From: a bacterium | GTDB lineage: Bacteria > Patescibacteriota > Doudnabacteria > UBA920 | Direction of reading: 5' to 3' | Length of the DNA: 35,928 bases | Assembly: GCA_021791515.1 (NCBI GenBank) | Contig: JAJYWK010000052.1 | Coordinates: forward strand, 1 to 35,928 | In this document: positions 1-35,928 of the stretch, piece after piece | Layout: the number at the start of each line of letters is the position of its first letter | How positions within the stretch are numbered: the stretch's first letter is position 1 | Translations under genes and position numbers: made by a program | The notes under the pieces: generated by a model | Seen by the model: the letters and a program-made list of their open reading frames with translations, nothing else | Database searches by the model: none | What the model was told of the DNA's origin: nothing

Positions 1-129
1 ACTCCCAAAATGCTGCTTAATGCCGCAATCGCCCTGGCTGGGATGGTAAAACAGCCATCGACTGACAAAATCCTTCCGAATTTGTTTGATAAAAGAGTGG
101 TGAAGATAATCGCTAAAACTATAAAATAA
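1..129 (+). CDS. C-terminal end of an unidentified protein (partial)
   Basis: Frame 1 is open from the window edge to TAA at 127-129 and encodes 42 residues ending in a basic helix (KRVVKIIAKTIK). The piece 'LPNLFDKRVVKIIAKTIK' resembles the tail of short-chain dehydrogenase/reductase proteins, which often end in a basic, partly hydrophobic helix. No catalytic motif lies in the visible part, so the family is only a guess. The next gene is on the same strand but is separated by a repeat cluster. Confidence 0.5.
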   Translation, partial: TPKMLLNAAIALAGMVKQPSTDKILPNLFDKRVVKIIAKTIK

Positions 130-142
130 TTATTGATAGCTG

Positions 143-306
143 TGTCATTCCGAGCGATCGAACCTGTCTGCCGACAGGCAGGGAATCCCTTAAATTTCAA
201 TCGTTAAGGGATCCCTTCCGCCTTCGTCCGCCCCAGGCAGACTACGGCGGACAGGCCACTCCTACACTTTGGTCGGCTTGCCCGACGAAGCTTTAGCGAA
301 GTCGGG
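143..306. repeat. Cluster of GC-rich palindromic repeats
   Basis: This intergenic stretch holds back-to-back inverted repeats. GGAATCCCTTAA (182-193) pairs with TTAAGGGATCCC (204-215) with one mismatch. GTCCGCC (226-232) pairs with GGCGGAC (246-252). CCCGAC (281-286) pairs with GTCGGG (301-306) around the core GAAGCTTTAGCGAA. CCTGTCTGCCGACAGGCAGG near 161-180 is another partial palindrome. They are far richer in GC than the neighbouring genes. Related sequence recurs inside genes near 30 to 34 kb, so these look like members of dispersed small repeat families. Confidence 0.7.
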
Positions 307-346
307 TCGGGATGACAGACACACAGCAAAACCATCGCAATTAAAT

Positions 347-1093
347 ATGGAAAAAAGCATAAGCTTCATCATCCCCGCTTACAACGAGCAAGACCGGCTC
401 CCTAATTGCTTGCGATCCATTTTGTCGGAAGCAAAAAACAATCCGGACGTTAGTATGGAAATTATAGTGATTAATAACGCCAGTTCAGACGCCACTAAAG
501 CTATCGCGCTCAATTTTGGTTCGCCTGTTACAGTAGTGGACGAAAACCAAAAAGGGATTGTTTTCGCGCGCGCCGCCGGCGGCAAAGCCGCGAAAAATTA
601 TTTGCTCGCGCATATTGACGCCGATTGCAGACTTCCAATAGGCTGGATAAAAACCGTAATTGAAAAATTTTCTAACAATCCTAATTTGGTTGCTTTAAGC
701 GGCCCGCACCGCTACTACGACTTAGGCTGGTGGCCAAAATTAGTCTCCCGCGCTTATTATTGGGTTGCTTATTTAATTGGCTGGTGCAACGACAAAATTT
801 TTCACATCGGTTCACTCCTGCAAGGCGGCAATTTTGTGGTTAAAAAATCAGCCTGGGACAAAATGGGCGTGCTTGGCAAGGACTTCAGCTTCTACGGGGA
901 AGACACCGAAGTCTGCCGCAGGCTTTATGCTTTCGGGCAGGTAAAATTTACTTTTGATCTGCCAATTCTTACTTCCGGCCGGAGGCTCGCGCAAGAAGGC
1001 ATGATCTCAACCGCCTTAAAGTACATCGCCAATTATTTTTCCGTATTGTGGTTTAAAAAGCCAACCAAACATGGCTATAAAGATATTCGCTAA
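347..1093 (+). CDS. Family 2 glycosyltransferase
   Basis: The protein (248 aa from the chosen start) begins with the GT-A nucleotide-sugar fold: 'ISFIIPAYNEQDRLPNCL' is the usual first strand and helix, and 'HIDADCRLP' supplies the DxD-type metal and sugar-nucleotide site. A later 'FYGEDTEVCRRL' matches the ED acceptor/catalytic motif of GT2 enzymes. It should transfer a sugar from a nucleotide donor to a cell-envelope acceptor; the substrate cannot be read from the sequence. I chose ATG 347 rather than the in-frame ATG at 269, because the 26 extra residues are translated from the palindromic repeat cluster and the conserved fold begins right after residue 1 here. The second GT2 follows 39 bases later, suggesting co-transcription. 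Confidence 0.88.
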   Translation: MEKSISFIIPAYNEQDRLPNCLRSILSEAKNNPDVSMEIIVINNASSDATKAIALNFGSPVTVVDENQKGIVFARAAGGKAAKNYLLAHIDADCRLPIGWIKTVIEKFSNNPNLVALSGPHRYYDLGWWPKLVSRAYYWVAYLIGWCNDKIFHIGSLLQGGNFVVKKSAWDKMGVLGKDFSFYGEDTEVCRRLYAFGQVKFTFDLPILTSGRRLAQEGMISTALKYIANYFSVLWFKKPTKHGYKDIR

Positions 1094-1132
1094 AAATTAA
1101 CTCTTGCCGAGCCTGGCGGATTAAATTACTAT

Positions 1133-1855
1133 ATGATATCTATTATTGTTCCCACTCTCAACGAGGAAAAGGTTTTAAAGCGCACTTTGGAAAATCTGCG
1201 CCGGATTGATGCTGTAAATTATGAAATTATTGTTTCCGACGGTGGCAGCAAGGATAAAACCGTGGAGATTGCTGAAAGTTTGGCAGACAAAGTTATTGGA
1301 AATAATTCCGAACGCCGCCAGACCATTGCCGAAGGAAGAAACGCCGGCGCGGCCGCGGCAACGGGCGAGATTTTTTTATTTTTAGACGCTGATGTTATTA
1401 TTCCGGAAATTAATGAATTTATTTCGCAAACCCTTCGAACCTTTGCCATAAATGGCAAGTTAGTCGGGCTTACGGTATTTTTAAAAGTTTTACCCGAGCA
1501 CGTAACGCTTTCAGATAAACTCTTTTTTGGCATTGTAAACCGGGTTAACCAATTTTCCAACAATGTCCTGCACATCGGCGCCGCGGCCGGCGAATGTCAA
1601 ATGGTTCGCGCCTCAAGCTTTAAACAACTTGGCGGATTTAACCCCAAACTGGCGGTGGGCGAAGACCAGGATCTTTTTGCTCGGCTTTCTAAAATCGGCA
1701 AAACCTGGGTGGAAACCGGCCTGCATGTCTTTCATACTTCCCGCCGCGCGCACGAAATCGGCTGGCTAAAATTACACCTGCTGTGGTGGATAAATTTTCT
1801 TTACATAAAAATCTTCAAACGCTCCTTTAACAAGGAGTGGGAGGTGATTAGATAA
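1133..1855 (+). CDS. Family 2 glycosyltransferase
   Basis: A 240-residue GT2 enzyme. 'MISIIVPTLNEEKVLKRTL' is the donor-binding start of the GT-A fold, 'IIVSDGGSKDKTVEIA' the second conserved strand, and 'FLFLDADVIIP' carries the DxD motif. 'GEDQDLFARLSK' near residue 183 is the ED motif expected near the acceptor site. A hydrophobic C-terminal stretch (LHLLWWINFLYIKIF) suggests loose membrane association. It probably works with the preceding glycosyltransferase in surface glycan or lipid glycosylation; the actual sugar is unknown. No Shine-Dalgarno sequence is visible before ATG 1133, as for most genes here. Confidence 0.88.
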   Translation: MISIIVPTLNEEKVLKRTLENLRRIDAVNYEIIVSDGGSKDKTVEIAESLADKVIGNNSERRQTIAEGRNAGAAAATGEIFLFLDADVIIPEINEFISQTLRTFAINGKLVGLTVFLKVLPEHVTLSDKLFFGIVNRVNQFSNNVLHIGAAAGECQMVRASSFKQLGGFNPKLAVGEDQDLFARLSKIGKTWVETGLHVFHTSRRAHEIGWLKLHLLWWINFLYIKIFKRSFNKEWEVIR

Positions 1856-1860
1856 ACAGG

Positions 1861-1889
1861 TTGACACAACGAAAATTTATTGATAAAAT
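1861..1889 (+). promoter_or_regulatory. Consensus-like sigma-70 promoter
   Basis: TTGACA (1861-1866), a 17-base spacer and TAAAAT (1884-1889) form a near-perfect housekeeping promoter. Transcription would start near 1896. It lies just after the glycosyltransferase stop codon and reads into a short non-coding segment ending in an intrinsic terminator. Confidence 0.75.
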
Positions 1890-1895
1890 TTAAAT

Positions 1896-1971
1896 GTAAT
1901 CAAATATGATTACTACTTGGCACAGCAGGTAGGTTAGTAAGCTCTTCACAAATCTGTGCGAGAGTTTTTTT
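1896..1971 (+). ncRNA. Candidate small RNA of about 75 nt
   Basis: The transcript predicted from the promoter at 1861 would open with a perfect 7-bp hairpin (GTAATCA 1896-1902, loop AATA, TGATTAC 1907-1913). It would end in a terminator hairpin (1942-1964) followed by seven T. No ORF of useful size fits between. GCACAG (1920-1925) is complementary to CTGTGC (1954-1959), which is half of the terminator stem, so an alternative fold could disrupt termination. It may be a stand-alone RNA or an attenuator leader for the HNH gene downstream. It matches no RNA family that I recognise. Confidence 0.45.
1942..1971 (+). terminator. Intrinsic terminator of the candidate small RNA
   Basis: CTCTTCACA (1942-1950) pairs with TGTGCGAGAG (1955-1964) through eight Watson-Crick pairs, one U-G pair and a bulged C, with loop AATC. 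A run of seven T follows at 1965-1971. Confidence 0.7.
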
Positions 1972-2018
1972 GTTAAAACTACATTGGTAGACCGCGGTAG
2001 ATATCCACAGGACTGTAT

Positions 2019-2046
2019 TTTACCATTTTTAAACAATTGGTAAAAT
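2019..2046 (+). promoter_or_regulatory. Possible promoter giving a leaderless HNH mRNA
   Basis: TTTACC (2019-2024), a 16-base spacer and TAAAAT (2041-2046) put the expected start at or next to ATG 2053, implying a leaderless transcript. The same stretch is an inverted repeat (ATTTTACC 2017-2024 with GGTAAAAT 2039-2046), which could be an operator. The -35 match is moderate. Confidence 0.35.
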
Positions 2047-2052
2047 ATAACT

Positions 2053-2520
2053 ATGCCTTATGTTAAATGTCAAATTTGCGGCACAGAATTATACGTTAAG
2101 CCTAGTCACCAAAAAATGGGCTATGGTAAATTCTGTTCATTAAAATGCCGGCACATTGCTCAACGCAAAGGTAAATATGTAATTTGTGAAAGTTGCGGTA
2201 AAGAAGTTTGGAAAATGCCCAAAGCAATCAAACACTCTAAAAGTAATAAATTCTTTTGTACTAAATCTTGCCAGGCTTTGTGGAGAAATAAATTTTATTC
2301 CGGTCCCCTGCATCACAATTGGAAAGGAGGAGAATATATTTACCATAAAGTCATGGCCGCTAATAAGATAAAACCAGTTTGCAAACATTGCAAAATAAAA
2401 AATCGCAAAGTTTTAATCATCCATCACATTGACCATAATAGAAAAAATAATTCTATTAAAAATCTAATGTGGTTATGTAGGAACTGCCATTATTTAATCC
2501 ATAATGGTAAAACAGTTTAA
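2053..2520 (+). CDS. HNH endonuclease with zinc-finger N-terminus
   Basis: A 155-residue protein with three parts. Residues 6-32 and 45-73 each hold two CxxC-type pairs (CQIC/CSLKC and CESC/CTKSC), consistent with two treble-clef or zinc-ribbon fingers. Residues 110-150 form an HNH nuclease: C110xxC113, the catalytic 'HHIDHN' (H124/H125), N133 and N137, and C142xxC145H146 with H150. Such proteins are usually sequence-specific nickases or endonucleases, often of the free-standing homing type. It sits between the candidate small RNA and tRNA-His, outside the island by my boundary. No methyltransferase or terminase partner is adjacent, so a selfish homing gene is the simplest reading. Confidence 0.8.
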   Translation: MPYVKCQICGTELYVKPSHQKMGYGKFCSLKCRHIAQRKGKYVICESCGKEVWKMPKAIKHSKSNKFFCTKSCQALWRNKFYSGPLHHNWKGGEYIYHKVMAANKIKPVCKHCKIKNRKVLIIHHIDHNRKNNSIKNLMWLCRNCHYLIHNGKTV

Positions 2521-2530
2521 TATAAAATAT

Positions 2531-2605
2531 GGTGCCCGTAGTTCAATGGTAGAACGCTACTCTGTGGCAGTAGTCACGAGGGTTCGATTCCCTTCGGGCA
2601 CCCCA
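2531..2605 (+). tRNA. tRNA-His (anticodon GTG)
   Basis: The acceptor stem GTGCCCG (2532-2538) pairs with CGGGCAC (2595-2601). G at 2531 is the extra G-1 of tRNA-His and pairs with C2602. The anticodon stem CTACT/AGTAG encloses the loop CTGTGGC, giving anticodon GTG. The T arm carries GGTTCGATTCC. CCA is encoded at 2603-2605. A -10-like TATAAA lies at 2521-2526. The 3' end is the integration target: the recombinase gene enters it antisense, and the last six bases (ACCCCA) are the proposed attachment core. Confidence 0.95.
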
Positions 2606-4276
2606 GACGGTATCTAATATAACCGAGTCCGGTTGATTGGATGCCATCACAGGAATCTCGGCATTACGTCGGGATTTTTGTGTTTTAGGGGCAATCATCT
2701 TGGGTTTTGATTTACCGGCTACTACCGGTGTAAATTCGACCGTCATGTCGGTTATGATCTTTGGTTCTCTAATCTCCTTGTATTTCTTGGTAAAGACCAT
2801 GTCCTCGGCTTGCATGAGTCCTCGAATGATCGGAGTTGGCAGTACGGTCACTACTTTTTTGTCAGTTACTTCAAATCTGTCCCAGTAAAGACCGAGGAAC
2901 AGTCGTTTCATTTCGTCCGGGGCTTTGGTATATGCCTCATAGGCATTGCGGACAAACAGCAAAACGTCTTGGAGCTCGTCGACTCGCAGGTTAAGTTTCT
3001 TGTCTTGGGCATAAATCTCATCTTGCAGGGCTTCGATCTGCTCTTTGATTTTTACCTTTACTCTGGTGAAGTCGTCATCAGTTATGAGTCCGGCAAAGAG
3101 CTTTTCCTCGGCCACGTCTCGTTTCTTTTCGGCCAGCATCTTTTGAGTATTCAATGCTCGCTTTTCTTTGTTTATTGTTTCTTTTCGTGAGCCGTAGATT
3201 TTTTCTATCTTTGCGACCAGCCGTTCGGTAAAGCTCGGCGTAAATTCTATAAATTTAAACAAGTTAGCGATCTGCTGTTCCAGATCCCAGACTTCCACAT
3301 ATTTATCATGGCATTTGATCTGATCGCCGGACCGGTTGCAGTGATAGTAGGATTTATTTTTCTTAGGATGATGTTCGGCAGTGTATCGCTGTCCGCAGTT
3401 GGCGCAGAAAGTAAGTCCTCGGAGTATGAAGTTAAACTTTTGCCGACGGCAGGCATATCGATTGTGTTCAGCCATGACGAGCTGGACACGTTCCCATGTT
3501 TCTTTATCAATAAGCGGTTTATGTTTTCCGGTATGTACCAATCCTCTCCAACGCATTTCGCCATAATAAAAAGGGTTTTTGAGGACTTCGATCATCTTGC
3601 TATGGGCAAGTCGTTTACCAGCGTGAGTTCTGAACCCTTTCTTGTATAAAGCGTCACGGACTTCGTAGACGGAATAATCACCGGTAACGTACATGTTGAA
3701 TGCTTCCTGAACGAGCGGCGCGCGTTCCTCGTCCACGATAATGATCCTCTTTTTCTCATCATTCGGATCACCGGCGTTTAAATATCCGACTGCAACGCCG
3801 GTTGGCCACCAGCCGTCCCAGAATTTCTGCTCGAGGCTCTTCAAAGTCTTTCTTGATGTGATCTGCGATTGGAGTTGGTTTACGCCGGCGATTACTAAGT
3901 CCATAAAGTTTCCCTCCGGGGAGTCGGTTATTCCTGGCTGGGAGACGGAGAATAATTCCACATCGTGCTTTTTGAGGATCGCTTTGATCTGCATGTGGTC
4001 GAGCGCGTTTCTCGCCAACCGATCGGTGTCTTGGATAAAGACAGCTCGAATGGCTTTATCGTCTTGGACTCGAAGAAGCATGTCTTGGAGTCCTGGCCGG
4101 TTCATGTTTGTGGCTGATCGTCCCGGGTCTTCAAAGACGCCCTCGTTTGCCAGTTTATATTTGTTGCTCTCCTCGATCGCTCGCTTGCAAAGCTTGAGCT
4201 GGGTTGCGAGCGAATGATGGCCGTCCTCGGCTTGCTCTTCGGTCGAGACTCGGCAGTAAATTAATGCATGTTCCAT
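2543..4276 (-). CDS. Large serine recombinase (integrase)
   Basis: 577 residues. The N-terminal resolvase domain (about 1-150) starts 'MEHALIYCRVSTEEQ', with R9 and nucleophile S11. A recombinase domain (about 165-275) follows ('GYLNAGDP', 'LKNPFYYGEMRWRG'). A zinc ribbon at 285-330 has CANC and a distal HC/C pair. A long coiled coil (about 365-450) completes the LSR architecture. It should integrate and excise the island. The last 19 codons, and the TGA stop, are antisense to tRNA-His, so the C-terminus is supplied by the host gene. In the excised circle the frame would instead continue into 20913-21047. The start lies next to 'aatatgaaaatact' with no Shine-Dalgarno sequence. Confidence 0.92.
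   Translation of the reverse strand: MEHALIYCRVSTEEQAEDGHHSLATQLKLCKRAIEESNKYKLANEGVFEDPGRSATNMNRPGLQDMLLRVQDDKAIRAVFIQDTDRLARNALDHMQIKAILKKHDVELFSVSQPGITDSPEGNFMDLVIAGVNQLQSQITSRKTLKSLEQKFWDGWWPTGVAVGYLNAGDPNDEKKRIIIVDEERAPLVQEAFNMYVTGDYSVYEVRDALYKKGFRTHAGKRLAHSKMIEVLKNPFYYGEMRWRGLVHTGKHKPLIDKETWERVQLVMAEHNRYACRRQKFNFILRGLTFCANCGQRYTAEHHPKKNKSYYHCNRSGDQIKCHDKYVEVWDLEQQIANLFKFIEFTPSFTERLVAKIEKIYGSRKETINKEKRALNTQKMLAEKKRDVAEEKLFAGLITDDDFTRVKVKIKEQIEALQDEIYAQDKKLNLRVDELQDVLLFVRNAYEAYTKAPDEMKRLFLGLYWDRFEVTDKKVVTVLPTPIIRGLMQAEDMVFTKKYKEIREPKIITDMTVEFTPVVAGKSKPKMIAPKTQKSRRNAEIPVMASNQPDSVILDTVWGARRESNPRDYCHRVAFYH
2600..2605. other. Putative attL core in the tRNA-His 3' end
   Basis: ACCCCA covers the last two acceptor bases, the discriminator and the CCA of tRNA-His. 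The tRNA is intact after integration because the core restores these bases. Serine recombinases need only a very short crossover core (2 bp), so a short match is not unusual. Confidence 0.45.
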
Positions 4277-4374
4277 AGTATTTTCATATTAATTTTGGTT
4301 AATTTTTGTTAAGAGACCTTTCAGGGACACCCTATACTAATTTTGTGGACAAGCTAAGCGTCAGTTGCCCACAA

Positions 4375-4809
4375 CTAATCTTTTTGTCGTCTTTTCTTGA
4401 TACTTTCTAATATTTCGGTGATTTGACGGCTATCTCGCTGGTAGTCGTTGCCGGTGTACGGATCATCGTCACGGCCTTTCACAGGACCCAACACAAAATC
4501 CAGAATCGTTTTAGCGGCCCGGAATTTCATGGCATCGCTTCTCGCTCCCATGAGCGATACCAGCATCTTGGCCGCAGTCTCGGCGTGTCTCGCGAGCACA
4601 TTATCTGTCTCTCTGTCGCGGACACCATTTCTTTCTTTTTCGTATCGATCGTATTCCTCCTTGAGCAATCCATCGGCCCGGAACCACCTTTTCACACTGA
4701 CATGGGAGACTTTAAGCAGGTGAGCGATCTCTAAATACGTAAAATCACCATATTTTAAGCGGATCGCATTCTGATATTTTTCGTTTTTTATGTCTACAGT
4801 TTTTGCCAT
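4375..4809 (-). CDS. Helix-turn-helix protein, terminase-small-subunit-like layout
   Basis: 144 residues. Residues 18-45 form a homeodomain-like helix-turn-helix ('TYLEIAHLLKVSHVSVKRWF'). A basic, Glu-rich linker follows, then a helical segment 'AKMLVSLMGARSDAMKFRAAKTILDFVLG' (about 82-110). That order and the AAKTILD-type tail resemble small DNA-recognition subunits of phage terminases, but no large terminase is present. A DNA-binding regulator or replication accessory of the island is equally likely. It is co-directional with the rep-like gene, 21 bases downstream of it, and lies directly upstream of the recombinase gene. Confidence 0.6.
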   Translation of the reverse strand: MAKTVDIKNEKYQNAIRLKYGDFTYLEIAHLLKVSHVSVKRWFRADGLLKEEYDRYEKERNGVRDRETDNVLARHAETAAKMLVSLMGARSDAMKFRAAKTILDFVLGPVKGRDDDPYTGNDYQRDSRQITEILESIKKRRQKD

Positions 4810-4830
4810 TTGGGTATCATTTAGTATCTT

Positions 4831-5601
4831 TTAAAGGGTTAATAATGTATTGAAGTACGCGCCTTTTCTCTGAATCGACCCCTCTGGACTGTCACGCATT
4901 TGCTGGTATGTCTGCTCGAGTTTTGCCAATCCATGCTTCCGGAGAGCGGAAAGCATAAAACTCATATCAGTTTCCTCAAGGTATCGAGCAATCTCCAGAC
5001 ATCGTTCCTCCTCAAAGGTTTTTGGACTAAAACTTCTTACGGGGCGACGAGTCGATCGATTGTTTTTATTTTCTTTATCGGTATCGTTCTTAGGACTTCT
5101 GCCAGCTGAACTTTCAGAAGTGAAAGAAAACCGCTCTACTAAAGCATTTTTCTCGTTTTTCAACTTCTGCCGAACATCACCGACTTCTGCCGGCACTTCT
5201 GCCGGTGTTTGTATATCAGTATCATTCTCACTTCTGCCGGACTTCTGCAGGAAGCGAAAGTCTATGTCCTTAAAAGTGCCGTCAGATAAGGGGTAATTGG
5301 ATATATCCACATTGAACGAACTTCTGCGACCTTGCTGTACGGCAAACCATACCCACTTCTTCCGCTTAAGGTTCAGCATCAGGCGGTTGATATGATTTTT
5401 GGAATATTTTTCCTTGAAGTCTTTGGAGAGACCGGCATAACTAACGTGGGCCCGGCCGTTCCGGGGATTGGCATTGATCCATAGCCAGACGAGCACGGTG
5501 TATTCCTCAAACCGTAAATAGCCGTCCACGAGGGCGGTCTTGATGCTTCGAGGAAGCTTTACGTAGTCGTTATTGTCTATTTTGAATGGTAAATTTTCCA
5601 T
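4831..5601 (-). CDS. Replication-initiator-type winged-helix protein
   Basis: 256 residues. The N-terminal 110 residues look like a winged helix ('KLPRSIKTALV', 'FEEYTVLVWLWINA', 'VSYAGLSKDF', 'KNHINRLMLNLKRKKWV'), the fold of phage O-type and plasmid replication organisers. The middle (about 115-190) is low-complexity and polar. The C-terminal 60 residues ('RCLEIARYLEETD...KGAYFNTLL') resemble the tail of such proteins. The middle segment is encoded by DNA packed with direct repeats of ACTTCTGCCGG, like the origin inside lambda gene O. I infer an initiator acting on an origin within its own gene; the family assignment is by layout, not by strong sequence match. Confidence 0.55.
   Translation of the reverse strand: MENLPFKIDNNDYVKLPRSIKTALVDGYLRFEEYTVLVWLWINANPRNGRAHVSYAGLSKDFKEKYSKNHINRLMLNLKRKKWVWFAVQQGRRSSFNVDISNYPLSDGTFKDIDFRFLQKSGRSENDTDIQTPAEVPAEVGDVRQKLKNEKNALVERFSFTSESSAGRSPKNDTDKENKNNRSTRRPVRSFSPKTFEEERCLEIARYLEETDMSFMLSALRKHGLAKLEQTYQQMRDSPEGSIQRKGAYFNTLLTL
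5095..5330. repeat. Iteron-like direct repeats (ACTTCTGCCGG), candidate origin
   Basis: On the plus strand, copies begin at 5095 (ACTTCTGCCAG), 5163 (..CCGA), 5183, 5195 and 5230 (all perfect), 5241 (..CAGG) and 5320 (..CGAC). An inverted partial copy, CAGAAGTG, is at 5115-5122. Two pairs are 11-12 bp apart, about one helical turn. They lie within the rep-like gene and are read in all three frames, so selection appears to act on the DNA rather than the peptide. Confidence 0.6.
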
Positions 5602-5627
5602 ACTTCATATTCATTCGGCCATGAGGC

Positions 5628-5891
5628 TTAATCGATGGCATCGTTATACATAAGCGATTTAAGTTCCTTAATCGCCGTAACAAATGCCTTGGCGTTGACC
5701 TCGATCAAGCCGGCGAAATAGGCACTTACGAGCTGGGGACGATCGGGTTCGTCCGCGAAAATAAAACGAAACCGGCGCGAGTCGGCTTTGTTGATGCCCA
5801 GCAACTTATATCCCTTGGCCGTGAGAAAAGCGGCCGCGTAGAAGTCGCTGGTAGTAAAATTATTGTTGTCCGGCTGGTTTTTCATATTCAT
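5628..5891 (-). CDS. DUF5659-like small protein
   Basis: 87 residues: 'FTTSDFYAAAFLTAKGYKLLGINKADSRRFRFIFAD' followed by 'VSAYFAGLIEVNAKAFVTAIKELKSLMY'. The TSDFY-AAFL-KG opening and the VNA-F--AIK-LKS-MY ending match the DUF5659 pattern seen in CPR mobile regions. The biochemical role is unknown. It is one gene of a minus-strand series and overlaps the end of the 91-residue gene upstream by 32 bases, indicating translational coupling. Confidence 0.65.
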   Translation of the reverse strand: MNMKNQPDNNNFTTSDFYAAAFLTAKGYKLLGINKADSRRFRFIFADEPDRPQLVSAYFAGLIEVNAKAFVTAIKELKSLMYNDAID

Positions 5892-6135
5892 TTTGTTTAG
5901 CTTTATCTTTTTCCATTTGGCGGTAATCCAAAAGCCGGACGATCAGGTTGGCTAATCTGTCCATGAAAATCTCCTCCATTTGTTCAATGGTGAGGGGTGG
6001 TATTTTCTTTGTTGGTATTGGCTTCGGCATATATTTGCCGGCCCGCAAAATAAAAAGCAGACCGTTTTCTTTCAGTCTGCTCTTGGGCCTCCGAATCGGG
6101 TCGGACTCCACCTTATCCGGTTTTGTAATCGACAA
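5860..6135 (-). CDS. Hypothetical protein, basic N-terminus
   Basis: 91 residues with no family that I recognise. The first half is basic and Pro-rich ('PIRRPKSRLKENG', 'MPKPIPTKKIPPL'). The second half is a predicted amphipathic helix ('TIEQMEEIFMDRLANLIVRLLDYRQMEKDKAK'). It overlaps both neighbours on the same strand (23 bases with the gene before it, 32 with the DUF5659-like gene after it), supporting a coupled operon. The start is uncertain: an internal ATG at 6030 would leave only the helical half. Confidence 0.5.
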   Translation of the reverse strand: MSITKPDKVESDPIRRPKSRLKENGLLFILRAGKYMPKPIPTKKIPPLTIEQMEEIFMDRLANLIVRLLDYRQMEKDKAKQNEYEKPAGQQ

Positions 6136-6709
6136 ATATGCGTCTGACTTTCCATTTCATGAGCTTTTCTATGCCGAGATCCTCTTTGATTTTCTTATTT
6201 ACCGCACGCATAGCGTCATAGACACTGTCCTTGCTGTCTCTCGCCCAGTCCATTAAATCCAAGAAGTCTATCTCCTTGACTAGCGTGCCGAATGGGACCG
6301 CAAAAATCGTTTTACATAAAAAATATTGATTGGTATTTATCGGAATTTCGCATGATTTTCCTCCCATGCTAATTATTCCGGTTTTCTCATCAAACTTTAT
6401 CCTCATGTCCACCGGCTTTTCCAGTTTAGGCGCAGGCTTGTCTTTGAGTTTTAGAAAATAATCCTTAAGCATGGACCGGCTCGGTTTTGTGACTATAAAA
6501 TCACCATCATCAAATTTAAAGCCGATAATAATCTTTTTCTTTTTCAGTTCGGTTAGGACCGCTTTCTGATCGCCGATGTCCAGATCGGGTACCGGGGAAT
6601 TAAAATACACTTTGGCCGGAACTTTGTGTGTGACGTCCGTATAGGACTCCACACTTCCCAGCAGGGAATAAATAAAAACTAATTTTGCATTTTCATTTTT
6701 CATATTCAT
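6113..6709 (-). CDS. Winged-helix-type hypothetical protein, first gene of the left operon
   Basis: 198 residues. The last 75 residues ('PFGTLVKEIDFLDLMDWARDSKDSVYDAMRAVNKKIKEDLG...RIFVDYKTG') have the pattern of an OmpR-type winged helix: recognition-helix region, 'NKKIKEDLG', and a closing beta hairpin. The N-terminal part ('VFIYSLLGSVESY...DIGDQKAVLTELKKKKII') may be a second small winged domain. It is the promoter-proximal gene of the minus-strand replication module and could regulate it. The start 'ATGAATATGAAA' resembles that of the DUF5659-like gene. Exact function unknown. Confidence 0.6.
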   Translation of the reverse strand: MNMKNENAKLVFIYSLLGSVESYTDVTHKVPAKVYFNSPVPDLDIGDQKAVLTELKKKKIIIGFKFDDGDFIVTKPSRSMLKDYFLKLKDKPAPKLEKPVDMRIKFDEKTGIISMGGKSCEIPINTNQYFLCKTIFAVPFGTLVKEIDFLDLMDWARDSKDSVYDAMRAVNKKIKEDLGIEKLMKWKVRRIFVDYKTG

Positions 6710-6723
6710 TGTCTAGTTAAACA

Positions 6724-6769
6724 AAGGGCTCGCAACCTTTCACTGTTAAGTGATCGATTGCGAGCCCTT
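6724..6769 (-). promoter_or_regulatory. Large hairpin in the leader of the minus-strand operon
   Basis: AAGGGCTCGCAA (6724-6735) pairs perfectly with TTGCGAGCCCTT (6758-6769). Within the 22-base loop, TCACT (6740-6744) pairs with AGTGA (6749-6753). Read on the minus strand, a T-rich TTTGTTT follows the stem, so it could act as an attenuator between the promoter at 6828 and the first gene. Copy-control leaders of replication operons often look like this; that role is inferred. Confidence 0.5.
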
Positions 6770-6827
6770 GGACCCGGAATACCTTTCAGGTCGCCCCTTG
6801 GAGCGAAGTTATTAAATTGTTGATTTT

Positions 6828-6833
6828 ATTATA
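6828..6833 (-). promoter_or_regulatory. Extended -10 promoter of the minus-strand replication operon
   Basis: On the minus strand the sequence reads TGGTATAAT, an extended -10 (TGnTATAAT). No good -35 is visible. Transcription would start near 6820 and carry a leader of about 110 nt with the hairpin at 6724-6769 before the 198-residue gene. Confidence 0.55.
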
Positions 6834-6892
6834 CCACTTTTGCGTTGAGGGTAGAAACTTTTCTAGCGCCCAGCCACTACAATATCACTGCA

Positions 6893-7146
6893 TTGATATA
6901 GTAATGGCCTTTACTGTATCAGTTTGTTGATATAGTGAAAACTTTTTTAGCCATTTTGCATACTTTTCACGCTGTACTATGCAAAAAAGAGACTTTTAGC
7001 ACACTGTACTGATCAAAATCGGCGTTTCTCTAATGATACAAAAGTGTACTATTTCGGAAACGCCAAATTTTAGTGAATGGAGCCCATTTTCTGCCTTCTA
7101 TTCACTAAATTTTATATTCCAACTTAGCGACAAAACTTGGAATATA
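6893..7146. repeat. Non-coding region packed with hairpins and direct repeats
   Basis: No convincing gene lies between 6834 and 7271. Instead there are TTGATATAGT twice (6893-6902, 6927-6936), an imperfect direct repeat ACTTTT..GTACT..CAAAA (about 6962-6986 and 6992-7017), and TGTACT three times (6973, 7005, 7045). Four successive inverted repeats follow: 6954-6962/6978-6986 (9 bp), 7021-7028/7057-7064 (8 bp), 7069-7078/7100-7109 (10 bp) and 7113-7122/7137-7146 (10 bp). It separates divergent gene sets, so it may be a control region, a single-strand or double-strand origin, or a transfer origin. Confidence 0.6.
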
Positions 7147-7225
7147 GCTTTTCTTGTTACGACTTAAGCATGCTTGCTTGCTCTCCGACACAGGCACTTG
7201 CATTTATTGCTATTATAGCATAGAA

Positions 7226-7231
7226 TATAAT
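7226..7231 (+). promoter_or_regulatory. -10 element of the defence operon
   Basis: TATAAT (7226-7231) precedes the AbiEi-like gene by 40 bases. A clear -35 is missing. The palindrome TGCTATTATAGCA just upstream (7208-7220) could be the binding site of the AbiEi-like regulator, since AbiEi proteins repress their own promoters. Confidence 0.4.
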
Positions 7232-7271
7232 CTATAGGTGACATTTTGCGTAACCTTTTGAATTATACCCC

Positions 7272-7868
7272 ATGACCCAACGAATTGACATCATGAATAT
7301 ACTCCTCCGATCCAAGCAGTCGGTCTTTACGTTTAAGGAAGTGAATTTGCTTGCCGGAGGTGAAGTCAGTCCTGCGTTATTGCGCCGCAGGGTGAGCTAT
7401 TATGTTCAAAAAGATCAACTGCATCCTCTTCGTCGTGGCATTTATGCCAAAGATAAAAAGTACGACAAATTCGAATTGGCAAACCGAATCTACACCCCGT
7501 CATATATCAGTTTTGAAACCGTTCTCGGACGAGCCGGAGTCACTTTCCAATCGTACGGACAAATTTTTATTGCCTCATATCTCACTCGAGAATTAAAAAT
7601 TGAGGATCAGATATATTCATATAGAAAAATTAAAGATGATGTTCTTGCGAGGACTCAACCGCCAACGGGCATAGAACACAAAGGGACTTATTCTATCGCA
7701 ACTCCGGAACGAGCTTTTTTGGATGTTGTATATCTCTCGAAAGATTACCATTTTGATAATTTGTCTGCTTTGAACTGGGAGAAGGTCTTTGAACTTCTGC
7801 CGATTTTTGGCAATGCGGAAATGGAGAAACGGGTAAAAGCATATTACGAGCAGTTCAAAAATAGCTGA
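7272..7868 (+). CDS. AbiEi-like winged-helix antitoxin/regulator
   Basis: 198 residues. The N-terminal 65 residues are a winged helix of the AbiEi type ('VFTFKEVNLLAGGEVSPALLRRRVSYYVQKDQLHPLRRGIYAKD'). The rest ('RIYTPSYISFETVLGRAGVTFQSYG', 'YSIATPERAFLDVVYLS') matches the AbiEi C-terminal region, where 'ATPERAFLD' is the hallmark. AbiEi normally represses an AbiEii nucleotidyltransferase toxin, but no AbiEii gene follows; a SNF2 helicase does, 31 bases on. I infer that it has been recruited as the autoregulator of this restriction operon, or controls an unrecognised toxin. Confidence 0.75.
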   Translation: MTQRIDIMNILLRSKQSVFTFKEVNLLAGGEVSPALLRRRVSYYVQKDQLHPLRRGIYAKDKKYDKFELANRIYTPSYISFETVLGRAGVTFQSYGQIFIASYLTRELKIEDQIYSYRKIKDDVLARTQPPTGIEHKGTYSIATPERAFLDVVYLSKDYHFDNLSALNWEKVFELLPIFGNAEMEKRVKAYYEQFKNS

Positions 7869-7899
7869 AAGTAAACCATGAGTATGAAAATGAAAATCT

Positions 7900-10845
7900 A
7901 TGAAAATCACTGATCACCACGCAAAATATTTTGCCTACGAGTTAACCAAGCGATGTTCCTCGGACAGCTTGGAGAAATTGTCGTCCACACTTTCCAACGC
8001 GCAAGTTGATCTTAATCCCCATCAGATAGAGGCGGCATTGTTTGCGTTCCGATCGCCACTCTCCAAAGGAGCTATCCTCGCAGACGAAGTCGGTCTTGGA
8101 AAAACAATTGAAGCCGGACTTGTACTATCGCAAAAATGGGCTGAAAGAAAACGAAAAATATTACTTATACTGCCATCGAGCCTACGCAAGCAATGGAATG
8201 CCGAGTTGCAAGAAAAATTCTTTTTGCCATCGATTATTTTAGAAACAAAATCATTCAATCAATACGTTAAAGACGGCAATCTGAACCCGTTCGATCAGGA
8301 AGATGTTGTCGTCATCTGCTCGTATCATTTTGCCCGGTCAAAATCTTCTTATATAAAACAAACCAAGTGGGACATTGTTGTAATTGATGAAGCCCATCGT
8401 CTACGTAATGTATATAAAAACAGTAATAAGATTGCTCGAGAAATAAAGGATGCATTAGTTGATGTTCCGAAAATTTTGCTTACGGCTACACCGCTTCAAA
8501 ACTCCCTCCTTGAGCTGTACGGTTTAGTAAGTATTATCGATGACCATGTATTCGGTGATCTTAAGAGTTTCAAAGTTAACTATGCCCGACTCTCACGCGA
8601 GCAGGATGTTTATGAGGGCGAGCTTGGTATGGTTGAACCGCGACAGGAGATGTTTACCGATTTACGCAACCGGCTGAAGCCGGTTTGCATTCGTACGTTG
8701 CGAAGGCAGGTTCTTGAATATATCAAATACACCAAGCGGATTCCGCTTACTCAAAATTACATTCCTACTGAAGAAGAAGTTGAACTTTACAATGGTATGT
8801 CCGAATACCTGCAAAGAACGAAGCTGTTTGCTTTGCCTAATAGTCAACGTCAGCTTATTACCATGATTTTGCGAAAGCTTCTGGCGTCATCGTCTTTCGC
8901 TATCGCCAGCACACTGAATAGTCTGGTGTTCAAACTTTCGAAACTTATTGAGAAAGTGGAGAAGCAAAAAGCGGCCGAGGATAGTGGGATTGAGGGCCTT
9001 GATCAGAACTTTGAGACGCTTGATGAAGTATCGGACGAATGGATAGACAACGAAGAGGACGACGGCACAGAAGAGACGGAAACAAAAAAGATACAGTATA
9101 CCGACGAAGACGTTGCATTGATGAAATCGGAAAAGGTTGATCTTGAAAAATTTCGGGATGTTGCCAAGAAAATTTGGAAAAACTCCAAAGGAGATGCCCT
9201 GCTTACTGCGCTTAAAAAAGGTTTTGAAATGACCGAAGAGCTTCATGCAAATAAAAAGGCCATTATTTTCACCGAGTCCACCATCACCCAGAACTATCTT
9301 TTGCAACTACTTTCGGAAAATGGTTATACGGATAAGATAGTTTTATTTAATGGTTCGAACAACGACGAAAAGTCAAAACAGATTTATGCTACTTGGCTTA
9401 AGGACAACAAGGATACGGACAATGTAACCGGCTCGAAAACTGCAGACATGCGCGCGGCTCTGGTTGAATATTTCAGGGATGAGGCGGAAATTATGATTGC
9501 CACTGAAGCCGCGGCCGAGGGCGTGAATTTACAATTTTGCTCATTGCTTATTAATTATGACCTCCCATGGAATCCGCAAAGGATTGAACAGCGTATCGGC
9601 CGGTGCCACCGCTACGGCCAGAAATATGATGTTGTCGTGATCAATTTTGTTAATCTTAAAAACGCCGCCGATCAGCGCGTGTATCAGCTCTTGGATCAAA
9701 AATTCAATTTGTTCAAGGGTGTATTCGGCGCAAGCGATGAAGTTCTCGGAAGCATTGAATCTGGTGTGGATTTTGAAAAGCGTATCGCCGGTATTTATCA
9801 AACCTGCCGAAGCGAAGAAGAAATCAACACGGCCTTTGATGGCTTGCAAAAAGAGATGGACGAGAGCATCCAAAATAACCTGCGTGATACTCGCCAGAAA
9901 TTGTTAGAAAACTTCGATGCCGAAGTGCATGAAAAGCTCAAAGTTAATCTTAAAGAAAGTGAAGCGTATCTGGATACTTATACTCGCTGGCTATGGGATG
10001 CAACAAAATATTATCTCGGCGACCACGCTGATTTTGCTGAACACGAGTATTCTTTTACGCTTAAAAATAATCCATTCCCAAACGAACAGATTGATCCGGG
10101 ACCGTACAAAATCGGCAAGAATATTGATGATGCCCATATTTACCGGCCAGGGCATCCTTTGGCTCAAAAGATCCTTGGTGAGATCAAAGCCAAGCCGGCA
10201 GGTGAATCTGAGATAACTTTTGATTACTCCACTAATTCCACGATTATTTCTATTCTAGAACCGCTTGTTGGCAAAAGTGGTATTTTGAAAGTTTCCAATT
10301 ACACCGTCGAGGCTTTTGAAGCCGAGGACTCCGTGGTTGTATCGGCTATTGATGAATCGGGCAATCCGGTTGATGGAGAAATTACCAAGAAGTTGTTTTC
10401 AATTGCCGCGCGAGATGTAAAAGCCGCAGTAGTTTCTCCGGAAGAAAAAACTAAGCTGGACGAATTGGAAAGCCAAACTATTACTATGGTCTCTGGTCGG
10501 ATCGCCGAGCGTAACAGTGAGTTTTTCGATAATGAAGTAGACAAGCTGGACAAATGGGCGGAAGACATGAAGAAAGCCCTTGAGCTTGATCTTAAAAAAC
10601 TGGATGTTGATATTAAAATTTCAAAAACAAACGCCAAGAAAATCCTTAACCTCAATGAAAAATTGAAAGCCCAGCGTGGTATTAAGGATATGGAAAAGAA
10701 ACGCAATGAGATGCGCAAGAAACTGTACGAAGCGCAGGACGACGTGGAAGGCAGAAAAGAGAAGCTTATTGGGCAAGTCGAGTCTCAATTAAAACAAAAA
10801 TCAAAGCTTGAGCCGCTATTCACCATCCGGTGGAAAGTTGTATAA
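7900..10845 (+). CDS. SNF2/RapA-family helicase-like ATPase (defence-associated)
   Basis: 981 residues. The RecA-like N-lobe has 'ADEVGLGKT' (Walker A, about 61-69), 'VVIDEAHRLRN' (Walker B) and 'LLTATPLQN' (motif III). The C-lobe has 'EGVNLQFCSLLINYDLPWNPQRIEQRIGRCHRYGQ' (motifs V and VI). An acidic insertion (about 365-405) sits between the lobes. The C-terminal 250 residues are charged and helical with likely coiled coil (about 860-965). Such ATPases translocate on duplex DNA without strand separation and recur in DISARM (DrmD) and related systems. It lies upstream of type III mod/res and probably acts with them. Confidence 0.88.
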   Translation: MKITDHHAKYFAYELTKRCSSDSLEKLSSTLSNAQVDLNPHQIEAALFAFRSPLSKGAILADEVGLGKTIEAGLVLSQKWAERKRKILLILPSSLRKQWNAELQEKFFLPSIILETKSFNQYVKDGNLNPFDQEDVVVICSYHFARSKSSYIKQTKWDIVVIDEAHRLRNVYKNSNKIAREIKDALVDVPKILLTATPLQNSLLELYGLVSIIDDHVFGDLKSFKVNYARLSREQDVYEGELGMVEPRQEMFTDLRNRLKPVCIRTLRRQVLEYIKYTKRIPLTQNYIPTEEEVELYNGMSEYLQRTKLFALPNSQRQLITMILRKLLASSSFAIASTLNSLVFKLSKLIEKVEKQKAAEDSGIEGLDQNFETLDEVSDEWIDNEEDDGTEETETKKIQYTDEDVALMKSEKVDLEKFRDVAKKIWKNSKGDALLTALKKGFEMTEELHANKKAIIFTESTITQNYLLQLLSENGYTDKIVLFNGSNNDEKSKQIYATWLKDNKDTDNVTGSKTADMRAALVEYFRDEAEIMIATEAAAEGVNLQFCSLLINYDLPWNPQRIEQRIGRCHRYGQKYDVVVINFVNLKNAADQRVYQLLDQKFNLFKGVFGASDEVLGSIESGVDFEKRIAGIYQTCRSEEEINTAFDGLQKEMDESIQNNLRDTRQKLLENFDAEVHEKLKVNLKESEAYLDTYTRWLWDATKYYLGDHADFAEHEYSFTLKNNPFPNEQIDPGPYKIGKNIDDAHIYRPGHPLAQKILGEIKAKPAGESEITFDYSTNSTIISILEPLVGKSGILKVSNYTVEAFEAEDSVVVSAIDESGNPVDGEITKKLFSIAARDVKAAVVSPEEKTKLDELESQTITMVSGRIAERNSEFFDNEVDKLDKWAEDMKKALELDLKKLDVDIKISKTNAKKILNLNEKLKAQRGIKDMEKKRNEMRKKLYEAQDDVEGRKEKLIGQVESQLKQKSKLEPLFTIRWKVV

Positions 10846-10874
10846 AAAATTATCAAATAATTAACTAAAAATAT

Positions 10875-11711
10875 ATGACAGAAAACAATAAACTTATAGC
10901 AATTTTTGAAGACCAGCCTGTTCGTCGAACGTGGAATGCGAAAGAAGAAAAATGGTACTTCAGCGTGGTTGACATTATTGGTGTCTTGAGCCAAAGCTCG
11001 GACCCTAGAAACTACTGGAAAGTGCTCAAAAACCGGTTAAATAAGGAAGGAAGTGAAGTGGTTACAAAATGTAACCAGTTGAAAATGATCGCTCCTGACG
11101 GCAAAATGCGCGAAACCGATGCGGCCGACGTGGAGACCATTTTCCGGCTTGTCCAATCGGTACCCTCTCCCAAGGCTGAGCCATTCAAACTTTGGTTAGC
11201 CAAAGTTGGTTATGAGCGAATGCAGGAAACCGTTGATCCTGAATTGGCGGTAAATCGTGGGAGAAAGACTTGGCAGATGATGGGACGAAGTCAAAAGTGG
11301 ATTGAACAGAGAATGATGAGCGTTGAGACGAGAAATAAGCTCACTGATTATTGGTCTGAACATGGAATTGAGAAAGGCCAAGAATTCGCGAAGCTTACAA
11401 ATATCATCCATCAAGAATGGAGTGGCCTTTCCGTCAAGACGCATAAGAAAATAAAAAATCTAACCTATCATAATTTGCGCGATCACATGAGCGAGGCCGA
11501 AATTATTTTCACGGCTTTAGCAGAACTTTCTACTCGCCAGATTTCCGAAAAAGAAAAGGCCGAGGGTTATTCTCAAAATGAAATCGCCGCGAAAAAGGGT
11601 GGACAAATTTCTGGCAACGCGCGCAAAGCATTGGAAGATCAAACAGGTAAACGGGTCGTAAATTCTGAGAATTTTTTGCCGAATAAGAAAGATCCTAAGC
11701 AATTAAAATAA
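10875..11711 (+). CDS. BRO-N/DinD-like protein
   Basis: 278 residues. The N-terminal 110 residues ('IAIFEDQPVRRTWNAKEEKWYFSVVDIIGVLSQSSDPRNYWKVLKNRL', 'LPDGKMRETDAADVETIFRLVQSVPS'-type core) form a BRO-N-like antirepressor domain. The remainder ('WLAKVGYERMQETVDPELA', 'KLTDYWSEHGIEKGQEFAKLTNIIHQEWSGLSVKTHK') resembles DinD, a DNA-damage-inducible protein that acts on RecA in E. coli. It lies between the helicase and mod, with a 1-base gap to mod, so it belongs to the operon. A sensor of damage or of phage status is an inference. Confidence 0.72.
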   Translation: MTENNKLIAIFEDQPVRRTWNAKEEKWYFSVVDIIGVLSQSSDPRNYWKVLKNRLNKEGSEVVTKCNQLKMIAPDGKMRETDAADVETIFRLVQSVPSPKAEPFKLWLAKVGYERMQETVDPELAVNRGRKTWQMMGRSQKWIEQRMMSVETRNKLTDYWSEHGIEKGQEFAKLTNIIHQEWSGLSVKTHKKIKNLTYHNLRDHMSEAEIIFTALAELSTRQISEKEKAEGYSQNEIAAKKGGQISGNARKALEDQTGKRVVNSENFLPNKKDPKQLK

Positions 11712-11712
11712 T

Positions 11713-13296
11713 ATGACTAAAAAGCAAAAACTTGAATTGACGTGGATCGGCAAGGACGAAGAGCTCAAGCTCGAGCCGAGGATTTTAATCGAGGACCCGG
11801 ACAAGTCCTATGGAGACAAGTCGGCCGAGAATATGCTCATCCACGGCGATAACCTCCTCGCGCTCAAAGCCCTTGAGCAGGATTTCGCTGGCCGCATTAA
11901 ATGTATTTATATCGATCCGCCCTACAACACTGGTAGTGCTTTTGAACATTATGACGATAACCTTGAGCATTCTATTTGGCTCAATTTAATACGTCCACGG
12001 TTAGATATTCTGAAAACCCTTTTGGATAAAGATCAGGGTAGCATCTGGATTTCAATTGATGATACAGAGTCTCACTATTTAAAAGTGCTTTGTGATGAGG
12101 TTTTTGGTAGAAATAATTTTGTTGCAACAGTTATCTGGGAGAAGAAACACACTAGGAGTAATGATGCGAGATGGCTTTCCGACAATCATGATTTCGTTCT
12201 ATGCTACGCAAAAAATAAGTCACAATGGCAAAGAAATTTACTTCCCCGAACGGACGAGGATTCGAATGGTTATTCAAATATTGACAATGATCCACGAGGT
12301 GTTTGGGCATCAGGACCTTGTCATGCAAAAACACCAAACCCAAAAGATATTTATCCAATAACTACCCCGTCAGGCAGGACTCTTATGCCACCAGCTGGTA
12401 CAAGCTGGAGATTTTCAGAAAAAAGATTTGAAGAGTTAATCAAAGATAATCGCATTTATTTTGGCGACAAAGGGAATAACGTGCCTCGTTATAAAAGATT
12501 TCTCACGGAGGTTCAGCAAGGGTTAGTGCCAATTACAATATGGTTCCGTGAAGAAGTTGGTGATAACCAAGAAGCAAAACAAGAAATAAAAAAGTTATTT
12601 GCTGAAGATCCATTTTCTACTCCAAAACCAGAGAGACTCATTAAACGGATTCTGGATATTGCTTCGAAGCCGGGCGATTGGGTTTTAGATTCATTCCTTG
12701 GTTCCGGCACTACTTCAGCCGTGGCACACAAGACCGGACGGAAACATATCGGTATTGAATTCGGTGATCATGCTGACACGCACTGCTTGCCTCGTTTGAA
12801 AAAAGTTGTTGATGGTTCTGATGGCTTGGCTTTGTCGGAAGCACTTGGCTGGAAAGGCGGAGGTGGATTTAAGTTTTATAATCTTGCACCGAGCCTGCTT
12901 CGCAAGGATTCTTTCGGCAATTTTGTGATCGATGAAAAATACAACAGCAATATGTTGGCGGCCGCCATGTGTAAGCATGAGGGTTTCAAGTTCTATCCGG
13001 ATGAGGCACTGTATTGGAAGCACGGAAAGTCCACGGAAAATGATTTTATTTTTGTCACTACTGGTTTTGTTACGGCTGAACAGTTAGAAAAAGTTCACAG
13101 CGAAATGAAAGCCGGCGAGAGTTTACTCATTTGCGCCAAATCGTTTGCACCGGAATGCGAAAGCCGTTTTGCCGATATTACAATCAAAAAGATTCCGCAG
13201 ATGATTCTTGGTCGTTGCGAATTCGGTAAAGATAACTACGATCTGAATATTATCAAGGCCACTGAAGCGGAGGCGGAAGAATCTAACGAATCCTAA
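11713..13296 (+). CDS. mod: Type III restriction-modification methyltransferase subunit (Mod)
   Basis: 527 residues. 'CIYIDPPYNTG' (about 64-74) is the DPPY catalytic motif, and 'DSFLGSGTTS' (about 326-335) the SAM-binding FxGxG motif. The DPPY-before-FxGxG order marks a class beta N6-adenine methyltransferase of the type III group. The central segment between the motifs (about 125-310) should hold the target-recognition domain; its DNA is visibly more AT-rich than the flanks. The C-terminal 190 residues probably contact Res. Start ATG 11713 directly follows the preceding stop. Mod both marks host DNA and gives sequence specificity to Res. Confidence 0.9.
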   Translation: MTKKQKLELTWIGKDEELKLEPRILIEDPDKSYGDKSAENMLIHGDNLLALKALEQDFAGRIKCIYIDPPYNTGSAFEHYDDNLEHSIWLNLIRPRLDILKTLLDKDQGSIWISIDDTESHYLKVLCDEVFGRNNFVATVIWEKKHTRSNDARWLSDNHDFVLCYAKNKSQWQRNLLPRTDEDSNGYSNIDNDPRGVWASGPCHAKTPNPKDIYPITTPSGRTLMPPAGTSWRFSEKRFEELIKDNRIYFGDKGNNVPRYKRFLTEVQQGLVPITIWFREEVGDNQEAKQEIKKLFAEDPFSTPKPERLIKRILDIASKPGDWVLDSFLGSGTTSAVAHKTGRKHIGIEFGDHADTHCLPRLKKVVDGSDGLALSEALGWKGGGGFKFYNLAPSLLRKDSFGNFVIDEKYNSNMLAAAMCKHEGFKFYPDEALYWKHGKSTENDFIFVTTGFVTAEQLEKVHSEMKAGESLLICAKSFAPECESRFADITIKKIPQMILGRCEFGKDNYDLNIIKATEAEAEESNES

Positions 13297-13297
13297 T

Positions 13298-15949
13298 ATG
13301 AATACAAAAGCACAAGCAATCAAAAATCGTTTGAGTCTCCGCAAGCCGCAAGCGGACAGTTTGGAAATCTTGGAAAAACTGGCAGATACGCTGGAATTAA
13401 AGAAAGGGGTTGATCCAGTGTCTGAATTGGCAAAGGTTCGGGCATTGTATCCGACATGCTCGGATTTTGAACGAGACTTTCCCTCGGTTTGTTTTTCCTT
13501 GGCTACCGGCGTTGGAAAAACTCGCCTCATGGGTGCGTTCATTTCGTATCTTTACGTTGCCAAAGGCATTAAGAATTATTTTGTCCTGGCTCCCAACCTT
13601 ACGATTTACAATAAGCTCATTGACGATCTTTCCAATCCGCAAAATCCGAAGTATGTATTTAGGGGAATCGCCGAGTTTGCCGTCACGCCTCCCCGGGTCA
13701 TTACCGGAGACAATTACGCTGAAGCGCGGCAAAGCACTTTGTTTAAGGAGTCGGTCAATATAAACATTTTTAATATTTCCAAGATCAATTCCGAAGTCCG
13801 GGGCGGTAAAGAGCCGAAGATTAAAAGATTATCAGAATATCTTGGTGAGTCATATTTCAACTATCTTTCCGAATTGTCGGACCTCGTGCTTCTAATGGAC
13901 GAATCACACCATTATCGCGCTGATGCCGGACTCCGAGCGATCAATGAGTTGAAGCCAATTTTAGGCCTTGAGCTCACCGCTACCCCGATTGATACGCGCG
14001 GCAATAAATTCAAAAATGTTGTTTTTGATTATCCGCTGGCCCGGGCTTTGCAGGACGGTTTTGTAAAAGAACCGGCTATTGCCACTCGTCGCGACTTTAA
14101 TCCTGACCAATACCGCAATGATCCAAAAGAGCTGGATTTGATAAAGCTTGAAGATGGAATTCGTATTCATGAAGATACTAAAGTTGCTCTGGATATTTAT
14201 GCCCGTGATACCGGTAATCGTTTGGTCCGGCCGTTCGTGCTGGTTGTTGCCCGAGATACGGATCATGCCAAAGAAATTCGGACGATGATTGAATCGGACC
14301 GGTTTTTTGAGGGTAGATATACCGGCAAGGTAATGGAAATTCATTCCAATCAACGCGGCGAAGAAAAAGAGGAAAATGTTCAGAGGCTTATCGATTTGGA
14401 AAAACCGGAAAATCCGATAGAGATTGTCGTTCACGTTAACATGCTCAAGGAGGGCTGGGACGTTACTAATCTCTACACCATCATTCCTTTGCGCGCGGCC
14501 AATTCCCAGATTCTTACCGAGCAAACTATCGGCCGTGGCTTACGATTACCTTTCGGTGCCAGGACCGGTGTTGAAAAGGTAGACAAGCTCACTATTATCG
14601 CTCATGACCGCTTTCAATCCATTGTGGATGCGGCTAATGATCCCAATTCTATAATTCGGCAGGAGAATATCATTGAAATTGACCCGAATACTTTGCCGGA
14701 AGAGCAGGAAGTTATTACCGCATCATCGGTTACGGAAGAAGCGTTTACTGAAAAGCGCAAAGAAATTGCCAACATCACCAATGAGGCCGAACGACAAAAA
14801 GCCGGCTTTGCGTTGGAGGCCGAGCAGTTAATAACCGAGGCAGTAAGCACTCTTGGCGCGAATATAAAAAATATCAATGATTTAAAGAACGACGAAATTC
14901 GAAAACTAGCTTTCGAGAAAATGGTGGAAAGTATAGAAAACAATCCACAACAAAATCTTTTCAAGGCCAATCTCGTTGAGGCGGCCAAACAGGAATACGA
15001 GAACGTTATCTCCGAGTTTATTGATAAAACAATCGCCATTCCGCGCGTGCTTATTCAGCAGAAGCATGACGTTAAATCCGGCTTCCAAGATTTTGATCTG
15101 GACGTTGCTGGTCTGAACTATCAGCCAGTATCTGAAGAAATCATCCGCAGGACTCTGCGCACTAATGAAAGCGAAATTTTGCAAAGCGAAAGCTCGGGCG
15201 TTGTGCGCGATATTCCGGAGAATATTCTCGTCAACGAATTGATCAACTATCCGGAGGTTGATTATGACCGCGAGGCTGAACTCTTATATAAATTGTCACG
15301 GCAAGCCATTGCCAAGCTCGGAAAAGATCGGGACGCCGATGATCTGAAAAATATCGTTCTCTACCACAAAAGAGAAATCGGCCGCTATATTTATGCCCAG
15401 CTTCAACAGAATTTTTATTTGGAAACCTCCGGCTTTGAAGAACCGATCGTGTATCCGTTTGATCGCATTAAACCGCATAACTTTTCCAAATATACGGCTG
15501 ACAGTGTTCATCATTATACCGAGACCATAAACCCTACCCACGCGATCCCTTCAAAGGTTTTCGGCGGATTTAAGAAGGCCTGCCATAATCTTTACAAATT
15601 CGATTCTAAGGCCGAGAAAGACTTCGCCGCAATTTTGGAAAAAGATACCGATGTTTTGAAGTGGCTCCGGCCGGCCGAGTCCCAGTTTGAGCTTTATTGG
15701 AAGCATAATTCAAAACGCTATCATCCGGATTTTGTGGTCGAGACAGTAGATACGATCTTTATGGTTGAGATCAAGGCGGAAAAAGATATTGATGACACTG
15801 AAGTCCAAGAAAAAGCCGAGGCTGGAAAGAAATATTGCGAAGTGGTGTCGACTTTTAATGTAGCCAACGGCGGCAAAAAGTGGACCTACGTTCTAATTCC
15901 GCACACCGCCGTCGTGGCGAATATGAGCTTGAAGAGTTTGTGTAAGTAA
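13298..15949 (+). CDS. res: Type III restriction enzyme subunit (Res)
   Basis: 883 residues. An SF2 helicase core has 'LATGVGKTRLMGA' (Walker A, about 68-80), 'LLMDESHHYRADAG' (DEAH-box variant, about 197) and 'LELTATPIDTRGNKF'. The second lobe includes 'VHVNMLKEGWDVTNLYTIIPLRAANSQILTEQTIGRGLRLP'. The C-terminal PD-(D/E)XK nuclease has 'YHPDFVVETVDTIFMVEIKAE' (D near 811, E-x-K near 826). It hydrolyses ATP, communicates along DNA and cuts at a distance from the Mod site. It starts one base after the mod stop. All motifs are present, so the enzyme appears intact. Confidence 0.9.
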   Translation: MNTKAQAIKNRLSLRKPQADSLEILEKLADTLELKKGVDPVSELAKVRALYPTCSDFERDFPSVCFSLATGVGKTRLMGAFISYLYVAKGIKNYFVLAPNLTIYNKLIDDLSNPQNPKYVFRGIAEFAVTPPRVITGDNYAEARQSTLFKESVNINIFNISKINSEVRGGKEPKIKRLSEYLGESYFNYLSELSDLVLLMDESHHYRADAGLRAINELKPILGLELTATPIDTRGNKFKNVVFDYPLARALQDGFVKEPAIATRRDFNPDQYRNDPKELDLIKLEDGIRIHEDTKVALDIYARDTGNRLVRPFVLVVARDTDHAKEIRTMIESDRFFEGRYTGKVMEIHSNQRGEEKEENVQRLIDLEKPENPIEIVVHVNMLKEGWDVTNLYTIIPLRAANSQILTEQTIGRGLRLPFGARTGVEKVDKLTIIAHDRFQSIVDAANDPNSIIRQENIIEIDPNTLPEEQEVITASSVTEEAFTEKRKEIANITNEAERQKAGFALEAEQLITEAVSTLGANIKNINDLKNDEIRKLAFEKMVESIENNPQQNLFKANLVEAAKQEYENVISEFIDKTIAIPRVLIQQKHDVKSGFQDFDLDVAGLNYQPVSEEIIRRTLRTNESEILQSESSGVVRDIPENILVNELINYPEVDYDREAELLYKLSRQAIAKLGKDRDADDLKNIVLYHKREIGRYIYAQLQQNFYLETSGFEEPIVYPFDRIKPHNFSKYTADSVHHYTETINPTHAIPSKVFGGFKKACHNLYKFDSKAEKDFAAILEKDTDVLKWLRPAESQFELYWKHNSKRYHPDFVVETVDTIFMVEIKAEKDIDDTEVQEKAEAGKKYCEVVSTFNVANGGKKWTYVLIPHTAVVANMSLKSLCK

Positions 15950-16022
15950 TGTGCTAAAAATTGGCACTAGGCTAAAGAACTAGTGAGTGGGATGAGTTAC
16001 TAATGCCTCATATACCATTTTG

Positions 16023-16047
16023 AACCTCCGAAACCAGCGGAGGTTTT
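16023..16047 (+). terminator. Terminator of the restriction operon
   Basis: AACCTCCG (16023-16030) pairs with CGGAGGTT (16038-16045) around a 7-base loop and runs into TTTT at 16044-16047. It lies 74 bases after the res stop codon. Confidence 0.75.
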
Positions 16048-16075
16048 ACTGTGTATAACTTATAGTGATGATAAC

Positions 16076-16104
16076 TTGACTTTTATTTATATCCTTGCTA
16101 GGAT
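16076..16104 (+). promoter_or_regulatory. Promoter of the retron-like region
   Basis: TTGACT (16076-16081), 17 bases, then TAGGAT (16099-16104) preceded by TGC give an extended -10 promoter. The start would be near 16111, directly before a run of hairpins. Confidence 0.6.
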
Positions 16105-16107
16105 ATC

Positions 16108-16360
16108 CAATGAGGACGATTCGTCCTCTACGCTCATTGAAAGTAAATAGAGAGGATCACTCTAAAATAATGCAAGCTAGGCTCTCACGGGCATACGCCC
16201 ACCTTGAAAAGAGGCTTTGGCCTCTTACTTCTCGAAAGAGAAGGCACCTTGCCCCGGGCATGTATTTGTTCTGCTCTGTTAACAGGAAAGTGTTCAGCAA
16301 TAAATGTGTATGTACTTAAACATAAACATTTTATGCAATACACAACACTGATATCAGTTA
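16108..16360 (+). ncRNA. Candidate retron msr-msd RNA
   Basis: No convincing gene occupies this span. It folds into consecutive hairpins. GAGGACG/CGTCCTC lies within the outer arms CAATGAG (16108-16114) and CTCATTG (16133-16139). GGGC/GCCC is at 16189-16200. AAGAGGC-TTTG-GCCTCTT is at 16209-16226, and CTTCTC-GAAA-GAGAAG (GNRA loop) at 16228-16243. A longer hairpin has TGTGTAT (16305-16311) pairing ATACACA (16338-16344) with an inner CATAAA/TTTATG, followed by the 12-base palindrome ACTGATATCAGT (16347-16358). Three short stem-loops then a longer one is the layout of msr followed by msd. The a1/a2 ends and the branching G could not be placed. Confidence 0.5.
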
Positions 16361-16387
16361 TAAGGCAAATAAATTTGTAAGGGTAAC

Positions 16388-16546
16388 GGTATAAGTTCTT
16401 ATAGGTTTTCCCCTATACGTGCTTTAACGGTTCTGCCACTTTAAGTAGTCGCAGGCCAATTTACCGCCAATGAGCCGAGAGTCAATGTTGGCTTGCGACG
16501 AACGAAGTTGCGGGATCGTTAATTGCAGTTACTGTCGCATATTAAC
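16388..16546 (+). ncRNA. Second structured non-coding segment upstream of the retron genes
   Basis: GTCGCAGGCCAA (16448-16459) pairs with TTGGCTTGCGAC (16488-16499) over 12 pairs including one G-U. GTTAAT (16518-16523) pairs with ATTAAC (16541-16546). TATAAG/CTTATA and TATAGG/CCTATA hairpins lie near 16391-16417. It could be the 3' part of the retron RNA or a leader controlling the following genes. Confidence 0.4.
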
Positions 16547-16565
16547 CATTAACATTCCAAAACTT

Positions 16566-16862
16566 ATGAGTAAAAATAGTTCGGACAATCAAAAAGAAAG
16601 AGTGATCACCCTACTAACCAACTTCAACCGATTGACCCTGAAAGTCATGAAATTGAAGGTCAAGGATAGGCAGGCTCTCGGCCTGCTTGCTGAGGCCATG
16701 CAAATTAATAAGCAAATGTTGTCTTTAGCAAAAGATAACAAGATCAGCTTTGAGTTTGTAAGGCAAACGTTTTCTGTCATCGCCGCGGTGGTGAAAGAGA
16801 CGGTCAGCAAGTGGCTCTTCCGTTACAATTTAACGCCATTAATGGCACTGAAACTATGTTAA
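16566..16862 (+). CDS. Small helical protein of unknown function
   Basis: 98 residues from ATG 16566. I prefer this start because the in-frame ATG at 16470 would translate the 12-bp RNA stem. The protein looks entirely helical ('ERVITLLTNFNRLTLKVMKLKVKDRQALGLLAEAMQINKQMLSLAKD') with a hydrophobic C-terminal third ('FSVIAAVVKETVSKWLFRYNLTPLMAL'), perhaps membrane-associated. No family recognised. Its stop codon overlaps the start of the XRE gene (ATGTTAA), so it is translated together with the retron genes and may be part of that system. Confidence 0.55.
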   Translation: MSKNSSDNQKERVITLLTNFNRLTLKVMKLKVKDRQALGLLAEAMQINKQMLSLAKDNKISFEFVRQTFSVIAAVVKETVSKWLFRYNLTPLMALKLC

Positions 16863-17170
16863 CAGTCGGACAATTAATAAAAATAGGCAGGATCAATAAA
16901 AAGCTAGGCCAAGAAGATGTGGCCAGCAAATTGAAGGTGTCTAAAAATTACATCTCTCTTGTTGAAAATGGTAAAAAAGACCCAAGCATCAATTTCCTAA
17001 AAGGGGTGTCTAATTTTCTTGATATACCCTTGATTCTTTTAATGTGGGAGAAAATTGATATGCCGAAGGGAAAAACCGAAGGGGAAAGAAAAATTGCATC
17101 CCAGTTAGAAAAAATGCTTGAGGAGGCACAACGTTTATTTTCCGAGAAAACTTTTGGCAAGAAAAAATGA
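16856..17170 (+). CDS. XRE-family helix-turn-helix regulator
   Basis: 104 residues. Residues 5-60 form a typical Cro/CI HTH ('VGQLIKIGRINKKLGQEDVASKLKVSKNYISLVENGKKDPSINFLKGVSNFLDIPL'). The C-terminal third is a charged helix ('ERKIASQLEKMLEEAQRLFSEKT'). I chose ATG 16856, which overlaps the preceding stop; an upstream in-frame GTG at 16811 would add 15 residues outside the fold. Its end overlaps the reverse transcriptase start (ATGA). A small HTH protein next to a retron reverse transcriptase is the arrangement reported for HTH-associated (type VI) retrons, so it may be an effector or antitoxin as well as a regulator. Confidence 0.85.
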   Translation: MLTVGQLIKIGRINKKLGQEDVASKLKVSKNYISLVENGKKDPSINFLKGVSNFLDIPLILLMWEKIDMPKGKTEGERKIASQLEKMLEEAQRLFSEKTFGKKK

Positions 17171-18087
17171 AAAAACGAGCATCTTTAAAAATCAACACAA
17201 CAAAAGAGCTCGGGTTGCAACTAGGTCTGCCCGAGGATTTTTTAATAAGGACTAGCGAGTATATCGAGCAATGCTACAAAAAATTTCCTGGCACCGATAA
17301 GAAGGGCAAAAAGCGACCTTTTTACAAAGCCAATAGTGATCTTAAGAAAATACACAGGAAAATTAATAAACTCTTAGACGCTCTTGAGTACCCAGTTAAT
17401 ATTCAAGGCGGTATAGTCGATCGCTCAATACACACCAACGCTTCGATGCATTCGGGTAAAAAATATGTAGCTAATTTTGATATTAAGAATTTTTTCCCAA
17501 GCGTAAAATTTAAGACAGTCTATCGAGCTTTTCGAATGCAGAATTGCACGCCGGATGTCAGTAGGATGTTAACTCGACTTACTACGGCAGATACGGCCCT
17601 GCCTCAAGGGTTTGCCACGAGTCCAAAAGTATCAGGCCTTGTGCTACTGAATGTCAATCGCCGATTAAGTATACTGTTCAAAAAATACGGACTGGCGCAC
17701 ACTTTTTGGATTGACGATCTGACGATCTCTGGTTATCGCCCTATTCAGAAGTTTCAAAAACTACTCAATAAGATTTTCAAACAGGAAGGATTTGTTTTGC
17801 ACGACGATCCAAAAAAGACAAAGTTTACATCATCGGAAGAGAGGCAAACATGTACTGGATTGGTCATTAATCAGGAGCCAAATGCCGAAAAAAGCGTCAG
17901 GGAGAGAGTGAGAAAGGAATTATATCTTTGCAGTAAATTTGGGGTGGATAGCTATCTCAAAGACCACGATCTCCTGGTGGACAAAGAAAAGTATCTAATG
18001 TCCTTGCGAGGCAAGATAAGTTTCCTAACCGCCGCAAATAAAAAGAATATGATTTTCAAGGAACAATTTGCAAACCTTAAAGTTTAA
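17167..18087 (+). CDS. Retron-type reverse transcriptase
   Basis: 306 residues, a usual retron RT length. Visible motifs in order: 'NASMH' (91-95), the NAxxH signature of retron RTs; 'FDIKNFF' (104-110), motif A with the first catalytic Asp; 'LPQGFATSP' (145-153), motif B; 'FWIDDLTIS' (180-188), the catalytic DD box with W-I in place of Y-A; and 'CTGLVIN' (229-235), close to the VTGLVVN signature read by the cognate RNA. There is no maturase or endonuclease domain, which argues against a group II intron. It should make a branched RNA-DNA hybrid from the structured RNA upstream. Overlap with the XRE gene indicates coupled translation. Confidence 0.85.
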   Translation: MKKRASLKINTTKELGLQLGLPEDFLIRTSEYIEQCYKKFPGTDKKGKKRPFYKANSDLKKIHRKINKLLDALEYPVNIQGGIVDRSIHTNASMHSGKKYVANFDIKNFFPSVKFKTVYRAFRMQNCTPDVSRMLTRLTTADTALPQGFATSPKVSGLVLLNVNRRLSILFKKYGLAHTFWIDDLTISGYRPIQKFQKLLNKIFKQEGFVLHDDPKKTKFTSSEERQTCTGLVINQEPNAEKSVRERVRKELYLCSKFGVDSYLKDHDLLVDKEKYLMSLRGKISFLTAANKKNMIFKEQFANLKV

Positions 18088-18092
18088 TCACC

Positions 18093-18842
18093 ATGTCTGA
18101 ATACTATAACCCAAATAGAGACGCTTCGTGGAATTACGGAGGAAAGAATTGGAAACTAAGCCGTTCTAAAATTGACCTGTTTTCGGAGTGTCCTCGATGT
18201 TTTTATATGGATAATAAACTCGGCGTGAAGCGAGTGCCCGGATTCCCTTTTTCTATAAACAGTGCGGTGGACTATCTGCTTAAACAAGAATTTGATGGTT
18301 TTCGAGTAAAGAATGAGCAACACCCACTTCAAAAAGAATACGGCATAGATGCGCGGCCGATGTCTCACGCTGAACTTGATGAATGGAGGAGAAATTTTGG
18401 CGGTATCAGATATTTGCATGAACCGACTGGACTTTTGGTAACCGGCGCGATTGACGATTTATGGATCAATGGGAAAGACGAATATATTGTTGTCGATTAT
18501 AAAGCAACAGCAAAGGACGAGGCGGTAAAAGCATTAGACAAAGAATGGCAAGATGGCTACAAGCGACAAATGGAAGTCTATCAGTGGTTACTGCGACAGA
18601 ATGGACTAAAAGTTTCTGATATTGGATATTTTGTTTACTGCACCGGAAAAATGGACCGGCAAGCTTTTGATAAGCGAATTGATTTTGACGTGAATCTAAT
18701 AGAACACAAAGGCAATGATTCGTGGGTAGAAAAGACCTTATTTGAAATAAAGAAGTGCTTGGACAGCGGTGAAATACCACAATCCAGCGAAGGCTGTGAT
18801 CATTGTGCATATTGGAATTCTCGTAGACAATTTGAGAAATAA
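18093..18842 (+). CDS. Cas4/RecB-like PD-(D/E)XK nuclease with four cysteines
   Basis: 249 residues. 'LSRSKIDLFSECPRCFYMD' (22-40) is the N-terminal motif of the Cas4/RecB/PDDEXK_1 family. 'TGAIDDLWI' (117-125) and 'YIVVDYKAT' (131-139) supply the metal-binding D and the D-x-K pair. 'QMEVYQW' (159-165) is the QxxxY motif. C33, C36, C235 and C238 could bind a 4Fe-4S cluster, as a 2+2 pair rather than the 1+3 usual in Cas4. No CRISPR array or other cas gene is present. It starts 5 bases after the reverse transcriptase stop, so it may belong to the retron module or be a separate island repair/defence nuclease. Confidence 0.82.
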   Translation: MSEYYNPNRDASWNYGGKNWKLSRSKIDLFSECPRCFYMDNKLGVKRVPGFPFSINSAVDYLLKQEFDGFRVKNEQHPLQKEYGIDARPMSHAELDEWRRNFGGIRYLHEPTGLLVTGAIDDLWINGKDEYIVVDYKATAKDEAVKALDKEWQDGYKRQMEVYQWLLRQNGLKVSDIGYFVYCTGKMDRQAFDKRIDFDVNLIEHKGNDSWVEKTLFEIKKCLDSGEIPQSSEGCDHCAYWNSRRQFEK

Positions 18843-18844
18843 CT

Positions 18845-19153
18845 ATGGAAATTGAATCAAAACAACAAATTCTTGAACGGCGGAAAGAGATCGAGCAGGA
18901 GCTCGTGCATATGCTCAAGGAAACTGAGAGTGATTTTACTTTGGATCATGTCCGGGAAGCTATCTATAACGAGGAAGACAACGATGACATGATGAAAGTC
19001 GTGGCAATGTTTGATCGTGGCGGAGACGCTTCGGAATTGAGCAACGTTCTTGAGCTGGTAACCGATGCCTGGAATTACTTTCCACACAAAGTTCTTGGCG
19101 GTATCTCCCCGGCCGAGAAATTATTAGAGCATCATAACAAAACTAAAAAATAA
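18845..19153 (+). CDS. Small acidic hypothetical protein
   Basis: 102 residues. The N-terminal 45 residues are a charged helix. The end 'WNYFPHKVLGGISPAEKLLEH' resembles the 'RPHKSLGGLSPAE' tail seen in some integrase-core transposases and in small stand-alone proteins. No catalytic residues are visible, so it is not a transposase. It follows the nuclease by two bases and precedes the TspO fusion by two, so all three are probably co-transcribed. Function unknown. Confidence 0.65.
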   Translation: MEIESKQQILERRKEIEQELVHMLKETESDFTLDHVREAIYNEEDNDDMMKVVAMFDRGGDASELSNVLELVTDAWNYFPHKVLGGISPAEKLLEHHNKTKK

Positions 19154-19155
19154 AT

Positions 19156-20157
19156 ATGAAAATCAACAACACATTCAAACTCATAATTTCGCTCATTATC
19201 CCACAGTTGGCAGGAGGATTGGGAAGCTACTTTACGATCGGTTCGGTGAGAGATTGGTATCCGGTGCTGGTCAAGCCGGCTCTAAATCCACCGGCATGGA
19301 TATTTGGTCCGGTCTGGACGACACTGTTTCTTTTGATGGGCTACGCGCTGTATCTTGTCTGGAAGGACGATAGCGGAAAAAGCAAACGCCTGGCCTATTC
19401 AGCTTTTGGCATTCAAATGGTTTTAAACGCGCTTTGGTCAATTATCTTTTTCGGTCTGCACAGCCCAGGTGGTGCGCTCGTTGAGATGGTATTCCTCTGG
19501 CTCGCTATTCTCACTACGATCATTGCTTTTGCAAAAATCTCCAAACCAGCCGCATGGCTTTTGGTGCCATATATCCTTTGGGTCAGCTTTGCCGGATATC
19601 TTAACTATTCAATCTGGCAATTGAATTCAGTAGGTTCCGGGCAGGTTGCTTGCACACAGGAAGCCAAGCTTTGTCCGGATGGATCGTATGTCGGCCGCAC
19701 CGGACCTAAGTGCGAATTCTCTGCATGTCCGGGAGAAAATAACGACCTTTGGAAGACTGCGACCGAGAGTGGCATAACATTCCAGTATCCGGAGACATTG
19801 CTCACTACATACATCAACACGCAGGACTGGCCTCCGCAGATTCAGGTTTTAAATGAACTATATACTTGCACCGAAGCCGGATCGGAAACTGCCCGGGCCG
19901 GCAAGACTGAGAAGCAATTGGTTGATAACCGCGAATATTGCCGCACGAGCATCGTGGAGGGTGCGGCCGGAAGTATCTATACCAACTATGCATACGCCTT
20001 TCCGAAGGACGACAAGACGGTCATTTTTACATTCAGCTTGCGAGCCGTGCAGTGTGCCAATTACGACGATCCGCAAAAGACCGCCTGTGAGAACGAGCGG
20101 TCAGCATTTGATCTCGACAGTACCGTTGATCGGATGGCGAGAAGTATAGCCCAGTAA
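19156..20157 (+). CDS. TspO/MBR family protein fused to a secreted Cys-rich domain
   Basis: 333 residues. The first 155 are a five-helix TspO membrane protein: 'WYPVLVKPALNPPAWIFGPVWTTLFLLMGYALYLVW' and 'VLNALWSIIFFGLHSPG' are hallmark segments. TspO binds tetrapyrroles and influences porphyrin or stress metabolism. After helix 5 come 'VACTQEAKLCPDGSYVGRTGPKCEFSACP'-type cysteines (six-Cys patch, about 163-194), then a polar domain with four more Cys that probably folds outside the membrane. Ordinary TspO proteins end near residue 160, so this is a fusion. It is island cargo, tightly packed with neighbours; how it serves the element is unknown. Confidence 0.85.
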   Translation: MKINNTFKLIISLIIPQLAGGLGSYFTIGSVRDWYPVLVKPALNPPAWIFGPVWTTLFLLMGYALYLVWKDDSGKSKRLAYSAFGIQMVLNALWSIIFFGLHSPGGALVEMVFLWLAILTTIIAFAKISKPAAWLLVPYILWVSFAGYLNYSIWQLNSVGSGQVACTQEAKLCPDGSYVGRTGPKCEFSACPGENNDLWKTATESGITFQYPETLLTTYINTQDWPPQIQVLNELYTCTEAGSETARAGKTEKQLVDNREYCRTSIVEGAAGSIYTNYAYAFPKDDKTVIFTFSLRAVQCANYDDPQKTACENERSAFDLDSTVDRMARSIAQ

Positions 20158-20161
20158 TAAC

Positions 20162-20347
20162 ATGCTTAGCGTAGAACGAGTAAAAGAGCTTTTAAATGAT
20201 CCCAAGCTATCCGATAAGGAAGTTGAGGAAATTCGGGATCAGCTGTACATGCTTTCCGAGATTATGTTCGAGCAGTGGCAGGCCGAAAGGATAAAAGCCA
20301 AAGCTGACAAAAAAGACAATGAGAAAAAAGAGGAACCCAAAATTTAA
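20162..20347 (+). CDS. Tiny acidic helical protein
   Basis: 61 residues, no recognised family: 'MLSVERVKELLNDPKLSDKEVEEIRDQLYMLSEIMFEQWQ' followed by a Lys/Glu-rich tail. The helix-turn-helix-like spacing 'VKELLNDPKLSDKEVEEIRDQLY' is common in small mobile-element proteins. It starts 4 bases after the TspO stop and overlaps the next tiny gene by 29 bases. Confidence 0.55.
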   Translation: MLSVERVKELLNDPKLSDKEVEEIRDQLYMLSEIMFEQWQAERIKAKADKKDNEKKEEPKI

Positions 20348-20480
20348 GGTTGAAGTAATTTATAAAGATGTGCCGGATAAGAATGACCGGGTACGCCAAC
20401 TTTGGGACACGCTTGTTTCCTTGCTTGATCCCGAAAGCATTAAGAATAAAAGCAATGATTCCATCAAAAAAGAAAATTGA
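20319..20480 (+). CDS. Tiny basic protein (53 aa)
   Basis: ATG 20319 opens a 53-codon frame ending TGA 20478-20480: 'MRKKRNPKFKVEVIYKDVPD' then 'LWDTLVSLLDPESIKNKS'. It is shorter than most gene-finding cut-offs. It overlaps the genes on both sides in different frames (29 bases and 26 bases), a pattern typical of translationally coupled cassettes. The 'VEVIYKDVPD...R...LWDTLVSLL' layout is a basic beta strand followed by a helix. Function unknown. Confidence 0.55.
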   Translation: MRKKRNPKFKVEVIYKDVPDKNDRVRQLWDTLVSLLDPESIKNKSNDSIKKEN

Positions 20481-20751
20481 CGAGTTAAAGGAATTGGTCA
20501 AGAGAGATTTCGGTGTCGAATGGACGGATCAGGAAGCCTCGGATGCGGCATATAATCTGGTGAACTTTTATGATGCTCTGGGGAGATTCGCCATGGAGGA
20601 TATCCAGAAGTATATCGACACCGGCGGCGAGCCGAGTTTTGCAGGCAAGGTATCGGACTATGATGAATGGCTAGCGGAGCAGGCTGAAATCGTTAAAAAG
20701 ATTCAGGCGGATCGGAAGGAGGCTTCTAAATCCAAAAAGCGAAAAGGTTAA
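20455..20751 (+). CDS. Small hypothetical protein
   Basis: 98 residues from ATG 20455. The upstream in-frame ATG 20368 is less likely, since the extra residues are the out-of-frame reading of the preceding tiny gene. The sequence 'KKKIDELKELVKRDFGVEWTDQEASDAAYNLVNFYDALGRFAMED' is helical, and the tail is Lys-rich. No recognised family. Last gene of the island's plus-strand set. Confidence 0.6.
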   Translation: MIPSKKKIDELKELVKRDFGVEWTDQEASDAAYNLVNFYDALGRFAMEDIQKYIDTGGEPSFAGKVSDYDEWLAEQAEIVKKIQADRKEASKSKKRKG

Positions 20752-20912
20752 GCAATTATGACTTGGTGCAATTTGCTTAATATTTCAAAAGTTAAACAAA
20801 TCGTCCCAAGCTCTCAAATTTCGCATTACGGTTTGGTCTGGGTGCAACAGGTGTCAAACGTTTACTCTTGGCACAAAGCTCGCCACAAGGGCAAACAGTG
20901 GGCGAAAATCGG
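20752..20912. other. Non-coding right arm of the island
   Basis: No gene is convincing here. A 60-codon frame at 20758-20940 has an odd Trp/His/Ser-rich composition and overlaps the recombinase tail antisense. In the excised circle this stretch would lie just downstream of the recombinase stop. Confidence 0.4.
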
Positions 20913-21047
20913 TTACTTCTTGATGGACAGGAAGTCGTAGTTGTAAAATTTTGCAACTTTCTTGATATTGTTCATTTTTTCGCGTACTGTAACCATATAT
21001 TGCTTGTCCTCCAGCACGGTTATGAGACCGGACAAGCCGCGACCCCA
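20913..21047 (-). pseudogene. Detached 3' end of the serine recombinase gene (in the integrated state)
   Basis: On the minus strand this span reads 'WGRGLSGLITVLEDKQ' and on to 'NYDFLSIKK' and TAA, with coding-like content but no start codon: a TGA lies four codons upstream, in the terminator flank. If 2605 is joined to 21042 through the shared ACCCCA, the recombinase reads '...ILDTVW-G-RGLSGL...' without a break and ends here about 43 residues later. I therefore read it as the true C-terminal coding end, separated from its gene by integration. Confidence 0.55.
21042..21047. other. Putative attR core
   Basis: ACCCCA here matches the core at 2600-2605. Right of it comes TTTAAAACATC and a 16-bp terminator hairpin, the layout expected of the chromosomal sequence originally following tRNA-His. 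Left of it is the stranded recombinase tail. Confidence 0.45.
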
Positions 21048-21061
21048 TTTAAAACATCAAA

Positions 21062-21095
21062 GCAAAAGACACCTCTTAAAAGAGGTGTCTTTTGC
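21062..21095. terminator. Strong bidirectional terminator
   Basis: GCAAAAGACACCTCTT (21062-21077) pairs perfectly with AAGAGGTGTCTTTTGC (21080-21095). Each arm carries AAAA/TTTT at its base, so it can end transcription from both sides: the minus-strand gene at 21120 and, before integration, tRNA-His. Confidence 0.85.
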
Positions 21096-21119
21096 AAGAG
21101 ACTATTTTAAAATTGATTT

Positions 21120-21356
21120 TTAATGGTTTTCTGTATCCGGCGCGGAATTCCATTTTTCCATAAACTCCGCCTCCCATTGCGCCTGCTCATGTTCGCTCAT
21201 TAAGCGAATTTTATCCAAAACTTCCTGATGTTCAGGATAAATTCTTACCGCTTCGGCCAAATGTCGAAGCCGATTATTAAGCATCTGTTCCGGTGTCTGG
21301 CCCTCTATTGGCGTATCGCAAATGCCGTCTATTTCTAAACACGTTAGTGTTTTCAT
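21120..21356 (-). CDS. DUF1059-like small protein
   Basis: 78 residues. 'MKTLTCLEIDGICDTPIEGQTPEQMLNNRLRHL' matches the DUF1059 opening (MKxLTC...G.CD....G.T.EE). The end 'MSEHEQAQWEAEFMEKWNSAPDTE' is the Glu/Trp-rich tail seen in longer members. Two Cys (6 and 13) could bind a metal. Function unknown. Last gene of the minus-strand series before the terminator. Confidence 0.6.
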   Translation of the reverse strand: MKTLTCLEIDGICDTPIEGQTPEQMLNNRLRHLAEAVRIYPEHQEVLDKIRLMSEHEQAQWEAEFMEKWNSAPDTENH

Positions 21357-21410
21357 ATATTTAACCCCTTTTAAACAGCATAATCCTTTAAAACCCCGCG
21401 GTCAAACGCT

Positions 21411-21992
21411 CTATTTTTGCTTCCAAATTTTGATTAATTTATCCCGTTCTGTTTTACTCAAAGAAAAATTCTTGGCAGACGATGTTCTTTGGCGGAAAAC
21501 TTCATGCATACATATTGCCGCGGTAACAGACAAATTTAAGCTCTGCACAAAACCCTGCATGGGAATAAATAAATGCGTATCTGATTTTTCTATCGCCGTT
21601 TGGCTTAGTCCCCTGTGTTCATTGCCAAACACCAATGCGATTTTTTTATCTGTAAATTTGGTTTTTAAAATTGATTTTGCCTCGCTATCCAAGATTGTGC
21701 CAATAATGGCATGGCCTTGCCGTTTTAGCGCTTTAAAACATTTTTCCGTGGAATCAAAAATTTTAAAAGTAAGCCACTTATTCGCCGAAGAGGAGGTGGC
21801 TTTGCCAACCTTCCAGGGATTAAATTTATTTTGGGTTTGGATAAAATAAACTTTCTGGATGCCAAAAGCGTCCGCCGTGCGCAAAACCGCGGCGGCGTTA
21901 TGAGGGTCGTGAATATCTTCCAACACTACTACGCCCTCCTGCCGCCTTTGGGCGACGGCTTTGATTTTCTGTAAACGTTTTAGGCTAATCAT
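21411..21992 (-). CDS. TrmH-family RNA 2'-O-methyltransferase
   Basis: 193 residues from ATG 21992; a start at 22016 would overlap the upstream gene and adds only 'MKSIAIKV'. The SPOUT fold is clear: motif 1 'DIHDPHNAAAVLRTADAFGI', motif 2 'IALVFGNEHRGLS' and motif 3 'LFIPMQGFVQSLNLSVTAAI', which form the knotted SAM site. The closest type is TrmH, which methylates G18 of tRNA, rather than the rRNA enzyme RlmB, since the N-terminal substrate domain of RlmB is missing. Confidence 0.85.
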   Translation of the reverse strand: MISLKRLQKIKAVAQRRQEGVVVLEDIHDPHNAAAVLRTADAFGIQKVYFIQTQNKFNPWKVGKATSSSANKWLTFKIFDSTEKCFKALKRQGHAIIGTILDSEAKSILKTKFTDKKIALVFGNEHRGLSQTAIEKSDTHLFIPMQGFVQSLNLSVTAAICMHEVFRQRTSSAKNFSLSKTERDKLIKIWKQK

Positions 21993-21996
21993 TACT

Positions 21997-22398
21997 TTAA
22001 TAGCGATACTTTTCAATATCTAAATTAAAATCTTTACTTACTTCAATTCCCTCTTTCCGCAATAATTCGGCTTGATGCTCCTTGGTTGCCGTCCAGTTGC
22101 CTTTGATGGATATTACACCTTGATTATTAACCACCCGCCACCAAGGGGCTTTCCCTTCCGATGGATCCAAAGCCTTTAAAATTCCGCCTACCTGCCTGGC
22201 GGCCTTTGGGTGGCCGCAGGCTGCGGCAACCTGCCCGTAGCTCACCACTTTGCCTTTTGGCACTGTTTTAATAAACCTAATTACATCTTCTCTAAACCCC
22301 GCTAAAGAAGCCTCGGGAGGATTAATCGCTCGGTTATATTTAGATAACTTATTTAGCTTTACCCTTCCACGCACGTTATTCTTTAACGGGGTAAACAT
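21997..22398 (-). CDS. atl: Alkyltransferase-like protein (ATL, MGMT fold)
   Basis: 133 residues. The MGMT DNA-binding fold is visible: 'FREDVIRFIKTVPKGKVVSYGQVAAACGHPKAARQVGGILKAL', then 'APWWRVVNNQG' where repair enzymes have PCHRV. The acceptor Cys is Trp (W86), so it cannot dealkylate DNA; ATL proteins instead bind O6-alkylguanine and hand it to nucleotide excision repair. The first 30 residues lie outside the fold. ATG 22398 overlaps the end of the metallopeptidase gene by 23 bases. Confidence 0.82.
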   Translation of the reverse strand: MFTPLKNNVRGRVKLNKLSKYNRAINPPEASLAGFREDVIRFIKTVPKGKVVSYGQVAAACGHPKAARQVGGILKALDPSEGKAPWWRVVNNQGVISIKGNWTATKEHQAELLRKEGIEVSKDFNLDIEKYRY

Positions 22399-22975
22399 AT
22401 AACTGTTCTTTGCTAAAATTTCTTAAACGGTTGCGCAAAATTTTATAATCCGGCACTGCTTGCGAAACCAATTCCCAAAACCGGCGGCTATGATTAAATT
22501 CTTTTAAGTGGCACAGCTCATGAACCACCAAATAATCCGCCAACTCCTCGGGCAAGTGTATAATCCGGTAATTAAAGTTCAAATTGCCCTTTTTACTGCA
22601 ACTTCCCCAGCGGGTTTTTTGGTTTTTAATACCAACCCGATTAAAGCCAAAGTTATAATGCCTGTTCCAGCTTTTGATCTTATTAGTCGCCAAAGCCAAA
22701 GCTTGCGCTCGATGTTTTAAATATTCCCTACGTCCGGTTTTTATTAAAATTTGATTTTTGCAGGGCCTAAAATGCTCCAAACACTTTTTTATCCAGGCCA
22801 ATTTGGATTTAATGAACTCTTCAGCCAGGCTTAAATCAAAACCCCGCGGCAAAGTTAGCACCACCGCGGAGTCACAACCCACGGACAAGCGCATTCTTTT
22901 CGCCCGCCGGCTGATTTTTATGCTATATGGGATTGTTTCTACAGTTTTAATAGTGGAACTTTTCAAATTAAACAT
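22376..22975 (-). CDS. YgjP-like (DUF45) zinc metallopeptidase
   Basis: 199 residues. 'VVHELCHLKEFNHSRRFWELV' (151-171) holds the HExxH zinc site (H152, E153, H156) and the third ligand H162. 'QKTRWGSCSKKGNLNFNYRIIHLP' (119-142) is the conserved segment before it in YgjP/WLM proteases. It is probably cytosolic; no signal peptide. Substrate unknown. It lies in a co-directional series with the ATL and VKOR genes. Confidence 0.85.
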   Translation of the reverse strand: MFNLKSSTIKTVETIPYSIKISRRAKRMRLSVGCDSAVVLTLPRGFDLSLAEEFIKSKLAWIKKCLEHFRPCKNQILIKTGRREYLKHRAQALALATNKIKSWNRHYNFGFNRVGIKNQKTRWGSCSKKGNLNFNYRIIHLPEELADYLVVHELCHLKEFNHSRRFWELVSQAVPDYKILRNRLRNFSKEQLYVYPVKE

Positions 22976-22984
22976 CCGGTATTC

Positions 22985-23383
22985 TTAAATAAGCAGAAAG
23001 ACGAACATTACGGTAAAATTCACGGCTGAAATTACGCACCAGGTGCAAAAAGCCCGCAGGACAAAGGCTTGAATAAAAGTAAAATACATGGAAAAAGCAA
23101 AGCCCAAAACTACCACGGCCTTTACAATCCATGGCGCGACCAAACTGGCCTGCGTAAAATAAGTAAGGACTAAAATCGCAATGTACATTAACAAGCCCAA
23201 ATAGGCATTTGGGATGCCCAAAGTTTTGCTATATTGGCTGTACTGAACTTTTTGGCACCATTCTTTGGGAAAAAACCAGCAGGCCACATCGGTCTTGGTT
23301 ATGGCATGGTAGGATAAATAAATTGTGTCCGCCAGACCAATGCAGGAAAAAATATAAAATATTAACGCAGTTGTCGGGTTCAT
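22985..23383 (-). CDS. Vitamin K epoxide reductase (VKOR) family membrane protein
   Basis: 132 residues with four predicted membrane helices. Conserved VKOR features: C35 and C43 in the first loop ('DVACWFFPKEWCQKVQYSQYSKTLGIPNAYLGLLMY') and the redox 'CTWC' (113-116) in the last helix. Bacterial VKOR reoxidises a DsbA-like partner using quinone, making disulfides in exported proteins. No DsbA is fused or adjacent. Disulfide formation would suit the Cys-rich secreted proteins of this genome. Confidence 0.85.
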   Translation of the reverse strand: MNPTTALIFYIFSCIGLADTIYLSYHAITKTDVACWFFPKEWCQKVQYSQYSKTLGIPNAYLGLLMYIAILVLTYFTQASLVAPWIVKAVVVLGFAFSMYFTFIQAFVLRAFCTWCVISAVNFTVMFVFLLI

Positions 23384-23401
23384 ATATTTTGCGCTGATTA
23401 A

Positions 23402-23806
23402 TTATTTATGTTTTTTATTTAACTTCCAAAGATAACCAATTAACAAAAGTAAAACCACCCAGACCATTGCCATGGTAATAATATGCATTAACTGATACCA
23501 AGCTATGATGTTATTGTTAAAACCAAATTGCATCATCGGCGGATATTGCGACCCGCCAGCTACTCTCATCATGCCGGTTTGCCCGCCGCGAGCAAACCAA
23601 AAATCGCCGGATGTATCCACCGGCACGGCAAAAGCTTGCGGCTGCGCCTGCCCAAGAGTTGTCTGGCCGGTTTGCGCCTGGACCTGATTAGCATCCGGCG
23701 CATAAGTTGCCCCAAAAGCTGTGCCGGCTATTAAGAACATGCCGGCTGAAAAACCTAACACTAACAGAGTTTTTTTCCCGCCGATGGCGGACATTTTTGA
23801 ATTCAT
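23402..23806 (-). CDS. Small exported/membrane protein
   Basis: 134 residues. The start has a signal-peptide-like helix ('KKTLLVLGFSAGMFLIAGTAFGA', cleavage possible after GA). Then comes a Gln/Ala-rich outer segment ending in a Gly/Met-rich patch ('GGQTGMMRVAGGSQYPPMMQFG') and a second membrane helix ('LMHIITMAMVWVVLLLLIGYLW') with a basic tail. No family recognised. The Met-rich patch and location beside the copper genes hint at copper binding, but this is weak. A MITE separates it from copA. Confidence 0.65.
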   Translation of the reverse strand: MNSKMSAIGGKKTLLVLGFSAGMFLIAGTAFGATYAPDANQVQAQTGQTTLGQAQPQAFAVPVDTSGDFWFARGGQTGMMRVAGGSQYPPMMQFGFNNNIIAWYQLMHIITMAMVWVVLLLLIGYLWKLNKKHK

Positions 23807-23831
23807 GTTTGTTTCTAATATTATTAATTAT

Positions 23832-23997
23832 ACAGGACTTACGCATTGGACAAGTACGAGGCAAAAGGCGAGGATGTTTGGAGGCGTACTTTAGGTACGA
23901 CGACAAACACCACAGCATTTTAACGAAGTAATTGGCCAAAGCCGCTTTTAAGGAACTGGCTCCGCCAGTCCTAAAAGCGGCGGTGCGTAAGTCCTGT
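23832..23997. mobile_element. MITE with 14-bp terminal inverted repeats
   Basis: ACAGGACTTACGCA (23832-23845) and TGCGTAAGTCCTGT (23984-23997) are perfect inverted ends of a 166-bp element with no ORF. Inside, GCCGCTTTTA (23941-23950) pairs with TAAAAGCGGC (23972-23981), and AAGTACG/CGTACTT forms another stem. A clear target duplication is not visible. It must be moved by a transposase encoded elsewhere. Confidence 0.8.
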
Positions 23998-24024
23998 TAA
24001 GCTAATTTTAGCACATAATCTCAT

Positions 24025-26949
24025 TTAAATCATGCCGGAGCTAAACTTGGCAAATTCAAAAAACAACAAAGTAAAAAATATTGCCATAATTATCGGGGCT
24101 AGCAAAGATATCCAGTTGCGTTTATTGGGCCTGAAAAATTTCAAGGATAAAGAATTAGTCACCACAGAGACTGAACTTAAAGCCATGGCCAACCCGGCCA
24201 ATTCGGGCTTAAGCACCAAACCCACAGACATAAACACCCTGGCGGCTATGGGAATGCCGACCACGTTATAAAACAAGGCAAAAAACATATTTTGTTTTAT
24301 TTTTGTCATCGTCTCCCGGGAAAGCTGGATGGAATTAACTACGTCGTTCAAATCGTTCTTCATAATTACTATCCCGCCGGTTTCCATGGCCACGTCCGTG
24401 CCATTACCCATGGCAATACCTAAATCCGCCTGAGCCAAAGCCGGAGCGTCATTAATCCCGTCCCCGACCATGGCGACTTTTTTATTTCCCGCTTGCAATT
24501 TTTTTACTTCATTTGCCTTATCTTCCGGCAAAACTTCCGCCAAAACATTTGCAATTCCCACCTGGGAGGCAATTGCCCGAGCCGTGCGCTCGTTGTCGCC
24601 GGTAATCATATAAACTTCGATTTTCATTTTTTGAAGTTTTTCAATCGCTGCCTTACTGGTTGATTTTACCGTATCAGCCACCGCAATCACCCCGATTAAT
24701 TCCTCTTTAATGGCCAAAAGCATTGCCGTTTTACCGGCTTCTTCTAATTTAGTTTGCTTTCTGCCAACTTTCTCTACGGTAACCCCGGCTATATCGGACA
24801 TCATTTTTCGATTGCCAAAATAGTAAGTCACTCCATCGATCTCCCCTTGTACGCCATGACCGGGAACTGCCTTAAAATTTAATACTTCCAGCAAATTGAT
24901 CCCTTCTTCTTGGGCATGGCTATAAATTGCTTCCGCCAAAGGATGTTCGGAAAGTTTTTCCAAACTGGCCGCGATTTGCAAAACATCATCTTCATCTTTA
25001 CCAGTTAAGGCCAGTACGTCGGTCACTTCCGGTTTACCGTATGTTAAGGTACCGGTTTTATCAAACACAATAGTATTAATTTTGCACGCCGCCTCAAGCG
25101 GTTCTCCGCCTTTAACCAATATGCCATTTTCCGCACCTTTGCCGGTTCCCACCATAATAGCGGTAGGAGTTGCGAGTCCGAGCGCGCAAGGGCAAGCAAT
25201 AACAATCACCGAAGTAAAAGCCATTAACGCAAAAGCTAATGTGGAACCTAACAAAAAATACCAAACCAAAAACGTAAGCACGGCAATAATAATTACTGCC
25301 GGCACAAACCAGGCGGATACTTTATCCGCGAAATCCTGAATCGGAGCTTTAGACCCTTGGGCTTCTTCCACAAGACGAATAATTTGTGCAAGTATTGTTT
25401 CGTTTCCAACTTTAGTAACTTCAAATTCAAAACTCCCGGTTTTATTGATTGTGCCTCCAGCCACATTGTCACCGACTTTTTTCTCCACCGGCAGACTTTC
25501 TCCGGTAAGCATCGACTCGTCCACGGCAGACGAGCCCTTGGTAATCCGGCCATCAATGGGAATTTTTTCGCCGGGTCGGACAATAACGATATCTTTCTGA
25601 ACAACCTGTTCAATCGGAATATCCAATGTAATATTATTGCGAATTACCCGGGCGGTTTTAGCCTGCAGGCCCATTAACTTTTTTATAGAGTCAGATGTCT
25701 TGCCTTTAGTGCGCACCTCCAACCATTTTCCTAAAATTACAAAAGTAATTAAGAAAGCCGCGGTTTCAAAATACAAATCCTGAATTTTTCCGCCCCGAAG
25801 CCCAATTACAGTTTTATTTGCAAGGGCATAAACTATCAAGGTTATTAGGCTATAGAAATAAGCTGTGGAAGTGCCAATGGCAATAAGACTATCCATATTG
25901 AAAGTCTTCATGCGCAAAGATGACCACATGCCTTTGTAAAAACCTTTACCTACAATAAACTGCACCGGGGTAGCCAAAATTAAAGAAATAATTCCGACAT
26001 ACGGCAACAGCCAAACTTTACCCGGAACCTTGGTGAAAAAATCGAAAAACATAAAATACAACATAGGCAGACTTAGAACCGCGCTAAAAACCAACTTTTT
26101 AAAATAAGAGCTGATTTCCGCTTGCCTTTTTCTGGCGTCAAATTCCGTATCTTTAACATCTACCTCCACAGCCGCATATCCGGCTTTTTTTACCGCAGCA
26201 ATCAAATCACTAGTTTTTGTTTGAGAGGCACTGAAACTAACTAAGGCTTTTTCCGCGGCAAAATTGACATTGGCCTGGGTAACACCCGGCACTTTTTTTA
26301 AAGACCGCTCGATAATGCCGGCGCAAGAAGCACAGTGCATTCCGGAAAGAGACAAATTTACTTTACGATTTTCTCCACTTCCGGAAATTGGCACGACCGT
26401 AGTAGATGAGGGTACGCCAACTATCGCCGATTTTACCAAAGAACCACTTCCCTGCTGGGTCCCAAGCTGATCAAAAACTTTAAACAGATTAACACTTTTA
26501 ACTAACTGTTCAAGATAATTTTTTGTGGCTTCTTGTCCTTTCGGCACATTAACTTCAGCATTCTTATAGTTTGATAACTTCCCATCAAAATATGGCTGAT
26601 TTTTCTCGTCTTGCATCACTCTGCCCTGAGCCTCAACCCTATGCTCCAGCTTCATGGAAAACGGCACGCCAATTTCTTGACCAGCGCCTAGAATCTGGGC
26701 ATTCCGGTCATGCCCAATATGCATAGAATGATCCTCGGTCACTGTACTTTCATATCCGGCCCGCTTAATTGCCTGCTGGATATCTGAAACTGTAATTAAA
26801 TCGGAATTTGTTTTTACTACACCTTGTCCGTCTTTCGCGAAAATTTCCACTTCCACAACTCCGGGTAATTGTTTTAACTCTTCTGTAATCAAGGTTTCAC
26901 AAGACTGGCAATGCATACCTTGAATATTTAACTTAAACGTATTTTCCAT
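24025..26949 (-). CDS. copA: Copper-translocating P1B-type ATPase
   Basis: 974 residues, long for CopA. Two heavy-metal-associated domains bind Cu(I): GMHCQSC (C14/C17) and GMHCASC (C206/C209). They are separated by an unusual linker of about 125 residues with His ('HSMHIGHD') and no fold I recognise. The ATPase core has TGES (482-485), the membrane metal site '[12 protein letters not shown]' (CPC 586-588), the phosphorylation site DKTGT (630-634), and '[20 protein letters not shown]'. It exports Cu(I) from the cytoplasm. It is the last gene of the copper operon, 16 bases after the HMA chaperone gene. Confidence 0.94.
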
Positions 26950-26965
26950 AAATAATAGTTAATAA

Positions 26966-27181
26966 TTATATTGAATTGACTTTATACCCGGTTCCTGTCA
27001 AAGCTTCTTGAAGTTCTGATATTAAAACATCCCGACTGGCATCCAGCTCCCCTATCGCGGTAGCTCCGTCCTGCTCCAGCCGAACCGACATCACATCTTT
27101 TATTTTACTTATTTTCATTTGCGAAACTTTTCCGCAAGCGGAACAATTTAAATTTGTTAGCTGAAATTTTATTGTTTTCAT
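26966..27181 (-). CDS. Heavy-metal-associated domain protein (copper chaperone-like)
   Basis: 71 residues making one ferredoxin-like HMA domain: 'TNLNCSACGKVSQMKISKIKDVMSVRLEQDGATAIGELDASRDVLISELQEALTGTGYKV'. The CxxC (C13, C16) sits in 'LNCSACGK', without the Met of the usual GMxCxxC. It lies between the SafE-type fusion gene and copA, so it probably delivers Cu(I) to CopA. Confidence 0.85.
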   Translation of the reverse strand: MKTIKFQLTNLNCSACGKVSQMKISKIKDVMSVRLEQDGATAIGELDASRDVLISELQEALTGTGYKVNSI

Positions 27182-27195
27182 AAATTTATTATTTA

Positions 27196-28536
27196 TTAAT
27201 CAGTTACTATGAATTTTCCCCGATACATACCCATAGAACAAGAAAAAATTATTTCGCCTGCCTGGGTAGGTGTAAATTCAATTATATTTTCTCCGCTCCT
27301 AAGCGGTTGTGCAATGCCGTAGGCGGACATACTTATGTATGCGGCGCAAGTATACTGGTTGGTAGAGTTAATTATCCATCTTACGGTATTGCCTTTTTTG
27401 ACCGTAAATTGGTTTGGGCTATAACCTGAACCGCCTTGAGTCATCCGCACTTCCTGAACTGTCCCAATGACTGGTTGGCTGCCGGAAGATTTTAATTCAA
27501 CATTAAATTTCTCCGTTTTTGGGGGAAATACAATTAAACTTGCATTGGAAATATTAAATATTCCGAGCAATATTACTGCCAGCCCCGCCGTAGAAAAAAA
27601 CATGCGGGCTTTGGAGCCCTTAAAAGCGGAAGATAGACCGCCGATACTTAACAGTCCCGGCGCGGTACCTAAAGCAAACAAGGACATAATTAACGCGCCT
27701 TGAACAAAACTGCCTGTGGAAACCGCATAAAGTTGCATGGCTTGCGTAAATCCGCATGGTAAAAAGAAAGTCAGTGCTCCGCCAAAAAATGCGCTTTTAT
27801 GACTATACTCCTTTGCCTCATGTTTTATTCCAAACAGTCTGGAAATAAATTTGGGCAAAGTAATGTTAACTTTTTGTAAGACTGGAAATATTTCAATCAG
27901 CTTTAATCCCAGCAAGACCATTACCCCTCCCACAAATAGAGTCAGAATGGCTAGTGATTTAGGAGAGGGCTGCAGCACTGAACCTATTCCGCCGATAACC
28001 CCGCCTAAGACCGCAAACCCAAGCACCCTGCCTAAATTAAAAAACAAGTGGGGACGGAACTTTTGTAAGGGAGTCGCTTCCGGGTGCAATTCAGAATGAC
28101 GGGCAGACAAAGCCAGAACCAGCCCGCCGATTAATGCCATGCACGAAGAAACGCCGGCCACAAGGCCAACCAGTCCGGCCATGGCAATGCTTTTTTGATT
28201 TAAATTTTCTGCGATACCGGAAACCCCAAACATTTGCGCGGCCAAAAACAAAACTAATAAAATAGCACCGGCGTTAATTAAATAGTAATAGTCTCGGGGG
28301 TTGCGGGAAAACCAATGCTTTTTATCTTCCTGCTGGACGGTATAACCGGCGTCTTCAACAGCCTTACTGATTCCACTAAAAGACGGCTTGGTATTTTCAT
28401 ACCAAATTTTAGCCCTACCGGAAACATGACTGGATTCCACTTTTTTTACCCCCGGCACTTGTTTTAAATTTTCTTCAATTAACAGCTCACACGATTTGCA
28501 ATGCATTCCCTTTATCGGGATAATTAATTTTTGCAT
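27196..28536 (-). CDS. HMA - SafE/CcdA-type membrane - cupredoxin fusion
   Basis: 446 residues in three parts. Residues 1-70 are an HMA domain with GMHCKSC (C13, C16). Residues 85-330 hold six or more membrane helices of the TauE/SafE-DsbD type ('GLVAGVSSCMALIGGLVLALS', 'FFLPCGFTQAMQLYAVSTGSF'), with paired Cys in helices. Residues 355-446 are a cupredoxin ('GYSPNQFTVKKGNTVRWIINS', 'GEIIFSCSMGMYRGKFIVTD') with Cys and Met as likely copper ligands. The order suggests hand-over of copper or electrons across the membrane. Known in copper-resistance operons; the exact reaction is not established. Confidence 0.85.
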   Translation of the reverse strand: MQKLIIPIKGMHCKSCELLIEENLKQVPGVKKVESSHVSGRAKIWYENTKPSFSGISKAVEDAGYTVQQEDKKHWFSRNPRDYYYLINAGAILLVLFLAAQMFGVSGIAENLNQKSIAMAGLVGLVAGVSSCMALIGGLVLALSARHSELHPEATPLQKFRPHLFFNLGRVLGFAVLGGVIGGIGSVLQPSPKSLAILTLFVGGVMVLLGLKLIEIFPVLQKVNITLPKFISRLFGIKHEAKEYSHKSAFFGGALTFFLPCGFTQAMQLYAVSTGSFVQGALIMSLFALGTAPGLLSIGGLSSAFKGSKARMFFSTAGLAVILLGIFNISNASLIVFPPKTEKFNVELKSSGSQPVIGTVQEVRMTQGGSGYSPNQFTVKKGNTVRWIINSTNQYTCAAYISMSAYGIAQPLRSGENIIEFTPTQAGEIIFSCSMGMYRGKFIVTD

Positions 28537-28604
28537 AAAAAATTTTTAAATATTTTACAGTTAAAAATTCTAACTTGATTTCTTAGCAAAAAATCACTAA
28601 GAAT

Positions 28605-29048
28605 CTACATACTGGCAAAAATTATAGCCGGATCCCGTTTACCGAAAAGGGTCAGCCAATTACCCAACTGGGAAAAGTAACTTAAAATAAACCTTTCCTG
28701 ACTTTGGCGAATAAATAATTTTAAATTGCTAAGACTATTTTTGCGGACAAAATTCCATCCGACAACAAAAAATATGCTGAATATTAAAATAAATAGTGCC
28801 GAATTCAACAAATTCGCCGGCAGGGTTTGCATACTATTTTCAAAGGCGCTTAAACAACTACTGACGCAAATTGGATCAGTACCGTGATTCTCACAATCTT
28901 GAGCGCGGCAAACCGATGCCTTATTATGATCTTCCATTAACCTCTCTTGGTGGACTATGCTTACGCCAAAAATACCTATTCCAAAAACTATGCCTATAAG
29001 GGCAATAATTAAGGAGGTTGGTAATTTTTTTATAACGGTATTTTTCAT
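28605..29048 (-). CDS. Two-helix membrane protein with a Cys-rich loop
   Basis: 147 residues. Helix 1 ('LIIALIGIVFGIGIFGVSIV') and helix 2 ('ALFILIFSIFFVVGWNFV') enclose an outer loop with four Cys ('ASVCRAQDCENHGTDPICVSSCLSAF') and His, well suited to metal binding or disulfides. No family recognised. It is the second gene of the CsoR-led operon, 8 bases after csoR, so a role in copper handling is likely. Confidence 0.7.
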   Translation of the reverse strand: MKNTVIKKLPTSLIIALIGIVFGIGIFGVSIVHQERLMEDHNKASVCRAQDCENHGTDPICVSSCLSAFENSMQTLPANLLNSALFILIFSIFFVVGWNFVRKNSLSNLKLFIRQSQERFILSYFSQLGNWLTLFGKRDPAIIFASM

Positions 29049-29056
29049 ACAATCGG

Positions 29057-29320
29057 CTAATTTTTTATTTTGTAAATTTTTACCATCTCCTTTACCGCTT
29101 TAGCGGACTGCCCGTGCATAAACTGATGCGGCACATGTTCGGTTAAATGGTTTTCCAGCAAATCCGCGTTGAAACCTTGCAAGGACTTTTCCACAGCCAA
29201 GCTCTGCGTAATTACATCCACACAATACTTATTAGCCTCCACCATCCGCTCAATCCCCTGAATCTGTCCTGCGATTCGGTGTAAATGATTTATTAGCTTT
29301 TTCTTATACTTTGCCTGCAT
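29057..29320 (-). CDS. csoR: CsoR/RcnR-family metal-sensing repressor
   Basis: 87 residues, all-helical. 'LHRIAGQIQGIERMVEANKYCVDVITQ' is the family signature. Metal ligands fall at C33, H58 and H62, with the same spacing as C36/H61/C65 of M. tuberculosis CsoR but with His in the third position, as in RcnR. The residue matching the extra His3 of RcnR is the start Met. Context (CopA, HMA proteins) points to Cu(I). It should bind the palindrome in its own promoter and release it when metal is bound. Confidence 0.88.
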   Translation of the reverse strand: MQAKYKKKLINHLHRIAGQIQGIERMVEANKYCVDVITQSLAVEKSLQGFNADLLENHLTEHVPHQFMHGQSAKAVKEMVKIYKIKN

Positions 29321-29361
29321 AGTTATTGTTATGGTTTATCATTTATCAGTTATTATTTATA

Positions 29362-29390
29362 ATAATATACCCCCCTGGGGTATTTGTCAA
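29362..29390 (-). promoter_or_regulatory. Copper operon promoter with CsoR operator in the spacer
   Basis: On the minus strand: TTGACA (29390-29385), 17 bases, TATTAT (29367-29362). The spacer contains the palindrome ATACCCCCCTGGGGTAT (29367-29383), a G-tract dyad typical of CsoR operators. A repressor there would block polymerase directly. Confidence 0.8.
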
Positions 29391-29405
29391 GTATGAGAAA
29401 TATGA

Positions 29406-29434
29406 TTGATGTCAAGATAGTAAAATGTTAGAAT
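29406..29434 (+). promoter_or_regulatory. Promoter of the bacillithiol-type operon
   Basis: TTGATG (29406-29411), 17 bases, TAGAAT (29429-29434). The start point would be at about 29440-29441, the A of the ATG, so the mRNA would be leaderless. Confidence 0.55.
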
Positions 29435-29440
29435 GATCTT

Positions 29441-30259
29441 ATGATTGATCAACCAACAATTTGTTTTGGCCAACAGCCGTGCGGATTTTTTCCCAAGCGG
29501 TTTTTGGTTGCAAAAATAAACACAGCCCGCGTTTTACAGAAAAAAATCGGCGGGCGCATGGTGTTTTTTTATCACGATAGCGATGCTGATTACCGAGAAA
29601 CTATTACGATTTTCCGCGATCGCTCAACAAACGCGGAAGCCCGATTAAATTTTACCCAAGAAAACAAATTGCAAAAAAAGCACTCCCCGCTTTATTTAAA
29701 GCGTGTGCCTACCGGTTGGAAGGAGGAAGTTTTAAAACAACTCCCCAGGTTTGTTGGCCGGTCGATGATTGATTTATTTTCATCGATTGATAAAAATACT
29801 GCGGCGGATTTTTGTTTGGAGATGTACAACAAACTGGGTTTATTGGAAGGAATTGAAGTAGTAAGATCATCCAATCCCGATTTTAGACAACGCGCGGCTG
29901 ATATAACTGCCGGATTTGTGGATATCAAGTATCAGGGCGAAATCGTACGAGCTAAAATTATTTCTGAATCAGACCCTGTCCCCTCAACCCTCAACCCTCA
30001 ACCCTTTGCCTCCCTCCACGAAGGCGGGCCGGTGTATACTTACTTGCCCAAACCTGATAAAATTACCAAGCAACAAATTACTCCGGGCGCAGAGAGCCGA
30101 TTTTCATGGATGAATTCGGTAATTGGTTGCACCCACTATATATACGGCGAAGGTGAAAAAGATTATTTAAAATTTGAAGATTTTCCAGAGGTAAAATTTA
30201 TCCAGCGTGATGAGATAAATAATTCAAATTTTGCCTTCATTCCTATTCATAATTCTTAA
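29441..30259 (+). CDS. Short BshC-like protein (putative cysteine-adding enzyme)
   Basis: 272 residues. The N-terminal part 'TICFGQQPCGFFPKRFLVAKINTARVLQKKIGGRMVFFYHDSDADYRET' resembles the nucleotide-binding opening of BshC (GQQ-G...K...A..L....G..VV.VF...ED.D..E), the ligase that joins Cys to GlcN-malate. BshC is normally about 540 residues, so this is half-length. BshB and BshA follow, 11 and 2 bases apart, which supports the idea. An in-frame GC-rich insertion (residues about 179-198, 'DPVPSTLNPQPFASLHEGGP') interrupts an otherwise continuous domain. An unrelated protein of the same operon remains possible. Confidence 0.5.
   Translation: MIDQPTICFGQQPCGFFPKRFLVAKINTARVLQKKIGGRMVFFYHDSDADYRETITIFRDRSTNAEARLNFTQENKLQKKHSPLYLKRVPTGWKEEVLKQLPRFVGRSMIDLFSSIDKNTAADFCLEMYNKLGLLEGIEVVRSSNPDFRQRAADITAGFVDIKYQGEIVRAKIISESDPVPSTLNPQPFASLHEGGPVYTYLPKPDKITKQQITPGAESRFSWMNSVIGCTHYIYGEGEKDYLKFEDFPEVKFIQRDEINNSNFAFIPIHNS
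29982..30002 (+). repeat. CCTCAAC tandem repeat (3 copies) inside the BshC-like gene
   Basis: Three head-to-tail copies of the 7-mer CCTCAAC, followed by a GC-rich segment to about 30030 ('GCCTCCCTCCACGAAGGCGG'). The composition differs from the rest of the gene and the segment keeps the frame, so it looks like an inserted repeat. Confidence 0.65.
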
Positions 30260-30270
30260 TTCATACTTTT

Positions 30271-30963
30271 ATGCGAATTTTAGCTTTTGGCGCGCATCCG
30301 GATGACGTAGAATTCGGAGCCGCTCCCCTGTTAATAAAAGAAAACCAACTTAAAAACCAAACCAAAATTGTGGTTTGCTCTTTGGGCGAAGCAGGCACTA
30401 GTGGCACGCCCGCGATAAGAAAAAAGGAGGCCGTAGCCGCCGCTAAAGTTATGGGCTCGCAAATTGAATTTCTAAACCTCGGCAGAGATTGCCATATTCA
30501 ATACAACCCCCAAAATGCCATTAAAATTGCAAAAATTATAAGGCAATTTAAGCCGGAAATAGTATTGGCTCCGTCTTTAACCGAAAACCAACACCCAGAC
30601 CATTTAAATCTGGCAAGATTAACGCGCGATGCCGCAAGGTTTGCCCGCTATGGGGGTTTAAAGGAATTAAAAAAACTGCCCGTTCATAAAATTACCGCGC
30701 TTTATTTTTATGTATCCAGCGCGGAGTGGGACAGAAAACCGAATATTTTAATAAATGTAAGTGACGTAAAACAGAATTGGGAAAAAACCATGGCCGTTCA
30801 TAAAAGCCAAATGAATACCAAAAAATATATTGACATTGTTTTAAGCAAAGCCAGGGCGCTTGGCGCGTCTATGGGCGCGGACTTGGCAGTCGGGTTATAT
30901 GTTAACGACCCAATCCGCGTTAAAAACATTTCTGATTTAAACCTTTCATCCAGAAATTATTAA
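30271..30963 (+). CDS. bshB: BshB-type N-acetylglucosaminyl-malate deacetylase (PIG-L family)
   Basis: 230 residues. 'LAFGAHPDDVEFGAAP' has the AHPDD metal motif, and 'LTENQHPDHLNLARLTRDAARFARYGG' the HPDH motif; the metal is zinc. 'LGEAGTSGTPAIRKKEA' matches the BshB1 substrate loop. It removes the acetyl group from GlcNAc-malate in bacillithiol synthesis and can also serve as an S-conjugate amidase. The adjoining BshA gene supports this role over other PIG-L deacetylases. Confidence 0.85.
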   Translation: MRILAFGAHPDDVEFGAAPLLIKENQLKNQTKIVVCSLGEAGTSGTPAIRKKEAVAAAKVMGSQIEFLNLGRDCHIQYNPQNAIKIAKIIRQFKPEIVLAPSLTENQHPDHLNLARLTRDAARFARYGGLKELKKLPVHKITALYFYVSSAEWDRKPNILINVSDVKQNWEKTMAVHKSQMNTKKYIDIVLSKARALGASMGADLAVGLYVNDPIRVKNISDLNLSSRNY

Positions 30964-30965
30964 AT

Positions 30966-32174
30966 ATGAATTTATCCTACAAGCTACCGACTACCCGCCT
31001 GCACTTGCCTTCGGCAAGAGCCGATGGCGGACAGGCAAGCTACAAGCTAAAGATTGGTATTGTCTGCTACCCTTCCATAGGCGGCAGCGGGATTGTAGCC
31101 ACGAATTTAGGCGTGGAACTGGCCAAATTAGGCCACCAGATTCATTTTATTTCTTATGAATCGCCTTTTTTGCTGGAAAAAAGAAAAAATATTCACTTTC
31201 ATAAAGTCAACATAAATAAGTACGATTTGTTTAAATATCCCGATTACACCTTGCCTTTGGCCGTAGCTATTGAGGCGGTGCAAAAAAAATACAAACTGGA
31301 TATTGTCCACGTGCATTATGCTGTACCTCACGCTACCGCCGCGCTGCTTGCAAGACGCATTATGCGCACCAATAACGTGCCTATGCCGAAAATCGTTACC
31401 ACTCTGCACGGCACAGACATCACCTTGCTCGCGCGGGATAAAAACTTATTTGAAGTTATAAAATATTCCATTGAACGTTCGCACGGCGTAACCGCGGTTT
31501 CAGAGAGCCTAAAAGCCGATACGCTTAAAATTATAAAGCCCCAAAGACCGATTGAGGTTATTTATAACTTTTACTCCCCCGCGGCCATCACCAAATCACG
31601 CCATCTGATTCGTAAAGGATTAGAGATTAAGGATTCTGATTTCCTTGCCATCCATCTTTCCAATTTGCGGCCGGTGAAGAGAATTCCGGACTTATTAAAA
31701 ATAGTCTCTTTAATTCCGGATTCTAAATTTAAACTACTAATTCTTTCCGGCGGCGATTTTACGTCATTTAAACCATTAGTTAAAAAACTCGGCATTGCCA
31801 ATAAAATTATTTTAAAGCAAAGCATAAAAGATATTGGCAACTACATTAACGCGGCTGACATAGGCATTTACACATCTGCGGAAGAAAGTTTTGGCATGGG
31901 AATTTTGGAAACTCTTGCGTATGGCAAAGCCGTGCTGGCAACCAAAGCCGGCGGAGTGCCTGAAGTGGTAAATGACGGAATAGATGGTATTTTAGCCAGA
32001 GTCGGCGATGTTAAAGGCTTTGCTAAAAACTTAAAGATGTTAATGAATAATCGGAGGCTTCTGGAACAAATGGGCAAAGCGGCAAAAAAATCCGCCTGCG
32101 AAAAATTCTGCTCCAAAAAAATAGTCCCCCAATACGTGGAATACTATAAAACAATCCTCTCTGAAAAAAAATAA
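30966..32174 (+). CDS. bshA: BshA-type N-acetylglucosaminyl-malate synthase (GT4)
   Basis: 402 residues. 'KIGIVCYPSIGGSGIVATNLGVELAKLGHQIHFISYESPF' is the characteristic BshA opening. 'HVHYAVPHATAALLA', 'VTTLHGTDITLLARD' and 'ADIGIYTSAEESFGMGILETLAYGKAVLATKAGGVPEVV' (E-x7-E GT4 motif) follow. It transfers GlcNAc from UDP-GlcNAc to malate, the first bacillithiol step. Between the start and the fold lie about 21 extra residues encoded by a palindromic insertion flanked by a 10-bp direct repeat. It begins two bases after the bshB stop. Confidence 0.88.
   Translation: MNLSYKLPTTRLHLPSARADGGQASYKLKIGIVCYPSIGGSGIVATNLGVELAKLGHQIHFISYESPFLLEKRKNIHFHKVNINKYDLFKYPDYTLPLAVAIEAVQKKYKLDIVHVHYAVPHATAALLARRIMRTNNVPMPKIVTTLHGTDITLLARDKNLFEVIKYSIERSHGVTAVSESLKADTLKIIKPQRPIEVIYNFYSPAAITKSRHLIRKGLEIKDSDFLAIHLSNLRPVKRIPDLLKIVSLIPDSKFKLLILSGGDFTSFKPLVKKLGIANKIILKQSIKDIGNYINAADIGIYTSAEESFGMGILETLAYGKAVLATKAGGVPEVVNDGIDGILARVGDVKGFAKNLKMLMNNRRLLEQMGKAAKKSACEKFCSKKIVPQYVEYYKTILSEKK
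30977..31049 (+). repeat. Palindromic element inserted in bshA with 10-bp flanking duplication
   Basis: CTACAAGCTA occurs at 30977-30986 and again at 31040-31049, 63 bases (21 codons) apart. Between them is a GC-rich segment with the hairpin CTTGCC-TTC-GGCAAG (31004-31018). Removing one copy plus the insert would leave 'MNLSYKLKIGIV', a normal BshA start. Confidence 0.7.
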
Positions 32175-32192
32175 CCCCTTAGGCTATTTTTT
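32166..32192. terminator. Possible bidirectional terminator between convergent genes
   Basis: AAAAAATA (32166-32173) and TATTTTTT (32185-32192) are inverted around an 11-base loop, between the converging ends of bshA and the next gene. The stem is A-T only, so its strength is uncertain. Confidence 0.35.
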
Positions 32193-32885
32193 ATATTCAA
32201 CAATTTTCCCCGCCAGAATTTCTATCTTGTCTGCCTTGCGCAGATTTTTTATTTGTTGTTTATTTAAAATTTTATAATGCTTGATTTTATCTAAATGTTC
32301 GGGGATGGCAAAAAGATTTTTATCAGACGTTCTCCAATTAACCCTTGTCGACCTCTCCCCGGCCCTCCCCAAATCCTGGGGAGGGAGCTTAATCGGATAT
32401 CTATCAAAATATCTCAAATCAAACGGTTTTGAATACTCCCGTAAATTTTTTCTTCCCTTATCGTCAAAATATTCATGAAAATACGACAATGTCAATTCGC
32501 GCAAGGTTTTGTAGATTGGCTCGCGATAGCGCAAGACCGCATGATTGGTTTTGGAAATTGCGCCCCAACAGCCGTCCTTTTTAAACAACGCAATTACATG
32601 ATCAAAGTCATGTTCTACTGCCCTTAAATCCATTACCAAAGGCTTCATCCCATGAAATTCCAAAGCCGTGGCCGCAAACATAGCGCCTTCCATGCAATGC
32701 GCGGTTTTATTTTTTATAACAAAACGCGGGGAATAACACGTATCCCCGCGTTTTTCAAAATTAAATTTTAAACTATTCAAATAGTCCTGAATTTTGTTCG
32801 ATGAATCCAGTTTTTTTAACAACTTTATTTCCTGGAAAGAATAGACTGTCCTAAAATTTTTGTCACTTTTGGTCATTTTTGTCAC
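32184..32885 (-). CDS. Transglutaminase-like protein
   Basis: 233 residues. 'KTAHCMEGAMFAATALEFHGMKPLVMDLRAVEHDFDHVIALFKKDGCWGAISKTNHAVLRYR' has the order of a transglutaminase/papain-like core: Cys (HCMEGA), His (FDHVIALF), then an Asn/Asp position (KTNHAVLR). The substrate is unknown; bacterial relatives are often peptidases. An insertion 'PPQDLGRAGERST' corresponds to a palindromic repeat. Its first 8 codons overlap the end of the 6-phosphogluconate dehydrogenase gene and derive from a 19-bp tandem duplication, so the true start may be the second Met. Confidence 0.7.
   Translation of the reverse strand: MTKMTKSDKNFRTVYSFQEIKLLKKLDSSNKIQDYLNSLKFNFEKRGDTCYSPRFVIKNKTAHCMEGAMFAATALEFHGMKPLVMDLRAVEHDFDHVIALFKKDGCWGAISKTNHAVLRYREPIYKTLRELTLSYFHEYFDDKGRKNLREYSKPFDLRYFDRYPIKLPPQDLGRAGERSTRVNWRTSDKNLFAIPEHLDKIKHYKILNKQQIKNLRKADKIEILAGKIVEYKK
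32363..32385. repeat. Palindromic repeat inside the transglutaminase-like gene
   Basis: CCCTCCCCA (32363-32371) pairs perfectly with TGGGGAGGG (32377-32385) with a 5-base loop. It is GC-rich and in frame, encoding part of 'LPPQDLGRAG'. Confidence 0.7.
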
Positions 32886-32894
32886 TTTTGGTCA
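32857..32894. repeat. 19-bp tandem duplication at a gene overlap
   Basis: TTTTTGTCACTTTTGGTCA occurs twice in direct succession (32857-32875, 32876-32894). Because 19 is not a multiple of three, both overlapping genes use it in different frames: the dehydrogenase ends 'EMTKSDKNDQK' and the next gene begins 'MTKMTKSDKN'. Confidence 0.85.
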
Positions 32895-33837
32895 TTTCCT
32901 TGGTTCCGTGTCCACCAAACTGCTTTCTAAGCAAGGCCACGATTTTATTGGAAAATTTTTGCTGATTTTTTTGATCTTTTGATTCCTTCCGCACATTTAC
33001 CGAATCCTCCAAAACCCGTACATCAACCCCAAGTTCCCTGCCCGCTTTAACAGTCCACTCCCCTTCACCTAACATATTTATCTCGCCCTTGGTATTTTCT
33101 ATATCTTCTTTTTCAAAAATATTTCTAACCAAATCTATAAGCCAACTTCTAATAACCGTGCCTTCCTGATAGATTTTCGTTACCTGATTTAGATCGAGTT
33201 TAAATTCACTCGCTTCCAGCACGCCATAGCCTTCGCCTATAGCTTCCATCATGCCGTACTCAATGCCGTTATGAACCATTTTCACAAAATGCCCGGCCCC
33301 ATTTTTGCCCACCAGGCCGTAATTTTCCCCGGAAGATAAAACCTTAAAGACAGGTTCCACCATCGGCCATTGCTCTTTTGGCCCTCCTACCATAAGTGCA
33401 AAACCATTTTTTTCCCCCCAAACCCCGCCACTGGTGCCGCAATCGTAAAAGACAACTCCCTTTGCCCTTAGCCCTTCTGCCCTAACAATGGAATCCTTAT
33501 AAAAACTATTCCCGCCGTCTATTACAATATCTCCGGGTTTTAAATGTGGACCTAATTGATTTTCCAAAAACTCTCCAATAACATTGGAAGGTAACATTAG
33601 CCAGAATATGCGGACTTCGTCTTTCATCTCTTTTACTAATTCTGATACATCGGCAAATGTTTTTACCCCCGCCTTAGCCGCTTCTTCTCTCGGTTCCTGT
33701 GATCTATTCCATGCAAGTACTTCAAAACCCTGCCCCGTACCGTCAGCCGAAGGCTGTCTGGTACTGGGGCCATTTGCCTTCAAACGACGCGCTATTTGCA
33801 TACCCATCTTACCTAAACCAAAAATAGCGATTTGCAT
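32863..33837 (-). CDS. gnd: 6-phosphogluconate dehydrogenase, decarboxylating (short type)
   Basis: 324 residues. The Rossmann start 'IAIFGLGKMGMQIARRL' binds the NAD(P) cofactor. 'LPSNVIGEFL', 'IVIDGGNSFYKDS', 'FYDCGTSGGVWG' and 'GHFVKMVHNGIEYGMMEAIGEGY' (catalytic K and N) are the signature segments of the GndA/YqeC short family. It converts 6-phosphogluconate to ribulose 5-phosphate. About 14 residues ('GPSTRQPSADGTGQG') are inserted after the first helix, encoded by a hairpin repeat; the loop position should tolerate it. It overlaps the next gene by 23 bases. Confidence 0.9.
   Translation of the reverse strand: MQIAIFGLGKMGMQIARRLKANGPSTRQPSADGTGQGFEVLAWNRSQEPREEAAKAGVKTFADVSELVKEMKDEVRIFWLMLPSNVIGEFLENQLGPHLKPGDIVIDGGNSFYKDSIVRAEGLRAKGVVFYDCGTSGGVWGEKNGFALMVGGPKEQWPMVEPVFKVLSSGENYGLVGKNGAGHFVKMVHNGIEYGMMEAIGEGYGVLEASEFKLDLNQVTKIYQEGTVIRSWLIDLVRNIFEKEDIENTKGEINMLGEGEWTVKAGRELGVDVRVLEDSVNVRKESKDQKNQQKFSNKIVALLRKQFGGHGTKEMTKSDKNDQK
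33733..33769. repeat. Palindromic repeat inside gnd
   Basis: The 37-bp segment folds as CCCC-GTACC-CAGCC, loop GAA, GGCTG-GGTAC-GGGG with small internal bulges. It encodes the extra loop in the Rossmann domain in frame and is much richer in GC than its surroundings. Confidence 0.75.
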
Positions 33838-33861
33838 ATCCTGTATCCTATATCTTAATTC

Positions 33862-34632
33862 TTATATTTTTCTTAATTCAATACACATAAACAGCGGGAT
33901 TTCTTTGCGGGCTTTATCCTCGGCCGCTTTGCGCGCGCCCTTGTCGGAAACTTTATGCGACACCCACTCCTCCAGCCGGCTGACAACAAGGCCGGATTTG
34001 TAAAACGCTTTAAAATAAACCTGCAACGGGTGGTGGAAAGAATAGGTGAACTTTTTCTTGCGCGGATCTTTTTCTCCTTGCGTCATATCTACTTCCTGGG
34101 TAATTTCCGACATATACTTTTCAATTCTGCGAAATTGAATATTTTTAGCTTGGTCAAATTCCCAAGCCGAAGCCGTTGGCACCCGAAAGGAGGGATGATT
34201 TAAAACTAAAATTATCCGGCCGCTTTTTTTTGCCACGCGCGACATTTCCGCCACGGCCGCATATAAATTTTTCATATTCTGCAAAGCCAAAACGCAAACT
34301 ATGGCATCAAACCGATTATTAACAAAACCCAAAAGCCTTTCGGCCGAAAGAACCAAATATTTTTCGTTTGGCCCGGAAAATTTTTTTGCCAGCTTAATTA
34401 ACTCTCCGCCAATATCCACGCCCAAAACTTTCGCTCCCGCCTGCGCCAGAACCCTGCTAAAATATCCCTGCCCGCAACCCACGTCTAAAATCTCTTCGCC
34501 CTTTTTAGGCGCGAGGATTCTTAACAAATTCGGCTTGATAACTTTTTCCTGGTAGGTATCTTCGTTATCTTCCAAAAGCTGATTATACCAACCGGCCACA
34601 TTGCCCCAGGAGGTGTTATTTTTATTTTTCAT
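33862..34632 (-). CDS. Class I SAM-dependent methyltransferase
   Basis: 256 residues. 'EEILDVGCGQGYFSRVLAQAGAKVLGVDIGGELIKLA' (about 47-83) is motif I plus the acidic end of strand 2, 'FDAIVCVLALQNMKNL' motif II/III, and 'RVAKKSGRIILVLNHPSF' motif IV. The C-terminal 100 residues form a variable cap, probably for substrate binding. This UbiE/Coq5-like (methyltransferase 11) form acts on small molecules or lipids; the substrate is not evident. Confidence 0.85.
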   Translation of the reverse strand: MKNKNNTSWGNVAGWYNQLLEDNEDTYQEKVIKPNLLRILAPKKGEEILDVGCGQGYFSRVLAQAGAKVLGVDIGGELIKLAKKFSGPNEKYLVLSAERLLGFVNNRFDAIVCVLALQNMKNLYAAVAEMSRVAKKSGRIILVLNHPSFRVPTASAWEFDQAKNIQFRRIEKYMSEITQEVDMTQGEKDPRKKKFTYSFHHPLQVYFKAFYKSGLVVSRLEEWVSHKVSDKGARKAAEDKARKEIPLFMCIELRKI

Positions 34633-34641
34633 AAATTATAT

Positions 34642-35628
34642 TTAAGCCGCCAATTGAAGCATAAAACAATCCAAATATAAATTCCTTGCCGCTTCGTTTC
34701 CTTCGCTAACTTTGAGCTTTGTTAAAGCCTCAGAAACCTCTTTTAAAATTTTTTCTGAAATTTCCCCATTAAATTGATCTGAACCTTGTGACAGTGGAAA
34801 TTTTCTTAAAAATTCTTGCGCATCAATCTTCGCTTTTTCAATAATTCTTTTATTTTCCTCTTCCCTAGCCTTAACCTGTCCCATAAAAATGGACATTTGT
34901 ACAGTATAAACGGCCGCGCCATTTTTTCCATTTTTCTTTTTATAATACATGGCTGAATCGGCTTCTTTAACCACCCTTTCAAATTCTTGTTTCATAAACG
35001 AATAACTCGGAGCTCCCTTAAAGCAGGACAAGCCAATGCTGGCCGAAAGCCTAAAACTCTGCCTGTTGCCGCTTCTGACAACGTCTGAACTTTCAAAATC
35101 AACATTAAAAATTTTCTCCCCGTTTTCTTTCATATTTTTGGTGGGAAATTTTCCTAGTACGCTATCAGGACTTTCACCAGGAATTACCACAACAAATTCT
35201 TCCCCTCCCCAACGGCCGATTTTTGCTTTATCTCCAAAGTTGCGAGCCGTCCATTCCCGGAGGCTAAAAGAAAAATTTTGAAGGGCTTCGTCTCCTACCG
35301 AATGCCCAAAATTATCATTAATTTTTTTAAAATCATCAATATCAAAAAATATGATTGTTGTCTGGGCGGGGGCCTCTTGGGCCAATTCCGAAAAAGCCCA
35401 GTCTTCCAAAGCTTGCCTTCTATAAGTTCCTGTTAAGGCATCCTTTTCTGCAATGTCTTTTTGTTTTTCTACTTGTTCAGTCTGATATAATGCGACAATT
35501 TCTGCCAGCTTCCTTTTTGATAAAACAGAGTCGACCCCTGCTTCAACTTGGCGCATGGCGTTTTCTAATGGCTTAAACATCCTGGCCGCAAATTCTGCCC
35601 TTGCTGAATGATTGTTAATATTTGTCAT
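34642..35628 (-). CDS. GGDEF-domain protein (diguanylate cyclase)
   Basis: 328 residues. The N-terminal 60 residues are a helical or coiled segment. The GGDEF domain runs from 'KDALTGTYRRQALEDW' (about 62) with 'TTIIFFDIDDFKKINDNFGHSVGDEAL' (metal-binding D at 96) to 'GRWGGEEF' (GGEEF 141-145), so the active site is intact. No RxxD product-inhibition site is visible before it. A helical C-terminal region of about 90 residues follows. It should make cyclic di-GMP; no effector is visible nearby. It overlaps the upstream membrane protein gene by 14 bases. Confidence 0.88.
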   Translation of the reverse strand: MTNINNHSARAEFAARMFKPLENAMRQVEAGVDSVLSKRKLAEIVALYQTEQVEKQKDIAEKDALTGTYRRQALEDWAFSELAQEAPAQTTIIFFDIDDFKKINDNFGHSVGDEALQNFSFSLREWTARNFGDKAKIGRWGGEEFVVVIPGESPDSVLGKFPTKNMKENGEKIFNVDFESSDVVRSGNRQSFRLSASIGLSCFKGAPSYSFMKQEFERVVKEADSAMYYKKKNGKNGAAVYTVQMSIFMGQVKAREEENKRIIEKAKIDAQEFLRKFPLSQGSDQFNGEISEKILKEVSEALTKLKVSEGNEAARNLYLDCFMLQLAA

Positions 35629-35872
35629 AAATTTTTATCCAAAATTTTCTTATTGAACCTAAAGATAAAGTTGATAAAATGTACCCCGCAACAGGCACAA
35701 CCGCCTTGACCCAGGAATTTGGCTCCTTAATAATGAGCAGCCAAACTTCCGCAATTATGTAAGTAAAAACCGCGATGACAATGCGCCTGGACCAGCTTAC
35801 TTCCCAAGCCTTGTCGCTTTCCACTTTCTTATTTCTTTCCTGGATTTGAATGATTGTTTCTTCTACATTCAT
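35615..35872 (-). CDS. Small two-helix membrane protein
   Basis: 85 residues. A charged N-terminal helix ('ETIIQIQERNKKVESDKAWEVSWSRR') is followed by two hydrophobic helices ('IVIAVFTYIIAEVWLLII' and 'WVKAVVPVAGYILSTLSLGSI') with a basic tail. No family recognised. The stop overlaps the start region of the GGDEF gene, suggesting co-translation. Confidence 0.65.
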   Translation of the reverse strand: MNVEETIIQIQERNKKVESDKAWEVSWSRRIVIAVFTYIIAEVWLLIIKEPNSWVKAVVPVAGYILSTLSLGSIRKFWIKIYDKY

Positions 35873-35928
35873 AATTCTAAATTCTTAATTCTAACCTCTA
35901 TCTCGTCCACCCGGTAGAATTACGTTGC

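Follow-up and report, generated by a model that had tools for sequence, protein, structure and literature searches.

Does a gene on a Patescibacteria island hold, within its own reading frame, the origin from which the island replicates? The question is raised by the gene at 4831–5601 (minus strand), which encodes a protein of 256 aa and in which an 11-base word recurs. The window, meaning the whole stretch of DNA analysed (35,928 nucleotides), is one whole contig from a genome of 1.17 Mb that is 97.7 % complete. An initial annotation of the sequence had read the repeats as iterons, likened them to the lambda oriO arrangement and proposed an island that replicates when excised. We consider it probable that this gene encodes an integrative element's replication initiator and that the DNA specifying the wing and linker of that protein serves as the in-gene iteron origin.

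A seven-copy array inside gene 4831–5601

Seven direct copies of the word were located at 5095–5330, comprising three perfect copies, three with one mismatch and one with eight bases in common, as the initial annotation had described. Their plus-strand starts (mismatches in brackets) are 5095 (1), 5163 (1), 5183 (0), 5195 (0), 5230 (0), 5241 (1) and 5320 (3), the last of which retains the eight bases ACTTCTGC unbroken. On the coding (minus) strand the common 8-mer is GCAGAAGT, found at gene positions 274, 353, 364, 399, 411, 431 and 499 (0-based). These positions define slots 1 (5320–5330), 2 (5241–5251), 3 (5230–5240), 4 (5195–5205), 5 (5183–5193), 6 (5163–5173) and 7 (5095–5105), all on the minus strand, with the perfect copies in slots 3, 4 and 5. 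In gene order the copies are read in frames 1, 2, 1, 0, 0, 2 and 1, confirming that all three frames are used. Matches to the 11-mer with up to two mismatches numbered 21 in the window against 6.9 expected, a total attained in 0 of 100 shuffles, and three of the five perfect occurrences in the 1.17-Mb genome lie inside the gene. Two weaker look-alikes at 5032 and 5355 are missing from most relatives.

The repeats might instead represent a peptide repeat or the codon bias of a low-complexity linker, carrying no DNA signal, as the linker is indeed of low complexity and the peptides GRS and AEV recur. The three frames nevertheless yield unrelated peptides, and the array never arose when the window gene was synonymously recoded (0/5000) or its codons were shuffled within the gene (0/150).

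The final iteron in gene order is directly followed, on its 3' side, by an A+T-richer stretch (5056–5091, minus strand), a candidate unwinding region. Its A+T content, 69 % compared to 55 % gene-wide and likewise 69 % on average over 18 related genes, lends this role moderate support, given that in each gene some 9 % of windows of 36 nt reach the same A+T content. Scanning four elements revealed no DnaA boxes close to the array. GC skew was uninformative because it tracks gene direction; in three elements the minimum was ~2–2.5 kb distant from the array and in one ~0.1 kb. Helical phasing of the iterons was considered and rejected, because the spacings of 79, 11, 35, 12, 20 and 68 are not multiples of ~10.5.

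Conservation of the word and of its slots

A single scan of genome_contigs identified 17 relatives with 68–91 % identity in many Patescibacteria groups; they bear Candidate Phyla Radiation names, from which the window's genome is taken to be that of an ultra-small bacterium of Patescibacteria type. Together with the window gene these gave 18 genes (proteins 68–100 % identical) and, at seven slots each, 126 slot cells; L024 and L025, duplicates of L011 and L017, were dropped before counts were made. The coding strand read AGAAGT in 118 of the 126 cells, and positions 6, 8 and 10 of the 11-mer were constant in all of them. Amino acid columns that were invariant yet degenerate used a single codon in 10/13 cases within slots versus 19/102 elsewhere (degeneracy-stratified permutation p ~5e-5, a value that ignores phylogeny and does not model relatedness). 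Six slots of the relative L015 read ACAGAAGT, the first base being A instead of G, and compared with the window protein this replaces Gly with Asp/Asn, Ala with Thr and Arg with His/Gln, depending on frame. As one change of word alters different residues in different frames, the aligned genes indicate that the selected unit is plainly the DNA word and not the peptide.

The slots were also followed into eleven further genes with 22–73 % identity to the window protein (G054, G150, G331 with two genes, G189, G437, G545, G596, G592, G164 and G407), whilst G226 (truncated, 149 aa) and G548 (match to the C-terminal domain only) were excluded from slot tests. Slots were placed by protein alignment alone, and within-gene 8-mer similarity was compared with that in peptide-preserving codon shuffles. 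The test was tabulated for 14 of the 29 genes, namely the window gene, L015, L022 and the eleven distant genes, whilst the spacing analysis took in all 29. Similarity between slots exceeded that of the shuffles in 13 of the 14, with counts of 0/2000 in ten genes and of 12, 13 and 20 of 2000 in G054, G331a and G331b, respectively. The counter-example was G164, which belongs to the outer fringe of the family and fails the test (334/2000). The words themselves differ from gene to gene: GCAGAAGT in the window is replaced by TCCGAGGT in G150, TCCGAAGT in G592, TCACAGGT in G407, and TCAGAAGT and TCAGAGGT in G189, G596 and G331. Some distant genes have unfilled slots.

Spacing was more uniform, with slot steps of 79-11-35-12-20-68 identical in 27/29 genes; the exceptions were G164 and G407, with a step of 24 for 12, and G164 also had 74 for 68. 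Disordered linkers normally tolerate insertions, yet the same 27 genes have none between slots although the linker is predicted to be disordered. When the spacing template was slid along each gene free of alignment, 26 of 29 genes peaked within 1 nt of the aligned register. The peak for G331a (3.48) was not above what controls reach (94 ORFs, mean best score 3.12, one at 4.3). De novo repeat searches in single distant genes (G054, G226, G189, G150, G331a, G331b and G164) were not significant, the lowest counts being 19 to 22 of 150 shuffles in G150 and G189, and the distant arrays are thus visible only in the slot-based test, with its positions preset by protein alignment.

The initial annotation held that the DNA word rather than a peptide repeat is conserved, and alignment of the relatives bears this out, in that the word is maintained whilst the peptide diverges and distant words change in concert in the same slots. 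A peptide repeat or codon bias, to which we assign next to no probability, is ruled out by the frames, the recoding and this concerted change, seen both in L015, where residues change in each of the three frames, and in the more distant genes, where other words occupy identical slots. Given their conserved spacing and differing words, the repeats are best read, on the comparison of these genes, as sites held in a fixed scaffold, with a word that would drift in concert.

Two further observations concern individual relatives. Contig 19 of G331 carries two rep–integrase modules ~17 kb apart (L047, 9219–10106; L048, 6912–7796), perhaps tandem elements, whose iteron words are similar without being identical. 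In G189 (L028/L032) the reading frame of rep is interrupted within the A+T-rich stretch directly behind the final iteron and then continues in a different frame, which would point to a pseudogene, an assembly error or a frameshift.

The encoded protein and comparison with known in-gene origins

An AlphaFold2 model based on 24 diverse sequences (mean pLDDT 72.3, N-terminal domain ~90) predicted a winged helix at residues ~18–103, a mostly disordered linker at ~121–183 and a helical C-terminal domain at 196–256, with residues 121–183 of low confidence save for one short helix. An earlier model based on 18 close sequences was poor. Mapped to this layout, slot 1 falls in codons of the wing, slots 2 and 3 at the end of the N-terminal domain and the rest in the linker. 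The fold matches were winged helices, a common fold, with N-terminal domains of RepA initiators among the best and tied with transcription factors. The RepA domains were 4pql_B (Z 8.1, rmsd 3.5, 87 residues), 4pt7_B (Z 7.7, rmsd 5.7, 93 residues) and 5kbj_H (Z 7.1, rmsd 5.4, 93 residues); a further match, to DnaD (2v79_A; Z 6.3, rmsd 4.3, 94 residues), came from the poor earlier model. No family model, those of Pfam and PHROGs included, named the window protein an initiator, and the PDB gave no sequence match to it. The best Pfam match among relatives was HTH_36 (PF13730), found weakly in two of ten (best 0.0022), whereas the window protein lacked it. The same domain forms the N-terminus of the RepA-like initiator in the chimeric pPR9-type Rep, as described in PMC5703833, and those two relatives would have it in common with that protein. 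Separately, L095 (G548) has the C-terminal domain in common with the family but a different N-terminal domain, and may reflect a modular initiator swap as in pPR9.

In-gene origins have already been characterised in lambda O and pSK41 Rep (PMC5043065, PMC5703833). The lambda O gene (38686–39585) contains iterons at 39034–39118, which our repeat analysis recovered as a control; O opens an adjacent A+T-rich stretch, and operon transcription crosses the origin (PMC5043065). The window gene is similarly arranged, with iterons in the gene of the presumed initiator itself followed by an A+T-rich stretch. It differs in that lambda has four 18–19-bp iterons of inverted symmetry bound by O dimers, whereas the window has seven non-palindromic direct words of 8–11 bp over 236 bp. 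Lambda also has a P-type loader, whilst the genes beside rep match HTH/terminase, DUF5659 or nothing, and no helicase loader was recognised among them. Comparison with lambda O gave an hhalign probability of 0.2, and there was no match to the Pfam phage replication protein O. The proposed lambda oriO arrangement hence stands as an analogy of layout, namely iterons within a gene, but not as a detectable relationship to O.

As a parallel, pSK41 RepA is at least as close as lambda O. In the published description, an N-terminal winged helix of pSK41 Rep binds four Rep boxes central in rep, the origin encodes the central linker, the C-terminal domain contacts primase, and Rep with the linker deleted still works in trans (PMC5703833). 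The window gene has the central in-gene boxes, origin-encoded linker and helical C-terminal domain in common with it, binding being a prediction for the window protein; it has seven slots on a tRNA-integrated Patescibacteria island in place of four boxes on a plasmid. No RepA_N domain was detected in the window protein by Pfam or other sequence matching. The PLE satellites of Vibrio, according to PMC7145576, carry a large serine recombinase and a RepA_N initiator, and the window element likewise combines such a recombinase with a putative initiator on an integrated element, although the PLE origin is described as non-coding (PMC7145576) whereas the candidate origin here is inside the initiator gene. 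By analogy, the layout would work like that of lambda O, pSK41 Rep and PLE, whilst by sequence the protein falls within neither the lambda O nor the RepA_N family. A search of open-licence full text found no literature on this element family, though other accounts may exist.

A winged-helix protein could also use the repeats as operators that control transcription of its operon, perhaps including the integrase, with no origin involved. Operators seldom lie 270–500 bases inside the reading frame of their own regulator. The N-terminal domain does resemble many transcription factors and the array is inside a leftward operon running into the integrase, but a simple scan found no promoter-like site within the array, and the separate conserved helical domain together with the layout of the lambda O/pSK41 RepA type fits an initiator better. 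We regard an operator function without an origin as improbable.

The surrounding island, its cargo and its spread

The initial annotation had placed the rep-like gene on an island, and this was borne out: the gene sits on a delimited, tRNA-targeting serine-integrase island of ~18.4 kb with both ends mapped. The large serine recombinase (2543–4276, minus strand; Pfam Resolvase, Recombinase and Zn_ribbon_recom; phrog_95 1.4e-84) extends at its 3' end into the target tRNA-His (gtg) gene (2532–2605, plus strand), and the left end of the element is at the tRNA 3' ACCCCA. At the right end (..GACCCCA, 21035–21046), homology with the elements of G392, G393 and G394 continues up to 21034 and is followed by GACCC in all four, giving sizes of 18.4 (window), 18.8, 18.0 and 16.8 kb, respectively. 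Nine tRNA-His loci show the tRNA followed by (A/G)ACGGTATCTAATATAACC as the left end. An overlap between the integrase ORF and a tRNA gene was seen at 17 distinct loci, of which the window is one; nine of the targets are tRNA-His, and the others are Ala, Lys, Glu, Asn or Ser tRNAs. In G016, which has no rep match, tRNA-His adjoins a TrmH-type gene that is the right-flank gene of the window element. No long direct-repeat att sites were found; the ends have only about ACCC(C) in common. Immediately 5' of the tRNA-His that serves as target, and beyond the mapped boundary of the element, is an HNH-type gene (2053–2520), whose family also occurs close to the end with tRNA-His in L012, L019 and L045.

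We examined 27 loci (window, L007–L023 and L041–L049, of which L042/L043 duplicate L011/L017 and several are cut by contig ends). Alongside rep, a member of the integrase family was present in 23 of them, a DUF5659 gene in 21 and an HTH/terminase-like gene in 17. In the window, the HTH protein resembling a terminase small subunit (4375–4809; phrog_2538 2.7e-10) lies between rep and the integrase, the DUF5659 gene (5628–5891; PF18903 2.1e-13) is directly upstream of rep, and a conserved gene with no family match (6113–6709) lies close to where the leftward operon begins, all three on the minus strand. Of 379 genomes sampled from the whole phylum, 9 carried the rep family, and among the 22 genomes of the window's family the window's own was the only one to do so, a sparse and scattered distribution as expected of a mobile element. 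No rep relatives were identified in viral_contigs, IMG/VR, phages or plasmids, and no integrase relatives in viral_contigs.

Defence genes make up the rightward cargo (7272–18842, plus strand). These comprise an AbiEi-like regulator (AbiEi match 1.3e-60), a DrmD-like SNF2 helicase (7.8e-211), a Bro-N candidate defence protein (PDC-S13 9.9e-123), type III Mod (4e-191) and Res (3e-190), a reverse transcriptase of retron type (RT_VI 2.4e-63) preceded by an HTH gene, and a nuclease resembling Cas4 (2.1e-8). The region 16470–18087, with a small ORF, an HTH_3 gene (16811–17170) and the reverse transcriptase (17167–18087; RT_VI/Ec107-like by PADLOC), is a possible type VI-like retron; Rfam reported no RNA there, its only match being the tRNA at 2532.

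The cargo and neighbouring genes bear on lifestyle. The element could be a phage satellite, amplified by its initiator once a phage is induced and packaged under the direction of the terminase-small-subunit-like protein, a reading compatible with an in-gene origin. Consistent with this, the gene between rep and integrase matches phrog_2538, a terminase small subunit family, in 15/15 members scanned, no capsid, tail or conjugation gene was found among the island proteins scanned, the elements measure 16.8–18.8 kb, and PLE satellites have the same pairing of recombinase and initiator (PMC7145576). Conversely, Pfam matches of this neighbour are mainly HTH and its terminase label comes mainly from one PHROG family, phrog_2538 is not matched by the corresponding genes of G150 and G226, two distant elements, no helper phage is known, and rep and integrase relatives are lacking from the phage and IMG/VR collections. 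We consider a satellite lifestyle possible but rather unlikely.

A different doubt concerns present activity, as the array could be the remnant origin of an element now immobile in this host. The window element is a single integrated copy on a contig, and neither a circular form nor joined ends appeared among the sequences compared; one joined-end (attP) pattern match in viral_contigs, L096, had G+C-rich flanks and was taken as chance. Yet the gene, integrase and array are intact, and the window array is the best-kept of the 18 genes, with GCAGAAGT in 7/7 slots, equalled only by L023. A decayed origin is therefore improbable in our judgement.

Returning to an active initiator with an in-gene origin, we infer protein binding, origin melting, excision and autonomous replication as follows. 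The serine integrase would excise the element and insert it at tRNA genes. On the excised circle, the winged helix of the initiator would bind the seven fixed-position iterons, the A+T-rich stretch after them would be opened by the initiator, and its C-terminal domain would recruit host replication proteins. More tentatively, and as a possibility that we hold to be less than even, the evidence may be joined into a Patescibacteria class of tRNA-integrated, self-replicating, satellite-like elements, whose entire origin would be a base-exact array of seven slots within the initiator gene. The word would drift in all slots along with the initiator and generate new replication specificities (incompatibility groups), leaving the slots unmoved, and defence genes would be shuttled between lineages, possibly in phage particles via the terminase-like protein.

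In-gene origins have been characterised in only a few phages and plasmids. The present family offers a natural series in which DNA word, spacing and binding domain can be traced down to ~22 % protein identity, and the co-evolution of initiator and site under coding constraint thereby becomes measurable. To our knowledge there are few genetic tools for Patescibacteria, for which the element is a candidate replicon, and it also provides a named vehicle for their defence genes.

Follow-up and report, generated by a model that had tools for sequence, protein, structure and literature searches.

The locus lies on the forward strand of the window (the whole 35,928-nucleotide stretch that was analysed) and consists of a promoter, a structured non-coding RNA, a small helical ORF, an XRE-family gene encoding a helix-turn-helix (HTH) protein, a reverse transcriptase (RT) gene and a nuclease gene, all of which were located where a preliminary description of the sequence had placed them (Table 1). 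The reading frames are tightly packed: the small ORF and the HTH gene overlap by 7 bp, and the RT gene follows directly behind the XRE gene, as described, with an overlap of 4 bp. The nuclease starts 5 bases past the RT stop codon in the window and 2 bases past it in a related locus, L015, from Candidatus Falkowbacteria UBA11705. The host is probably a member of the Candidate Phyla Radiation (CPR), judging by its genome of 1.17 Mb at 98% completeness and by this named relative.

Table 1. Features of the locus (positions are those of the window)
Feature	Position	Strand	Remark
Whole cassette	16050..18842	+	homologous to L015 2044-4862; neighbours unrelated on either side
Promoter TTGACT-17-TAGGAT, extended TG	16076..16104	+	TTGACT-17-TATACT in L015/L016
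Non-coding RNA, msr-msd candidate	16105..16565	+	fold z, covariation; transcript ends predicted
5' hairpin GAGGACGATTCGTCCTC	16112..16128	+	2/7 pairs compensatory
Candidate a1 (GGCTCTC)	16180..16186	+	complementary to 16477-16483
msr-like hairpin 1 (GGGC-ATAC-GCCC)	16189..16200	+	AGTCG-TTCG-CGACT instead in G130
msr-like hairpin 2 (AAGAGGC-TTTG-GCCTCTT)	16209..16226	+	
msr-like hairpin 3 (CTTCTC-GAAA-GAGAAG)	16228..16243	+	
msd-like long interrupted stem	16283..16350	+	5/21 pairs compensatory
Nested 3' hairpin, loop carries GAGCCGAGAGTC	16424..16522	+	fold z -4.7 in window, -6.3 in L015
Candidate a2 (GAGAGTC)	16477..16483	+	pairs with candidate a1
Small three-helix protein, 98 aa	16566..16862	+	kept in three relatives; AF2 model
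XRE-family HTH protein, 104 aa	16856..17170	+	HTH_VI 9.9e-19, HTH_3 6.2e-10
Retron RT, 306 aa	17167..18087	+	RT_VI 2.4e-63, RVT_1 3.6e-14, tree
Cas4/RecB-like PD-(D/E)XK nuclease, 249 aa	18093..18842	+	PDDEXK_1 2.5e-13

The region directly upstream (7900-15949) encodes a large SNF2-type helicase, a protein of 278 aa and, at 11713-15949, the two genes of a type III restriction-modification pair; because of this pair and the helicase gene, the surroundings look like a defence island. A tRNA-His gene and, after it, a serine recombinase gene in convergent orientation (together 2532-4276) may represent an integration end of the island; in a search for a tRNA-His duplication as its other end, no stretch of 14 bases or longer from the tRNA region recurred anywhere else in the window. 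At 19156-20157, a TspO/MBR domain is encoded that has a long extension at its C-terminus.

Among 380 genomes sampled from the phylum, an RT match at 1e-10 was obtained in six, of which, besides the window's own, only one exceeded 40% identity (G130, 47%). A profile scan of a species-genome collection with a two-row RT alignment returned L015 (67%), L016 (64%) and G130 once more (as L017), giving a clade of four members, three of them close. Single-sequence RT scans of genome and viral contigs found no relative, a four-row RT profile still found none in the viral contigs, and the classes around genomes G000, G124 and G130 contained no further member. L015 and L016 repeat the window's order of promoter, RNA, 95-aa helical ORF, HTH gene, RT gene and the same nuclease, of which L016 shows only the start because its contig ends. 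In G130 the HTH and RT are fused, with a 66-aa small ORF before them; the protein encoded after them has 511 aa and combines Cas4-like and DUF2779 parts.

A single blastn HSP covers the whole cassette in the comparison with L015 (74.6% identity), and the match to L016 runs from 16049 to 18229 (70.1%), where the L016 contig stops. The right edge of the block shared with L015 coincides exactly with the nuclease stop codon, and because the block ends there and the L015 flanks are unrelated, the nuclease belongs to the transferable unit: promoter, RNA, small protein, XRE protein, RT and Cas4-like nuclease travel as one cassette. Its left border (16050-16065) opens, right after a terminator-like hairpin, with TGTGTATAACTTATAG, which is kept in L016 and contains the DnaA-box-like TGTGTATAA.

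The preliminary description had proposed some 450 bp of hairpin-rich non-coding sequence beginning at its own promoter, with three compact stem-loops and a longer one read as msr followed by msd, and these elements lie where it placed them. The promoter is kept in L015 and L016 at the same position and with the same 17-nt spacing as in the window, and the promoter motif alone is not enriched (6 sites in the region against 7.0 expected from shuffles). The RNA of about 460 nt has a minimum free energy of -141.9 kcal/mol, compared with -108.6 kcal/mol in shuffles (z -5.4); its structure is conserved, and parts resembling msr and msd can be recognised in it. A covariation analysis of the window, L015 and L016 found compensatory changes in 10 of 77 pairs, where the shuffle mean was 4.1 and none of 500 shuffles scored as high, and these 77 named pairs were formed in 97.8% of cells against 37-46% with the partners slid; since the fold was derived from the same three sequences, these figures count as support and not as an independent test. 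The 5' hairpin and the msd-like stem hold most of the changes that affect both sides of a pair. An Rfam search matched no retron RNA.

Pairing of candidate a1 with candidate a2 recurs at equivalent places in L015 and L016 (GACTCTC/GAGAGTC) and in G130 (GGGCTCTCG/TGAGAGTCC). Among the window, L015 and L016 the helix says little, because it varies only once and on one side; in G130 it is the best long-range helix of the RNA. The G130 RNA, unalignable in sequence over most of its length, follows the same plan, with CTCTC, three small hairpins whose stems differ from those of the window, and a nested hairpin on the 3' side that carries GAGCTGAGAGTC in the loop. Its candidate arms lie at -254 and -62 from the small ORF, similar to the complementary arms found at about -232 to -246 and -49 to -59 in the type VI retron loci KS5, Psychrobacter and MuM16-1; the remaining type VI loci examined had no comparably clear complementary pair. 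The arms in these three loci, spotted by eye and not in a blind test, support the proposed a1/a2 pairing. In the window, L015 and L016, GCCGAGAG (16474-16481) has a further perfect complement within the small-protein gene, CTCTCGGC (16675-16682), which provides the candidate a2 region with a competing partner. This complement falls in a part of the gene where synonymous codons are conserved: at codons 35-56, 14 of 18 codons are unchanged, compared with 23 of 44 elsewhere in the gene. These complementary stretches may possibly form a putative switch between maturation of the RNA and translation of the small protein.

The small protein is 74% identical to its counterparts in both L015 and L016 and 35% identical to that in G130. 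Its AF2 model consists of three helices (pLDDT 76), for which Foldseek returned no match below E 0.2. A small protein before the HTH protein and the RT is part of type VI retrons according to PMC8541194, which together with the PADLOC models provided our definition of the type. The PADLOC SP_VI profiles do not match the window's small protein; in Pseudomonas they do match the ORF preceding the HTH gene (3.2e-38), and in Psychrobacter they match it weakly. The 98-aa ORF has no profile match of its own, but its position and conservation identify it as the type VI small protein, and the helical protein that had been singled out as unusual is thus no novelty. The adjoining HTH protein matched the PADLOC HTH_VI model in L015 (2.3e-19) as well as in the window.

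For the RT, the best PADLOC model was RT_VI (212 bits), with a lead of only 7 bits over the next model, III-A (204.6 bits), and all 25 of the PADLOC matches listed were retron RTs. Retron families of NCBIfam matched at 1e-37 to 1e-43, all under their curated cut-offs, and a group II maturase model matched at 8.7e-07, far under its own. The closest solved chains in the PDB were the Ec67, Ec86, Kva2 and Ec78 RTs. On these PADLOC, NCBIfam and PDB results, the enzyme is a retron RT that has diverged from every type with a profile. An AF2 model built from the four-row alignment reached a pLDDT of only 49. The retron motifs NASMH and CTGLVIN that had been claimed for the window are both present; G130 has SVGLVIN in place of the latter, and only its G is kept. 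YxDD is the usual catalytic motif of retron RTs, although not a strictly defining one. The active site of the window's RT reads FWIDD (17704-17718), and WIDD replaces YxDD in all four members of the clade; the remaining 25 RTs in our tree have YxDD, save for one type V RT with LLDD. Both aspartates are retained, so activity of the WIDD enzyme is possible. In a distant RT from another genome (L005) the motif is RWIDD.

In the tree of 29 RTs, which includes 13 type VI rows, the RTs of the window, L015, L016 and G130 form their own clade (support 100/100), and a split separates this clade and types VI and V from type III, type I-C and the others (93/90). The clade is placed beside type VI and not inside it, but joining it to the main part of type VI is not rejected (AU p 0.20). 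The 13 type VI rows are themselves not a single clade (AU p 0.0017), because type V groups with one part of them. An earlier, smaller tree had rejected uniting the window clade and every type VI row in one group (p 0.008), which is consistent with type VI being split. The phylogeny, offered at the outset as a check on the retron assignment, places the RT on the V/VI side of the tree; the outcome that would have refuted the assignment, an RT falling among group II introns, was not observed. The WIDD motif and the long branch could still speak for some other RT system, such as a DRT or a group II derivative, but the best profiles are all from retron RTs, other RT classes score far lower, and the nearest solved structures are those of Ec67, Ec86 and Kva2; we regard such an origin as highly improbable, and the RT-RNA module is almost certainly a retron.

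Direct reading of the nuclease shows the motifs DYK (DxK) and QxxxY and four cysteines in two CxxC pairs (C33 and C36, C235 and C238). Against the Cas4 models it scored under the family cut-offs (26.9 bits against 65 for TIGR00372, 21.9 against 22.7 for Cas_Cas4), and no CRISPR genes were seen nearby; a PDB sequence search gave nothing significant. The nuclease is 95% identical to its L015 copy, compared with 67% for the RT, and its dN of 0.026 and dS of 0.90 indicate purifying selection. This higher identity had raised the possibility of a recent exchange of the nuclease, but dS is high in the nuclease and the small protein (0.99) alike and saturated in the RT and HTH genes; exchange is thus the less likely reading, and strong constraint the simpler one. 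Members of the family occur in 103 of 287 genomes of the phylum, nearly all without this retron, and lie directly behind another gene in about 10 of 29 loci; the window's genome has one copy. Elsewhere, the family was observed 0-4 bp behind a Dsr1-like gene, a type I restriction subunit, a Fic gene and a UG14-type RT (loci L020, L029, L039 and L047), and the immediate upstream genes also include those for lactate permease and MgtC. Its frequency in the phylum and its place behind other defence genes elsewhere suggest that the enzyme is perhaps an accessory nuclease of a generic kind. Of the preliminary account of a four-Cys Cas4-like nuclease just downstream of the RT, the location stands, and the enzyme is a genuine part of the cassette, but it is not specific to this retron.

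The nuclease could be a passenger, a generic enzyme found behind many operons and carried along with the retron, as its frequency in the phylum, its varied upstream partners and its far lower divergence than that of the RT would suggest; yet it has kept the same place despite unrelated flanks, and the gene is intact and constrained, and we consider this reading quite possible without leaning towards it. At the other extreme, the nuclease would be the main effector, kept inactive by a complex of RT, msDNA and HTH protein, with the small protein as an adaptor and phage attack releasing DNA degradation. Consistent with such a role are its position inside a cassette that ends at its stop codon, the 5 bases in the window and 2 in L015 that separate it from the RT gene, the different Cas4-like/DUF2779 protein directly behind the RT in G130 and the precedent of Retron-Eco8, whose effector is a nuclease according to PMC12887533. 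The family is mostly found without this retron, however, trailing other defence genes, and is absent from those type VI loci of phages and plasmids that were inspected, which makes the main-effector role unlikely. Functional coupling of some kind between nuclease and retron is plausible, if slightly short of probable. A broader proposal, that the locus represents a distinct CPR retron lineage in which a WIDD RT and msDNA control the Cas4-like nuclease as an exchangeable effector, which genomes of this kind would also couple to other defence modules (Dsr1-like, Fic, UG14-type RT and type I restriction), seems distinctly unlikely.

The explanation we prefer is a retron of type VI layout, on a separate branch of the V/VI assemblage and with a type VI-like mechanism, which is probably correct. 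In its favour, besides the RT and HTH profiles, the RNA covariation, the a1/a2-like pairing, the cassette boundaries and the purifying selection on the nuclease, the order of small protein, HTH protein and RT behind an upstream non-coding stretch recurs in phage and plasmid type VI loci, and the small protein is homologous in all four loci of the clade; against it stand the narrow RT_VI lead, the tree position, the split within type VI, the unmatched SP_VI profiles and the small size of the clade. Retrons are immune modules of bacteria that reverse-transcribe RNA of their own into DNA. Function is assigned by analogy with known retrons, which guard against phages by restraining a toxic effector until infection sets it off (for example PMC12548924). 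The RT would prime on a guanosine adjoining the a1/a2 helix and copy part of 16244-16476 into msDNA, and a complex of RT, msDNA and HTH protein would hold the small protein inactive and repress the promoter. Interference with this complex by a phage would then free the effector and stop or kill the cell. Most likely, the small protein would be that effector, a role favoured because its gene is kept across type VI loci, and the nuclease would most likely be an accessory that contributes DNA degradation.

Few retrons have been worked out as little as those of type VI, and the open-access text that we found only names their parts. A limited open-access literature search likewise returned no description of retrons from the present lineage, in agreement with the preliminary remark that they are little described. 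Because the lineage offers a compact cassette of defined extent, an RNA fold that covaries and candidate a1/a2 arms, it becomes directly testable whether msDNA forms and what the small protein and the nuclease do. The distribution of the nuclease suggests that ultra-small bacteria may reuse one such enzyme behind several immune modules.

Compared with known systems, the nuclease has the DxK, QxxxY and CxxC motifs of Cas4/RecB-family PD-(D/E)XK enzymes and departs from Cas4 in its scores and its neighbourhood. Coupling of an RT gene to a nuclease gene is shared with Ec78 (type I-A, ATPase-HNH), Ec67/Eco2 (RT-Toprim) and Eco8, whereas the window's nuclease is a stand-alone Cas4/RecB-like protein with four cysteines. 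Type V retrons (Se72-like, L057) share the window clade's side of the RT tree; in L057 a 'retron Se72 family' effector gene follows the RT, and no HTH or small-protein gene precedes it in the stretch seen. Type VI retrons, reportedly due to Mestre et al. 2020, are represented by Mu- and P2-like phages (MuM16-1, P2_2H1, KS5) and plasmids; they share with the window the non-coding stretch, the gene order with its overlaps and the best profiles of both HTH protein and RT. Unlike them, the window has a separate RT clade, WIDD, a small protein outside SP_VI, a nested 3' RNA hairpin and a nuclease gene within the cassette. In the type VI loci of Microvirga and Scytonema (L063 2489-3448; L066 2414-3178), a TIR protein and an unknown 254-aa protein are encoded close behind the RT, and because of these genes additional effectors may be present in other type VI retrons too.
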